Source: Arthonia radiata
Taxonomy: Eukaryota; Ascomycota; Arthoniomycetes; Arthoniales; Arthoniaceae
DNA length: 64,000 bases
NCBI GenBank assembly: GCA_002989075.1
Contig: PSQN01000004.1
Span: 434,001-498,000, forward strand
Reading direction: 5' to 3'
Below the pieces are notes generated by a model, which saw nothing but the letters and a program-made list of their open reading frames with translations, searched no databases and had not been told where the DNA came from. The translations under genes and the position numbers were made by a program. Positions 1-64,000 of this stretch are shown here, in pieces (position 1 is the stretch's first letter; each line of letters begins with the position of its first letter).

Positions 1-279
1 GCGCGAAAACAGCTCCCGCCTGTCTTTTCGCGATCTCAGCGGAGGGTGAGTCGCCGGTCGCTGGAGATGATGCTCAAGCGGCAGGAATACCACGGTGAAG
101 AACACAGCTTCCAAGATGAGCCATACTTCCACGGCGAATGGAGCACGGTAGAACCCAGCGGGCAGAAGCGGGTTCAGAATCAACAGGGCGCAGTAGGCGA
201 TGCTGAGTGTGACAATATGGTGCAGGAACAGAATGCAAGCTTTTATGAAGATGAATTCTGTTCGTGAGGTTCCGATCAT
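1..279 (-). CDS. Alpha/beta-hydrolase with N-terminal membrane segments (5' part only, runs off window start)
   Basis: The reading frame opens with ATG at 279 and stays open to base 1, giving the first 93 residues of a longer protein. Two hydrophobic stretches are seen (about residues 9-35 and 50-67), followed by the Pro/Arg-rich stretch PATHPPLRSRKDRRELF near residues 75-91. I know this order (membrane anchor, then a 'HPP..SR..RRELF' linker just before the hydrolase fold) from fungal alpha/beta-hydrolase-1 proteins of lipase/esterase type; the catalytic part lies outside the window. No intron is needed in the visible piece. The assignment rests on a short N-terminal motif, so the family name is inference, while the presence of a coding exon on this strand is well supported by the unbroken hydrophobic frame. 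Confidence 0.55.
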   Translation of the reverse strand, partial: MIGTSRTEFIFIKACILFLHHIVTLSIAYCALLILNPLLPAGFYRAPFAVEVWLILEAVFFTVVFLPLEHHLQRPATHPPLRSRKDRRELFSR

Positions 280-840
280 GTTGGAAGTCGGTCAGGCTGG
301 TTTGCCCTGACTGGCGAGAACGGATTGACAGTGATGTTGGCACCTGCTGCAAAATCTGCGTGCATGTTGCAGATCTGGAATGACTGCGAGGCCATTTCGA
401 AGGTGGGGAGGGCCAACGCGGGAATATTTGTTGAGGTGCACTTGCAACTGACGTTATTTTTTCGGACGAAACAAGAGTCTGATGGCCCATGCGCCCAGAT
501 TTGTTAGCAACAGAAATGAGTATGCTCAGTCTTAGCTTTTGTGCACTACTCTTTGTGCGCTGATACGGGCCTGGTATGCCATGACAGTAGACGCTAGCAC
601 CTTGTCTTGGCACTTATCTTTCGTCCAGTTCCAGCTTCATTGCCAGTTAGCTACCAACTCAATCGTTCCGACCTTCGCATTTTGCCCAAGGCAGATTGCG
701 AAGGGGCGATGTAAAAGGAGAGGTTCCAAGCGAGAGGTAATGCATTCGCCCACTAATACTATACCCTGGCTCATAGCGCCTGGCCATGGCGATGACCTCC
801 ACTTTCAATTGCTACAAATTTGACCAACCATAGCACTTCT
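280..840. other. Intergenic, nothing recognised
   Basis: Upstream region of the hydrolase gene. Open frames here are short and show no motif or splice pattern that I can support. Confidence 0.5.
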
Positions 841-1161
841 TCACAGCCCGTGGTCCGCTTTAGTATTGTCCGGAGCTTTCCCCGCGCAAGCGCAGACGAG
901 GCTTGAGATAATTCCATGCGGCATGACCGAGAAGATGCTTGCATCACAGACCCGAAGGCCAGGTACGCCGTAGACTTTGCAGCCCGCATCGACGACACCC
1001 CCTCGATCTTTTGGCAGCATAGCACAGCTTCCTGCTGGATGCCAAATGGTGAAGCAACATTGCCTAGCCTGCTCTTTCGCTTCCTCAGTATAAGAACATC
1101 CTCTCGCTTCGTCGTCTCCGCCAGCCGATTGAAACTGCTGCGTAACGATCTGCGCTGCATC
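841..1161 (-). pseudogene. GMC oxidoreductase C-terminal relic (copy A)
   Basis: One frame reads as the end of a glucose-methanol-choline oxidoreductase: TIWHPAGSCAMLPKDRGG, then VVDAGCKVYGVPGLRVCDAS, then a degenerate tail to TGA at 841-843. The family signature is HP.GTCAM..., GGVVD..L.VYG...LRV.DAS, with the His of the first motif being catalytic. Going upstream the frame stops at TGA 1162-1164 and no FAD-binding N-terminus is seen before the next gene, so only about 107 codons survive. The usual Gly-Asn pair after the DAS motif is replaced, and the last 25 residues look eroded. It is a gene fragment rather than a working enzyme. A related fragment lies at 7878-8120. Confidence 0.7.
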
Positions 1162-1561
1162 TCATGCACTGCTCCTCGACGACCGTCGCAGCTCGATTCT
1201 CATAGACCAAGTGAAACGTTGAGATGATCGGTCTGTCAAAGCGTGAAGTGGAGCCAATCCCCGAAAGGGGGCATGCACCAGAAGCACGCGCCAAATGACC
1301 GTTCAGACTATGAATAGTAGCATTCGATTGGTAGGCGCTCGACTGCTCATGAGAAGCCGTCTCGCTCAAACGATAACAGCGAAAGGAAGTAAATGAGTGA
1401 TTCGCCCTCCGTCAGAGGTGCTTGCAGATAACGTCCCCGAAATATTCCACCGCGCGAGTTTCCCGGCTCTGGTCCTCTTGCGATGTGTGATACAGTGCAG
1501 ATCATGTCCATATCCTCCATGGGCAACGCAGCGTATAAATACCGGTGATGCGACTACCGCA

Positions 1562-3887
1562 TCATAGACATTTATACACCTTTTGAAAAATAACCTGCGT
1601 GCAACACCATCCGGCGTCATCCCAAGCATACCCGTCCGTCCCGTATCCCACCGCAATCACAGTCGTTCCGCCCTTGGTACATACAAAGTTATGCTGATCG
1701 CCAGGGGTAAACGTGTCAAGATAGCCCAGATCTATTGTAGCTTGGAAGTCGCTACTCGTTGCCGTACCACTGGGAAACATCGTAAAGTTGAATGCATTTG
1801 CGGCATAAAGGGTGGTGTAATTCTGAAATGCGACGTTGCCATTCGTCGGATCATCCACCTCATAACGACCGTTACCTAAATCCCTACCAAGTCGAAAAGT
1901 GGCGGACGAACCGAACGCAGAGGTCAGAGTGATGATCCTGCCCCGGACATGGTTTGTACTATCGGCGCCTGAGCCGGGAATGCCGTATGAGAGGAACTGT
2001 CCTTCGTATTTGGTGGTCCCTGAATAGCCATAGCGGTTGAAGACCACTGCTGCGAAGTCTCGGTTGAGGGCTGTTCCGGCGGTACAAGCTGGTACAGCGG
2101 TGGCGGTGTAGACTGTGGCAGTGGTGGAAACGGTTGTGCTTGGGCCGGAGTTCTTACTGGTTGTTAGATTGTACTTGACGTTGGTCGCGATGAGCAAGCA
2201 AGGATGGCATGGACTTACGAGGAAAGTAGTGGTTGTCCCAGTGCACGTGGCTGCAGTAACGTTGGAAGTGACAGTTGTGGTGGTGACATAGCCTATTGTC
2301 GTCGTGATGGGAGCTGTTACTGGCGGTGGTGTAAACGTTCCCACGGTCGAGAAGGCAGTATTCGAGACTGTCTGACCCACAAGTGATGTTGCGGAGGCGA
2401 GTACGGTATTGGTAGCTGTACGGCTGTTGTGGTAAAGGCTGTTGCTGTTGAGGTTACCGTCGTCGGATACTCAGTCGTAGTACTCGTCGCGGTAGCAACT
2501 CTTGTCGATGGAAGGGTATTTGTAAGCGTTTCTGTGACAGGGAGGGTCGTCGTAGTAGTAACAGTGACCGTGGACGTTACTGAAGCGACCGCGGTGACTG
2601 GCACAACCGTTTGCACAGTCTCGGTGCCGGAAATTACTGTTGTACTTGTTGTATAGACCCCAGACTGAATAGTGCTAACGAGTGTGCTCAGCTGTGTAGT
2701 GTAGCTGGTCGAAAGTGCTGTTAGCAAGCTCGTTACAGTAACGACCCTAGGAGACGTTACAGTCGCGGGCTTGCCCGTGTATGGGGCTGTCTGAGTTACT
2801 ACAACCGTTGTTGGTGCCGCGGGGCTGCAGCTCGCAGCTCTTGTTGTTGTAGCTCGAACAGTCGATGTGCCCGTGACGACGCAGGAGCAGAACGGTTTCG
2901 CCAGAGACGTTGGTATGCCGACAGTGTGGCAGAAGTCCTCGGACGCATATCTTTTTGCAAGACGGGCTGCAGGCGCGGCACCATTACAGTAACTGTCCTG
3001 GTTAAGACTGACGTTTTGGCACTGCCATAGTTATACACTGATGAAGTCGATGTCGCTCCTGTCGCTACGGTATTCGTAATAGTGCTAGTAGACGTTAGGG
3101 AAGGAGTAGATCGCGTAAACTGTGCGATAGTTGAAGCAGACGCCGTTGCAGTAACGCCTTGCGTAAGCGTTGTAAAAGCCGTTTGATAGGAAGTCAGTGT
3201 AGAAGTGGTCGTTGTTTCTTCAGTAGAGGTAGACGTGACCGTATCGAGCTCGTTTGCAGTAGCCTGAGCAGTAAGGTCTGAGGTCTCTACCGCGGTAGTG
3301 GTCTCGTCGACCTCTGAAAACGCGGTTGCGGCCGCTTGCGTAGTAGACAGCGCTGTTGCCGTGGTTGTAGTTGTAGAGTACTCGGTCTCTGTAGATGTTG
3401 TAGTGCTAAAAATCGTGGAGGTGATGTGATCAGTGTAGGGAGAAGTGACACCAACAAGGTTTGTCGACAGGAGTGTTGTCGTAGAGAAGATAGTAGAGAG
3501 TACAGTCCCGCTTTGGATCCCTGGGATCGTTTGGATAGCCGTCTGAGTGCTTGTCTGGTAGGCGGTGGTTGTCGGGACGGAACTATTCAGAACCGTCTGC
3601 GTCGATGTTAAAGTCTGGCGAGTAGACACGGCGGAGCAGCTCGGGGTGACCGTCGTCGTGCTGGTGATAGGCTGCTTGCCTAGGAGCGAGGAGCAGAACC
3701 CGACGCCTTGATTATACGGGAGCTGATTGGCGACTTACACTAGGGGCTTCACCCAGATTGCATTGCAGTCGACTGACACTGTTGTTGCACGAGGACGTAG
3801 AAGTTCCGCCGGCGACGCGATAACGGAGGATACGATCAGTAGGATGAATGATAGAACGGTGGGGAGCGGGAGCTGTTTGGGCGCCAT
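1562..3887 (-). CDS. Secreted Ser/Thr/Val-rich wall-type protein, with an in-frame TAA at codon 51
   Basis: ATG at 3887 begins MAPKQLPLPTVLSFILLIVS, a clear signal peptide. The body is almost wholly Thr/Ser/Val repeats, interrupted by Cys-containing blocks (FCSSLLGKQ, YCNG..., FCHTVGIP, PFCSCVV). The last 200 residues are a globular domain with paired Cys (WCCTQVIF) that I cannot name. Likely exons: 3887-3037, 2992-2471, 2423-2219, 2152-1562; the three introns (44, 47 and 66 bp) each have GT-AG ends and keep frame. The first exon carries TAA at 3735-3737, flanked in the same frame by DCNAIWVKPLV before and VANQLPYNQGVGFCSS after. GTG TAA GTC would be GTG CAA GTC after one C-to-T change. Either the allele is broken or a 5' exon is spliced otherwise. 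Expected location: cell wall or outside. Confidence 0.6.
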
Positions 3888-6800
3888 AATCAATCAAATG
3901 CCCCGAAGAGGCGCTCCTGTCCCTGCGGAAGCAGTCACAACTTGATACGTATTACCAGGAGATGGGACCTTTATATGCAGAGATAAGTCTAGAGTGAAGG
4001 GAACTCGCGTCTGTTTTCTTCCGAGGACTCTCGACTCTCGAGCACCAAGAAATCGTAGATCTTCATGCTTTACTCCGCACTTACTACATCTCGATGCTCC
4101 TCGTATAACGTCTCGCCTGGGCCATGCATAAGTCCGCAAACTTACGCGGTCGAAACTGTCACGGCGCGAAAACGCTCCCAGACTGCGGCTACTACGGTTG
4201 CCTCTCATCGTATGACAAATGAATGCTGCTTTCCTGGATTGTGGATAAAGCTTGGCCTCGACACATTGTCGCTATGTTTTACCACTTTGGAGCACCGCTT
4301 CTTCATGAGCTGAGGTTCGGATCGAAAGAAAGGTAGTGACCTTGAAACACTTCGGCACAGGCACCATGCATCGACATACGGCCGTGGTTCCGGATTCGGC
4401 ATACTGAGTCTCCGCTTAGGTTTTAGCACTTGCATTAGACCTAAGAAGAAGGACATATTCAGTAAGAAGCATGCTGCTAGCGCTCTAGCTAGACGAGAAG
4501 CCGTCCTGGATGAAGCCAACGCAGCCTTGTAGAGCCATTTCATCGGCTTGATCGAAGGCTTAGGCTATTTTGCTGTGGAGAAGCTACGCCTATGTGTTTT
4601 GGACGATGACAGCAAAGACTCACCATACGGCGACACTCAGTGCCTCAAGGTCAAAAGCATCTTAGTATTTTGGTAGGGGAAGCTATGGGTATTGCTTGCA
4701 GAATTGCTTAGCAAAAGGAAGGTACTTTCTGTCTGTTGATTGCTTTGGGATCAACTTGTTTCGTGCCATCGATGGGTCTCGTGCAACACGGGTAAAGTGT
4801 GGCGCCACACAGCCTCAGATGATATCGCGGCGTTCCTTTCAATGTGCACATCTCGGTTCTGCGTACGTTAGCGAGACTAAGCGTAAAGACTTTGAACATC
4901 CGTCCTCGTCTTCAACGCCGATAACACGCTATATCATTCCTCATACTCCAGAAGTCCAGTGCGTTGGAAGCGACACGCCGCGGCCACTGTGGCGGATGAA
5001 CTGCACTAGATGTTTGCCTAAGGGTTCGCGCTCAACGGTGCCATTCGTCTGCCCATCTCAGCTGCGTATCTTCGACGGCACAAGCACGCGTCAAAACGAA
5101 TCCCTCCATGTGCGATCGGGCGGCTACTCCAAAAGTCCAATTTAGAAGCTCAAGGTATCTCGTCGAACCAGTAAAGACAGACGTCAAGGAAGTGGGCGGC
5201 GTCTGTAATTTGTGAATACTTCAAGTTCCGAGCAATGGATGTGAAAGGCCTGCTGTGGACACAACCCACGGTCTGGTGATGTCGAGAATTGGGGAGAAAA
5301 TAACGGTATCGAGCATATTGGTATACAGATCTGCAGTTGAATTCCGGGACGATTCGCATTGGGTACCTAGACGGGAGCACGGGGAGCTAGCTTGCTGAGT
5401 CGAACCAATCAACAAAGCCGAGTTACTAAGCCTTACCCACGCTAGTTATAACGGACCTACAGCTATGCAATTGTTTACGGAAGCCAGTGCATCAGAATTG
5501 AGGCTGAACTTCCAATGATGCTCGATAGCAGCGAGAACAATACCACATGCGGAAACCCCGTCTCGATCCTTGGATTAAGGCCGAACGCTTCTCGTGGCGG
5601 CGTGGCGTATTGCTAAGCGACCCTTGGCTGAATGACCTCAAAACTTCCGTTCCTTTGCTCCACTTCTCCATCTACAAATGTGGATGCTCCCAGCCATAGT
5701 GGGTCTGTTGGTCTCTCACGCTTCCCTTCTTCTCGTCCTGTTCATACCCTTTCAGTAGCACTTATTCTGCGATCGTTTCCAAGCTAGCCGTATCCGTGGG
5801 AACGTACACGAGAGATGAAGTCCGCACGCCGCGCCAGCTCCGAACCTTCCAGACGGTCTCTGTTCGCTCTACACTATTACCGCTCTTGCAGCATAATAAC
5901 CAGCAATGCAAGCTTTAGACGAGAGGAGCCATACTCATTTGTCCACTCTGTCATATATGCAACCACATGGCTGACGTATTGCCGCCATTCAGCCGGACAA
6001 GACTGACATCCACAAGGGTCCGAACGCCTTGCTCACTTCTACGCCATCCAATGCGAGCCGCGTTCAGCCAAGTTGTCAGGAGGAGCACATATGGCTGAGC
6101 TCACAAGAAAATGATTACGATCTGCAAGCGTCGAAAGGTGTCGAGGAGAAACATCATGCGGCTACGAGATCGCACCTTGTAACCGGCCCGCCACGAATCG
6201 CTTCATCTCTTCGTTCATGTGGACATTGGTGCCAACAGCTGCGGCTAGAGCATAGTCATAACCTCGGAATCTAGCGGTAAGATACTCGCTTTGTGCTTTG
6301 CTTACGAGTTGTAGTTCGCCAAAGAGCGTTATTGGTCTATCGCGCGGCAAGGTATTGCTCGTGCTGCTTTTAAGCCCGACACCACGCCCGACGCCTGACT
6401 CAGTAGTGACCAGTGGCAAACTTGTATTGGGGTTGTAGCCAGTGCTCTTGATGCACCGATGTATTCATTGTGATTGGGGAGTGCTTGAGGAGGTGGCTGT
6501 AGTTGAGGCGGACATCGACCCCAAAGCGCAGCCTCGGAAGGGTTGACAATCATATCCGCCGTAAAGACTGTCTTTGCAGCGTGGATAATTGGTACACAGA
6601 CCAGTCTGTTCATGGAAGAATGATATATGCCTTTTCAAAATTCAGCCGGACGGCACTGCGCTGTACCAGCAGTCTTGTTGACACTGGAGATGAACCCCAA
6701 AGTCACCACGTTTGCGTTCATCGCAAATTACGGGAGATGGCCTCTAATTACACTCCATATCATGTGTCAGCTTTGGTCAGTAGTTGTGCCTTCGAAAGGG

Positions 6801-7877
6801 ACAGCATTGAGGCCATGTCTGCTCAAGACAGCTTTCGGGATCCATCCGTCGCCGACTCGTTCAGCATTACAGTCCAGCGCATGCACAGGAGCCTTTTGAC
6901 AGCTCAATTGGTCGTAGGGGGACTAAGACATGGCGTAGCTAGCTTTTCTTCGAGATGACAGAATTGTTTGTCCCATACAAAGGCTCAGCTGAGCGTCGGT
7001 AGCTCGGACAACGGAAAGTCGAAAGTTAGGACTCTTGCATCCCTGAACTCCTTTATTTCGTCGTGGTGAATATGAAAGCACCAGTCTTGGTAACACTTCT
7101 ACTCACGCACGTGCGAACAATGTGATTAGAAGCGCAAAACCTGGGGAGTTGGGCACTTCACTAGTATATCCGCGAGGACCAGGTGTGTGCACCTTTGACT
7201 CCTAAATGCTGCACGGCTGGCAAGTACGATGGTTTTTCGCCATTTCGCTGGTCATACGTATATTAAGGGAATATGTCGGTCTCGAGCTGGAGGCTTGCGA
7301 TTCTCATGGGAAAGACTGAAGATGAAGAAAGATTATCAGTATCTGCCAAGATTGCCAGGCAATTAGGGGCGATCGCCTCACACCATTCTGGCTTTGCCCT
7401 ATTTTTGGGGATTTGACGGGGCGCAGCTTAGGGCCTCCAGCGAACAAGACGCTAATTTGCTCGGCAACCTACATGTTACTATGTTCTAATCGTCGGTCGA
7501 GATTGTCAAAGCTCGGGTGGCAAAAAGGGTCGCCCGGTGGCATTCGTTTAAGTACGCTGCAGCTTTTCACCTACGTTTTCTTCCCCCCTTCCTCACGCGC
7601 GTACGCAGTTGGCGAAATGTAGAGCTTTTTGCGCTCTACAAACTGGTATAGGCTGCATTAAAATCTTGAGTACAAATAAAAAAGCCTTAGGGATCCCGTT
7701 GTCTGCAGAATTCTGATGGGGTAAAAGGTGTCGTAAAGCACGGGCGTGCGTCCGCAGGCCGCCTACAGCGAAATCGTAGCACCAGCGGGGGTGCAAAAGC
7801 TCCATAATACAGGTCGGCTTGCCGGCCGGTCAACACCTAGTCTCAATATTAACAATAACCCCCCAGACTCTCGACTG
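3888..7877. other. Gene-poor stretch, about 4 kb
   Basis: Only short overlapping open frames on both strands, none with a family motif, a convincing intron pair or a composition like the neighbouring genes. A 95-codon open stretch without a Met start (about 6162-6461, minus) has protein-like composition but no recognisable domain. I see no transposase, reverse transcriptase or terminal repeat. Confidence 0.45.
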
Positions 7878-8120
7878 CTATGCGCATGACAGTTCGTTTC
7901 CTGCTTTGGTACTGCCCGCAGCCTTCTTCGCCCAAAGGTAGACGAGGCTTGGGCTGTATCTATCCCCCATGATCAGGAAGACGCTGGCATCGCAGACCTG
8001 ACGGCCAGCAATATCGAAACTTTTCCAGTCCGCATTATCTACACCCCCTCGCCCGTCTGGAAGCGCATCTTGCTCTCCCGCCCGTCTACCAGCCGAGCAC
8101 TCTTCGCCACGTCGTTGGCC
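7878..8120 (-). pseudogene. GMC oxidoreductase C-terminal relic (copy B)
   Basis: The minus strand reads ALPDGRGGVDNADWKSFD, then IAGRQVCDASVFLIMGDRY and SPSLVYLWAKKAAGSTKAG, ending with TAG at 7878-7880. The DNA aligns with copy A (841-1161) through the GGVVD and RV.DAS signature and through an identical AAGCCTCGTCT core near the end. Upstream of the GGV block the HP.GTCAM motif is no longer legible, so this copy is more decayed than copy A. No FAD-binding region is seen on either side. I read it as a dead fragment of the same oxidoreductase subfamily. Confidence 0.5.
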
Positions 8121-9505
8121 TGGGGACAGGAGTTGTCAAAGAGATAAATGCGCTTGCTGTCGACATGCCGTGCTTTCAACTGAGGCGCCGCCCAGCACAC
8201 ACGCGACTCACTACAAGGCTCCTCATCTATCAACGTCGTCCGCAGATTCTGCAAAGCGTCGGAGAAGCTGCCTCAAGCTGAGAACTTTCCTCACAAGGCA
8301 CCTTCAGGAACTCTTTGTCTGTTGCGCTCCCTAGATCCATCACAGCATCCGTCCACAACTCGACAAGCCGTGCCTCAATCCTAACGCATGCGCAAAGAGA
8401 CTTGTGGGTGGCCTCCGTGAAATTGTCGACGTTGTTGAAAGATGAGAAGCAACTATACCGTATATCTGCCATGAGTCGGCTGGCCGCGCTTTGCATTTTC
8501 GTTTTCGATGAAAGAAGACAGGGGTTTGGAACCAAAACAAATCTGATGTTAGACGCTTCTCTGTGCTCATTGATAGATGTTGTGGCCATACGAGTGAAGG
8601 CTTTGTACAAGAGCCGCAATTTGTTCGTATTCACAAGGGGAGGGGCTGGTATATTTTTTCGCCGTCGTTGCTTTCCCTCTACATCTACCCAGAATCTAGA
8701 CGCGTTCCTATGTACGGAGTAGGTCAACGTAGACTAGCTAAAGCGGTCAGAACTACAAGGCAGAGTAGGCCAGTGTGACGTGTATTAGGCAGCGACATTA
8801 ATGCAACACGGCAGCCTAAAATCCTGCTGTGCACCCTAAACCAACACTCCTCAGAATATCCTCTATTCGACATGCCCAGGTTCGCGTCTAGTGCGCATGG
8901 TGCTTCCACCAGTGAAGTTAATGGAGCGGATCTAGCTGTGTTGGTACCAATACTACTAGGATTCAGAATGTTTGCGTATAAACTGGAATAATACCGCTAA
9001 GAAATATTACGAACCAGCTGTTATTGTGGCCTGTATACAGAGCTAGCAAGGCTTAAACCTACACTAAGCAGGGTCTGATACTTTGTAAGCGCGAAACTGA
9101 TATAGATCTAACCAGTAAAGACCTAAACCGAACCGTACCATAATTACGAAGACGAAAACCGAACTGCTTTAAGCGGTTGGAAACCCGATCCTTTTATTAG
9201 CAACCGTTCCATTAACTTCACTGGAGCCTTCCCCACGAAGAGCAGCAGTACCCGTAATATGCAGATGTTTCTATAAAGTCTGCTCGACGCCTTTGCGCTC
9301 CTGACCGTTATGCACACGCTGTGGAATCTCGTCTGCAAGATATCGAACCAATACTGAGGCCCTCGACTACGCAGATACTCGGACAGAACGGACGACCAGC
9401 CCCCGGCATCCAGTGAATCGGGTCCCAAGCATCGATTACACATCGGTAATTGCAGGAGGAAGTTATATGTCAAGGACAGCAGCTTCGCTGTAGATTTCAT
9501 CAAAC
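8121..9505. other. Intergenic, nothing firm
   Basis: A 165-codon open frame on the minus strand (8230-8727) and its opposite-strand shadow are the longest features. Neither shows a known motif, and the area is next to a decayed gene. I do not call a gene. Confidence 0.4.
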
Positions 9506-10773
9506 ATGCAGTGTAGGCATCAGCTCACCTTCTCTGTCTCGCTCCTCCTCGCCTCGGGCGCTCTTCTACCTGCGCCCCCTGGACCCTCCCATGTCACCAT
9601 TACCACGGGCCCGGTCACAGATTCCACGCGCCTCGATCATTACGCCAGTGAGCCTACCCAGCGCTCTCTACTGCTTTCCATCTTCCAACCTGCAACCTGC
9701 CCATGCACCACTTCAGAGCCGTACATGTCACCATTGACAGCCTCTGTCAACACCGCCGCCCTCGCCTATCTAGGCTGGCCATCCGAGCTTCCATTGGGAA
9801 ACTTGACCCAACCTGTCTGCTCAGGCGCGGACCCTGGAACGGTACCTACGCAAGAAGCGCCACTGGTACTTTTCTCGCCTGGGCTCGGTAACTCAAGGCA
9901 CCTCTACAATGTGCTCGCCTCTGCCGTCGCAAGCTACGGATACACGGTCGTAACCATGGATCACACGTACGAAGCTCCCGCCGTTGAGTTCCCGGACGGC
10001 CTCGCACTATATCAAAATGAAACTCTGACCACGGCAACTCCGGAGTTGATTACAGAGATTCGCACCGCTGACGTCGGTTCCGTGCTTGATGCGCTTTCTT
10101 CTCCTGACGTTGTGGGTGGGTTACTGCCGAGGCGGGGACCTGTGCCGTTTGATACCGCGAAGACTGTGATGTTTGGGCATTCAATTGTGAGACTGCGGCT
10201 TTTTCTTTCCAAGCATCCCCACGCCGTCGCGGACCGCGCATGCTAATGGTTATGTTCCTAGGGCGGCGCAACCGCGGTCAGTGCCCTAGCGACTGACACT
10301 CGACTACTGGGCGGCATGAACCTGGACGGAACACTGTACGGCCCCGTGGTCAACACAGGCCTGAACAGACCGTGCGTATTATTCGGCTCACAGGATACGG
10401 ACCTAGCAAGCGAAACATGGAACGCAATCTGGCCGCTCTTAACAGCATTCAAGCTGCAGATCGACTTGCAAGGGGTGCTACATACCGGTCTCTCAGATGG
10501 CGCAGTCGACGCGGCAACGCTTGGTGAGCTCGTCCGTTCTCCGTGCGAAAGTAGTGTTGAGGTCATGCAGTGCTGACGCGCATGACACTAGGTGCTGATA
10601 CGACTGTGCCGCCTCTGAGTACGGTCTTGGGCACGCTCGAAGGTCAGAGAACAATTGAAGTGATCAGTGCGTATGTCGTTGCATTTTTTGATCTGGTGTT
10701 GCAAGGGCATGGGGATGGCTTATTAGATCGACCTAGCGAGATATTTCCTGAGGTACTTTTTGTAAGGAGCTGA
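9506..10773 (+). CDS. PAF-acetylhydrolase-like secreted alpha/beta hydrolase
   Basis: Exons 9506-10186, 10262-10523 and 10592-10773 give 374 residues; introns of 75 bp (GTGAGA...TTCCTAG, branch TGCTAAT) and 68 bp (GTGAGC...CACTAG, branch CTGAC) keep frame. The N-terminus is a signal peptide (LTFSVSLLLASGALL). The hydrolase core shows an oxyanion segment LVLFSPGLGNSRHLY, YGYTVVTMDHTYEAP, and the nucleophile elbow GHSIGGATA at about residues 224-232, built exactly across the first splice junction (Ser 226). LNLDGTLYG-type and VLFGSQDTD segments follow and suit the acid position. The layout matches fungal proteins of the plasma/type II PAF acetylhydrolase family, which remove short acyl groups from phospholipids or act as general esterases. 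Substrate is not readable from sequence. It stands alone, with about 1.2 kb of non-coding DNA on either side. Confidence 0.8.
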
Positions 10774-12029
10774 GCAAGGCAGAGCGTATCGATGCGTTTT
10801 GAAAGCGATTCCTTCTCGAGCGTCTGGTGCGCAAAGGCTTTTGGTCAATCTTGAAGGGCGAAGCTGAACCGTCGGGTACGCTGCAATGTTGGCATGCGGG
10901 TCTGTTAGGAGATGAGCGTACTGGGATGGCTAAGCATGCGTTATAGCACGCTTGCGACGCGTGGAGGAGTGGGGGTTCCACAGAAGAATCATGCGCTGAA
11001 GACTCTCGCACAGCGTCACGTTCCTGCAGCTACTCCATCAGCAAACATAAGGCCGTCACTCAGTTGAGAAAGACCGCGCTATGTGATCGAGTCAGATGAC
11101 TGAGAAAAACTTTTGAAGATACTCAACTACCGCTGCGCCTTGCACTGGCGTTAGCGAGGCATTATCAGTATATCTCCACCGTTTCTCTCGCTCCCGTTCA
11201 GATCTACTCTTTCTAATGTTGTGAATTACCTCAAAGGCTTCAGCACACGCTCCATAAGAATTCTGCGTGTCTTCAACAGCCGTATTGTCGGGATGACCCT
11301 AGAATGAAGGAGAGAGAAAGAAGAAGGAAGGAACAATAAAGTTGGAGTTTTTTTGAGAAGACCCGTGAGTACGGAGGCCCACAAGCGTTACTGTGCCTTG
11401 CTTTACACATCTACACTCTCGAAGCATCATAACCTGAAATGACGTCCCACTAGCACGTACGCCACACTATTTTGAAATGATAGGCTGTCAAGAAGGCGTG
11501 AATCTCGACAATGTGGCTCTGGACGGATTTGAGCACAGTCAAAGCGGCGAGCTTGTGTCCTCGACCGCTTTTGCGTCTGCAAGTCTATCGCTCTTCCTCA
11601 GCTGATACACTTCTTAAAAGCAGAGGTAGGTTCATCTACTATATTTTTAGAAGGCTGTACACCGACAGCGCCTTAGCGACAATTTGGAATTCAAGATTGC
11701 TGAGTCTGATGCCTCCGAAAACGTACAGCAAATCTATGACTCACACCCCACTGCCGAGTCTCTTCGCTGAGCATCTGTCTTAAGCTCTGTAGAGCGGGCG
11801 TAAAGACGAAGTCTATAAAATTGCCATAAGTCACATAGAAAGTCGGACGTTGAACCCGTGACCGTCTAGAAGGAGAGATTGCACGCCTGAGAATTCAGGC
11901 TCCTACATTTTGCATACTGTGCCACTGTGCTTCACGATTGCTCATAAGTTAAGATTCTGGGCTTGTCGGGCCAGCCCACTCGCAAGCCAGCAATACTCTT
12001 ACATCAAAATCGCGTTGCCAGTCTCCATC
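10774..12029. other. Intergenic region before FRS2
   Basis: No gene recognised. The last part is presumably the FRS2 promoter and 5' UTR; the FRS2 frame stays open upstream to 11910 but those 40 codons are unlike the conserved N-terminus. Confidence 0.45.
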
Positions 12030-13708
12030 ATGCCGGGACAGCGAGGACCAGTGCCGGTCCCACTCCACGATGGCGACAGGGACGTCACGCAGCTGCTGCT
12101 CGACACACTCGATGCGAAAAATACCACACCCATCCTCACATCCGCGGAATTTCCCACGATATCACGCGCAGAGATTAAAGCAGCGCTCGACAGGCTGGCG
12201 TCGCGGTCCATGGTCCAGTACAAAACCAAAGACACCGAGATCGTCTTATTGACACAAGAAGGGAAAGAGATCTGCGACGAGGGCAGTCATGAGTGGAAGG
12301 TCTGGCATGCCGTCAAGGAGAAGGGAAGTGTAGAGATCAAAGATCTTATGAAGACGGTGGGCGCATCTGCAGGGGTTGGTCAGGGCACAGCGATGAAGAA
12401 CAAGTGGGTCAAGAAAGAGGGCAGCGCATTGGTCCCAGCAGCAGGCGAGGTGGAGGACACCACACGATTAGACCTACAACATGTTCGAGATACACAGACC
12501 CTTGCACTTCCCAAATCGCTAGCGGACTACAAGAAGAGAAAGCTCGTGATACCATCGAAAGCAACGGACTACGCTGTGGAGAAGGGCCCGAAATACTCGC
12601 GCGAGATGCCGGTGGAGGTGACAGATCTGACAGCCGAGATGTTGGCTGATGGCAGCTGGGAGACGGCGAACTTCAAGCCGTACAACTTCAACGCACTGGG
12701 CGGTCAGCAGAGTCCGGGCGCTCTACACCCTTTATTGCAGATGCGATCAGAGCTTCGCGACATCTTTTTAAGAGATGGCTTCGTGGAGATGCCCACCACG
12801 CGCTTCGCTGAATCGGGTTTCTGGAACTTCGACGCACTGTTCGTGCCTCAACAGCATCCTGCTCGCGACTTGCAAGATACATTCTACCTCTCCGATCCGG
12901 CCAGTGCAGACCCACCGCGACCTGACCCAGAAACAGAAGCCATGATGGACAGGATGGAGGCGCGCACAGACACACGCTTTGGCACGACTGGCTCAAAAGA
13001 GCCGCGGAAGATGAGCTACGAAGATTACTGGGATCGAGTAAAGCGAGTACATGAGGGGACGAAGGACGGTAAGGAGGCGCCGTTTGGCTCAATCGGATAT
13101 AGATATCCCTGGAGTGCCGACGAATGCTTGAAGCTCTGTCTAAGAACACACACCACAGCAACGAGCAGCTGGGTGCTGCACCGACTGGCGAGCAGACCCC
13201 GGCCGGCGAAATACTTCTCAATAGACCGGGTCTTCAGGAATGAAACCGTGGACGCAACACATTTGGCGGAATTTTTTCAAGTCGAGGGCGTCATTGCGGA
13301 CTGGAACCTGTCGTTACCGGACGGGATGGGGTTCCTGGAAGACTTCTTCGGCCAACTTGGACTTGGCGAGATCAAGTTCAAGCCAGCCTACAACCCTTGT
13401 GAGTATTCCTTCAGTAACCATGCATAGTTCACGAGCTAATCACAGCAGACACCGAACCTTCTATGGAGGTCTTCGGGTACCACAAAGGTCTGCGCCGCTG
13501 GGTGGAGATCGGCAATTCGGGCATCTTCAGACCGGAGATGCTGCAGCCAATGGGCCTGCCAAAGGATCTCCAGATCTTTGGATTCGGCCTCTCAGTCGAG
13601 CGGCCGACAATGATCAAATACGGATTAAAGAATATCCGGGATCTAGTCGGCCACAAAGTCTCCTTAGAATTCATTGAACAGAACGGGGCTGTTCGGCTGG
13701 ACAAGTAG
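12030..13708 (+). CDS. FRS2: Cytosolic phenylalanine-tRNA ligase alpha subunit
   Basis: Exons 12030-13398 and 13449-13708 (intron 50 bp, GTGAGT...CAGCAG, branch GCTAAT) give 542 residues, normal for eukaryotic cytosolic PheRS alpha. With the beta subunit (not in this window) it forms an alpha2beta2 enzyme that charges tRNA-Phe. N-terminal winged-helix-like DNA/tRNA-binding repeats cover about residues 1-150. The class II catalytic core follows: [15 protein letters not shown] near 230, motif 2 [20 protein letters not shown] near 392-411 and [10 protein letters not shown], and motif 3 [16 protein letters not shown] after the intron. I chose the ATG at 12030 because [15 protein letters not shown] starts the conserved part; the extra upstream codons look like untranslated leader. 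The stop lies just before the tandem repeat block at 13.74 kb, so those repeats may be part of its 3' UTR. Confidence 0.95.
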
Positions 13709-13739
13709 ACGGTAACTTCAAAATAGTAATGTACAATAT

Positions 13740-14600
13740 CCAGCGTGACGAGACGCATAGCAAAAGGTCGAGCGACAGCGCAGTGTTGCTTGTTGTTTGA
13801 AAACGGCCGCGCGAGCGTCAGATCGCTGGCGCGATTGAAACATGTTCGGCCGCGCAGCCTTTCCGGCACCCCGAACGGGCTCTTGTGCTAATTCCTTCAT
13901 GTTTGGCAGCTCTATCGCGCAGGCCAAGAGAGCATGATGAGGCAGACAGTCGAGCATCTTCACAGTTTCGGTTGTGGTTTGAGAGCAGCCGTATCCGTGT
14001 CAGATCGCCTGCGCGAACAGAATTGATCTGCTGCGCAGACCTCATCCGTACTCCGAGCGGGCTCTGCTATCATCTATCTAATTGCTACAGATCTATAGCG
14101 TCGCGTAGGGTGAGACGACTTGGCATGCGGTCGAGCAACAGCGCGGTAACAGTTCTTGTTTGAAAACGCCAACGGCAAACCGCTGACGTGGATCACATTC
14201 ATCAGCCGCCCAACCCTGCTCTTCAGAGGGGGTTTACTGCTAGCTATTTCATTGTCGAGTCTTACTATATCGCGCAGGCTAGATGGCGAGGCACACAGTC
14301 GAGCAACAGTGCAGTGCCGGTTCTTGTTTTGAAAACCGTCCTATCAACGTCAAATCACTTGGGTGCATGAAAACCATCAGGTTCTCGGACCTGCTCCGCA
14401 AACGGGGTTTGCTGCTAATAGAATGATTAGAAGATCCATCTCGTTACGTAGACTGGAACGTCGAATCATACAGTCGAGCACCTGCGCATTTTCGATGCTC
14501 GTTTGAAAGCAGTCACGCTTGCACCCAGGTGCCGGCGTAAACGAGTTCATCGCAACTACGCAAGCTTCTTAGCTCTTTGAACGGGCTCGCACATCTTGTG
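13740..14600. repeat. Diverged tandem repeat block, five units of about 170-182 bp
   Basis: A shared anchor GTCGAGC(A/G)(A/C)C recurs at 13767, 13949, 14130, 14298 and 14473 (spacings 182, 181, 168, 175). Each unit continues with TTCTTGTTTGAAAA-like, a GC-rich stretch, CGGGCTCT/GGGGTTT with GCTA(A/T)T, and TATCGCGCAGGC before the next anchor. Units are too diverged for a recent expansion. A sixth copy lies alone at about 18470-18680, again just 3' of a gene. No coding capacity is seen. It resembles an old satellite or a non-autonomous element array; I cannot name a family. Confidence 0.75.
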
Positions 14601-14606
14601 GGTATT

Positions 14607-15724
14607 TTAGCATCGGCCATAAACATTACAATAGCACTCATCTATCGGCGGACAAAATACCGCTTCTCGCCCGAAAATCATATGCCACGAGTATTCCATC
14701 ACCCTTCCACTGGTATCATCGTCCAATGATGTGTCTAGCACCCAACGTAGGAGTCTCTCGTAGTCACTGCGCGGTCGCTCCAGGACTTGCGTTCGACTGA
14801 CGGCGAATTGCGCGCAGCATGGTACAGCCACTATATCTGGCATCGGCGTTCCAGGACCCAGCAGCACATGCCAATTGTCGGCTATCGCGATTTCTGTTGC
14901 CCGCGTTTCGTCGGGCGGAGACCGCTTGAGGTCTAACTCTGCAGGACAGCCCACGGCGGGGTTGCAGCGCAGGTTCGCGTATCCCACATTCTGGACGTAA
15001 GATGTCTGCAGGGTCTGAAGGGACCTCACCTGCAGTATGAGTTAGCTGAGTTCTCAGCTGCAAGCGTATCGGTATCTCCAATAAATCACGTCGGCAAAAG
15101 AGTGACGTTAATAGGACGCGCAGGGAATGTCGCCCAGGGCGATCACCTTACATTGCTATGGTCAGGTGTATCAGTGTGCCAGCCGGCTGGGTACCCATCT
15201 CTATGACTGTGAATGAAAGCAATCGTTTCCGCCAAAGTATAGTAGTTCTCCACGAGGTAAGTCAGGTAAGCCTGCGACTCGCGACCCTTGTTTCTGACGG
15301 TGTGCCGAGCCGCATAGATGTCGTCGACTGTGTAGATGAATTGTTCCCAGCTTCACACAGTCAGCATAATTATACCAAAAGGAGATCCAAGAGCGCAGAT
15401 CGGCTCTTCAACGACGTACTCATAAAGCTCTTCAACCCACGAGGTGTTTTCTTTTGACAATCTCGCCATCACAACGGCCTTGGACCCTGCTGGAGGGACG
15501 ACGAGCGTCGAATGGTTGTATGTTCCATCGCTGAGAAGGTAACGCTCCTTGGGTTCTTCTACGTTCTGAAAATCCATTTTTCTTGATGGCTCATGATGTC
15601 GATGCGCTCTAGCAATATCCGAAAGATGTCGCCGCCAGTCGTCACGGTGGAAAGTGAAGAGGATACAAGATGAAATAAAGAACATGACCAACGCTATTAG
15701 CACAACGCGGAGCGCCAGGCGCAT
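14607..15724 (-). CDS. DUF3431 family type II membrane protein
   Basis: Exons 15724-15420, 15350-15152 and 15029-14607 (introns 69 and 122 bp, both in frame) give 308 residues. The start is the first ATG before the hydrophobic segment RLALRVVLIALVMFFISSCI, a signal anchor. The rest is the DUF3431 domain: VVMARLSKENTSWVEELY, FIYTVDDIYAARHTVRNKG, AYLTYLVENYYTLAETIAFI then HSHRDGYPAGWHTD, and the Cys-containing end LRCNPAVGCPAE...VPCCAQFAVSR...WHMIFG. These proteins are common in filamentous fungi, are thought to be luminal/Golgi glycosyltransferase-like on general resemblance, and have no proven reaction that I know of. The second intron ends with CTGCAG directly before VRSLQTLQ. No partner gene is adjacent. 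Confidence 0.88.
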
Positions 15725-16712
15725 GCCGGCGGCAAAATCGGGGGCTAGTATGCGTGAACAACAACCTGGCCGGTGTGCCACAAGTTTGGCTGGTTATTCG
15801 AAACACCAAGCAAATGACGCCCAGCAATGCGTCGCATAAGGAAATGTGCAGAAAACATTCTATCTGAAAAAAAAAAACGAGCGGGTGTCGAGTTGAGTGA
15901 GAAACAGAAGATGTCTGAGCGCCAGCTACGCCGCATAGATGCTTCCAAACCACGATGCATGTGACGGCGCTTAGCATGATGCAGCAAGGGTATTGGTTGG
16001 AATCGCCCCCTTTTTCCCGCGCTGACGCCTCTCATACTTGTTCGCCTGCGATGTTTCGCGTCTCATGCTGACTGACCTAGTTCATTTAGTCGGTCTCTGA
16101 TGGCTGCTTAAGTCGTGTAAGAGCATGAAACAATCGCAAGCGTGCAAACAGCCGCGCAACAGTGGAGTGGTTATTGCGAATCCAGACATAACGCCTCACT
16201 ATCTTCGCGGGAGGCCCTTGAGTCGAGTGATATGCATTCTTTGTGTCAAGTCTCATTGCATGACACGGGCTATTCGAAAGAGCTCCCTTCGAGCTTTGCC
16301 CTTTCCACGGTGTATTATCTCATTGAGAAGATAGAATTAATCGGACACGGTTGCAGATCTCGCAATCCTTCCTCAATCAAATTGCCTGGATGACGTTCTC
16401 GTTGAAAGCTCACATAAATGGAACACATGGATGTTGCGCGTGATGGCCGAATGTGCGACCGCCTCAATGCGTCGACGGTCCGATAAAACCTACTCATGTA
16501 TCTGGCAAAGCAACTGCTACGCCCCTTTACTGCCTCGGGTGCTGGACCTGGGTCACGTCCCGCACGCTTCCTATCCAGCACAGAGAGCCCAGATGTTTTG
16601 AAGCTCTCCAGATATGAGATTGCCTTGACTTCATGCTATGCTTGAGTTCTCTTCTACGGAAGCGTACGTACAAGCTCACAACATCAGCACAGCTTTCACA
16701 TTTTTCAAATCG
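15725..16712. other. Divergent promoter region between DUF3431 gene and protease-like gene
   Basis: About 1 kb between two genes facing away from each other. No gene or repeat recognised. Confidence 0.5.
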
Positions 16713-18412
16713 ATGATAATGCATTTTCACTCCAGATTTCGACCAGCAGTCCCTCTGACTTTTAGCATTTTGATCGTCCTTGCAGAAACTCAGTGCGGTT
16801 CAGAGCAAGTGTTCTCAATTCCCATCCGCAACGTCACTCTTTCGAACAGCGCATCAACGCGTGGAATTACAGTCTCGGTTGGGACGCCTCCACAGACCTT
16901 CGCGCTGCTACCTGGGTGGTACGTACATTAGATGTTTCCGGTACAAATTCTCAACTCATGTTCCTCAGGTTGAATAACACATGGATATACGACTCGCAAG
17001 GACACTGTAAGGAAACCGAATCTGCTGTCGCGTGCATAACATATAGGGGTGGCCTGTGTAACGTTGCAAGCTCTGCCACCTCACATCAAACAAATGCCCC
17101 AAATGTCGCGGATAATACTTCTCTGGCGAGTGGCGCCTGGATCTCTGATAACCTGTCTCTGAGCAACAGTATTGAATTGGAAGGATTCTCAATTGGTATA
17201 CCAGATCATGACATCGGCAACGATTACCAGACAACGAATGTGCTTGGTCTTGCCGCGGACTCCACCCTTCTCAAAGCACTCTACGACAACCACAGAATCG
17301 CTTCCAGGACCTGGTCAATGTGGTGGGGTCAGGATGGCGCCACCACGTCTGCGACTCAAGACGGCACATTCGTCTTTGGCGGTTACGATCGCGCCAAAGT
17401 CTTCGGACGCAATTACACAGCACCCCTCAGTCCCACCAGTGCCTGCGTGACCGGCATGAACACCAACATCAACAACATTCTCCTCGGCTGGCCCAACGGC
17501 ACTCAAACCGGTCTTGTAACCCAAGGCCAGGGCGGGTTTGCCGCGTGCATAGACCCGTCGTGGCCCATGGCAATGTCACTAAACGTCGAGTACTTCAACG
17601 ACTTCGAATCCCTTACCTACACGCAGAGCGTCGGACGTTCCTTTGGCGTAAATTTCTACGGGATGCTGTATCCGCAGGGCTATACGTGAGTAACTCCCTA
17701 CTTGCACAAAAAATCACCAATTTCATCTTCAGCGCACGCCACCACGTCAGCAACGCTGACACACCCCCATAGATACGAAGGCGACCTCCTCCTCACGCTC
17801 TCAAGCGGCCTAACCGCCACAATCCGCAACAGCCAACTCGTCATCCCCGAACGCACCATCGATAACTACAGCGGCCAGCTCGCCGCCAACGCGACGTATT
17901 CTGAGCTCCTCATCAACAGCCTACAAGGCGACAACGCAAACGATCTGCCGAAGCTCGGACGCCCGTTTCTTACCGGCGTAGTGCTCATGGTCGATCATGA
18001 CGCGGGCACGTTCACGCTGTGGAACGCTGCGCCACCGACCGATAGGGAGGAGTTGGTCGCTGTCGGCACGTGCACGCTTGATACCGCGGATGTCTCAAAT
18101 AGTGTGAACACGTCCTCCTCGGGCAGCAAGTTGAGCGGTGGCTCACTTGCCGGCATTGTTGTCGGAGCTATAATTAGTGTCGTAGCGGTAGCCTTCATTG
18201 CAGGCTGCTGGGTACGGCGCAGACGATGTACGGCCGCTGCTGGTTCGGCGTCGGAAACGCAGAAAAGTGGGCAGAAGGAGCAAGCGCCTGAGGGTCCAGC
18301 AGAAGCAGACGGGCGGGAGGCGCCGCCCCCGGCTTACAGGGTGGAAAATGCATTGCCGGGGTTGCATGAGATGCCAGCGAGACGATTTACGGGGACGCCT
18401 AGAGCTCGATGA
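16713..18412 (+). CDS. Peptidase A1-like (pepsin-fold) membrane protein lacking the DTG active-site motif
   Basis: Exons 16713-16918, 16969-17685 and 17773-18412 (introns 50 and 87 bp, in frame) give 520 residues. Signal peptide at the start (VPLTFSILIVLAETQC), then GITVSVGTPPQTFALLPGW|LNNTWIYD. In true pepsins the DTGS active site follows 'VGTPPQ'; here the sequence runs straight to LLPGWLNNTWIYD, with no Asp-Thr-Gly. Later pepsin-like pieces are NVLGLAADSTLLKAL, GTFVFGGYDRAKV, GFAACIDPSWPM and a strand-rich C-terminal lobe. A transmembrane helix lies at GGSLAGIVVGAIISVVAVAF, with a short Pro/Glu-rich cytosolic tail. It belongs to a fungal group of A1-like, probably non-proteolytic surface or secretory proteins. 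The ATG at 16713 was picked because it leads directly into the signal peptide; ATG 16719 is nearly as good. Confidence 0.8.
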
Positions 18413-18469
18413 TGAGCCTTTAGCAAACAATGTGTTGTTGCTGATTTCTTCGACTCCGAAATACCTCGA

Positions 18470-18680
18470 CGAGAGCGTACTGATCTCTCGTCAACCGTAC
18501 ATCTCGATGATACGCTACGTGATAGTTGATAATCATACCACGTAGGTCAACACAGTGAGCACACAGTCGAGCATCTGCATGTCGATAAAAGTTCTTGAAG
18601 AAAAGCCGCGCCAATGCTAAGCCGCTGGCGTGGATCACTGCAGATTTGTTATGTTTTGAACTTGTACATCGCCAGGATGT
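18470..18680. repeat. Dispersed copy of the 13.7-kb tandem repeat unit
   Basis: CACAGTCGAGCATCTGCAT at about 18562 followed by GTTCTTGAAGAAAAGCC and GCTGGCGTGGATCAC matches units 3 and 5 of the block at 13740-14600; the preceding TACGCTACGTGATAG resembles the end of a unit. It sits between the 3' end of the protease-like gene and the 3' end of the next gene. Confidence 0.6.
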
Positions 18681-18681
18681 C

Positions 18682-20062
18682 TTATGTGCCTTGTGACTTT
18701 CTTGCGTCGCTAGCGCTAACCATGTCGCCTGGTTCTGCGTCAGGAGACCAGATGGCGTGCACCAGCTGCAACGTCACTAACGCTTGAGCCACATTTGCAA
18801 CGAATGACATGACATTGCTCCATGACACTGGCATGGTCACGTATAGAGGTATCGCAACGATGGCGGCGCCAGCGCTCACAACTGCCAAGATCCATGTCCA
18901 CACCCATGAAAAGTGTGCCAGCCGTGCGTGGAACACGGTTGGCCAGATCAGCGTCATGAGTCCAAGAAGTTGCAGCGCGGAGGTTGCCAAGAGCTGGAAG
19001 AAGTCGGCGTCAAGGCGCTTTCCAGGCTCGCGCGAGGCGTGCCACCACGACAGAGCCATGGGGATGCAGGCGAGGAGACAAATGGTGGGCACAAGGAAGA
19101 GCAACGTAGCGACCGCGGCGTGACTTCGTGACTCGGACGGCTGAGCAGCTATCTTCAGCGGCAGAGGCGTCTCTGCTTCCCTCTCTGAGATCCTGCAAAT
19201 GTCAGCCGCCAACCGTGCACAAACAGTCGGGCGCAACTTACCACCACTGCGGACTCTTCGGATCGATCAGATCCTCGATGGGCTCCGCGAACTCGGTTTC
19301 TCGGAACTCAGTCTGCAGCGCCCCAAGCTTCTGCTTCAGGGACTCGAGCATATCCGCGTCGAGCATCCCGTCGACGGCTGCATCTCGGACCGCGTCGCGA
19401 AGAGTGCAACACTCATCGATCACCAGCTTCAGCGTCAGACGCAGGTTCTCGGCATCGAAGCTAAGCTGCCTAAGATATTCCACGTGCGTCATTCGCGGCC
19501 CGTCAGGGTGGTGAGGGGGCCGCCGGATCTCACGGCTCTGCGCGTATGCAACCTCCGATCGCTTCGCCTTGAGCAGGAAGCGGCTCATGCCGAGCAGACG
19601 CGCGTAGTACTTTGCGGGTTCGCGGGTGCGTACGGACTGGGCCACCTCCTCGTCGGAGAGAGAGTTTACGAAGGTCTCGAGCTCAGCTCCGGGTGACACC
19701 CCGTTACCGTCCCACAAAGTGTCAAGAGGAGCCATGGTACACTCGGCGAAGTCGGCGAGGATCGTGGCGTCTACGATGGGCGGTGACTCGGCGTTGGCGT
19801 TGCGCAGCGTGACTAACGTGTGGACATCGAGGCGGAAGAGGCATTGTGCAATTTTGCGAAGTGTAGGCGCCGGGTCTGGTTTGTTGTTGTCGTCGCGGGG
19901 CACGATCGCTTGAACATTGTATTCAACGTCAGATCTTGTTGGTCTCCTCATGCGCACGATTCACTTACCAAGGTGGCTCAGATCGTCGACGCGCCGGTGT
20001 AGCCTTCGCCTGAGGCTCTGCTCAGGTCTCACTCCGCGAGTCGCTATTGGTACCAGCTCCAT
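18682..20062 (-). CDS. Fungal membrane protein of unknown function, four C-terminal helices
   Basis: Exons 20062-19969, 19908-19242 and 19192-18682 (introns 60 and 49 bp, in frame; acceptor TTTGCAG before ISEREAE) give 423 residues. The first 270 residues are soluble and helical, rich in charged residues (PAPTLRKIAQCLFRLDVHTL, FAEPIEDLIDPKSPQWW). Four hydrophobic segments follow at about 277-300, 322-342, 349-372 and 381-402, so the protein is likely anchored with a large cytosolic N-terminus. No catalytic motif was seen and I cannot name the family. The arrangement (helical N-domain, then a bundle of short helices) resembles many uncharacterised ascomycete membrane proteins. The first exon of 31 codons is small but its donor, acceptor and frame agree. 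Confidence 0.7.
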
Positions 20063-20779
20063 AGTTTGGCTAAGATGTTATGGTGGAGTTGTATTTTATC
20101 TGATGTCTCATAGATTGGAGTAGTACGAGGGTCGCATCTGATTGCAAGCTGCGCCATTAGATATATCGAGCTTGGAGCAGGGCGCTATCCGGAGCACTGC
20201 TTTCAGACCGCGGCAGATATGCAGGCGCTTGGACATGGCGCCTAGAATGTACATGATACATTGCGACCAGGCAAACGCCAAGTATTTTACATGCTTTGCG
20301 CGGTATTCGTGATAGAGGGAACGGACTTTGTTTGACCCAGGACGTCGCATTCTTACTCATCGGGTACTGTCTTGTCGCTTGAAGGCCCAAGTAAACAGCA
20401 GCCGGTACGGAGGACACGAGTTCCCAGTTCTCTTCAAAGGGGTGGGTGAGTGGGCACGGCAAACCTTGCATTTAGAGCTAGTGTCGGAAGCTGTGCAGTC
20501 ACGGCTTTCGTGCGCTAGGTTTCAGGCCGGATTGCCATTGGCGTGCTATAATACCAGATTGTAGGCAAGCTTGGCAGGACGCTTTATGACTTCCGAGCTT
20601 ATGACTTCATGGTCAAGGTCTATATTTCGTATAACCTTTCGAGGATTGGAAAATAGACTTCTATTGTTTCTCTATGTGGTTATCAAACTTGCTTAACGTC
20701 ATCCAGAATAGTGAGGAAGGAAGGAGATTAGTAAAAGAAAGAACTGTGTAATTCTTTAGTAGAAGTAGACGAACGAAAG
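20063..20779. other. Intergenic, nothing recognised
   Basis: Presumed promoter of the preceding minus-strand gene, then AT-richer sequence leading into the relic at 20780. Confidence 0.45.
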
Positions 20780-20900
20780 GTACCGCCGCTGGCTTATAAG
20801 GCGGAGAAAAGAGCTAGATTTTTATTGGATGCTGGCGCGGCGGTTTACGGCAACGCCTAGAGCTCGATGATGAGCTTGAGTAATGAACATGGCGGATGTA
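20780..20900 (+). pseudogene. Decayed copy of the 3' end of the protease-like gene
   Basis: The segment matches 18300-18418, the end of the A1-like coding region plus its stop. It begins with AGAAGTAGACG against AGAAGCAGACG, continues with CCGCTGGCTTATAAGG against CCCCCGGCTTACAGGG, and ends with an identical run ACGCCTAGAGCTCGATGATG. Most differences in the first half are C/T or G/A. The reading frame is not preserved. Nothing of the upstream pepsin domain is visible, so it is a short duplicated tail, mutated after duplication. Confidence 0.7.
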
Positions 20901-21081
20901 CAGTTGTTAGTGCTTGTAACATCTCCGCAAGAGTGTGCTGGCGTCCCTCGGGTCTTCAAAAGCCTGTTTTGACGCTACGTGCTGGCTGTGCAAGACATAC
21001 CTATCTTCCCACTTACACTCAGTAATAGAATGTCTCGACACTTGCCAGAATACCGCTATCACGCATTTGAATTCAACTCAC

Positions 21082-23151
21082 TCATCTCTCCCGTCCCGGA
21101 AACATCTCCCCAAACGACAGAGACACTCTCGGCTTGCGCAACTCCATACTACTGTCGCTCTCTCCATCGGATGAGGACTCATCGCTCGAGGACTCCGCAG
21201 CTTTCGGCGTCGTCTTTGGCTGTGTTACAGGCGCCTTGGGCTTACTGGCTGGCGTGCCGTTGCTCAGATTTTTGGTAAGTTTGGATGCTTTGATGGCGTG
21301 CAGAGAGTCTGCGCTGTCATCGTCGGAGCTGTCAGATTCAGATGTGCTGGGCTTTCTCGTAGTGGTGGCTTTGAGGGTTGAAGATGGGGGCACGCCGTTA
21401 GTAGGTCTGCGCTTTGAGGACCTGGGTTCGCGGATGGTGCGCGGACGTTTTCCATCAACGTCTGAGATACCGTCAAAATCGGATGGGTGTGGACTTTTAG
21501 AAGAGCCGGCGGTCTTTCGCGAAGCTTTGCTGATGCCATTAGGTCTTTGGGCTTTAGAACGTAAGGCTTGCTTTTTTGCGTCGCTATCGTCGCTAGATGA
21601 TTCATCGGAGCTTGACGAGCTAGAAGATGATGAAGGACTTGATTTGCGTTTCGAAGGTTTCTTCGCTCCACTTGGCTTGGGGACTTGGGAGCGAGCGTCT
21701 TGCCTTTTGGAGATGCTACCATCATCATCGTCAGATGAAACTTCAGAACTGGACGATTCAGAAGACGATGAAGCACTTGATTTGTGTTTCGATGGCTTTT
21801 TCGCCCCATTGGGCTTGGAGCCATTGGAGCGAGCGGCTGGCGTTTTCGAGATGCTTTCGGCATGAGACGATTCGTCGGAGCTTGATGATTCAGAAGATGA
21901 CGAAGGACTTGATTTGCGTTTCGAAATCTTCTTCGCACCGTTGACCTGCTTGCCGTTCGGCTTCTTTGACTGTTGTCCAAGCTTAGATCTTTTACCGTCA
22001 TTGTCTGTGCCCTCGGGAGAACTTGAGGTATCCGAAGCGCTGAAGTACTGCTCGACGTCTGCATCCGTCTTCTGATGGCTTTGTGAATCTGCTCGTGGCT
22101 TGTCATGCTTCGGCGGGGGCTTGAACCGCTTTGGTGATGTGGCTTTGGGCGCGGGCTTCGGCTCGAAGCCAGCAGGGAAGTGTCGCGCTTGAAGGCCTTC
22201 GGGCTGCTGGACGACCGGTTTTGTGACGGGCTGGTGCGGTACGTCCATGTCCGCGCTATTTAAAAGGTCTTCTTGCAAGCTCATAGTCTTGTCGAACTTC
22301 CTCTTTGCAGCTCTGTATTTGCCATCACTCGTGGGCTCCAGAACGCGCGCTTCAGCGTTGGTACCGAACTGCGTCCTGAAGAAGTATGTTGACCCATTGT
22401 GAGATATCCTATCGCCTTTCTGGAGCTGTCGTAGGCTTAGCTCTTTGATGTGCGTGAGCGGCACGGATGCTGGACAGGTGATTTGGAACAGCTGCTTGCC
22501 AGCAAGGTCTGATATGGGATGTGATGCAATATCAGATTTGAGGTGTTCGAAGCCTGCCGGAGGTTCAAAAGAAGACGACGCAGGCGTCGTTGCATCCGAA
22601 GGTTCATGAATGCTCTTCGCTTTTGGTGGTTTGGTAGTACCTGTGAACTTAGGTTAGCTGTGGCATCGGTAGCAGGCTCACTGCGCCCCCGTGGCATTAA
22701 TGCCGCAGCGCGGACAACGTGAAGGTGACCACAACGTACCACTGGGATTTGCTCGCTCTACGCGTTTTGATCTTTCGCTCTCAGCACTTGTAACAGAAGC
22801 TGCGTCGACATTCTGTGCGTCGTCTTTCTCTGGTCCGCTCTCGTTATCCGATTGCGCGTGTGCCGGCTCGCTCTCTTCATCTTTGCTGGTGGTGGCCGAG
22901 CTTGCTGCAGGTGGTGTGGGAGGCTTTGGCGCAAATTTCGCGCTTTTCGGAGGCTTTGGGGTGGATTTCGCACGTTTTGAAGGCGTCTCTGGAGGCGGTG
23001 TAGCTTTCCGTTTCGCAGGCTTGCTTGGTGAAGATTTTGAAGCAGAGGGTTTTGACTGCGACTTTGGCTGTGAAGAGTGCTTTTCTGTTGGCGCATCACC
23101 CTCGACATCGCTTTCCACGATCGTTTCTGCGCTTTTGTACTTTTTGCCCAT
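21082..23151 (-). CDS. RPA34: RNA polymerase I subunit RPA34 (A34.5) with a long Ser/Lys repeat tail
   Basis: Exons 23151-22740 and 22640-21082 (intron 99 bp, GTACGT...TTCACAG, branch GCTAACC) give 656 residues. The conserved part lies across and after the junction: FEPPAGFEHL, HPISDLAGKQLFQITCPASV and PLTHIKELSLRQLQKGD with the strand SHNGSTYFFRTQ, matching the A34.5 dimerisation domain that pairs with A49 on Pol I in the nucleolus. The N-terminal 150 residues are Lys/Pro/Ser-rich. After residue 270 comes a long low-complexity tail with three or more diverged repeats of the type KKPSKRKSSPSSSSESSSSD, reminiscent of Nopp140/Srp40 acidic-serine tracts. Yeast A34.5 has about 233 residues, so most of the extra length is this tail. 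The ATG is 12 bp from the GRC3 start on the other strand. Confidence 0.85.
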
Positions 23152-23163
23152 TGCGCAAATTCA
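23152..23163. promoter_or_regulatory. 12-bp gap between RPA34 and GRC3 start codons; shared bidirectional promoter inferred
   Basis: The ATG of RPA34 ends at 23151 (minus) and that of GRC3 starts at 23164 (plus). With no room for a promoter between them, transcription of each gene must begin inside the other's 5' coding region or the annotated starts must be shifted. Both products serve rRNA synthesis or processing. Confidence 0.6.
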
Positions 23164-25955
23164 ATGCCGCCTCCCAAAAAGAAGCGCAAAGTCAGTGGCG
23201 ATGATCAGAGATCCAATGCGGGATTGCAGGGAGAAGCGCGTAAGTTCAGTGCTTGTCGCATTTCGAAATTGTGTGGCAGGAAAAGATGCGGGTGCAGGTC
23301 GCGTTTTCCGCGTCACCACGTGCATCGCATTCTGCATTGGAAATTCCACTTCGAGATCTATACACAGTCAAAAGCTCGCAGAAGTGTAAAGATCATTTCA
23401 GAAAGCTAATCTTGAGTTAGCAATAAAAGCGCCTGTCAGCGCATTTGCTGCTGCGCAAGCCCGGCAGCAGCGAGAAGATGTTGAGAGTGACAGCTCAGTC
23501 AACGATGACCAAACCGAGTATCACGACCCACTGTATCAAGATGAGCCTCAAACCTCGGATTATGATGCAGTTGGCACAGACGAAGAGTATCAGAACCCAT
23601 TGAAGCCGCCGCGCGCCACGGTGAGACGGCATGGCCACAGCAGCACATACCAGCCAGTATGTCTGTCTACGTGGCAGCCAGCTGAAGAGACCATCGTGGG
23701 TCGGGACTCGAGTTCGACTACTATTCGAATGAGGCCGGGAGAGACGTTGCTCCTCATAGGTGTCTGTGACCTCGAGGTTCGGGACGGTGCCGTCTCCGTG
23801 TATGGTAAGTCCAAGGCCCTTACACGTCTCCATGATTTTTAAGCGCATGATAGAGCACAATGGAGAGTTTTGGCACAGATAATGGCCTACTCGTTTGAAG
23901 GATTTCATTTCGAAGAGGTTCAGGGCCGGCCACTGACGTTCCATTTCCAGGTTCTACTCTGAATGCAGAATCACACATATACCGAGTCTATAGCCCGTCG
24001 ACACACGCGATACCAGTCATCACAAGCGTTTCCGCGACCGCACGCCACACAAGCACACTTCGCCTCACCCCGTGCAAGAATTATCTCCACCGCTTGCGGC
24101 GCGCATCTCCTCTGTTCGGTCGCATTAGCAACGACCAATATGAGCCTTCCGAGCTGACGTCGCACATTGAATTACCAAGCTTCTCATACGTAAGTCGAGA
24201 CCTCTAGAAAGCGCCCCTCGGATACTAAACCCTTGCAGATCCAGCACTCAGCTTCTGACCCTCTCAAGCGTCCTCTGCAGCCCTTGGCGAACCCAATATC
24301 CTGGACACAGGCTTTCGAGCGTTTTGCCAGAACTGAGCGCGCCGGCGTACCTAGAGTCCTAGTCTGCGGCCCAAAAAACTCCGGCAAGTCGACATTTGCT
24401 CGAGTTTTGCTTAACAACCTCCTTTCAAAGCGTTCATCAGCGCAGATCGACGGCGTAGAGCCTTCCATTCCAGCGCCAACAGTATGCTACCTTGACTTGG
24501 ATCCAGGGCAGCCTGAATTCACACCGTCGAGCCAGGTTTCAGTGGTTCAAGTCAGAGGGCCAGTCTTCGGTCCCCCGTACACTCATGCTCAGTCAAGTGC
24601 ATCAGTCCGTATCCTCCGAGCTCACAGCATCGCTTCCACCAGCCCAAAAGAGGATATACCACACTACCTAGCGTGTGCCAGAGATCTGATGCAACACTAC
24701 GCTGACATCCTCCTCACGTTCCCATTGTGTCCCTTGATCATAAACACGCCTGGTTGGATACACGGCGAAGGGCTGGATATGCTCACTCAGCTAATCAAGA
24801 TATGTGATTCATCTGCTGTGATATGTCTTGGTCTCGACAGCATCCTCGACAATGCAATCTCCTCAGAGACCAGCACAACCCTCCAAGCAGCAGCTAAAGG
24901 CAGCCTGTTTCAGACGTTGGAAAGCGAGGCCAGTCCGGTTGTGGGTCGGACGGGCGCTGATTTACGGGTGAGTGATGCAACACCTTTCTCCTGGGAAGGC
25001 GCTCAACAGCCAACACGCTGGCGTTGGTTCTGAATCCCGAGCCTGAACCCCGGTGCTTGCGTACGTTCTTGCTGCACGAGTAAAAGCCGCTGACTTTACC
25101 TCACAGGCGATGCAACACCTCTCCTACTTCCACTCCAAACCATACGACAACCACGACAACAACGCAAGATGGACAAGTAAACCCATTCAGCTCCAGTCCA
25201 CCCTCTCACTGCGCTACAGCAGTCCTAACCCAGACATCCTCGCGTTCGCCCATTTGAACGACGGTGGCCCAGTCGACGATCTATGGCCTACAGTCCTTGA
25301 CGCATCGCTCATTGCGGTCGTCTACATCGAAGACGACGATCTCCTCAACTCTATAGCCCACCAAACCGCCATTACGCAATCGCATCATCTTCCCGTTCTT
25401 CGCAACCGCCGGAAACAGCGACTGCTACCGCTTGATCCCAAGAAGAGCCGTCTTATCTGTCTCGCGTACGTCAAGAATGTCGATATAGAGAATAAAGAGA
25501 TCGAGGTCGTGACGCCGCATGCTGCTGAGATCTACTCCCTCAAAGACTCCCACGCATCATCCGTCCCGTCACCAGTAGCAGGAGTAGATTCACCAAGCGC
25601 TGCAGAAGACACTGACGACCGTGAAAGCAATATCGACCACGCCAGACTGGTGGTTCTACAAGGCCACTTCGACCACCCTACCTGGGCCGGCCTCTCCGCT
25701 ATCCACTATCAGCGACATATTCAGCGGGAGCGGAGACAACGCGCTTTGACGCGATCCGCGGGTGCGAGGGCGGAGGAGGAGTTGCATGGGTGGTTGAAGC
25801 AGCAGCAGAGCTTGCAGGTCGATGGCGTTGAAGAGGATGGTGGGACAGCCAATCCCCGGCGGAGAGGGCATGGAGGCGAACATGATGCGTGGGAGGAGGT
25901 CAGGAAGGTGGGGGTGCGGTATCTCGAGCCTGTGGGGAAGGGAAAGGGGAGGTGA
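23164..25955 (+). CDS. GRC3: Polynucleotide 5'-hydroxyl kinase Grc3
   Basis: Grc3 phosphorylates the 5' end made by Las1 cleavage of ITS2 during 25S/28S rRNA maturation. Exons: 23164-23239, 23406-23804, 23951-24189, 24239-24967, 25107-25955, about 763 residues. The last three introns are clear (GTAAGT/GTGAGT donors, CAG acceptors, branch CTGAC before 25107). The first junction is less sure: the acceptor could be 23405 or, with another donor at 23191, 23401. The N-terminus MPPPKKKRKV contains a classic nuclear import signal. SAFAAAQARQQ and a central beta-rich domain precede the P-loop GPKNSGKST (about residues 281-289), VCYLDLDPGQPEF, PLIINTPGWIHGEGLDML and, after the last intron, AMQHLSYFHSK. 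The C-terminal half carries ARLVVLQGHFDHPTWAGLSA. This order is diagnostic for the Grc3/Nol9 branch of the Clp1 superfamily. Confidence 0.92.
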
Positions 25956-26391
25956 GAAGGGGGGGATATATGGCGATGACGTAGAGTTGAGTACTGCACG
26001 ACGACGAACAAGTGATTTGTTGGAGTGGTACTCCGACATTGATAAATTCGCGAAGATCTGGCTCTGGATACATTTTGGAGGCGAGTGGAAGAGTAGACAA
26101 CGATGCCCCTCGGGCTCTCGCTTCTGTGGCCCAGGCACTGGCGGCGCAGAAAGCGCGCTGTCGCCTCGCCGAAAGTCATCTCTGCTGAACGCTCTAAAAG
26201 CCTGCTTTGAAGCGGCCGTCGAGAACGATGAGGTTGTCTACATACCGCCATAGAGGTCTGGTCGTCACTGGATAGTTCGCTTGATATTTGTTCTCAAACA
26301 AATCAAGATGATGTTCTCTCTTCGACAATGACATGAACACAGATGAAGTCGGTTAGAGCAGTGTTGCGCATCACTCGTGTCGTCGTCCGCG

Positions 26392-26643
26392 TCAGGTCAG
26401 CTCGTCGAGATAGTGTCCGTAATTCATCAAGATGATCCCGATAATGGCAGCCGCGACTGTGCCAACAACTGCAACTTGCAGCGCCATGGCTATGCATGCG
26501 CGTAGAGCATATATCCAGCGTCTCGTAGTGTTACTCGTCTGCGCATTGGCATGAAGGACAGGGACAGCTCTGGGCTTGACGTCCTCGGCGAGGGTGATGA
26601 AGGCAGCGAAGGTTAGGTACGAAACAGTGCTATTCTGTGACAT
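26392..26643 (-). CDS. Possible small membrane protein, 83 residues
   Basis: A single open frame with a hydrophobic helix at MALQVAVVGTVAAAIIGIIL (about residues 53-72), preceded by a short polar N-terminus and ending NYGHYLDELT. The ATG is proper and the composition is protein-like, but no family is recognised and the surrounding 1.6 kb (25956-27624) has no other gene that I can support. It could be a chance frame or the last exon of a decayed gene. Confidence 0.3.
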   Translation of the reverse strand: MSQNSTVSYLTFAAFITLAEDVKPRAVPVLHANAQTSNTTRRWIYALRACIAMALQVAVVGTVAAAIIGIILMNYGHYLDELT

Positions 26644-27624
26644 GGCACTAGGCGTTCGCTGTTTTGGCTTTTCTCAGATAGCTTTGGCGTATCAGCGTGG
26701 ACAGAGGTCGCACCCTATTGACATTATGAAGGCTGGCCCCAAGGCTTCATAGTTCCTCACGACCAGGTGTTCATTGCGAAATGCCAGGCCGTGATCTTAG
26801 GTCAGAGTGGTCAGCATGTCAGGTGAGGTGAGAGCGGCTCGAAAGTCTCAGGACAGAGCAAGCGAAGAAAGGGGAGCATGCAGGAATGATTGCAGTTGTT
26901 GAGCAACTGGGCAGTATCATCACTGCTTCAGGAACACCAAAATTGTACCGAGACACCGGCATGACAGATTTTGGGTTTTCCAAGCTATCCTGACTAGGTG
27001 CATGCTGCGCTGATAGTCATCCAACCAAGCCAGCGGGCTGGTAGTCTGACCTTCAAAGCGCAACATACTGCATACCGAAGGTAGTAGAAAGGCTTGTGCC
27101 TGCGACCACCGGGGCGCACTGAAAGCTTGAAAATAGTTTGAGCCAGAGCGCTCGCCTGTAAGCTCGCTTAAAGGCCACCTTGAGGTTGGATATAACATCT
27201 GTGCAGACTTATAACTTGGGCTGCGTGCAGCGCCGCTAAGCTCAGAATTGGCCTGGACCTTGAACGTCTAATGGTTGCAATCTGCGCCCTATGCCACAAG
27301 AAATGGCGCAGCCCGCTGACTCCGAGAATGATCGCGTTCATCAGCAGGCAACTGAAGCCAGTAGCACTTGAGAAGCTTCATTCCAAGGCGGTCCTTCGGA
27401 GCAGACAATATAGCTTCAACAACAAGCTCAAATCTTCCGAAACACCGGAATTTAGTCGGAGCAGCGGTCATTCCGCTGGCGCAGCACAAAGCCAGCCTCT
27501 TCGCGGCCAGCAGCAGCAGGTCAGAGCTGCTATCCTCACCATTGGATGGTTGCAGACAGTGTCAATAGGGATCAATACCCAGCATTCGCGACATGTTGCT
27601 CGAAGAGGAGCCGTACGACATGTT

Positions 27625-27906
27625 TCAACCCGCGCTGACGGGCGGTATCACAGCTACCTCATCACCTTCTTTGATTTCTTGCTCGGCATCCGTGTCCAAG
27701 TCAACGTACTCGAGGTTGATGGAGAGGGCGCTGCTGTTCAAGACTTTGTCTTTGATGCCAGGATACATCTCGTCCAGGGTTTTGAACAGCTTTTGCGGAG
27801 TGGTGGGGGCTTGCAGTGTTTCGGAGCTTTTCTTGGTATACGTAGTCGTGGAAGCGAAGTAGAGGAGCTTGAAATGACCCGGAGGTGGACGCTCTCGCTG
27901 AGCCAT
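27625..27906 (-). CDS. Molybdopterin synthase sulfur-carrier (small) subunit, MOCS2A/MoaD type
   Basis: Single exon, 93 residues. MoaD-like proteins carry sulfur as a C-terminal thiocarboxylate and with the large subunit convert precursor Z (cPMP) to molybdopterin in the cytosol; nitrate reductase is a major client in fungi. The ubiquitin-like fold is visible: PPPGHFKLLYFASTTTYTKK, TTPQKLFKTLDEMYPGIKDK, ALSINLEYVDLDT and EIKEGDEVAVIPPVSAG at the very end. The terminal residue is Gly as required for adenylation; the residue before it is Ala, while many family members have Gly or Ser there. It is transcribed away from the RNB exonuclease gene that starts 378 bp further on. The large subunit is not in this window. 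Confidence 0.88.
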   Translation of the reverse strand: MAQRERPPPGHFKLLYFASTTTYTKKSSETLQAPTTPQKLFKTLDEMYPGIKDKVLNSSALSINLEYVDLDTDAEQEIKEGDEVAVIPPVSAG

Positions 27907-28284
27907 CTGATGTACTAGGAGCTTTTGTCAGCTCCAGGACTTTCGAAGCAAAATGTGAAGCGATAAATGAGGCATTGGCAATCAGTCAAGGAGTCTAGAT
28001 ATTGTCACCGCATCGAGCATTGATGCTCATTGGCTAATACATGCTATGGTTGTAGAACTCATCATGCGCACATTAATCGAAATGGGAGCTGTAGGACTTA
28101 CCGAAATCCTCTGATGAAGATTGTATCTAGGACATGGGCAGGATTATTGAGAAGCAACCGCAGGGTCGGAGAATTTTGGAAGAGGGTGGTGGTCCGTGCT
28201 TCGATGACGCGCTGGCCGCTGTCACGCAAACGACGCGACTTGCGGCTTTCGATGTGTTGCTCTTTGTGCCTCGTTCGCTATTTC
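27907..28284. promoter_or_regulatory. Divergent region between MOCS2A-type gene and RNB exonuclease gene
   Basis: 378 bp between two start codons on opposite strands. The RNB frame stays open upstream to 28030 but those codons are unlike a conserved N-terminus, so this is taken as a shared 5' region. Confidence 0.4.
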
Positions 28285-31200
28285 ATGATCAAGCATCGCA
28301 CCATTCAGTATGCGCGTCAGCGGTCGCATAGGTGCTCAGGCCCTCTGCGGGTCCGATCTCAACTCCTGCATAATCCTGGATCCAGGGTAAACCTACGCCT
28401 CGACAGCTCAGCATACATTTTCAGTGGCGACCCTGCGTCTCGTGTGGTCTCAAACTTACGGCAATCGTATCAATGTCGTGGCTTCCGTTGCGCCGTTGTG
28501 ACTATCGACAATGAGGCCTCTACTTCAACTGGTTTGCCATCAAATGGCCCCCCTCCGATCTCAGGCCTAGACGGTCCGAGCATCCGTGACCGACTTCGCG
28601 GTTGGAAACCAGAAGAACTATCAAGAAGTGAAAAGGAGAAGGCGGCATGGGAGAAACAGCAGGTTGCTCTGCATCATGCTGAAAACGACTATCTACGTTC
28701 AGACCTGCAGATGCAAGAGGAGGATGGCGCAGACGAAGATCCGGCAACGGACATCTTCACTAAGGAGTACGATCGTATGTCCGGCGAATTTGAAGGCACA
28801 GACACTTCAGCCGCTGCTTTCCGGCCGGGAGACATCGTTGAATTGCCCGGTGGCCACGGTGGAAAACCTCTTCTAGCAGTCTTCCTCAAGAATACGCAGA
28901 ATTACACGATTCTGTATAATACAGAAGGGCGTTTGATCGCGTCGTCATATGGCCACGTACATTTCAGATGCTGCCGCCAATTCACAGAGCAGGAGCTGGC
29001 TCCCATCTTTGCGTACATGCCGGACGATCCCTTCACGAACGTCGAAACGCTCTTGGACGAGTACAGCGAGCTCATTCCAAGGAGCGCAGGCGTGCACGTG
29101 TTGAGGAAGCTTGCTGACTTCTCAGAAGCGGTTGACGATGCATTTCGAAAGCATTCGAAAGCTTTGGCAAACGTCCACGCCCTTGTAGCACATCCAACAC
29201 AAGCCAAGTCCATGTTGCTGGCCGACATCGCCGCTCAAGTGGTTGCCGCACCGGCGTCTGAGCCACACCAATTATCGGAGCCTCTGCTACTTGCCGTGAG
29301 TCATTCATGTATCCGTGGCTCGTATGGTTTCAAGGTTGCCAATCGTAGCTACGTCGGCACTCGATCCATGTTCGTTGAGTCAAAGTACTCTGTAGACGTA
29401 GTCGAACGTGTGACGCAATGGATAAGGGCATATCAAGAAGAAGCATCGAGTCAAACACGCAAGGTTCAGCCCAGCACGCGAGTTCGCAACGACGCTAAGC
29501 CGGTCCACGGTTTTGCTTTGCGAGCCCGTCGATTGGTAGAAGCGAGCAAACAGATGCGCTTGTATACACCGCACGGCGCGGTCGTTGGTACCAAGGCAGA
29601 GTATCTCGACAATCCACAACTTGCTGAGTCTATGATCGCGACAGGCTTCACGAGCGCTGATCGAGACATCATCCACTTCCTAACTTTGTTCCTCGCCGGC
29701 AGAGCATTTTTCTACCATCCGCATCTCGTTGGCCTGCCAGCCATCGTCATTCGTGCCGTCAAAGGGAATGATGACTTTGCCGCTATGCAGACCGAAGTTG
29801 ACTCTGACGCCGTCCACTCTCTTCTTGTCGAGATCGGAGTCATGCAGCCGTTCAATAACCCGGAGGCGGTCGATCGCGAGTTAGTTATTCATGATGAAGA
29901 TCTCCAGAAAGGCTTGGATGTGCGGCAAGAGCACGTTGATGCTGGCATGCCACTGGAGGAGGCAGTTGGACTTCAGGATTCGATGGCAGACATGCGGCGC
30001 GATTGGGCTGAGCTGCCGGTCTATTGCATCGACTCGCATTCAACGACAGAAGTCGATGATGGTATCTCAATCGAAGAGATCCCAGGATCACCAGGTCACG
30101 TTTGGGTCCATACCCATGTGGCACATTGTTCATCGCATTTCACGCCTGAGCATCTCCTTGCAAGGGTCGCAGAAAATCGATACGGCACACAGTATCTGCC
30201 AGAAGGACGGATGTCAATGTTGCCAACTTATATCTCCGAAAGGTTTAGTGTGCAGCCTGATGTTCCTGTCATTACAATCTCGGCACGCTTTGACGCTGAC
30301 GGCATGCTCATCGATTCGAAGATAGAGCCCGGTATTGTACGCAACGTACACACTATCAACATCGATCAAGTAGACAACTTCTTCGGCTATCAGGGCGACA
30401 AGTCAATGCCGGTTGTTATGAATGTGGGAAAAGAGGCGTCTTCACATTCACAAACCTTCGACTCAGAGGTGGGAGCACCGCCGCATACCTACGACATCAG
30501 TTCCGAGCATCACGAACCCCTGCATCGACTGCTCTCCCTCGCCCAAAAGATCCGATCTCGCCAACCGGGCCAACACATGCGCGGCTCTGGCAACCGCAGC
30601 GATATTCGTCTCTCAAATCAACCTCGCGATCCCACCATACCAGCCCATCACTTCCAAGCCGCCGCTCATCGAATGATGCCCACTCCTTTGGCGCCTTCAT
30701 ACGCGCTCCGTTTCCCTGACCTCTCCATGTCCGTTAATCCGAACTTCGACGCTGCTCTTTTGCGTCCCAGTGGGGATGAGCCTCCCTCCAACACCCTTGT
30801 TTCCGAATTCATGGTGCTCGCTAATGCCATCGTCGGCAAATACGCCGCTGAGCGCGATTTGCCGATCGTTTTCTACGGGTCCGCGCCTGCAGCTGAGGGC
30901 ATCGAAGAGCAACTACCTATCATGCGTGCACGCCTTCAGCGGATGGCAAGGGGCGAAGAGCCGATCGAGCGTGGATTCGTGACATACACCAGGACTGCAT
31001 TTGCGCTGCGGAGACTGAGCGAGCGCCCCGTGAAGCACGTGCCAATGGATATCGAAGCCTACGCGAAAGTCACAAGTCCGTTGAGGCGGTTTTATGATCT
31101 CGCGAGTTTGTGGACCATTGATGCGGCCGTAAAGTATGAGCATGAAACGGGCCACAGTCTGAAGGTCAAAGATATTGGGATGGGCTGGTTTGGCAGACAT

Positions 31201-31587
31201 TGGGAGGGCGCGTCTGGTGTTGTGGACAGTGATGCTCACCGCATGGACGAGGGGAAAGAAAAGCTGCCATTCACCCCGCCTTTGGATCACGCAGCTGTCG
31301 CCAACATCCTCGAACGCACACGCTATCTCGACGTCGGGCAGATGCGGTACCTTCACTCTCACGAGAAACACCACATCTTCCAAGCCTTCGGGCGTGCGCT
31401 CTACCTCTGTCCGCAGAACATTGTGCCATATTACCCTGAGGGTAGGCATCCCGGCCCAGAACTGGTGAACCCTGCCGAAGGCAGATTCGTGGCTATCGTG
31501 GGTAAGTCCGGGTCCATTCGCCGGAGTCTAAGGTTGGAGGGTTTGGAAGTCGGTAAGTCTCAAGCACCCACACTTTCTCTTTCGTAG
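28285..31587 (+). CDS. cyt-4: Mitochondrial RNase II-family (RNB) exoribonuclease, Dss1/Cyt-4 type
   Basis: One long exon, about 1100 residues. The first 75 residues (from MIKHRTIQYARQRSHRC) are rich in Arg/Ser/Leu with few acids, as in a mitochondrial presequence. Conserved parts: TSTGLPSNGPP..., SIRDRLRGW, FRPGDIVELPGG, then the RNB domain with VYCIDSHSTTEVDDGISIEE at about residues 579-598, in which the catalytic Asp set (D..., E-V-D-D) is intact, WVHTHVAHCSS, YLPEGRMSMLPTYISERF, AYAKVTSPLRRFYDL. The Dss1/Cyt-4 group is the 3'-5' exonuclease of the mitochondrial degradosome or group I intron processing. The frame stops at 31585-31587. A 35-bp GT-AG segment (31553-31587) would, if spliced, extend the protein to TGA 31677-31679; I keep the unspliced end because 35 bp is very short for an intron. 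Start codon is the least certain point. Confidence 0.85.
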   Translation: MIKHRTIQYARQRSHRCSGPLRVRSQLLHNPGSRVNLRLDSSAYIFSGDPASRVVSNLRQSYQCRGFRCAVVTIDNEASTSTGLPSNGPPPISGLDGPSIRDRLRGWKPEELSRSEKEKAAWEKQQVALHHAENDYLRSDLQMQEEDGADEDPATDIFTKEYDRMSGEFEGTDTSAAAFRPGDIVELPGGHGGKPLLAVFLKNTQNYTILYNTEGRLIASSYGHVHFRCCRQFTEQELAPIFAYMPDDPFTNVETLLDEYSELIPRSAGVHVLRKLADFSEAVDDAFRKHSKALANVHALVAHPTQAKSMLLADIAAQVVAAPASEPHQLSEPLLLAVSHSCIRGSYGFKVANRSYVGTRSMFVESKYSVDVVERVTQWIRAYQEEASSQTRKVQPSTRVRNDAKPVHGFALRARRLVEASKQMRLYTPHGAVVGTKAEYLDNPQLAESMIATGFTSADRDIIHFLTLFLAGRAFFYHPHLVGLPAIVIRAVKGNDDFAAMQTEVDSDAVHSLLVEIGVMQPFNNPEAVDRELVIHDEDLQKGLDVRQEHVDAGMPLEEAVGLQDSMADMRRDWAELPVYCIDSHSTTEVDDGISIEEIPGSPGHVWVHTHVAHCSSHFTPEHLLARVAENRYGTQYLPEGRMSMLPTYISERFSVQPDVPVITISARFDADGMLIDSKIEPGIVRNVHTINIDQVDNFFGYQGDKSMPVVMNVGKEASSHSQTFDSEVGAPPHTYDISSEHHEPLHRLLSLAQKIRSRQPGQHMRGSGNRSDIRLSNQPRDPTIPAHHFQAAAHRMMPTPLAPSYALRFPDLSMSVNPNFDAALLRPSGDEPPSNTLVSEFMVLANAIVGKYAAERDLPIVFYGSAPAAEGIEEQLPIMRARLQRMARGEEPIERGFVTYTRTAFALRRLSERPVKHVPMDIEAYAKVTSPLRRFYDLASLWTIDAAVKYEHETGHSLKVKDIGMGWFGRHWEGASGVVDSDAHRMDEGKEKLPFTPPLDHAAVANILERTRYLDVGQMRYLHSHEKHHIFQAFGRALYLCPQNIVPYYPEGRHPGPELVNPAEGRFVAIVGKSGSIRRSLRLEGLEVGKSQAPTLSLS

Positions 31588-31610
31588 CCTTTTGCGGAGT
31601 TGTTGTCATC

Positions 31611-31835
31611 TCATCCGTCGGCGCTGCTCCAAAGCTCTTGGTTCCAGATGAAGGGCTGGAGGTGCGCATACTGTTCTGATTTCAACACGTCCGCAATCCG
31701 CTTGGACAAATAGCAGAGGAGGCATGCTCTCTGTAAAACTGTTCCAGGAGCAGCCCTCAGCAGCTGTTCCGCCGGCGCTGCCTCCAAAATCTGTTTTTGA
31801 ACCCCGACGCCCATTTTGTGACGGCTCTTGAACAT
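31611..31835 (-). CDS. Possible small protein, 74 residues
   Basis: An open frame with helical, non-repetitive composition (QKQILEAAPAEQLLRAAPG, LSKRIADVLKSEQY, PFIWNQELWSSADG). A second ATG at 31814 begins MGVGVQKQ. It converges with the RNB gene and would overlap its longer alternative 3' end by about 68 bp. No family recognised and no clear splice partner upstream. Confidence 0.35.
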   Translation of the reverse strand: MFKSRHKMGVGVQKQILEAAPAEQLLRAAPGTVLQRACLLCYLSKRIADVLKSEQYAHLQPFIWNQELWSSADG

Positions 31836-32268
31836 GGACTGCGCTTACATTCTGATTATAGGATGCGACTCCGAGCAGAAAGTCGGGAGTATCGATCGAA
31901 CAGAGCCAAAGGAGGGTGAGAAATGGGCGGTGAAGGTGTTGAGGGTGCGATTTGGCGGAAAGAGAGTAGTAGTCAACATGTTGAAAAGGTTAGAATAGAG
32001 GAAGAAATTGTACGATACGGAGGCGCTGCAGAATAATTTACAGATTTAGACCTAATTGATCATGCGAAGCTGCTCTTCATACGGGCACACTCAAGCATCA
32101 CTTTCGAAATATGATAGATTGTACGAAAAGATGTGGCAACGTCCTCGTCCATTGAGCACATTCCAACACTTGCAATTGCTCCAAATTCTACCAGCTACAT
32201 CACATTCCGTCGGCGTGGCCCAAAATCATTATCCTTCCCAACCCCACCCTACCCTTGCCACTGCTCAC

Positions 32269-34008
32269 CTAATGCTCAAACCGACTCCAAAGCCGCTCAT
32301 CCCACTTATCATCCTCCTCCTCCCTCCACCCCACATATCCATTCACCGCCGTCTGGCTCGGATACCCCTTCAACCCCATCTCCACCGGCGTCGGCGCAAA
32401 ACTAATCACCCGTATCGCCTTCGCAATATACGGGTCCCTTAGACTCGCCTCCTGCGCCGCGATCCCCACACAACACGTGTGCATAATGCAATCATCGTAC
32501 ACGCCCATAAAGCTAATCGGCACGCCCAATCGCGTCGGCGCGTACGTGCTCGGCACGGAGAGCACGTCCATCGTGTCCGTCAAAGGCTTCTCCCCATCAA
32601 TAAGCGCAGGGATGTCCTCGTCACAAAGCCGGAAGATGTAGATCTTATCGTCCACCTCACACGTTATCACCGTCGGCCCAGGTGGTCCGCACTTGACGCC
32701 AAGCCAGCCGCCGAAGTCGAAGGTGTGCGCGTTGATCTCCATTTCTATGAGAAAGGTGACTTGGGCGGCGCGTTTTGGGGACTTCAAGGCACCCCGCCAG
32801 TCGAGGCAGAGCATGCAGCGCCCGCCTTTGGAGATGGCGATCATGATGTCCCCGCGCATGAGGCCGGCGCCCCATTCGTCGTCGTCGAGGGTCGCGAGGC
32901 TGGCGGTGCGCGCGGTGTTCGTGCCTGGGCGGAGGGGCTGGGGTTGGGGTTTGTGGCTTGCTTCAGGCCGGCGCGGCGGGAAGGGTGCGGGTAGCGGCTC
33001 GGCTCTGGTGGCGACGGTGTGGTTGGAGGCGTCGTAGTGGCGGTGGGAGACGTGGTAGGCGTTTTCCGCGGTCGCGAAGGTCTTGGGGTTCAATGAGCCG
33101 AGCTTGGTGCCGGTGGCTTTTGAGTGGAAGTCGTAGCCTGAGGTGCCCATGCAGTACATGACGGCTTCGGGCTCTTGGTCGAGATGCCCGACGATGCCTG
33201 TGGCGATGTCCATGCGTTTGGTCAGTTGCGGACTATCTGGCGCAGAGAGGTCCCAGACGAAGCCGGCGCCTTCGGAGCTGACGACGCAGAGGGTGGGCCA
33301 GGTCAGCTGGAAGCCGCGCGTCTGGACATCGTGCGGGAGGAGCGCGACTTGTTCGAATTGGCCGCGGTGGCCGTTTGGGCCGCTGACGTGTTTCCAGATT
33401 TCGATGGTGTCGCTGTAGCGGTTGAAAGCCATGTGCCCGTTTGAGTATTCGAGATGCGCGTAAGGGATAACATCGTCACGCGGTAGGCTCCAGAGCAGAT
33501 TCCCGCTATCCAAATCAGTGACCAGAAGCCCGCCATGCTGCGTTGTAGCGGTCACAAAACGCCGCTCAAAGTCGGGACGAAAGCGCCAGACAGGGATTCG
33601 GGGCGGATCTAGACTGCCCCGGGCAAGGGCTTGAAGCTGAGGAAGATCATGGCGGCGGGGCGCGATGAGAGAGGTGCGGATGGTGGGATTCTCACGGGAC
33701 CAGGAGCGTGATAGGAGAGTCTGGGCACGGCAGAGGTCGCGCCAGGAGTTGATGTGGGCGTAATTCGTGTAGTAATGCGTGAAGGAGGTCGATTCGGCCT
33801 TGAGAAAAGAGAAGTCATGAGCGCCTGGTGGGTGACGAGTACGCGCTTGGTAGATGCGCCGGTCTTGCTTTAGATCTTCGATGAGGTCGCGCCATCCTTT
33901 TGAGGCGCGTGTGAGGTTAAGAAGCGCAGGCGTGGAAAGGAAGTCGACGATGCGGAGTTGAAGTTCTGTCGGGAGGGCAGATAAATGGGAGAGCGAAGAT
34001 TTGGACAT
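32269..34008 (-). CDS. F-box protein with a propeller-like C-terminal region
   Basis: Single exon, 579 residues. The F-box is at the N-terminus: LSALPTELQLRIVDFLSTPA, LLNLTRASKGWRDLIEDL, the usual Skp1-binding helix pattern. The rest has repeating strand pairs such as HGGLLVTDLDSGNLLWSLPR, IEIWKHVSG, CVVSSEGAGFVWDLSAPDSP and VITCEVDDKIYIFRL, which suggests a beta-propeller although WD signatures are weak. By family, it would be a substrate receptor in an SCF ubiquitin ligase; the substrate is unknown. The coding strand is GC-rich and the complementary strand is also open for long runs, but the F-box and WD-like words are only on this strand. A dinucleotide repeat lies just upstream. Confidence 0.85.
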   Translation of the reverse strand: MSKSSLSHLSALPTELQLRIVDFLSTPALLNLTRASKGWRDLIEDLKQDRRIYQARTRHPPGAHDFSFLKAESTSFTHYYTNYAHINSWRDLCRAQTLLSRSWSRENPTIRTSLIAPRRHDLPQLQALARGSLDPPRIPVWRFRPDFERRFVTATTQHGGLLVTDLDSGNLLWSLPRDDVIPYAHLEYSNGHMAFNRYSDTIEIWKHVSGPNGHRGQFEQVALLPHDVQTRGFQLTWPTLCVVSSEGAGFVWDLSAPDSPQLTKRMDIATGIVGHLDQEPEAVMYCMGTSGYDFHSKATGTKLGSLNPKTFATAENAYHVSHRHYDASNHTVATRAEPLPAPFPPRRPEASHKPQPQPLRPGTNTARTASLATLDDDEWGAGLMRGDIMIAISKGGRCMLCLDWRGALKSPKRAAQVTFLIEMEINAHTFDFGGWLGVKCGPPGPTVITCEVDDKIYIFRLCDEDIPALIDGEKPLTDTMDVLSVPSTYAPTRLGVPISFMGVYDDCIMHTCCVGIAAQEASLRDPYIAKAIRVISFAPTPVEMGLKGYPSQTAVNGYVGWREEEDDKWDERLWSRFEH

Positions 34009-34020
34009 CTTGACGGGCTC

Positions 34021-34039
34021 TGTGTGTGTGTGTGTGTGT
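34021..34039. repeat. (TG)n microsatellite in the F-box gene 5' region
   Basis: About nine TG dinucleotides, directly upstream of the F-box start codon. Confidence 0.9.
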
Positions 34040-34623
34040 CAAATTTTTGGTGGTCTCTCGAGACAAGCAACGTATCGAGGTCTGTGGACTTGTAGATCGA
34101 GGTTTAGCTGGAGCTGCAGGGTCGTGAAGACAGAGGCCTTGACACCCTGTCTGCTTCTTATGATTAGCAAGCAGCACAAGTTTGTGGTAGTTGAAGATAC
34201 CGTCAATGAATTAGTAATACGTCGACTGTTCCTCATCGCAGATACCGATGCAGTGAACGTTGTTAAGTACTGCCATTAATGACGTCATGCTACGGTGTCA
34301 CATGGAGTGTTTACACAAACAGACCCCAGTAACATTAGATTACCTAGGTTTGTTCTGTTGAGACTCCAAAGGAAATGTCGTTCCATGCGCCTCATATTAC
34401 ACCGAATAACTAGTCTGGCAGTGAAGATCAATCTGCCGCGCAACTTCATCCTCATTGCCGATCAGCGACCTCCTGTTCTTGCAGAATGTCGTTTGTTGCA
34501 TCAAGGCCGTGTATAAGTCCAAACCCAATCTCAGCACGCAACATAAGATCCATAGAAAACATTGGCTGCTCGAGAATAGCACATCAAAGCCTTCCCTCAA
34601 GTCCTTGATGCATCATTGGGCCC

Positions 34624-35874
34624 CTAGCCGGATCCACCTGTCAAGTTTCCAATGAAAACGACCAGTATGGCGCAGTACGCGGCGCTGGCACCGAAAATCT
34701 CTTGCCGTGTAGCGGAGGTGATGCCTGCTATGGCCGCATAAAATAGAATTGTGAAGAGCAGGACAACCAACAGTGCGCACAGAGAAACGTTAGACGCCGT
34801 GACCGAGCTCGGACTATCGTGCTCGTCATCGCCACCTGACTGCCTCGTCTCTGTAATACGATACAGTATGACAACAGGCACAACCAGCAGCGTGCTGATG
34901 ACTAGAATGATGACAATGTTTATGAAAATTCGCACACGACCGTCATTCCAGAACCATAGACTAGGATACGATATCTCCGAGTCGTCTTTCGAGGTAATAA
35001 AAAGCAGCTGATCGGGCCAATAATGTTCGAGCAGCAAGTAGAAGCAATCTCACCTGGAAAAGGCCGTTGTTGAATCTGTTCAACATGGACTCGATCCTAA
35101 GGTCGAACGTTCTGGGCTCGCCCACCCGTAGGACTCGAAGCTCATCTCGCCATTTAATCCATTGCACTTCGTCCTCGGTGGCTGGCGTTGTTTGCATAAA
35201 CGAGTCGCGCACGATCTGGTAACTCTTAGTAGAAGGACGTGGGAAGCTGCGAATATCTCGCAACGCTTTCAAGTGTTGATCTAAAGTATTATCAGGGCGT
35301 GCTGTGACTCTAAAAACACCAAAGGGAATGATCGACCAACCATAAGATTCAAGTCTAGCCTTCAATTCTGTGAATATGGACGATCTCGTTCTACTACCGT
35401 CTTGAAGCTCGTTATGCTTATCAAGGTCACGGTTGAAAAGACGTCGTTGATGCGTATGATCACCGTTTGCATCTTCCCAATCCGTTCGATTTAGCTGCCT
35501 CTCAAGAACGCGAATTTCTTCCTGGATATCCAACAGTATCCGTACTCTGACATAGCTGTAATCGCGGAATTGCATCAATTCCGTATCTGAAGCCAGGAAC
35601 GCCGCGATTCTTGGATGACCTTGCGGACAATCGTCCACTTGGTAGAAAGTCAGCGAGATAAACTGCGGTAAGGGCCGTACGAAGCTATGTCACATCGTTG
35701 CCAAATTTCTTCATAATACTTTCGCTTTTCAGACTTTGGGAGCCAAGTTGGTCGCGTAGCGTTAGATGCTTTGTGTCATCAGCGCGGGTCATGTAAAGCG
35801 GGGGAGCCATACACACGTTGCTCAGCCATCGCCATTGAGCAGTCTGTAGACTCTGCCGGCGCAGCTTCTGGCAT
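34624..35874 (-). CDS. DUF6594 family membrane protein (copy 1)
   Basis: Sure exons are about 35637-35054 and 35007-34624 (46-bp intron GTGAGA...GATCAG, in frame). They encode CPQGHPRIAAFLASDTELMQ, a coiled-coil-like helix RILLDIQEEIRVLERQLN, QWIKWRDELRVLRVGEPRTF and, after the intron, WFWNDGRVRIFINIVIILVI plus two more membrane helices and the ending IFGASAAYCAILVVFIGNL. This is the standard DUF6594 plan: 'G.PR.A.F' head, long helices, three C-terminal transmembrane segments. The N-terminus is tentative: an exon 35874-35817 (MPEAAPAESTDCSMAMAEQ) joined by a 179-bp intron keeps frame, and the internal exon has no ATG of its own at its start. Function of the family is unknown. A paralogue lies at 41261-42788. 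Confidence 0.78.
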
Positions 35875-37125
35875 GCTAGGTAACTTGTTCTCGTCTAATA
35901 AGTCATAGCTATTGGGATCTTGATCATACGCTGTACTCAAAGTTTTGCAAGATTATCCACGTCCGCGTTGATGTATTGTACTTGAAGCACGTGTGACTTC
36001 TGCGTTGTACACATGCACACAGCCGAGATTGCACGTGTCCTCGCAGCGGTCCTACAGTGCGCGGGGCAATCGGGTCTGCTCCCAGAAACGAGCATTTCGA
36101 ACACACAGGCTCGGCGACTCCGAATCCTGATACTTTCGGTGCCTCAACGCAGCGACATAGCTGCTGTAGCTCCAGATCCGTACGACCATATGCCAAAATG
36201 GGACAATGTAAGTACAAACAATGAATCTCGCCCTATGTTTGTGTCAACGAATCTTACTTAGCGGCCTCTTCGATCGCCATGCTGCCCACGATGTTGTTGT
36301 GGTCCACATGCGTCTAGAACTTGAGCGCAACATGCCCAAAAGAAGAGTCGAGCTGATGATTAGCCGTAATATCCGATTTGTGGGCTACCCAGGCGGCGTC
36401 GTACGAAAGACTCATGACGGTGCCGAGCTGACGGCACCAAGGTGGTCTTATTCACTATCAGCCACAGCCGCAGGGTTCTACTGTGGTATTCTTATCGAGT
36501 GCTCATCACACGGTACATTCCATGCCCGAAAGTCTTTTGAAGCGTGTGGACTTCATAGACACAGTCTTCGTCCGCTGAGAGTCCCAAACGCTCATTTGAT
36601 TCGCAGCGGCTACAAAGTATGGGTACGATCTCTGATTGGAGCTCGATCGGGCTACGCCGGCGTAGCGGACTGATTCTGGCAACGGAGCCAGCTTTGAAGC
36701 TCCGCCTGATATGCTGTTGAAGTGCAGGACGCTCGGACTCCTCATGCCAACCTTACGCGAACCTAACAGTTGTGCCGCTATGCGCTAGTCTTAAATTGGA
36801 AGATCTCTTGGCGTGGGAGTGTGTAACCACGAGGTGCTGGCTTGTCTTTTGAATTTTGTCTTGATTTATGTTGGGTGGTTCGGGCTCTCGCGAGCTGTAC
36901 GGGCGCCCATCGTAGTCGTCAAGACCACTCCGATTCGCGTGACTCGACACTGCGTGCAGTCGAGGGTTTCTGTGGGCGCGCTAGCCCTCCTAGCGCGTCC
37001 ATTGCTGCCTACAGGTATTGCCATTTAAGAGTTCGGGCCATGCCTTCCATCTGGCCTTTGTTCACGCTATAGAAGTGCTTTTGACAGGGTCTGTAAGCCG
37101 ACTATGCCATACATTGCTCTATAAG
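35875..37125. other. Intergenic, nothing recognised
   Basis: Short frames on both strands only; none has a family motif or a splice-consistent partner. Confidence 0.45.
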
Positions 37126-39065
37126 ATGAAAGCTGCCGCATGTCTACCAGGTCTTCCACTTGAGATACAAGACCTAATTTTCGACCAACTTTTCCCAACG
37201 CCAGAAGAACGATTGCAAGCTACCCGCACGATATCGAGGTCTGACACTCACTGACAGTGTACAGCAATCCTCAGTCATCCGAGGACCCACGGCCAGCCAC
37301 AGCAGCATGGCGGCGTCGTTATGGCTCTTGGAGAGATACATGTGCAGCGTTGAGGCTGACATGCTCATCCCTCTCACGATCGGATTCACTCAAAGCAGCC
37401 TTATTTTACAACTTGAATTACTTGACAACTCCACAGAGCCTGCAGAGAGTTCGCGAGTTGTCGCAGCGTCCTGATCTCGCGGATCTGGTGAAGAAGGTCA
37501 CCTTCTATCCCAACCCATTCCGGCAGACAGGCGACTTCGATGCATTTGAAACGCTCACGTATGAAGCATACCTCTACAAGCTCGGTGAACAAGTCCGAGG
37601 TCACATACGACAAGAAATTGGTCCTTCAGGTATGCTGCGATGAAAATATGTTCCCTGAGGCTCCCCTGACAACACATCCAGTTCGTATGACTTACAACCC
37701 AGAGCATCATGGTCCAGCCAAGTATACTTTCGAGGGCCATGACGTCGTCGATATACTTGCGATGGAAGCAGCAGACACCAGATACAGCGAGGCGGAGAAA
37801 CGCAAGGGATACGAATGCTTCAAACAAGCATCTGAAGCAAATCATGAATCCCTTGTTGCGCACTTGGGTGATGGCGGTGCTCGGACTGCTATTCACGCTG
37901 AATACTTCTCCCAGCTGCGCAACGTTGAGGAGGTGAGCCTGTCATGGCGGGAAAACGATGCTGAAGCCAAGGGTCAATCCAAGACTTATCGGCCAACTCG
38001 CAGGACCTTCTTGTACAACAGTGAGTCCGTCTTCTACTTCAGAGCAGCTGTTGCTCTCATCGTGTTGCTGCGGCCGATTTCAACATTTCCATGACCTATT
38101 ACCGCATCCTCTCATAATTCATATCCCTCCCTTAGTCGCTAATACTGACTTCTGTAGCGTGTCCAGATGCACTGATCCGCTATCTACCCGAAGTTCCACA
38201 GCGACCTCCAATTTGCCAGCGACCGGATGCGAGACAGGTCAAGTGTTTCAATTACAGGGTAAGCCCCGCAGCATCCGAATGGTGCATTCGTTGCCTGTGC
38301 AGCACGTCAGGAACTTGCACTCCTTCAGCGGGTCTTGTTCAAGCGCGATGATACTGAGGGGCTCACATTGTAGTAGACTTTGTGCTGACACTTGCATCAT
38401 AGGTAGTTGACGTATTCAATGGAACGCTATTGAGGCCGAAAAGGCTTTTCGTCATCCTTAGGCGCACCGCAAATTGGGGCGGAGAGCCCCACGGACTGAC
38501 GACGCATAACCTGGGTCGTCTGGAATCATTAATCCTGCGGGAACACTACCATATTCACTTGTTCAAGTCGTGCTTCAGTCTCACCACATTGCATGCAGGG
38601 CGCGACGACGAGGACTACCAATATTCAGGAGGAGAACACCGATACGCGTGGGACCTTAACCAACTTTTGCGTCCATTTCCGTGCCTCCGCTCACTTACCG
38701 TGTCCGACGCGACCATTGATCCTGGCAACTTGCAGTTTGAACTGCTATCCTCAGCACAGCTCGAACACCTGCGAATGACGAACATCGGCATGCGGGAGCG
38801 CAGAGGCTGGCGGCAATTTTTTGATACTATACGAGGATTGTCGGATGAGGTCGTCTTCGATTTCGAAGCCTTCTATTCGGGATACAGAGACGTGGGCGCC
38901 ACGCATTACTACGAGATGCATCTGGCACGGGAGCGCTCGGACACCGATCTTCAGCTGCTTGCCTATCTGGAGGGGGATGGAGAATGGACTAATGACCTTT
39001 ACAAGATCTGGGAGGATAGAAGTAGGTATGCCACTACGGATGACGAGGACGAGAATTACTGGTGA
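37126..39065 (+). CDS. F-box-like protein, frame disrupted near its start
   Basis: The first piece from ATG 37126 reads CLPGLPLEIQDLIFDQLFPT, an F-box-like start, and stops at TGA 37252-37254. The next piece, in another frame, begins about 37258 and continues with GSWRDTCAALRLTCSSLSRS, DSLKAALFYNLNYLTTPQSL and ELSQRPDLADLVKKVTFYPN, typical of the fungal F-box/LRR-like proteins. Later exons fit well: up to 37629, 37682-38020, 38158-38258, 38403-39065, all with GT-AG ends and constant frame, ending YATTDDEDENYW. Between the first two pieces only a 19-base GT...AG stretch (37236-37254) is available, too short for an intron, so the gene has either lost frame or carries a sequence error. Expected role, if whole: SCF substrate receptor. 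Confidence 0.6.
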
Positions 39066-40351
39066 AGGAAAGACTATTCACGTTTTGTAATTGAATTGGG
39101 TTGTAGCTCCTGCGATCGCAATTTGCTGCAAGTCGGCCACATGAGACTGACGCGCGTCCCGTCTGCCCTCTGGTTCAAGCTGAACGTGGACGATCGTTGC
39201 AGATAGTCCTTGAAACAGCCATTGAAACAGCCACGAGCAGCGGCCATATAAGTCATTGAATAGCAGTTTTTAGCATGGATACCGTCCCCTGCTCTTTCCG
39301 AGCATTTTTTGTCTCCTAGCCACGTGGCTCCATGCTCGAGATCCACGTTGCCAGCGACGAAAATCCCGCAAAGACGCGCAAAGACGCAAAAAGCCCGGTA
39401 ATACGTAGTCTTGTATGATTGAGCACCAACCAAGTTTATACTTCCGTGAAAAAACTGTACCCAGATTCATGTCAGCAGCAACAGCCACGCATGTCTTCAG
39501 GCCCATCTCATCTGGGTTATACCTATGTCATCCCTAAACGCTGGCGCGGATCATGATTGTGTGCTCAAGCTGTATTTGTGGGCGTAGTCATGCTGTAGCT
39601 GTAGCGGCATAATTCTTGGTAAATGACTGTTCGTGGCCCAGAATAGCGAGGGAAATCTTACGGCAAATTACAGTACTGAATAACGGGAAATCGTGTTTAG
39701 TCAATCAACATTGTTCACACGCCAGGTATCTGCGCGACAATCGTTAGCTATCCATCTCCACCTGTCTTGCTCACCGAAGCAACATCCTTGCGTCCACGTC
39801 TGACAAACACGACTTTGAAAAAGAGGGAGAGGTATCTTCACCGAATGAACCATGCTGGTCTCTTTCTGTGTAGTGATGCAGACAGCGTGCATTTCAATTC
39901 ATTTGCAACCCGCTTTCCAACAAATAGAATAACCCCTGGCCAGTATGTTCGGCTTGTCTAGCCTTTTCGCACTAGCTTGCATCTGATGCCAACACTCACT
40001 CGACGAGCCTTGGGGTTGCCATATCTTGTGCTGATAGTTTTGTCTCGCCAAACCGCCTTTCACCTCACATTTGGCCGCGTTGCTCGCAGCCGTGGCAAGC
40101 TGCTAGGTCTTAGCAAGACATATCAACACGCCTCATCTCGTCAAGCCTAGTAAAGCAATCTGCATCACGCTCGCCTGCTTCGCCACGCCTTACACGCTCA
40201 AGTAGTGCTCTTTGTGCTTTCCCCATGGACGCGACCGCAAGCGAGCTTGCAACACTGATTTGCGGATGTTTGACTTCGCATCTTTGCTGAATGGTTCAAA
40301 GCAGTTGTGTGCTCATGTTTTCCGTCATTGCTAGACCACAAGCCCGGTTTG
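39066..40351. other. Intergenic, nothing recognised
   Basis: No motif-bearing frame or repeat was seen. Confidence 0.45.
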
Positions 40352-40671
40352 ATGCTCACGCCTCGCAAAGTCAAACACTGTTCCTTCGTTGCAGGATGCT
40401 TCATAAGGTCGCTCGGTGTAGCAGTGGAGAATGGAGTTTCAAGCCTGTTCGAAATTGTCAACAGCAAGAGCATCGGTGAGTTACTTTCCCCTTATCGTTC
40501 AAACTCCGCGCGCCAAAGCAAGAGCATGAGAGCCATTCGTGTGCGGACCTAATCTCGTGCAGCGGAGACGGCGCACGAGAGTAGGACTGAGAACTGCTGA
40601 TGATGGTGTCTAGATTGACTGTGTGATCGATAGAGCAAATCGATCTGTGAGTGTGCGTACGAATTCTTGAC

Positions 40672-41077
40672 ATGTCAGGCAAGACTACAGATAGCTCCGG
40701 GCAACCTTCTGCACAAGGGCAGGCGGGCTCGGGCCAGGTGGGCACCAATGTAGCGGGCGGTACCGGGGGTCAGGGGGGAGGCGACGACAAGAAGAAGCCT
40801 GGCCCAGAGGTGAGTCGACATTCGAGCTGACTCAGCTTCGAGCTTGTTCCCGAACATATGATCAAGAAAGATTGACTTTGCGCAGCCTGGTCAAGGTAAA
40901 CACTACATAAGCAAGAAGAAGAGGAGGGAGAAGAAGGCGAAGAAGGACGGCAGGGACAATGAGCCTGATTCGCCAGATCTGCCAAACGACGATGGCGAAA
41001 ATACCGGCACCGAACCCCGCGGTGGACCTAGTGTGCCGGAAGGTCAGAAAGATCAATATCCCGCCACCGGGAAGTGA
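40672..41077 (+). CDS. Small Gly-rich then Lys-rich hypothetical protein
   Basis: Exons 40672-40809 and 40886-41077 (76-bp intron GTGAGT...TGCGCAG, in frame) give 109 residues: a Gly/Gln-rich N-terminus (GQPSAQGQAGSGQVGTN), a basic centre (HYISKKKRREKKAKKDGR) and an acidic, Pro-containing end. The look is of an intrinsically disordered nuclear or nucleic-acid-associated protein. An upstream exon 40352-40475 (MLTPRKVKHCSFVAGCF...NSKSIG) could instead be joined to base 40677 onward: donor CATCG|GTGAGT and acceptor ATGTCAG agree in phase. The complementary strand is open with a hydrophobic reading, which is the expected shadow of a Lys/Glu-rich frame. Family unknown. Confidence 0.4.
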
Positions 41078-41260
41078 GCGTTGAAGAGTTGAAGAGGGAG
41101 ACTGTTGAAGAGTGTGGTCGTCGAGAGAGGGGCGAGGAAGCTGGCGCCGACAGATATCTTGCATTTTTAGCGTTGACAGCATACGTTCGCGCTCCTCTTG
41201 TCTGAATCTTTCATTTGCACTTTCAACCAGGCTCTCCAAATTCCACGTGAAACAGTGGCC

Positions 41261-42788
41261 TTAGTTATGGCCACCATTGAGATTCCCGATGAAAACTACC
41301 AGGATGGCACAGTATGTAGCAGCCCCGACGAAGAGCTCATGACGTTTTGCGGTGGTCAACCCTGCCATTGCCGCCGCGAAGGTGATGGTGAAGAGGATCA
41401 ATACTATCATAGCTCCGAGTGTCGCACCTCCTTGTGCCGAATGTCAGCGGATGATTCTCGCAGAGCAAGTAACCACTTAGTAATCGAGTAGAATTGAGGA
41501 CAGTTTCAGCAGCGCCAGTCAAACGGCGTCAAAAGGGAGCAACAAGAATCGTGATGCCGACGCTGGCAAACTCACCTGAAGGATTATCATCGTCTTTATT
41601 CTTCTTCGTGATTTCTTGTAAGACGATCACAGGTAGTAGCAGTAGGACAGCAGTCACGATGACAATGATCCCATTGGCGAATGCTCGGACCCGCCCGCCG
41701 TTGTATTACCTTGTCTGGCCGTCTGACTGTTTGGTGATCTGCGCTTTGTTCATAAAAATATACTGCGATGGTCAGATTATCTTCTTGCCGGTGAAGAACG
41801 AAAAAGCTCACGCGAACGATCTTCCAGTCTAGTTTATACAACAGCGAGACGATAGGGCCTTCGATCGTCTCTGCCTCGCCAACGCTAAGAGAGATGAGAT
41901 CCTCTCTCCATCTGATGTATTCCGACTCTTTGCCTTTCAGAGGTTTGTTCACCCACATCCTGCGCGACCTATGTTAGTATAGAGTTTGATCAGGCCCGAG
42001 CCACCGCTCGTACGGCTGATGATAATTTACCACTTGCGTACTTCGCCGTACATTCGTCTAGAGGGCCGTTTGAACTCTCTTACCCTCCTTGCCATCTTCA
42101 AGTTTCGATCTGATGGAAAAGAGCAGTCAGCCCAAAAACGAAAGACATCAACGGATCTCCGCCCTGTCATTGAATGAGCTGACCGTATTTGTCGAGCGTG
42201 TCTTGCAGTTGCTGTACTACCTGCGCTTTTCGTCTCGCGCAGAAAGACTCGTCAGTCAACCCCAGTCGTCGTTGACTCAATATATTCTGCCGCTGTGGAT
42301 CTGATGCGTCCATGTCGTCCAAAGTTTCAAGCTCTTCCTCGAGGCAACATATGGTATCCTGCTGCTCCAGGATCAAACGCGCGCGGACCCAGTCAAACTG
42401 TCGGAAAATCAGCCAATCGCCATTGGTCTTGGAGGTGAGATAGGCTGCGAGTTGCGGATAGCCCTTGGGGCTTTCGTTGTCTTTATAGGTCAGTTTGGGT
42501 GCTGCGGTATTGTCTCAAAGGCTCCGTACACTTCCTCTGCTTCATCTTGTATCTGAACTTCTCATCGACATCATCGTCGGGCTCCGCGTTGGACACTGTG
42601 GCGCCGAGCTCGAAAGCGTGCTCTACGCTGTTGCTTGGCCCGGCCCGCTCATGAGCTTGTGGGGTCTCGACGGGTTCTGAGCTTTGCTCGCCCTTTGAGA
42701 CGAAGTCCGTGATCGTGAGTATTGCGTCGCCGGCAGAGTCCTGCCGGAAGGGTTCTTGTGACATGGACTGCGGAATTGTACTGGACAT
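41261..42788 (-). pseudogene. DUF6594 family membrane protein (copy 2) with an in-frame TAA
   Basis: Exons 42788-42530, 42480-42184, 42109-42031, 41959-41812, 41762-41576 and 41430-41261 join in constant phase. They encode an acidic N-terminus, NESPKGYPQLAAYLTSKTNG, WVRARLILEQQDTICCLEEE, YIRWREDLISLSVGEAETIE, GGRVRAFANGIIVIVTAV with following membrane helices, and HELFVGAATYCAILVVFIGN to TAA at 41261. Inside exon 5 the frame has TAA at 41706-41708 between DGQTR and YNGGRVRA, just before the first transmembrane segment. As it stands the product would be 279 soluble residues without the membrane part. All six splice pairs remain good and the frame after the stop is intact, so the loss looks recent. 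CAA to TAA would explain it. Family function unknown; paralogue of 34624-35874. Confidence 0.75.
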
Positions 42789-44322
42789 TTTGATGGAATC
42801 CTGGATGGAGTCGAAAGACTGGCCGCGCTTTCCTGCAATACTCAAAGGTTAAGGCAGTACTCAAGTCGCTGCTTATGCAATCTACGTGACACATATGCAG
42901 GCTGCCGAAGCTCTGTAGTACATTGGTACAATAATGGTCATATTGGCACCTTTTACGTGGTTGAACCGCTCGTAATTTCACAATCACAAGGACATGAAGT
43001 CGGTAAGATAATACAGACCTGCAGCCCTACCGAAAGCCGCGCCTGTCTTCATAGCCAGACGGTCGCGGCAGGCTAACGAGCTCTGATGCTCTGATGCTCG
43101 CAGCATTCTGAACAGCTGAAACTCGTCGCCAACCGCAGGCCTGGTCAGTGCACGGAATTACTCGAACGCAGCGAGCAGACGGTCAGATACACTCTTCTCA
43201 GGGATTGCTCGGCGCTCAACATTGGGTGAGATGGCCATAATTCCTGCTATTCCAATTAGGCTGCCAAGGCAAGTAATGATTCGGATGATGCGCACCCCGA
43301 CTCCGGATGTGCTTGTACTGAGTCCGCTGAGTGAAGCCAGAGACTATGATCGTGAGCTGGTGGTCCCACAAAAGAGCACACGGAGCAGGCTAGAACCTGG
43401 AGATGCATTGTGACTCTGCCAGGCTGCTAGTCGGTGGCCTTTCATCGTCTCAGCCGTCATGCAGATCAAGTGTGTCCCCATGGGCGCTTGTTGCGTGAGG
43501 TTCTAAACAGTCTCAGCATCAGATGCCCTGCGTTGCAACTGATGCAACTGAATGACCGCAGCACCACTTTAGGCATTCAATGTAGCCAGCTAGATTCTTG
43601 CGGAAGTGATCATTGTGCAGCGCCAGTGATGGACATGCTTGGGGGCGTTCTCATATCCAAGTCAGCAACGCGCGATCGCCAGGCGCTGTTGGAGTCCACA
43701 GAGCAGCGTAAGTAAGTGATCGGAAGTGACGCAGAAGACGGGAAATATAGCTTCGCGGTACCTCTGCAGAGACATATGGGCGTGGAGGTACAGATCGGCA
43801 AAGCTGTTACGTGAGCAGCAAGAGAGGAGTGTGCGAGGAGTCACGTGGGAGTGATACAAAAGGACTAAAGAGGGGAAGGTTTCAAAAAAAAGGAGCCTCG
43901 ATGATATAATGTGGCACCCTCTTTCACGCCAGATTGCCATGTTGCTAGATCAGGGTATGTCTGATGACCCTTGCACACCTAGTCGATGAGACCGCTCATT
44001 CTTCCTGCGCAACTCATTGTTCGGCTCGTGCAATGTTTTCCTCGCTGCTCAGTTCTCGGTGCTGTGCGGAAAGGAGTCCTCTCCATTCGCTTGTCACTTG
44101 TTGACTATCTTGTCTGTCATACTTGGTACTCCTGTACTCCTCCTCCACCGCGACTCTTACCTTACACCAACCGCGCCCGCAGGTGCTGCGCTGGCATTAG
44201 GAAGAGCAGCACACCGCCTCCTCACGCCGCAAAGATGGCCTCACCAACTCGACTGATCTCGCTTCGGGCTCGATAGCTTGAATGTGTTGCATCCAGTTCA
44301 CTATCCCATCTTTTCAAGCATC
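42789..44322. other. Intergenic region upstream of RIM15
   Basis: About 1.5 kb without a recognisable gene. The last 300 bases before 44323 are pyrimidine-rich, as in many fungal promoters of well-expressed genes. Confidence 0.5.
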
Positions 44323-47300
44323 ATGGCCGAGGATGTCCCCGCTTCATCTACTTCGCAACCCACCATACTCGCCAGCGACAATGGCCTCTCCCGCGTTGCT
44401 CGGCTGCGAGCTCAGATGGAACGAACGACGAGCGAAAACATTCGTGAAGAAGGACGAGAGCTGAAACACGCCGTCGAACAATCCTTGAATGTCATACTCG
44501 ATCTCACTCTTGACGGTCACATCCGCTGGCTCAGTCCCACCTGGACTGATGTCGTCGGTACACATGTCGACGAGGCTCAGGGCAAGCCAATCGCCGACTT
44601 GCTCGTTGATAACAAACGAGTGTTTGAAGAAGCGCTCACTGCGTTGAGGAACAACGATGGCAACAGCAAGGTCATCCGCTTTTCTCTCCACATGGGCCCC
44701 AAATCGCGGCTCAAGAAATGCTGTGGCACCGAGGAGGACTCACAGTCGACCAAAGAAGAGACTATCGAGGAGTCAGACCATGCATCCGCCGTAGAAGGAG
44801 AAATCATATATCTTGAAGCTCAAGGCATACTGTCGTACGATCGGACGACGGGCGAAGAGAGCCACGTAAGTGAAGCAATGTGGTTCTTGCATCCTAGCTG
44901 ACGACGCACAGACAATGTGGATGATCCGACCTGCGGTCCTGCGAGAAGTGACCATTGACCTTCCCGAGATCCTCATAGAATCATTGGGAGTCGGTGCCGA
45001 GATGCTTGCACAACACCTAACAATCTTGGCTGACACGGGCTCAAAAGATCCAGAAGAGAATCCGCCGCCTTTGCCAGTCCTCTGCCGCATTTGTGAACGC
45101 TACATCACCCCTTGGTGGTTTCCGAAGCACACCGAGCTGTGTTTGCAGGAGCATCGAGCTGAGGCAGAACTGGAACTGGCGCAAGACAATCTTACGGAAC
45201 AACGAAACCAGATCGTCAAGGTGCTCGATGCCCTCGAGGAGCGGGCAAAGCACAGGCGCATCTCGGGCGTTGATCCTGCCCCGCCGGCCCCGCCACCTGC
45301 TATGTACAAGACTTTGGAAGTCGGCATGTCGTCCAACAATTCCGGCTCGTCCTCCAGCACGGTCTCGAGATCTTCCTCTCATTCTCACACTGGCTCTCGC
45401 GAGAGGTCGGGTACCGTCCGACATCATCATCGGGCTCGCTCATTCACCGTTCGAAGGCCTGTCTCTCGCATTGTGGAGTTGGTACTGGACCTCTGCGATA
45501 CCGCACTAGAGATCAGCACCCCAGCTTTGAAGGACACCAGGGTCAACGACGGCGGTGAGATACGTTCACAATCACCCCAATCAGAGGCCCGAATATCACA
45601 GGTGAACAATTGGTCATCGCCAAGCATGGGTGCGCTCGACAATGAGCCTGGTTTAAGCCTCCTATGCGACGATACTGGCAACCTAGCAAAAGCGAAAGTC
45701 GACGCGAATGCCCGCTTCAGACAAATACTTGAATATTCTGAGCGCATACGAAACGAGTTTACGAGCCTTGTTGATGAATGCATGCACGCTGCGCTAGACA
45801 AAGCCAAACGAATTGCTGCTGGGGAAAGCAGTAGTGATTCATCTGACGATGACTCGACCTCCCGAGGTCAGCAGTCCGAGGATGAACAAGAGCATAAGCA
45901 CAGTGTCGACGAAGGTGAGAAGCCTGTTGCGTTTGGCTCGATCCCAGAAACCACTGGACGCAATTCTGCATTAGCTACGGCACTTCGTTCGACATCGAGC
46001 CGATCCGGTTCACAGAGTCCTCACAGACGCAATGAATCAGCTCTATCAGAGCGCTCAAGCAGCCCGAGGGAATGTCCAACGCCGCGATCACGAGCTGCTG
46101 CCCCAAGCATTTCATCACAAGACAAAAGGTCTTCCATCTACACAGATACCGATGCGGGTGCAGACAGTGATGGCAGTGTGCGCTCGTCTGTCCCTTCACA
46201 CCATCAGCGTGCCGATTCTCCCGCTTCCGACATCGCACTCTCCAGGGCACCTTCGACCCGTGAGCGTAAGCGAAAGAGTCTTGTTCTACCGCGTGCGATG
46301 TCACAAAACCGCGGACACTCTCCAGGACGAGCCTCGCTTGGCCAGCCATTATCACCGCTACGTGTATCAAAGCCACGCATCACCAGCAGCAATCAAGACT
46401 TAGCCATCAAGTCGCCTCTCACGTCTCCGACCTTGTCGAGCTCGGAATTCTGCTCGCCAATGTTGACTGCCCAACAGCCACCTCAGCCACATCCACAGCA
46501 TCATCATCGACACCGCCGGCAATCGTCAGCGGCGTCATCAGAGGTCTCACGACAAGGCGTGTCTCCCCACATGAGCATGACTAGCGGTCCACCCCAGCGT
46601 GCAGTAGCACCCTCCATCAAAGATTTCGAAATCATCAAGCCTATTAGCAAGGGCGCTTTTGGCAGTGTCTACTTATCGAAAAAGAAGTCGACGGGCGATT
46701 ACTTTGCCATCAAGGCGCTTAAGAAGGCTGACATGGTCTCAAAAAACCAAGTCGCCAACGTCAAAGCTGAGCGAGCCATTATGATGTGGCAAGGCGAAAG
46801 TGACTTTGTAGCCAAGCTATACTGGACTTTCCCGAGCAAGGACTACATCTTCCTAGTGATGGAATACCTCAACGGTGGTGACTGCGCGTCCCTCATACGC
46901 GCTTTAGGAACGTTGCCCGAAGATTGGGCTAAACAATACCTTGCCGAGGTCATCCTCGGTGTAGACCACCTGCACTCCAGGGAGATTGTGCATCGCGACT
47001 TGAAGCCAGACAATCTGCTCATTGATCAAAAAGGTCACCTTAAGCTTACTGACTTCGGTCTATCTCGTATGGGTCTCATTGGGCGTCAGAAGCGGGCGTT
47101 GAACGCTAAGCAGGACCAACTTCACGCAGACCCCTTGAAGCAAGGTCCGTTCGCACGAGCGCCCTCCATGGGATCTTCTCGTTCAGCATCTTTTGATGTC
47201 AACACAGCGCCATCTCCGTCGAACACACCTGTCCTCACTCCAGCGACTGGTGATGCCAGCGTCCCTTCATATTTCAGTCTAACCCGTGAGCCGTCCCTTT

Positions 47301-50180
47301 CCAGTAAAGACCCAACAAGGGCTAGCTCTACCCACCACAGAGAATCCACAGACTCAGAATACTTGCAGACGGCGCTGCGTCGAATGTCTATCTTCGATGA
47401 TCTCGCTAGGCAGTCGCCTCTTTCTGAGGAGGCCTCTCGAGATGAACGCGAGGTTGCCGATAGAACTGGTTTGCACAGAAGCGAGAGTACCGCAGCTGCA
47501 AAGCGGCAATCGATGCCGCCCTCGAGTGCAATGCTTCCGCCACCAATGGCGCTGTTCGACCCCGACGACAGCAACCGCCGATTTGTTGGGACTCCTGATT
47601 ATCTTGCCCCGGAAACTATCAATGGTCTTGGCCAGGACGAGATGAGTGATTGGTGGTCGATTGGCTGCATTCTATTTGAGTTTCTCTGTGGATATCCTCC
47701 TTTTCATGCTCCCACGCCCGAAAAGGTTTTCGAAAACATACTGTCCCGAAAAATTGATTGGCCATCTGATGACGTGTCTATATCGCCAGAAGCAAAAGAC
47801 CTCATGGAGCGGCTTATGACTGTGAAGCCGAGTGAAAGAATAGGCGCGAACATTGGAGACAAATACGAAAATGGCGGTGAAGAAATACGCAACCATCGCT
47901 GGTTCTTCGACATCAATTGGAACACAGTCAACGAGGCTGAGGCATCGTTCGTACCAAACCCGGAGCACATCGAGGATACTGAATATTTTGACTCTCGTGG
48001 AGCGACCAATGAGTCCTTCGCAGCCGAGTTTGACGACCAGAGCTCCTCTCCCGTTCCCACACCAGGAGCGGATTACCCTGATCGGCCACACGATGCTCTG
48101 TCGCGCGTACGAACTCCGGTCATCGGACCGAAGCGTGGACTGATGCCTCTTCACATACCCAAGCATGTTCGCGAGGGTCGAAGCAGACGACTGAGTGAAC
48201 CCGGAAACTCTGATGACTTTGGTCAATTCGCGTACAAGAATCTTCCGGTCCTTGAAAAGGCAAACAAAGATGTCATACAAAAGCTGCGCGCCGAGGCTAT
48301 GCAAGCTCAGAGCAAGCCTCAGCAGCCCCCAAAGTCTGCACCCAGCCAGCCGTCAACGTCTCCACCGGAGAATTGCAGCCCTATGTCAATGTCTTTAGGC
48401 AGGACGCTCTCGCAAAGCAGTCGACCGAAGTCACCTTCAGCTCTTGGAAGTCTTGCCACGTCGTCTCCAAACCGAGGTTCTCAGCCTCCTTCTCCGCTTG
48501 TGCAATTCAGTGCTGGCGTGCATCATGAGCGGCGCAAAACCTCGGGTGGATCTACGCAGTCTTCAGGCTCACTGCAGCCTCACGGCTTCTTCGACGTGTC
48601 TCGCCTGCCCACTCAATCTTCGGCCGGGTCGCCAGTGCGGACCGCGAAATCGCCTGGGCCAATGGAGTTTGACGGTCCTCTTAGTGGCCAGCTCCTGGCT
48701 ACAGCGACTTCACCGCGGACACGGTCAAGGACGGTTGGTGCTCGCGAGTCGGAAGCCATCCGCGACCCTGGAAGTCGTCATCAGAAACACAAGAGTCAAA
48801 TCCTCGACATTTCACCAAATTCATCCGATAACGACGAGACGAGACAGCAAGCTCTTCTACGTGTCCAGCGACGTAGACAAAGCTCAAGACGGCTTTCTCA
48901 AATCAACTTTATTGACGGCCCATATTTCAGGCCGCTTGACATTCTCGTCTGTGAGGATCACCCCGTGTCGCGCATCATTATGTCCAAACTCCTTGAGACA
49001 CTTCGTTGTCGTGCTCTTGTCGTGACAGACGGTGGCGAAGCCGCACGCTACGCCATGGGCAGTGTCAAGTTTGACGTCATTATGATGGAATTCAAATTAC
49101 CTCAGATTAATGGGTTCGACGTGGCTCGAATGCTGCGGGAGACAAAGAATGCGAACAGGGAGACTCCGATTGTCGCAGTCACTGGCTATCTGAAGGAACT
49201 GCAAGCACCCCACCATTTCAATGCTCTAATCGAGAAGCCACCGACACAGCCGAAGATCACAGAAATCCTGTCCAAGCTCTGCCAGTGGAAGCCCAGCACC
49301 CCAGGCTGGCAACCGCAGTCTTACTCTATGACATCAGCAGGCGTGCCGCCGTCGAGTCTACGCAATGAATCTCTCCATAGCGAGGCGAGTCCAACATCTA
49401 CCGCTTCAAGCTTGCAAACCGTGCCTTCGAGCTGGCGCAGCTCCAGCAGAGAGGATTCCTTCAGCTCAGGTAGCGTTTTTACGGAGCCAGACCAGAAGTC
49501 TCAAGAGGGCCCGATCACGATCGTCCGGCCTGCAGAAGACGAAGTGAAGCGCATGCCTCAAGGAGGTCTTGGCATCACGGGCGGTCTTTCCACTGACATG
49601 CGCAGAGGCCAGATGCATCCTATTGCGGCGCTCAAGCATGAAGATTCAGCGCCAGCAAGTCTGTCGCAAGACAAGCTCGTTCGAAAGCAGCCTTCTGCAG
49701 ATGCTATTGATGCGAAGCGTAAGGCCATAAATAGGTCGAATTTGAGCGGAGGGGGCGACTTAGGCGACGATGAGGATGAAGAGCTTGGAAAGCGTGCAAG
49801 ATCGAGAAGCCCTAGAGGAAAGACGAAGGCTATCGATACTCCAAGGTAAGCCATCAAGACACCTGTCGTCCGGAGCATCATTAATTTGTTTGATTAGGCC
49901 CGTTGGCGAAGTGCTTCGGGCAGACAGCCACGGCGACGCATCGTCCAACGGCCGCGACATTGACTCATCATTCGCCTACCTCGCGGTCTCACCCCCGCAA
50001 GACGAGCGCTTAGGCATACAAATTGACCATGCTCGCCATCAACATTCGGGCATCACGCCACCCACAATGTTTTCTCCTCGTCCAGGCCACGAAATCACCG
50101 ACATCGATATGGACGCTACGCCGATGCACGGCAGCGCAGGTTATTTCGACCCGGAAGGCCCCACGCCCAAAGCCTCTTGA
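44323..50180 (+). CDS. RIM15: Rim15-type AGC serine/threonine kinase with PAS region and receiver domain
   Basis: Exons 44323-44865, 44912-49845 and 49898-50180 (introns 46 and 52 bp) give 1919 residues. Rim15 links nutrient signals (TOR, PKA, Pho85) to quiescence, stress response and, in filamentous fungi, conidiation. Order: PAS-like segment near residues 55-110 (ILDLTLDGHIRWLSPTWTDV); C2HC-like zinc motif LCRICERYITPWWFPKHTEL at about 236-260; long Ser-rich linker; kinase from about 752 (ISKGAFGSVYLSKK, HRDLKPDNLL near 873, LTDFGLSRMG near 893, FVGTPDYLAPET near 1073). Between DFG and APE lies an insert of about 170 residues, as in other Rim15/Greatwall kinases. The receiver domain (about 1523-1640) has DILVCEDHPVSRIIMSKLLE and FDVIMMEFKLPQINGFDVAR; the usual phospho-accepting Asp is Glu here. 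ATG 44323 was chosen over 44278 because MAEDVPASS begins the conserved part. Confidence 0.93.
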
Positions 50181-50851
50181 CAGCACATGTCATCCGCCTT
50201 GCTGGATCTTCACTCGTTTGTTTACCTTTTTACGACAATACATACATGATTCTTTTGGGAGATATGTAAGATGTGAGGAATTCTGTACACATACTGGATT
50301 AGCGCGGCGCTTTGGAGATGATTTTATTGACGACTTTCATTTTTATCTTGGGATGGGGGAGGCAGTGATGGAAAACGCTGCGGAAAAAAGTCGGCCAACA
50401 TGACTGAAGCGGCAAAGCGAGCATGGAGAGAACGGTGCACATAGTCTCGAGTGTAAAGCAGCAGACAGATGAAGAGCGCACCACGCGCATGACTAGCTGT
50501 CACAACCCAAAAAGTCCAGTTGACGCTGGCAACGCGTGCTTCACTTCAGCATGCGCTATCTTCTGGCAACTCCGTGTCTTTGCTTTTGATTTTTCCTGTA
50601 GGTGTAACATACGCCACTAGATGGATGAACAGCGAATTGCACTGGTGATCTAGGTCTTAAGGAGCAAACAATTTGCGACGCGCCTCCGGAGCGTCATTGA
50701 ATTCAACCCATTGAAATTGGCGCCTTGGTCGCGTATTTGCTCCGCTGAATTGCTTTGCGTGGGGTATCAATCTATCGTTCGCCTCTCACATCTCCAATGC
50801 CAGCCGTCACCAGATCAAACCAAACGCCATGCTAATGCCACAGTAATACAC
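50181..50851. other. Convergent intergenic region between RIM15 and RPB4
   Basis: Shared 3' region of two converging genes; no further feature seen. Confidence 0.5.
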
Positions 50852-51423
50852 TTAGAAGGACTCGCGCTCCGACTCGCGTTGCAGATCGGTGAGTTGATTG
50901 AGCAGGTTGAGAATCTCCTCGTCAGATAGCTTTTGCGCAATCGAGGGGACCAGCGTCTTCGCTTCGTCGACGTCGACACAGCAGAGGGATCCTGAAAGAA
51001 ACGCACGTCAGCCCATCTCTCTCTTGAAGACCTCATCTCACGTCCCCCTCGTCCCCTCTTTCTCCACAACCCACAGCACCGTATATCCACCACCCTCTCC
51101 AGGAAGTCCAACATACCCAACTGGCTCTTCTCAAAACTCGTCAACCCCGGCGCATTCTTCAGCACATTCTCCAACTGCGTCACGATGCTGCTCTGCTTGA
51201 TCCGCGCAAACGCGTCCAGGTGGTCCATCGTGCGCACCAGCGTCTCGCTCTCCCGGAAGTTGGGGTTCACGTTCTTTTGCTTCTCGGTGAGGACGGAGAG
51301 GAGCAGGCGCGCTTCGGAGTTGGAGAGCGCGTAGTCCTGGGAGAATTCGCCGAGGTTGAGCGTCGCGCCGGCTTCTTCGTTGCCGAGCGGTTTTTGGCGC
51401 GGGCGGGAGGTGGCGGCGGACAT
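50852..51423 (-). CDS. RPB4: RNA polymerase II subunit Rpb4
   Basis: Exons 51423-51117 and 50991-50852 (125-bp intron GTATGT...TTTCAG, in frame) give 148 residues. Rpb4 forms the stalk of Pol II with Rpb7 and acts in initiation, mRNA export and decay. Visible signature: ATLNLGEFSQDYALSNSEAR, LLLSVLTEKQKN, RTMDHLDAFARIKQ, LKNAPGLTSFEKSQLGSLCC then DVDEAKTLVPSIAQKLSDEE and ILNLLNQLTDLQ at the end, the HRDC-like helices of the family. The short form, without the yeast-specific insert, is usual outside Saccharomycotina. The start at 51423 begins MSAATSRPRQKPLGN; the frame is open further upstream but that part reads as leader. It is divergent from the TRP-like channel gene at 52269. Confidence 0.92.
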
Positions 51424-52268
51424 GGCTGTGGATGGGTCGGGGTTGGGGAGAGATGTGTTTGTGGAGGACGAGTGTGCTGGATGCTGGTGGATGGGTTCGT
51501 CAAAGGCAGAGGAGGGTGTTGGGAGGTGATATCGTGGCACTGGAGACCTCGGAAAGCAGGGTCGGACTGGAAATAGCAATATTGCCAAGAAAGCTCCACG
51601 TTTCGTCTTCAACCCGAGCAATTCACCGCAAACTTTACCTTCCACACCTGGTCATCACCCTGGTCACTCTCATCATTGTCCTACTCGCCACTTCACCACA
51701 CCACTCCTGCCGTCGACATCCTTCACAGGGCGGCCATTGCTAGTTCCGGCCCTCTGCACGCCGCTGCCCAGGACTTAAGCTCAAGGTTAGGTGTACCGTC
51801 CGCACCCAATCCGTCCTGCCGGTCCTTCACAGCCACGATCCTACGGAAACTTTGCCCGTCTGGTCGTTGGAGTTCCTGGTGCATTATTCTTGACCAGGAT
51901 TCTGCGGCTTGCACTCAGGAGGTGTTCGCGCGCAACACATTGGACTGTGGGCATCCAAGAGTTGGTGATATCATTGCAGCAAACGAGCCATTGGTCGCCG
52001 CGACGTGTCTTTTCTGTCCTGCGACACCCCACGGCCCGTACTCATGAGGTCGTGAACCCCTATCAGCAGCTTCGCGCCTGCTCACAGCATGGTCACCACC
52101 CTTGACAATGACACAGACGGCCTCCGTGGCCTACAAGAAGGCGGGTGGGAGCTGTATGGGAAACCTCTTCCCACGGATGGGACACAGCTCGAGGACAACA
52201 CATCAAGAGCTGGCCACACCGCAAGCATACTCGGCCGGCCAATGTTGAGACTCAAGAGGCGGAGAACC
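51424..52268. promoter_or_regulatory. Divergent region between RPB4 and the TRP-like channel gene
   Basis: About 845 bp holding both promoters and leaders. The channel frame is open from 52089, but the 60 codons before 52269 lack the signal-peptide character expected at the start. Confidence 0.4.
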
Positions 52269-55200
52269 ATGATGCCACAGATCCAACATGTCTTTGCGCT
52301 CCTTTTTTTGGCTTTAGTCGCTCAAATCAACGCTGTGCTCATCGACTTCCAAAATTGTTTGCCAGCAGCTGTTGTCAACTCGCACCCCCAAACGCTGCAA
52401 TTTATGCCAAACTTCACAGATGTCACCTTCGACACAACCGACTCAGCGCACACAGTCGACATTACAATATACGGCAACATAGCAGGATCACTCTTCGCTG
52501 AGCGACTCCCGCCTCCCAACGCGCCTGAATGGAGTGACCCGGCGTTCACCGATGGCAAGATTGCCAGACTCTACAATAATACACGGCCAGACGGACGCAT
52601 CAGCCAAGGCGAGACCACCTTGATTTCGACATTCAAGGTGCTCACTTATACACCTGCGGCTCCAGACCCTGTTGCTTTCTGCAACTACACTCGCGATGGC
52701 TCCCAGTGTCCGTTAGCACCGGATTTCAGAGCGCAGCCCTATGTCACTGACAACGCAGAGCCGTACCGCAATCTGCCTGCATTCGGCTTCAGGTATGCCA
52801 TGGGCTCATCATTCCGCTTCGCGACCTTGGATACGACGTTCACGATCAACTCGGGGCTTTCCGTTGGAGAGGACTCGCCTAGAGCTATTGGTTGTGTATC
52901 AGCGAACATCACGCCAGATCTTGGTCCGTCGCTTCGGGGCATGCTTCGATACCTGCCAATGGCTCTGTTGATTCTCGTAGCCATCAGTACCATAGCGGCG
53001 GCGGTATTCAGTCCGTGGGGAACCAGTGATCCTTTCAAATGGACGAGCAACTACGGGCGCGATGAGGATTTGCTACGATTAGTGACACCGGGCTTTGGAG
53101 ACTGCTTGCAGTACATTCAGTTCATCTTCCTTTCGGGAGCACTAAGTCTGAACTATCCTGGCTTCTTCCGTCCGGTCGTCAGTCAAGTCAATTGGTCTGC
53201 TCTGATGTTCAACCAGAGCTTCGTCAGCCACGGACCGCCCACGCAAAATCCTGTTGATGGCGTTTATGTCACCCGATACTACACTGAAAATGGACTGGAT
53301 CTCACATCGCACGCAAACTATGGCATGACACAATTGCGACAACTGACCGGCATCAGCGCAGATGAAGACGTATGGGCTGGGGCGGTCATCTGGACTCTTG
53401 TGATCATTGCCGCAACTATTGTTGTTTGCGAGGCCGGGTTCGTAACTCGCTTTGTCGTACGCGCATTAGCCGACCGTCCTGAAGAAGATCTACGAAGCAA
53501 GAACTGGCCCTTCACCGGAGGCTGCATCGTTCGCATAGTCTGCAATTTCTTTTTGCTGCCTTTGGTGGCACTTTCGTTCTTCCAGCTGGTCATCGCCGGC
53601 CGCACCATGAACGGCAACGGTCCCAACATTGGGGTCGTGGTAGCAGCAGTCATTCTACTTGTCGCTATCTTGGGCTTCGCTGGCTGGATTCTGAAGATAA
53701 TTTTCACAGCCAAGCCGCGCTCTATACTGTTCGACGATCTACCAACGGTGCTACTCTGGGGTCCATTGTACAATACTTACTCCGACGATGCGGCACCCTT
53801 CGCGCTTATTCCGGCTTTACTTACTTTTGTGAGAGCTGTTGCGATCGGCGCTGTTCAACCCTCTGGCATTGCGCAGATTATTTTATTGGCGATATGTGAA
53901 GTCATTCTCATCCTCACGCTTCAAGCATTCCGCCCGTTCCGCAAGCAGACTTCCATGAACTTGTATCACACCTCTTTCTCGGTCGTCCGCTTGACTGTGA
54001 CGCTGCTGAGCGTCACCTTTACACCGTCATTGGGAGTCACTGAGCCATCAAAAGGGTGGGTTGGCTATATCATTCTCTTGTTGCATGCCGTGGTTTTGAT
54101 TTTCGGCTTCTTCCTGAACTCGCTCCAGACGCTCATTGAGGTCATCGCTCGATACAGTGGTGCTGGAGCAGACGAGCATACTGGTGCTGCCACACGCGGC
54201 GCTTTCGTCAAGGTATTCGGTAAGCGACAGCTGTCCCGGCGTGCCCGTCGGCCTGGTTTTAGAAATTCCATGACATCCGACGCGGCGATCCTTACCGACG
54301 ACCACGATGCGTTCGATAATAAGTCTGCCGGCCTTGGCGGACGCTCGAGGAGTATCTCTGCGAGTTCCGCCATTCTACTCAACCAGCGAACGCCCGATAG
54401 GATGAGCTCGCATCTCGATCGCGCTGAATCTGGCAGTGGAGACATGGACCGCTCGACAGACACAAATGCGTTCTCGTTCTTGCCAGATCATGACCGTGCT
54501 GGCCCGTCGCAACAGAAGCCTGGCTTATCACTCAGAACCAACGATGGTCAGCACTTCTACAGGCAGCCGAGACAACGCCGGCCAACTGGCGACTTGATGA
54601 CACCAGGTGCACAGAGTCGAGGTTCAAGAGGGAGTGGCGACTGGGCGACCAAGGTTTCTGGCGAAGGCTCGAGCGATGCGCAGGACAAGCGCATGTCATC
54701 TGGTCATGCCTTTTCAACGTCACCAGAAGGCAACTCAAGAGTGGCTCCATCCCCTGCCTACATGCGCCAAAGAGAAGGATCCGACCCGGTGCTCAACAGG
54801 GATAGTGACCCTGCACACAGAGCCAATGTCGATTATGCTGTGCGTGAAGTGGACTTCTACTATGGTGTTCGTGGTCCGGCGTTATCTAATCAACCGACGC
54901 GAAAACTCCGCACTGGTCCTGCTGACCCTGTTGGCCCAGCTTCAAGCGCTGCAGGCTGGATTCGCAACATGTTTGGTGGCAAGCGAAAGGAAAGTGGCGG
55001 CAAAGGGTTCGAGGTTGTGAGGTCGTCACGGGCGCCACCGCAGAGATTTACTGACGATAGCGAGCCGGATCCCTTCCAGGAGCCGTATCACGACTCGCCG
55101 CAGTCTGTCGATACTCCGCCGGCAGTCATTCCAGGCCAGCGGACTCGGAGCAACGAAGAAGATCGCGAACGCGGCTTGATGCCGGGTCAGGCAAATACTG

Positions 55201-55895
55201 CGGAAGGACGAGTTGCTGCCTTGGCTGACAGCTCGGATGATGAGCCTTACGAAGGACCTACTCTTAAGCACAGCCGCGTCAGCGAGATCGCACCTAGCAT
55301 CGGCGCCTTGGATGTTGGCAGCAGCATCCACCTGCCTTCTCGCTTCAATTCCAGTGCGACCAAGGCGCCTTCTCAAAATCCTTCACGTCAGCCTTCATCG
55401 AGGTACCCAGACAGCCCGTCAAGCAACTACAGTCCCATCGTTCCGCAAAAGTCGACGCGACGCGGTAGTCGAGACGGCAATACCCTCGATCCTAACGCCT
55501 TCGCCGGCTTCCAACCCATACCTGAGCGACACTCGTACAGTCATGGACGGAACCTGTCTTCAGCATCACAGACAGGGCGGGTACCATTCACGACGCCATT
55601 ATCACCTGTTGACCGAGATGAAGAGAGGCATAGAGGCAGTATGGGCGCAGAATCTATACTCGACTTTGATCGCCGGACAAGCGGGCAACCGCTTGATGCA
55701 CCTCGAGGCATTAGAGAGGAGCCGAGACACGCAAGCTTCGGCTATGTGAATCAATATCGAGCCAGCGACGCCTTGACGGTAGGAAGCTCCGAGGGTGGTC
55801 GCAGAGAAGGCGAGGCGGCAGAGGTGGTGCGAGGGCCAAGTGGTCGAAGTGCACCAGATAATCGAGATTCTATGGGTCCTGGCAGGGCGTTGTGA
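52269..55895 (+). CDS. TRP-like membrane protein of the fungal spray/Flc/Pkd2 type
   Basis: Single exon, 1208 residues from ATG 52269, picked because it starts a signal peptide (MMPQIQHVFALLFLALVAQI) cleaved before VLIDFQNCL. Residues 25-220 form the ML-like luminal domain with paired Cys (FQNCLPAAVV, FCNYTRDGSQC) and several N-glycosylation sites. About nine hydrophobic segments follow up to residue 690, including YLPMALLILVAISTIAAAVF, GCIVRIVCNFFLLPLVALSF and GWVGYIILLLHAVVLIFGFF, with the family signature FTAKPRSILFDDLPTVLLWG / GPLYNTY and LQAFRPFRKQT. The last 500 residues are a Ser/Arg/Pro-rich cytosolic tail. Neurospora spray and fission yeast Pkd2 affect calcium and hyphal or septum growth; a channel or lipid-scramblase-like role in ER, vacuole or plasma membrane is inferred from family. 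No intron is needed. Confidence 0.9.
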   Translation: MMPQIQHVFALLFLALVAQINAVLIDFQNCLPAAVVNSHPQTLQFMPNFTDVTFDTTDSAHTVDITIYGNIAGSLFAERLPPPNAPEWSDPAFTDGKIARLYNNTRPDGRISQGETTLISTFKVLTYTPAAPDPVAFCNYTRDGSQCPLAPDFRAQPYVTDNAEPYRNLPAFGFRYAMGSSFRFATLDTTFTINSGLSVGEDSPRAIGCVSANITPDLGPSLRGMLRYLPMALLILVAISTIAAAVFSPWGTSDPFKWTSNYGRDEDLLRLVTPGFGDCLQYIQFIFLSGALSLNYPGFFRPVVSQVNWSALMFNQSFVSHGPPTQNPVDGVYVTRYYTENGLDLTSHANYGMTQLRQLTGISADEDVWAGAVIWTLVIIAATIVVCEAGFVTRFVVRALADRPEEDLRSKNWPFTGGCIVRIVCNFFLLPLVALSFFQLVIAGRTMNGNGPNIGVVVAAVILLVAILGFAGWILKIIFTAKPRSILFDDLPTVLLWGPLYNTYSDDAAPFALIPALLTFVRAVAIGAVQPSGIAQIILLAICEVILILTLQAFRPFRKQTSMNLYHTSFSVVRLTVTLLSVTFTPSLGVTEPSKGWVGYIILLLHAVVLIFGFFLNSLQTLIEVIARYSGAGADEHTGAATRGAFVKVFGKRQLSRRARRPGFRNSMTSDAAILTDDHDAFDNKSAGLGGRSRSISASSAILLNQRTPDRMSSHLDRAESGSGDMDRSTDTNAFSFLPDHDRAGPSQQKPGLSLRTNDGQHFYRQPRQRRPTGDLMTPGAQSRGSRGSGDWATKVSGEGSSDAQDKRMSSGHAFSTSPEGNSRVAPSPAYMRQREGSDPVLNRDSDPAHRANVDYAVREVDFYYGVRGPALSNQPTRKLRTGPADPVGPASSAAGWIRNMFGGKRKESGGKGFEVVRSSRAPPQRFTDDSEPDPFQEPYHDSPQSVDTPPAVIPGQRTRSNEEDRERGLMPGQANTAEGRVAALADSSDDEPYEGPTLKHSRVSEIAPSIGALDVGSSIHLPSRFNSSATKAPSQNPSRQPSSRYPDSPSSNYSPIVPQKSTRRGSRDGNTLDPNAFAGFQPIPERHSYSHGRNLSSASQTGRVPFTTPLSPVDRDEERHRGSMGAESILDFDRRTSGQPLDAPRGIREEPRHASFGYVNQYRASDALTVGSSEGGRREGEAAEVVRGPSGRSAPDNRDSMGPGRAL

Positions 55896-58088
55896 AGGAC
55901 ACGAGTGGAGGGTGGAGTAGTAGTGATTTCGAGCATAGCGCGGCGTTCAAGAGCTGAACGCAGTAAAGAGGCATGGACGGCGCCGTAATGACCACGGCCT
56001 GAATATCTGCACATGGACAGCACAGTAATAATGGAGCATTGAACATAAGAGAGGGGGGCATAATAGCGCATGTGTATACAATAGCGTGTGCATCCATATA
56101 GCATAAGAAGATATACTTATTTTACCTAGGTGGGCGTCTTTTGGGTGGTCGCAACTTCCTTCTCCGTACAGGTACCAGTGTATGTTCGTGACGGGGCTCT
56201 TTTCCATCCAGTCTCTCCATGAATAGGGTCGAATGGCAAGATCTCAAGCCCTGGGTGGTTGGCCCCCCGTCATATCAGCCTTGTCATCGGACACCGGCCA
56301 GACTGGTTTGATGCTCAGACTGGGCCCGACGCAGCACCTCACAAGCGAATAGTGGCTTACCGGAGGAGGAGTCGTACGTAGTGCGAAGACCAATGAGCGC
56401 GGGGGTGATTCTGCCCGCGTGGTTTGCAGAAGGCTGGGTTGGATTGGAAGCAACTTGCTGCAACAAACGAAACGGCCGCCATATATCCTCCGTGCGTGCA
56501 TGGGGACGGTGGGGTAGACGGGGCGGCGCGCGGCGCCAGCACTAACCTCGATGCGGCTCCGCGGTCCTCATCTTGATTCCACTTCTGTCCTTTCCTTTCC
56601 CCTTCTACTGACGACCGCTCAGCTACTACACTCGGTGTAGTTGATTACAAATCTGTCGCCGAGATGGAATAACTCTAGTGACGCATTTAGTCGATCGCTG
56701 GTACCGTTCCGTCCCTCCTCTTGCCTGTCCAACCGCAAGCTTCTTGTCCAAACGGTGCATAAGATCCACAGATGCGATCGCGGAAAGTGGCGCTGTGGTC
56801 ATCGGCTATGTCTTGACGCTTCAAATCATCAAGCGACAACGTTATAGACTCCAGCTAGTCAACACCCGCTCGCTAAACCCGGTTCTCAGAGCTGACTGCA
56901 CATGGAGATCTTGAAGAATGTAGCTAGATGATAGCCCAGCATCACGGGATCCACCTCTTTCCTGCATTTCGCACTCGGTACATCCGCTTCAAGGTACGGA
57001 GTACACGCTTCTCTCACATGGGCCCCTGATAATAGGCGGCTAAAGTGAAGGCCAATGGATCGTTTGAGGAATATCCCTGAGACATGCCATGTGGTGGAAG
57101 CTGTTGGCTCGAGGGCCTGAAAGCTCGTATTCAAGCTGGACGTCCAAAAGGATCGTCCTAAGCAGCTTGGTTCCTATTTGAGAGAAGACGAGCCTCCTCT
57201 TTGCCAAAACGAGACCTCCTCTACGTTGAGATGCATTAGCCTGCGAAGCCTCTTCTGGTTCTTCAAAGGCTGGATCAGGATGACTTCATTCCCAGAGCGG
57301 CTTGGGAGGATTCGCCAAAAGACGCGCCATCAAGAACGTTGTTCACAACACCAAAAGCCATTCAATTCTTCCGGACCGTTCGCCAAATGCGCCTGACGAT
57401 CTATCATTAATGGTCCGGCTATGAGCCTTCCCGAAATCGCTCGAGATCCCGTTTCCCGATGACCATCTATGCAACTGCAGGAGAGCTACCTGAAAGGCAC
57501 GAAAGGCAATTCGACATGCACGCGTTTTGCAAAACACAAACCTGAAAAAAGTGACTTTAAGTCTGCTGGTAAATCTTTATGTAGTGCCGTGCCATCGATG
57601 GCTGAAGGTCAAGAGACCAAAAACATTACACACTCGCTTTACTGCTGACGTCAGCTTCACTCGACGCAAGCTAGTTCCATCGAAAGGCGTTTGCGTCTGT
57701 GGGCGCTAAACTTTCTTGAATGCAGATGCTGTTCGGCTGTCTGGTCTGCTATACGAGAGCATCACGCCACGCGGCCGATGCTGTCGGCGGTGGCCACGCC
57801 ACTCAGCCTAGATTCTAACTTCCGCTCCACAATTTAATGCCGGTAAGGTCTCTCGGGGTGTTTATTGTGAGTTGCCGATGCACTGATGCAGACCTAATTT
57901 TTAGTGCATCGCTTGAGAGAGACACAAATGGCTGCAGTCCTTGCGAGGAAATACGCATATATAACTCCGCATACCTGAGCGTCAAATGAAGAATTCGTGT
58001 ACTGGGACTCTTCCTTCTAGCTGCGCTCCCGTCCCCGGAGTACACAGTCTGGCGCTGAAAAGCATCGTTCGGTCCGTTTCATCCAAAC
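55896..58088. other. Intergenic, about 2.2 kb, nothing recognised
   Basis: Only short frames, none with motifs. The 250 bp before 58089 are presumed promoter of the mucin-like gene (TATATAA near 57957). Confidence 0.5.
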
Positions 58089-60382
58089 ATGGGCTACTTT
58101 ACCACCTTCGGCTTTGTATTGAGCCTTCTGGCAGGTGTTTCCTACACTCAAGAGTCTGCGACCTACATGGAGACCTGTTTTACCACCCAAGGCACAAGCT
58201 CCGTATCACCGGTCCCGACGTCTACAACCGTCTCAACAGAGGTTGCAACCGGGCAAGCGCAGTTTACAATCACTCCTTCCGTCACTATCACCAATCCACC
58301 GTCGACCTCTAGCTCCACAGTCTACGAGACTTCGACTGCCACGACTACCCTTTCGCAAGAGACAGACACATTTAGCTCTACCACCACCTTCTTCAGTACT
58401 ACCACTGGCACTCAAACCTCAATACTAACCTCATCCGCTACGACGCAGACTACTGTAACGGGTTCTGCAAGTACCTCAACGGTTGCACCACCACCTGGAT
58501 TCACGCCAGTTGGAAACATACCCGGGACCACCAAAAAGAACAAGCGGAGCAATGACACTGATGTATCTGAAGACCAACTTGCAGATACTAACGAGCTTGC
58601 GGAGCGTCAAGTGAATGCCCAGTATCTACAGTCTTCAAGTTCAGGTTCGACGCGATCCTCAAATCTGGCTCTTACCACGCTGCCGAGGACCTCACAAGCC
58701 AGCTGTACAACCTTAACAAAACCTGCGAGCACGAGCTGCAGACGAGTGCTACCCTTTATTACAGCGTGTGTACAGGTGCCCGCGTCGTCAAGTACAAGCT
58801 GCTCAACGGCCTCGACGACGGCACAGCCAACAAAGACTAGCTGTACAACCTCAGTGAGATCAGCAAGCACAAGTTGCACGAAGGTGTTGCCTTGGATTAC
58901 ACAATGTGTTAAGCTACCTGCATCCTCTACTACAAGCTGCTCAACAGTCATCGCTGGACCAAGTACTTCTCAGACGAGTTCGACTGGCATTATAGCGCCG
59001 CCAAAGTCTACAGGCGTACCGACCACGAGTACAGATCTTTTATCGTCAAGAACCCCATCGCCTAGTTCTCCATCCGCAAGTACTCCATCGCCTAGTTCTC
59101 CATACTCAAGAACTCTATCGCCTAGTTCTTCATCCTCAGGAACTCTATCGCCTAGTTCTCCGTACTCAAGAACCCCATCGCCTGGTTCTCTATCTTCAAA
59201 TACTCTGTCGTCCAGTACGCCATCGTCCAGTTCTACATCGTCGAGTACGCCATCGTCGAGTACGCCATCGTCCGGTACGCCATCGTCCGGTACGCCATCG
59301 TCCGGTACAGATTCTCCATTGACAAATACTTCTCTTCCGTCGATAAGTACATCTCTCCCGTCGATAAGCACATCTCTCCCGTCGATAAGTACATCTCTTC
59401 CATCAACAAGTACAGTTCTTAGCTCGTCAATCTCAAGCACAGGTGCAACGCCGTCGACTACAGGCGCACCATCCTCAAGCAGCGGGGGCCCGCCATCAAG
59501 TACGACGCAATCCTCGTCCTCGAGCACGTCCACAATACTATATCCACAAGGCGTGGAGTGTCGAGGCACAGCGCGAAGTACCTCGACGATTACAACAACC
59601 TTCACAGGTCCTGCAATAACAATTACCGCACCTGCAACGACGGCAACGGGAACGGTGAGTCAAGATCTTTTGAACTACATGTCGAAGATGTAGAGGCCTA
59701 CCTCAAGCCCTGGACATGCAACATGCAATTTGGGTTATACTTTCCCAACACTGACTTGCCCAACAGGCTACCTCAACAATTACTTCGACTACAACAACCG
59801 CCCTAATGCCGGCTAGCACAACCCAGACAATAAGTACAACAAGCACGGTTAGCACTAACACAGTCGTATTTGTAAGTCCACTGCTGAGCCTCCTGGTCTC
59901 GTTTCCATCGTGATCACGGGATCTGTCCCCCCTGGCGACCATCATCAATTCATTCCATTCCATCTAACGCTCCTCTCCAGTCATCCACAACCGTCACGTC
60001 TACAAGAACCACTACCATCGTACCGCCTGCTGCTACCACGTATGCAGCATGCATGCCCGACAACATCATTACAAGATTCCAAGGTCTCGGCTTATCCGCA
60101 ACCACCCCCCAAGACAGCATCGGTACTATCGTAGACGGCCCTAGGTCTGCCTATGACTGTTGCGTTGCCTGCGCTCAATACGGTCCATTATGCAAAGCTT
60201 CGTTGTTCTTTATGGGCTATCAATGTCAGCTCCTTATCTCCAACACCAACGATCAAAGCTGCGTCAGTAGCCACATTACCTCGACCTTCAGATACTATAC
60301 CAGTGCGAACAGGACGCCAAGATTGAGCGTTAGCAATGGAAATTGTGGCTCCTATGCACCCGGGGCTCCGTTAGATGCTTAG
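58089..60382 (+). CDS. Mucin-like secreted wall protein with a C-terminal PAN/apple-like domain
   Basis: Exons 58089-59654, 59767-59871 and 59981-60382 (introns 112 and 109 bp, in frame) give 690 residues. Signal peptide MGYFTTFGFVLSLLAGVSYT, then Thr/Ser-rich sequence. A dibasic site KKNKRS near residue 157 looks like a Kex2 cleavage point. Two Cys-rich tandem units of about 46 residues follow (SCRRVLPFITACVQVPASSS and SCTKVLPWITQCVKLPASST). Residues 310-450 are low-complexity Ser/Pro/Thr repeats, including four TSLPSIS units and TPSSG units. The last 110 residues form a compact Cys domain (YDCCVACAQYGPLCKASLFF, YQCQLLI) of the PAN/apple type, which in other proteins binds carbohydrate or protein. 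No GPI signal is seen at the C-terminus, so it is probably secreted or wall-associated by other means. Confidence 0.82.
59328..59411 (+). repeat. 21-bp minisatellite inside the mucin-like gene (four units)
   Basis: Units of ACTTCTCTTCCGTCGATAAG type repeat in frame, each encoding TSLPSIS. The preceding 59050-59310 holds shorter 12-30-bp Ser/Pro/Thr repeats. Confidence 0.85.
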
Positions 60383-61757
60383 AGGGGCTTTCGGCTACCG
60401 CCAAGCAGAGCTGTCGTATTGATGCTGATAAGTCGTCGCCGGCACAGTGGATGCTGGGGTCGAAGGTATGGCTTCGAAGGCAGCTCTCATCGTAGCAGAT
60501 TGTCAGTCCATCTTTCAATGAACACTGACTTGTTGGGGGACCGATGGATTCTTCATACAACGCTATACGATCGATATAAATCTCGACCACGCGTTGCTTT
60601 ACGTAGCTCTCGTCTGTCACAATAGTACGTCTTACCTAGGCAGCGCAAACATTCCTTGACTCGAACTCTACGTTGTCGGACTTGCTCCATGGATCCCCTG
60701 GTTTCGTGGATGATGCTGCATTTCGTCGAATTTCTCTAACGAATTTCAAAGATACGAATTTCATAGAATATCCTGCTCTGATTCTGTGAAGTCACCTGAT
60801 TTTATTGATAACAAGAAACTAAGGGTTGTGGACCCTACCGAGACCTACAAAATCGTTGAAACCCCTTGCAAAACCTCTCTCGCGACTCACAAGGGCCAGC
60901 CGCAAATTTGGACGTTTGCAACTCGTCTTAACAAGCATCATACCGCTGGCGTTGCTCAAACCGTGTGCGATGTGAGGTCAACATTGGGCCGGCATGCTGA
61001 GTGTGGACACAGCACACATCCTCGAAACTTTACAACTTTAAATACCCTCGGACCCGAGATTCCGCATTCGTGAGACGTGGTCGCAAACTTGTCTCTTCAG
61101 GCATTGACATCAGTAATGCCGCTTCATGGTCAGATCTAAGCTGAAATATCATCCGCCTTGCGGACCCGCTTACCGGCGCTGATTGTACCCCGGCTCCTGA
61201 CGCGAAGGCTGGGATTATTGGAGTCAGGTACGTACCTTGCCAGTGCTTCGCTGTCACCTCTAGCTATCTGTGACTGGACGAGGTTGATGCTGCGCTCTAA
61301 GCAACAATTGTAAGCCTTCCGAGGTGAACAACCTGGAACATATATGGTGAGATGGGACTGCATGCGTTGCTGAATTCTGATTGATAATACTAGACATTGT
61401 CCTAACCGTCTGATGATGGATTCCGGTGTCGGTTGACAGCTTGTCAACTGCATCCGATGCATTTGAGAAATGTACGATGTTCAGGCGATCCGGCGGCGCG
61501 ATCGCAACGTCACCCCACTCAGACGGCGGCAGTATCGCTAACGTTCTAAGTATGGCCAACTGTTGCTACCAAGCTTCGATATATAAATCTGGGTACCACC
61601 GAGACTTGAGAGCAGCAGACGAAGACTACCTCTCAGAAGCTTAGCACCCCAGCTAAGCAATTACAACTATCGAGCACGCACCAAAAGCCAAATACTAGAC
61701 CGTCATTCCACTTGAAAACTTCCATTCTCATCCACAGAATATTAGTAACCCCGAAAT
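60383..61757. other. Intergenic, nothing recognised
   Basis: Short frames only on both strands; no repeat or motif found. Confidence 0.45.
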
Positions 61758-62369
61758 ATGTCCACTAATAACGGCAATGGTGCCGACAACGGCAGTGGCA
61801 GCAGCAGCAACACCCACCATCATCACGGCAACAATGACACCACTACCAATAATTCGGCTGCCACCCACCCAACCACCCATCCCACTACCAACACCGCCCA
61901 ACAGCCTCCAGAAACCGAAATGGAGCGCAACGCCCGCGAGGCCCACGCCCGCCAGCAGCATGCCGACATGTCCGCATGGAACCGGTGGGAGCGGCACGTC
62001 GACGCTGCGGAAACCCAACAGAACGACGAAAACGCCAGAGCGCATACATTGGCAGGGCTGTTCGCGCACCGCCACGGCGGCCACATGGGCGGCGCTGCCG
62101 ACGCGTTCAACTCCAACGCGGACGACAGCAACGCCGCAAACCGGCAGATCCAAGCGGACGCGGCGCAGAGAGAAAGAGAGCTGGAGGAGCACCGCCTTGC
62201 ACATGGATTGTCCAAGAAAATGAAGAAGGGGGACTTCATGGCGAAGCTGGGGCAACGTGGTCGGGGAGATCGTGGGGGAAGGGGTCACCACTGGTTTGGG
62301 AGGGGCAGAGGCGGTGGCAGTGGCGGTGACGACGGTGCTGGAGGATCCGGTAGCAACGTCTCCACATGA
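61758..62369 (+). CDS. His/Asn/Gly-rich low-complexity protein with RGG-type tail
   Basis: Single exon, 203 residues. The N-terminal 50 residues are Asn/Gly/Ser/His/Thr-rich with a run of four His. A charged helical middle follows (ERNAREAHARQQHADMSAWN, AQRERELEEHRLAHGLSKKM). The end is Gly/Arg-rich (KLGQRGRGDRGGRGHHWFGR), like RGG boxes that bind RNA or are methylated on Arg. It has no recognised domain. The ATG is well placed and the frame composition differs strongly from its shadows, so I believe it is a gene; an RNA-associated or condensate-forming role is only a guess from composition. No introns. Confidence 0.6.
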   Translation: MSTNNGNGADNGSGSSSNTHHHHGNNDTTTNNSAATHPTTHPTTNTAQQPPETEMERNAREAHARQQHADMSAWNRWERHVDAAETQQNDENARAHTLAGLFAHRHGGHMGGAADAFNSNADDSNAANRQIQADAAQRERELEEHRLAHGLSKKMKKGDFMAKLGQRGRGDRGGRGHHWFGRGRGGGSGGDDGAGGSGSNVST

Positions 62370-62535
62370 TGGACGGCTTCGGCTCCGCCTGGCGGTCGAT
62401 TGGGGGTTTTGAGCATCTAAAAGCATCATGGTGGTCAGTTCAAGATCATCTGTCGGATCAGGTTTGTGGATTCCGCGGTTTGTAAGGTGTCTACCTATCG
62501 ACCGGTTTCCTATGTCGCTCTTTCGTATCTTCCAA

Positions 62536-62610
62536 GTCGTTCCTTCCTTCATCAAGTCGTTCCTTCCTTCATCACGTCGTTCCTTCCTTCATCAAGTCGC
62601 TCCTTCCGTC
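62536..62610. repeat. 20-bp minisatellite, about 3.5 units
   Basis: GTCGTTCCTTCCTTCATCAA is repeated with one or two changes, in the 3' region of the His/Asn/Gly-rich gene. Confidence 0.9.
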
Positions 62611-63368
62611 GTTGTTTGTGATCTTGCCCCTACTACAATACCCGTCCGACTGCCAATTACGAAACCGCTTCCGCCGCTTTATCTACAAGTTGTGCGCGAT
62701 CGCAAGGACAAGTACGGTTCAGTCACGAACACGTCCGGGCCCTCCCAAGACAGGCCTGCAGCATCCGACACATATCACTAACACATATTCAGTGTCCAGC
62801 GACACAACGCGTTAGATCGAGCTTGCTTGTCCCTAGAGAAAGATTAGTATTAGATTCCTATTGCCGAATACTGCTTTCCGTCAAGACAAGTAGGCACTGC
62901 CAAAGATGACAATAATCTGTCAAATACAGGGATACATCTGATGCCACTCTGATTAGGTATGTATTTTTGATGAGTCCACCTCATCCACAGGCTGCTGGCT
63001 ATCCTCGTCAACATCAGGCTCGCAATGAAACCATGACAAGAATCAAGATACGATGGCGCGATCACATTTTCACAGTTATGGCTGTTGTTGACAACCCCCT
63101 CGTACGTGAGCTTTCACAGGAGACTACAACAACGAGGCACTTCCTCATGAATACTTTACGAAGCCTTTCGCACGACATCTGATTGCACAAAGCTCCAATA
63201 AGGATTCGTGGGATCTCCTGCTTTCGTCCCTCTGCCTTCATTCATCACAACTCACTGGACCTTACCACAACTCAAACCCCATATCCTCCCTCTCATAGCT
63301 CGAAGTCCCGCCCACAGTCTCACAGCACCACCCTTTACGAATTCCCATCAAGTCCACACTCCTCGTCC

Positions 63369-64000
63369 ATGTCCGACCACCCCCTCCGCTTCCATGAAAC
63401 CGCCGACCGCATCCGCACCGCGCGCGAACGCGTCGAAGCCCTCGAAGAAAACACCCGCGTAGACCACAACAACGCGTACTACACCCACCGCTTCCGCGGC
63501 CTCCTCGCCAACATGTGGGGCTGCTTCCACCCCTCGCCTCGGCCAGGCGAGACCGAGTATTCCGCGTTTTGCCGGCTTGACAGCGAGGAACGTATGCGGC
63601 GGATGCAGGTGGAAGGGGAAATGCTGCGGCAGGGTGCGGAGCAGCAGTGTTTGCAGACTATACCGGAGCAGCAGTGGTTGCAGGAGCAGCAGCCGTTGCA
63701 GACGTTGCAGGAGCAGCAGCGGTTACAGACGTTACAAGAGCAGCAGAGGAGGCAAGAGGAAGAGTATCGACAATTACAGATGTCACAAGACCGCCAGCGG
63801 AGGCAGGAGGAAGAGCATCGACGGATGGTTAGGGAGCAGGTTAGGGAAATGGAGGAGCTAGAACGAGGCAGAAGGGAGGAGAGGCGGGGAGTGAATCGGC
63901 GGGAGCGGGAGGCGTGGTTGAGGTGGCGGACTGAGGACTTGGAGCGGGAATTGAGGATTGAGCGGGAGAATGAGGAGAGGGCGCCGGGGTTGGCGGGGAT
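63369..64000 (+). CDS. Gln/Glu/Arg-rich coiled-coil protein (5' part only, runs off window end)
   Basis: ATG 63369 opens a frame that remains open to base 64000 (210 codons). The first 75 residues look globular (MSDHPLRFHETADRIRTARE, YYTHRFRGLLANMWGCFHPS). From residue 78 it is one long charged helix with Gln-rich repeats of the type LQTLQEQQ (four units at about 63650-63750), then RRQEEEYRQ and RRQEEEHRR. The repeat units are nearly identical at DNA level (a 24-27-bp GCAG-rich minisatellite). A coiled-coil, perhaps self-associating, protein is likely; the family is not recognised. The start was chosen as the first ATG of the frame after the upstream non-coding region. Confidence 0.6.
   Translation, partial: MSDHPLRFHETADRIRTARERVEALEENTRVDHNNAYYTHRFRGLLANMWGCFHPSPRPGETEYSAFCRLDSEERMRRMQVEGEMLRQGAEQQCLQTIPEQQWLQEQQPLQTLQEQQRLQTLQEQQRRQEEEYRQLQMSQDRQRRQEEEHRRMVREQVREMEELERGRREERRGVNRREREAWLRWRTEDLERELRIERENEERAPGLAG

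Follow-up and report, generated by a model that had tools for sequence, protein, structure and literature searches.

A head-to-head RPA34–GRC3 gene pair with start codons 12 bp apart in Arthonia radiata, and its predicted embedded promoters

Identification of RPA34 and GRC3

The gene for RNA polymerase I (Pol I) subunit A34.5, RPA34, occupies positions 21082..23151 on the minus strand of the window, the whole stretch of 64,000 nt of Arthonia radiata DNA that was analysed. Its spliced model of 656 aa comprises two exons (23151-22740 and 22640-21082) separated by an intron of 99 bp (22739-22641). The product matched PF08208 (RNA_polI_A34) over residues 184-381 with an E-value of 7.5e-11 and 42.9 bits, above the Pfam cut-off of 31.7, which assigns it to the A34.5 family. 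Structure matches to the RPA34 chains 3nfg_B and 3nff_B were weak (E 0.23 and 0.29); these chains are short and may be trimmed. About 160 residues precede the matched domain, and this N-terminal part is presumably longer than that of the yeast counterpart.

The neighbouring gene, GRC3, encodes a polynucleotide 5'-hydroxyl kinase and lies at 23164..25955 on the plus strand. The spliced model (758 aa) has five exons (23164-23239, 23421-23804, 23951-24189, 24239-24967 and 25107-25955) and four introns of 181, 146, 49 and 139 bp. A CLP1_P match was found in the product (E 4.3e-26), and the best solved relatives were chain 8puw_B, named GRC3 (E 4.2e-51), and chain 6of2_B, named CLP1_P domain protein (E 5e-51). 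A Clp1 chain matched far less well (E 2.5e-4 compared with 4.2e-51 for the GRC3 chain). The product has a CLP1_P P-loop domain and is closer to Grc3 than to Clp1, as expected of a Grc3/NOL9 kinase. The NOL9-type N-terminal domain Cupin_NOL9 scored 23.4 bits (E 4.5e-5), below its cut-off of 27. The names RPA34 and GRC3 given in the original prediction are thus borne out by the family matches and, for GRC3, by the 8puw_B match.

An RNA hosted by GRC3 intron 1 was rejected as a candidate: the window held no Rfam match at gathering scores, and the segment 22900-23500 held none up to E 1. The length of this intron (181 bp) was likewise dropped as a promoter mark, because two further GRC3 introns are 139 and 146 bp long.

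Arrangement of the gene pair

The RPA34 start codon is at 23151-23149 on the minus strand (read as CAT at 23149-23151 on the plus strand) and that of GRC3 is at 23164-23166 on the plus strand. The two genes are therefore divergent and head to head with 12 bp from ATG to ATG (23152-23163, TGCGCAAATTCA), exactly the geometry first predicted. Divergent gene pairs have been defined as head-to-head neighbours with a spacer of <1 kb (PMC2871058), and the 12 bp here fall well inside that limit; by homology, both partners have roles in rRNA synthesis or ribosome biogenesis. RPA34–GRC3 is a real, tight example of an already known kind, the fungal divergent gene pair, and its spacing looks unusually tight.

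An 8-bp palindrome at the gap (TTGCGCAA, 23151-23158) was discarded as a signal. It occurs three times in the window against 1.8 expected, a count reached by 26 of 100 shuffles, and a literature search on it gave nothing on fungal promoter regulation among the listed matches, judged by title.

Assignment of the start codons

The spacing would be hundreds of bases if one of the starts were misplaced, a caveat attached to the original prediction; either the main GRC3 product would begin at Met129 (23729) or RPA34 exon 1 would be wrong. Several features are compatible with such an error. Met129 coincides with the point at which the match to the shorter chain 6of2_B begins (its residue 25 aligns from query residue 129), a PDB search with the 128-aa N terminus of GRC3 alone gave no credible match, and RPA34 has its long, presumably extended, N-terminal part. 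At 76 nt, GRC3 exon 1 is short; its coding score, obtained by comparing codon usage in six frames, was modest (+4.9 bits), and a set of 100 similarly long segments presumed to be non-coding included three that reached it.

The expected frame was nevertheless the best of six in this exon, in RPA34 exon 1 (+31.9 bits) and in the part of GRC3 exon 2 before Met129 (+16.6 bits), whilst all six frames scored negative in GRC3 intron 1. Residue 78 of 8puw_B aligns from GRC3 residue 65, so that this relative has a similarly long N terminus. An in-frame stop lies four codons upstream of the RPA34 ATG (23161-23163) and another lies upstream of GRC3 at 23071, and neither frame has an earlier ATG downstream of its stop. 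The next in-frame Met of GRC3 is codon 129, and that of RPA34 is codon 257, which falls within the A34 match (184-381). Because of these stops, the distant next Met codons and first exons that score best in the expected frame, both starts look right on coding grounds, and a misplaced start is very unlikely.

Predicted transcription start zones

In Aspergillus nidulans, 95 % of the 5' leaders from sharp transcription start sites (TSSs) are reported to be 15-434 nt long (median 93), CA is preferred as the start and TC-rich sequence extends across the TSS (PMC4046813). It is therefore very unlikely that both leaders are 12 nt or shorter, and by analogy with these lengths each transcript very probably begins inside the partner gene, as had been proposed for the partner's 5' region.

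Immediately 5' of the GRC3 ATG, a pyrimidine-rich zone on the plus strand (23080..23163, 0.69 TC overall) overlies RPA34 codons 1-24 and the gap; judged by the A. nidulans pattern, GRC3 transcription is likely to start here. For GRC3, the top ten YR dinucleotides by score fall within 23119-23155, and the 12-bp gap itself contains two of these (23153 and 23155). On the minus strand, the corresponding zone 5' of the RPA34 ATG (23176..23248, 0.68 TC overall) overlies GRC3 exon 1 and the opening bases of intron 1 and is the likely zone of RPA34 transcription start. Nine of the ten best YR dinucleotides for RPA34 fall at 23185-23247 and the remaining one at 23379; starts upstream of about 23261 would add upstream ATGs.

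In synonymous shuffles, TC-richness had a P value of 0.048 for RPA34, or 0.11 when 30 codons were considered; for GRC3 it was 0.28. Selection for antisense pyrimidines was consequently rejected, TC-richness being mostly accounted for by the amino acids. The TC fraction in the 75 bp upstream of RPA34 (0.587) was equalled or exceeded at three of seven other, unverified ORF starts. Upstream of GRC3, the plus strand is free of ATG in any frame for 463 bp (22701..23163), a stretch that covers RPA34 exon 1. Whole-exon synonymous shuffles gave 3.2 expected ATGs over this exon (P 0.03), a value that weakened with fewer codons (0.057, 0.15 and 0.42 for the first 100, 67 and 34 codons, respectively).

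Candidate promoter motifs

CACGTG, known in A. nidulans promoters with a peak at about -70 from the TSS (PMC4046813), is present in GRC3 intron 1 at 23317..23322, 166-171 bp upstream of the RPA34 ATG, and is a candidate RPA34 upstream element; it is not enriched in the window (13 compared with 19.4 expected). ACCGCC, also known in A. nidulans promoters (PMC4046813), is present on the minus strand in RPA34 exon 1 (22994..22999, GGCGGT on the plus strand), 165-170 bp upstream of the GRC3 ATG. It is a weak candidate GRC3 upstream element, because about 0.16 occurrences are expected per 200 bp. The pair of motifs, chosen after the fact, would be met at about 1.2 % of random points of the window, and any of three motifs flanking both sides at 4.7 %.

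No TATA-like, PAC-like or RRPE-like hexamers were found on either strand of 22900-23450. The PAC/RRPE signature of ribosome biogenesis was set aside: the single GATGAG, at 23540, lies beyond the shared zone, and RRPE-like hexamers were absent. The motifs, the pyrimidine tracts and the missing upstream ATGs fit embedded promoters, each being statistically weak.

Comparison with other fungal gene pairs

In fungi, the spacers of conserved divergent pairs tend to be short and the functions of the partners related, and conservation is best at a spacing of 100-1000 nt (PMC2871058), compared with the 12 bp between the RPA34 and GRC3 ATGs. Table 1 of that source holds pairs of the same kind, namely RRP3-SSF1, UTP17-RPABC5 and RPABC2-TFIIIA, in which rRNA or polymerase genes are likewise paired divergently and conserved. 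RPA34–GRC3 is unnamed among its 51 rows, one of which is uncharacterised on both sides, and the main text names neither gene. Ribosome-biogenesis genes are often neighbours, and adjacent pairs are co-regulated more tightly (PMC3500266). The pairs of the RRB (rRNA and ribosome biosynthesis) regulon are likewise immediate neighbours in rRNA and ribosome biogenesis, but occur in every orientation (PMC3500266, PMC6001612), whereas RPA34–GRC3 is divergent; both genes are unnamed in the main texts of these two papers. In a survey of Candida albicans, functional clusters were found without bias to divergent orientation (PMC7911571).

Literature searches on Rpa34 and Grc3 as a gene pair found no report of it among the matches listed: in one of two papers matching both names, the passages on either gene concern matters other than gene order, and Grc3 is absent from the 10 listed of 12 papers on gene pairs. 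Searches of viral and prokaryote contigs that used GRC3, alone or as an alignment of two sequences, as the query gave no fungal relative; one of them returned six loci from 198 matched stretches, all from Hadesarchaea at 25-26 % identity and uninformative on fungal synteny, and the others returned no relative.

The two genes may simply be packed tightly, as neighbours by chance or local deletion, each with its own embedded promoter and independent expression. The absence of the pair from the 51 rows of Table 1 (PMC2871058), the variation of pair identities among fungal lineages (PMC7911571) and the lack of any statistically strong promoter feature at the locus point in this direction. However, the two genes share a role in rRNA production, partners in conserved divergent fungal pairs tend towards a functional relationship (PMC2871058), and at a 12-bp spacing even separate promoters would overlap physically. 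We regard mere packing as possible, though doubtful.

Proposed explanation of the locus

The probable explanation is a divergent rRNA-production pair with overlapping, mutually embedded promoters, a common on/off state, positive co-expression and some competition. Judged by promoter statistics from fungi, GRC3 transcripts would be started by RNA polymerase II within RPA34 exon 1 (about 23065-23150), and those of RPA34 in GRC3 exon 1 or early intron 1 (about 23185-23255). Both core promoters would lie in a single open region of some 200-350 bp (about 22990-23320), mostly coding DNA, and a shared regulatory zone for the two genes is likely. Complementarity of the mRNA leaders would extend over tens of nucleotides and up to about 180 nt, both start codons included. 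The whole locus would then have a common on/off state, with positive co-expression of RPA34 and GRC3 across growth conditions and some competition between the two directions on each molecule. Co-expression is the least supported step of this proposal. A shared promoter may co-set rRNA synthesis and processing, as the original prediction suggested, but promoters overlapped this deeply can equally interfere with each other.

In Aspergillus, bidirectional histone-gene promoters are said to be ordinary intergenic regions, unlike the RPA34–GRC3 promoter, which is predicted to lie mostly inside coding exons. They too form a single zone for two related genes in filamentous fungi (PMC6900853).

Leaders longer than the gap would, by geometry, be antisense to each other across both AUGs. 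The start context of GRC3 is also weaker than that of RPA34, judged by the Kozak rules. Both points, and the reported regulatory effect of antisense transcription that starts in the first intron of A. nidulans meaB (PMC4046813), would suit an antagonistic locus, in which transcription in one direction shuts out the other, or paired leaders trigger RNA interference or a translation block, and the genes balance each other. The opposite-strand promoter of meaB likewise lies inside a first intron, but its product is antisense of the same gene, whereas a second coding gene is predicted here. Disrupting RNAi genes left meaB transcript levels unaffected (PMC4046813), and in C. albicans few gene sets show positive co-expression as tight as that of the ribosome-biogenesis genes (PMC7911571). 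Antagonism is quite unlikely. It is also unlikely, if slightly less so, that transcripts starting inside each other's coding exon, with leaders perfectly complementary across both start codons, constitute a built-in balance fixing the ratio of Pol I capacity to ITS2 processing, via directional competition or RNA pairing. In that case the partner's core promoter would be formed by each protein's own N-terminal codons.

The link of Grc3 to Pol I termination, raised in the original prediction, is stated in PMC3176313, citing Braglia 2010. If the promoters are embedded as proposed, the first ~25 codons of RPA34 and GRC3 would each be doubly constrained, and mutating or tagging either start would change the promoter of the partner gene. 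The locus would then serve as a small natural test case for co-activation versus interference between overlapping divergent RNA polymerase II promoters, set in a pathway whose rRNA supply and rRNA processing must match.

Identity and arrangement of the two genes

The gene for the RNA polymerase I subunit A34.5 (RPA34; 21082–23151, minus strand) and that for a polynucleotide 5'-hydroxyl kinase (GRC3; 23164–25955, plus strand) are arranged divergently, as correctly described in the original prediction. They lie head to head, and exactly 12 bases (TGCGCAAATTCA), the spacing claimed, were counted between the CAT at 23149–23151 and the ATG at 23164–23166. The 64 kb window has a G+C content of 52.9 % and spliced genes, with a cyt-4-type RNB protein and DUF6594 among its families, a content that suggests a filamentous ascomycete.

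Both proposed identities were supported by homology. The RPA34 model has two exons (23151–22740 and 22640–21082, minus strand) separated by a 99 bp GT-AG intron, whose donor was picked by consensus from several in-frame options that leave the start codon unaffected. The 656 aa product matched PF08208 with 42.9 bits (cut-off 31.7), and weak matches were obtained directly against RPA34 structures (E 0.23 and 0.29). A serine-rich acidic stretch of imperfect repeats of the type KKPSKxKSSxSSSSESSSSDE is present in exon 2 (~21560–21960, minus strand). The GRC3 model has five exons (plus strand) and 758 aa; the acceptor of its second intron was picked among several in-frame options, again without effect on the start codon. 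It matched CLP1_P (E 4.3e-26). The two top PDB matches, with E 4.2e-51 and 5e-51, are chains that carry the names GRC3 and CLP1_P domain protein, respectively, whereas a Clp1 chain scored only E 2.5e-4; within the family, the gene therefore belongs with Grc3 and not with Clp1.

Start codons

The proviso that one of the starts might be misplaced is unlikely to apply. Upstream of the RPA34 ATG the fourth codon is an in-frame stop, and the next in-frame Met is codon 257, within the A34 match. GRC3 has an upstream in-frame stop at 23071, and its next in-frame Met is codon 129 (23729). Using a codon-usage score trained on other ORFs of the window and the last two GRC3 exons, the expected frame ranked first of six in RPA34 exon 1 (+31.9 bits), GRC3 exon 1 (+4.9 bits) and the portion of GRC3 exon 2 preceding Met129 (+16.6 bits), and all six frames of GRC3 intron 1 scored negative. 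As GRC3 exon 1 is short, its score is unconvincing alone, being reached by three of 100 presumed non-coding 75-nt windows (maximum +9.4). GRC3 residue 65 aligns to residue 78 of 8puw_B, a chain with an N-terminal part of similar length, and a start at Met129 is unlikely. The N terminus MPPPKKKRKV (23164–23193, plus strand) contains PKKKRKV, the classic SV40 nuclear localisation sequence, in agreement with a start in exon 1; the resemblance probably reflects convergence. A 229-codon open frame with an ATG (22700–23389, plus strand) lies opposite RPA34 exon 1, on the antisense strand, and crosses GRC3 exon 1 out of frame; it probably arises as a by-product of RPA34 codon bias.

Probable transcript starts and candidate promoter sequences

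In Aspergillus nidulans, leaders from sharp start sites have a median of 93 nt, with 95 % within 15–434 nt, in statistics that omit leaders >500 nt (PMC4046813). If Arthonia radiata is similar, leaders of only 12 nt would make up at most a few per cent and two at once would be improbable, so each transcript very probably begins inside the partner gene, as had been proposed. Among the GRC3 start candidates, eight of the ten with the highest scores fell within RPA34 exon 1 and two within the 12 bp gap (23152–23163). For RPA34, nine of ten were at 23185–23247; the tenth, at 23379, would bring upstream ATGs into the leader, and as these begin at -110, a start within ~109 nt is favoured.

The promoters described in PMC4046813 are pyrimidine-rich from -50 to +25, start most commonly at CA and show peaks of CACGTG and ACCGCC near -70. 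TC-rich zones were found just 5' of the ATGs of both GRC3 (23080–23163, plus strand, TC 0.69) and RPA34 (23176–23248, minus strand, TC 0.68), consisting largely of the partner's purine-rich first codons (MGKKYKS... and MPPPKKKRKV...). The purine content of the first 25 codons ranked in the top 0.9 % (RPA34) and 5.8 % (GRC3) of 1274 coding windows; synonymous shuffles gave P 0.048 for RPA34 (0.11 over 30 codons) and 0.28 for GRC3, indicating that the encoded amino acids account for most of it. Over 75 bp upstream of the ATG, TC was 0.667 for GRC3, the highest among nine starts compared, and 0.587 for RPA34, equalled or exceeded at three of seven other, unverified ORF starts. CACGTG (23317) and ACCGCC (22994, reverse) are near-symmetric about the ATGs, ~165–171 bp upstream of RPA34 and GRC3, respectively. 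Such a pair occurred at 1.2 % of random window points (4.7 % for any of three published motifs on both sides), and CACGTG was not enriched across the window (13 versus 19.4 expected). No plus-strand ATG precedes GRC3 in any frame within 22701–23163, an absence with P 0.03 for the entire RPA34 exon and 0.42 when just the first 34 codons are considered. No TATA-, PAC- or RRPE-like hexamers were found on either strand of 22900–23450. These marks, all examined after the fact, are compatible with promoters embedded in the partner gene's 5' region; none is decisive.

Comparison with other gene pairs

Conserved fungal divergent pairs described in PMC2871058 have short spacers and related functions; its Table 1 includes RRP3–SSF1, UTP17–RPABC5 and RPABC2–TFIIIA. 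RPA34–GRC3 resembles them in being divergent, functionally related and short-spaced, and is a new example of this documented fungal habit, apparently very tight for a divergent pair. Neither gene is named in the 51 rows (our count) of that table, which covers the most conserved pairs only and has one row uncharacterised on both sides. That ribosome-biogenesis genes form adjacent pairs is established for yeasts (PMC3500266, PMC6001612); Candida albicans clusters are reported without divergent bias, and with paired members unlike those of Saccharomyces cerevisiae (PMC7911571).

Several RNA/translation genes lie near RPA34–GRC3, namely those of phenylalanyl-tRNA synthetase alpha type (11862–13427, plus strand) and a cyt-4-like RNB-domain protein (28114–31587, plus strand). 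The window also contains another polymerase subunit gene, which matches Rpb4 of RNA polymerase II (50815–51651, minus strand; Pfam E 1.8e-8, PDB 3h0g_D E 2.2e-5) and is head to head with a TRP-type channel gene (52089–55895, plus strand). A large gene region (44257–49849, plus strand) resembles Rim15, combining protein kinase and response-regulator domains with a weak match to PAS. Scans of viral and prokaryote contigs with GRC3 gave no fungal relative. In S. cerevisiae, RPA34 and GRC3 are on different chromosomes.

Possible consequences of the arrangement

Leaders longer than the gap would be perfectly complementary across both AUGs, and such transcript overlap is probable. Each polymerase would then have to traverse the promoter of the opposite gene, which may give either a common open state with co-expression, the only outcome named in the original prediction, or interference. 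The latter, in which transcription of the two genes is antagonistic instead of rising together, is retained as a rival. An opposite-strand transcript from the first intron can matter at A. nidulans meaB (PMC4046813). The favoured reading is that the two genes share a regulatory zone and are positively co-expressed. The link of Grc3 to Pol I termination, also put forward originally, is stated in PMC3176313, which describes a double role in termination and pre-rRNA processing. The pair may plausibly co-set rRNA synthesis and processing.
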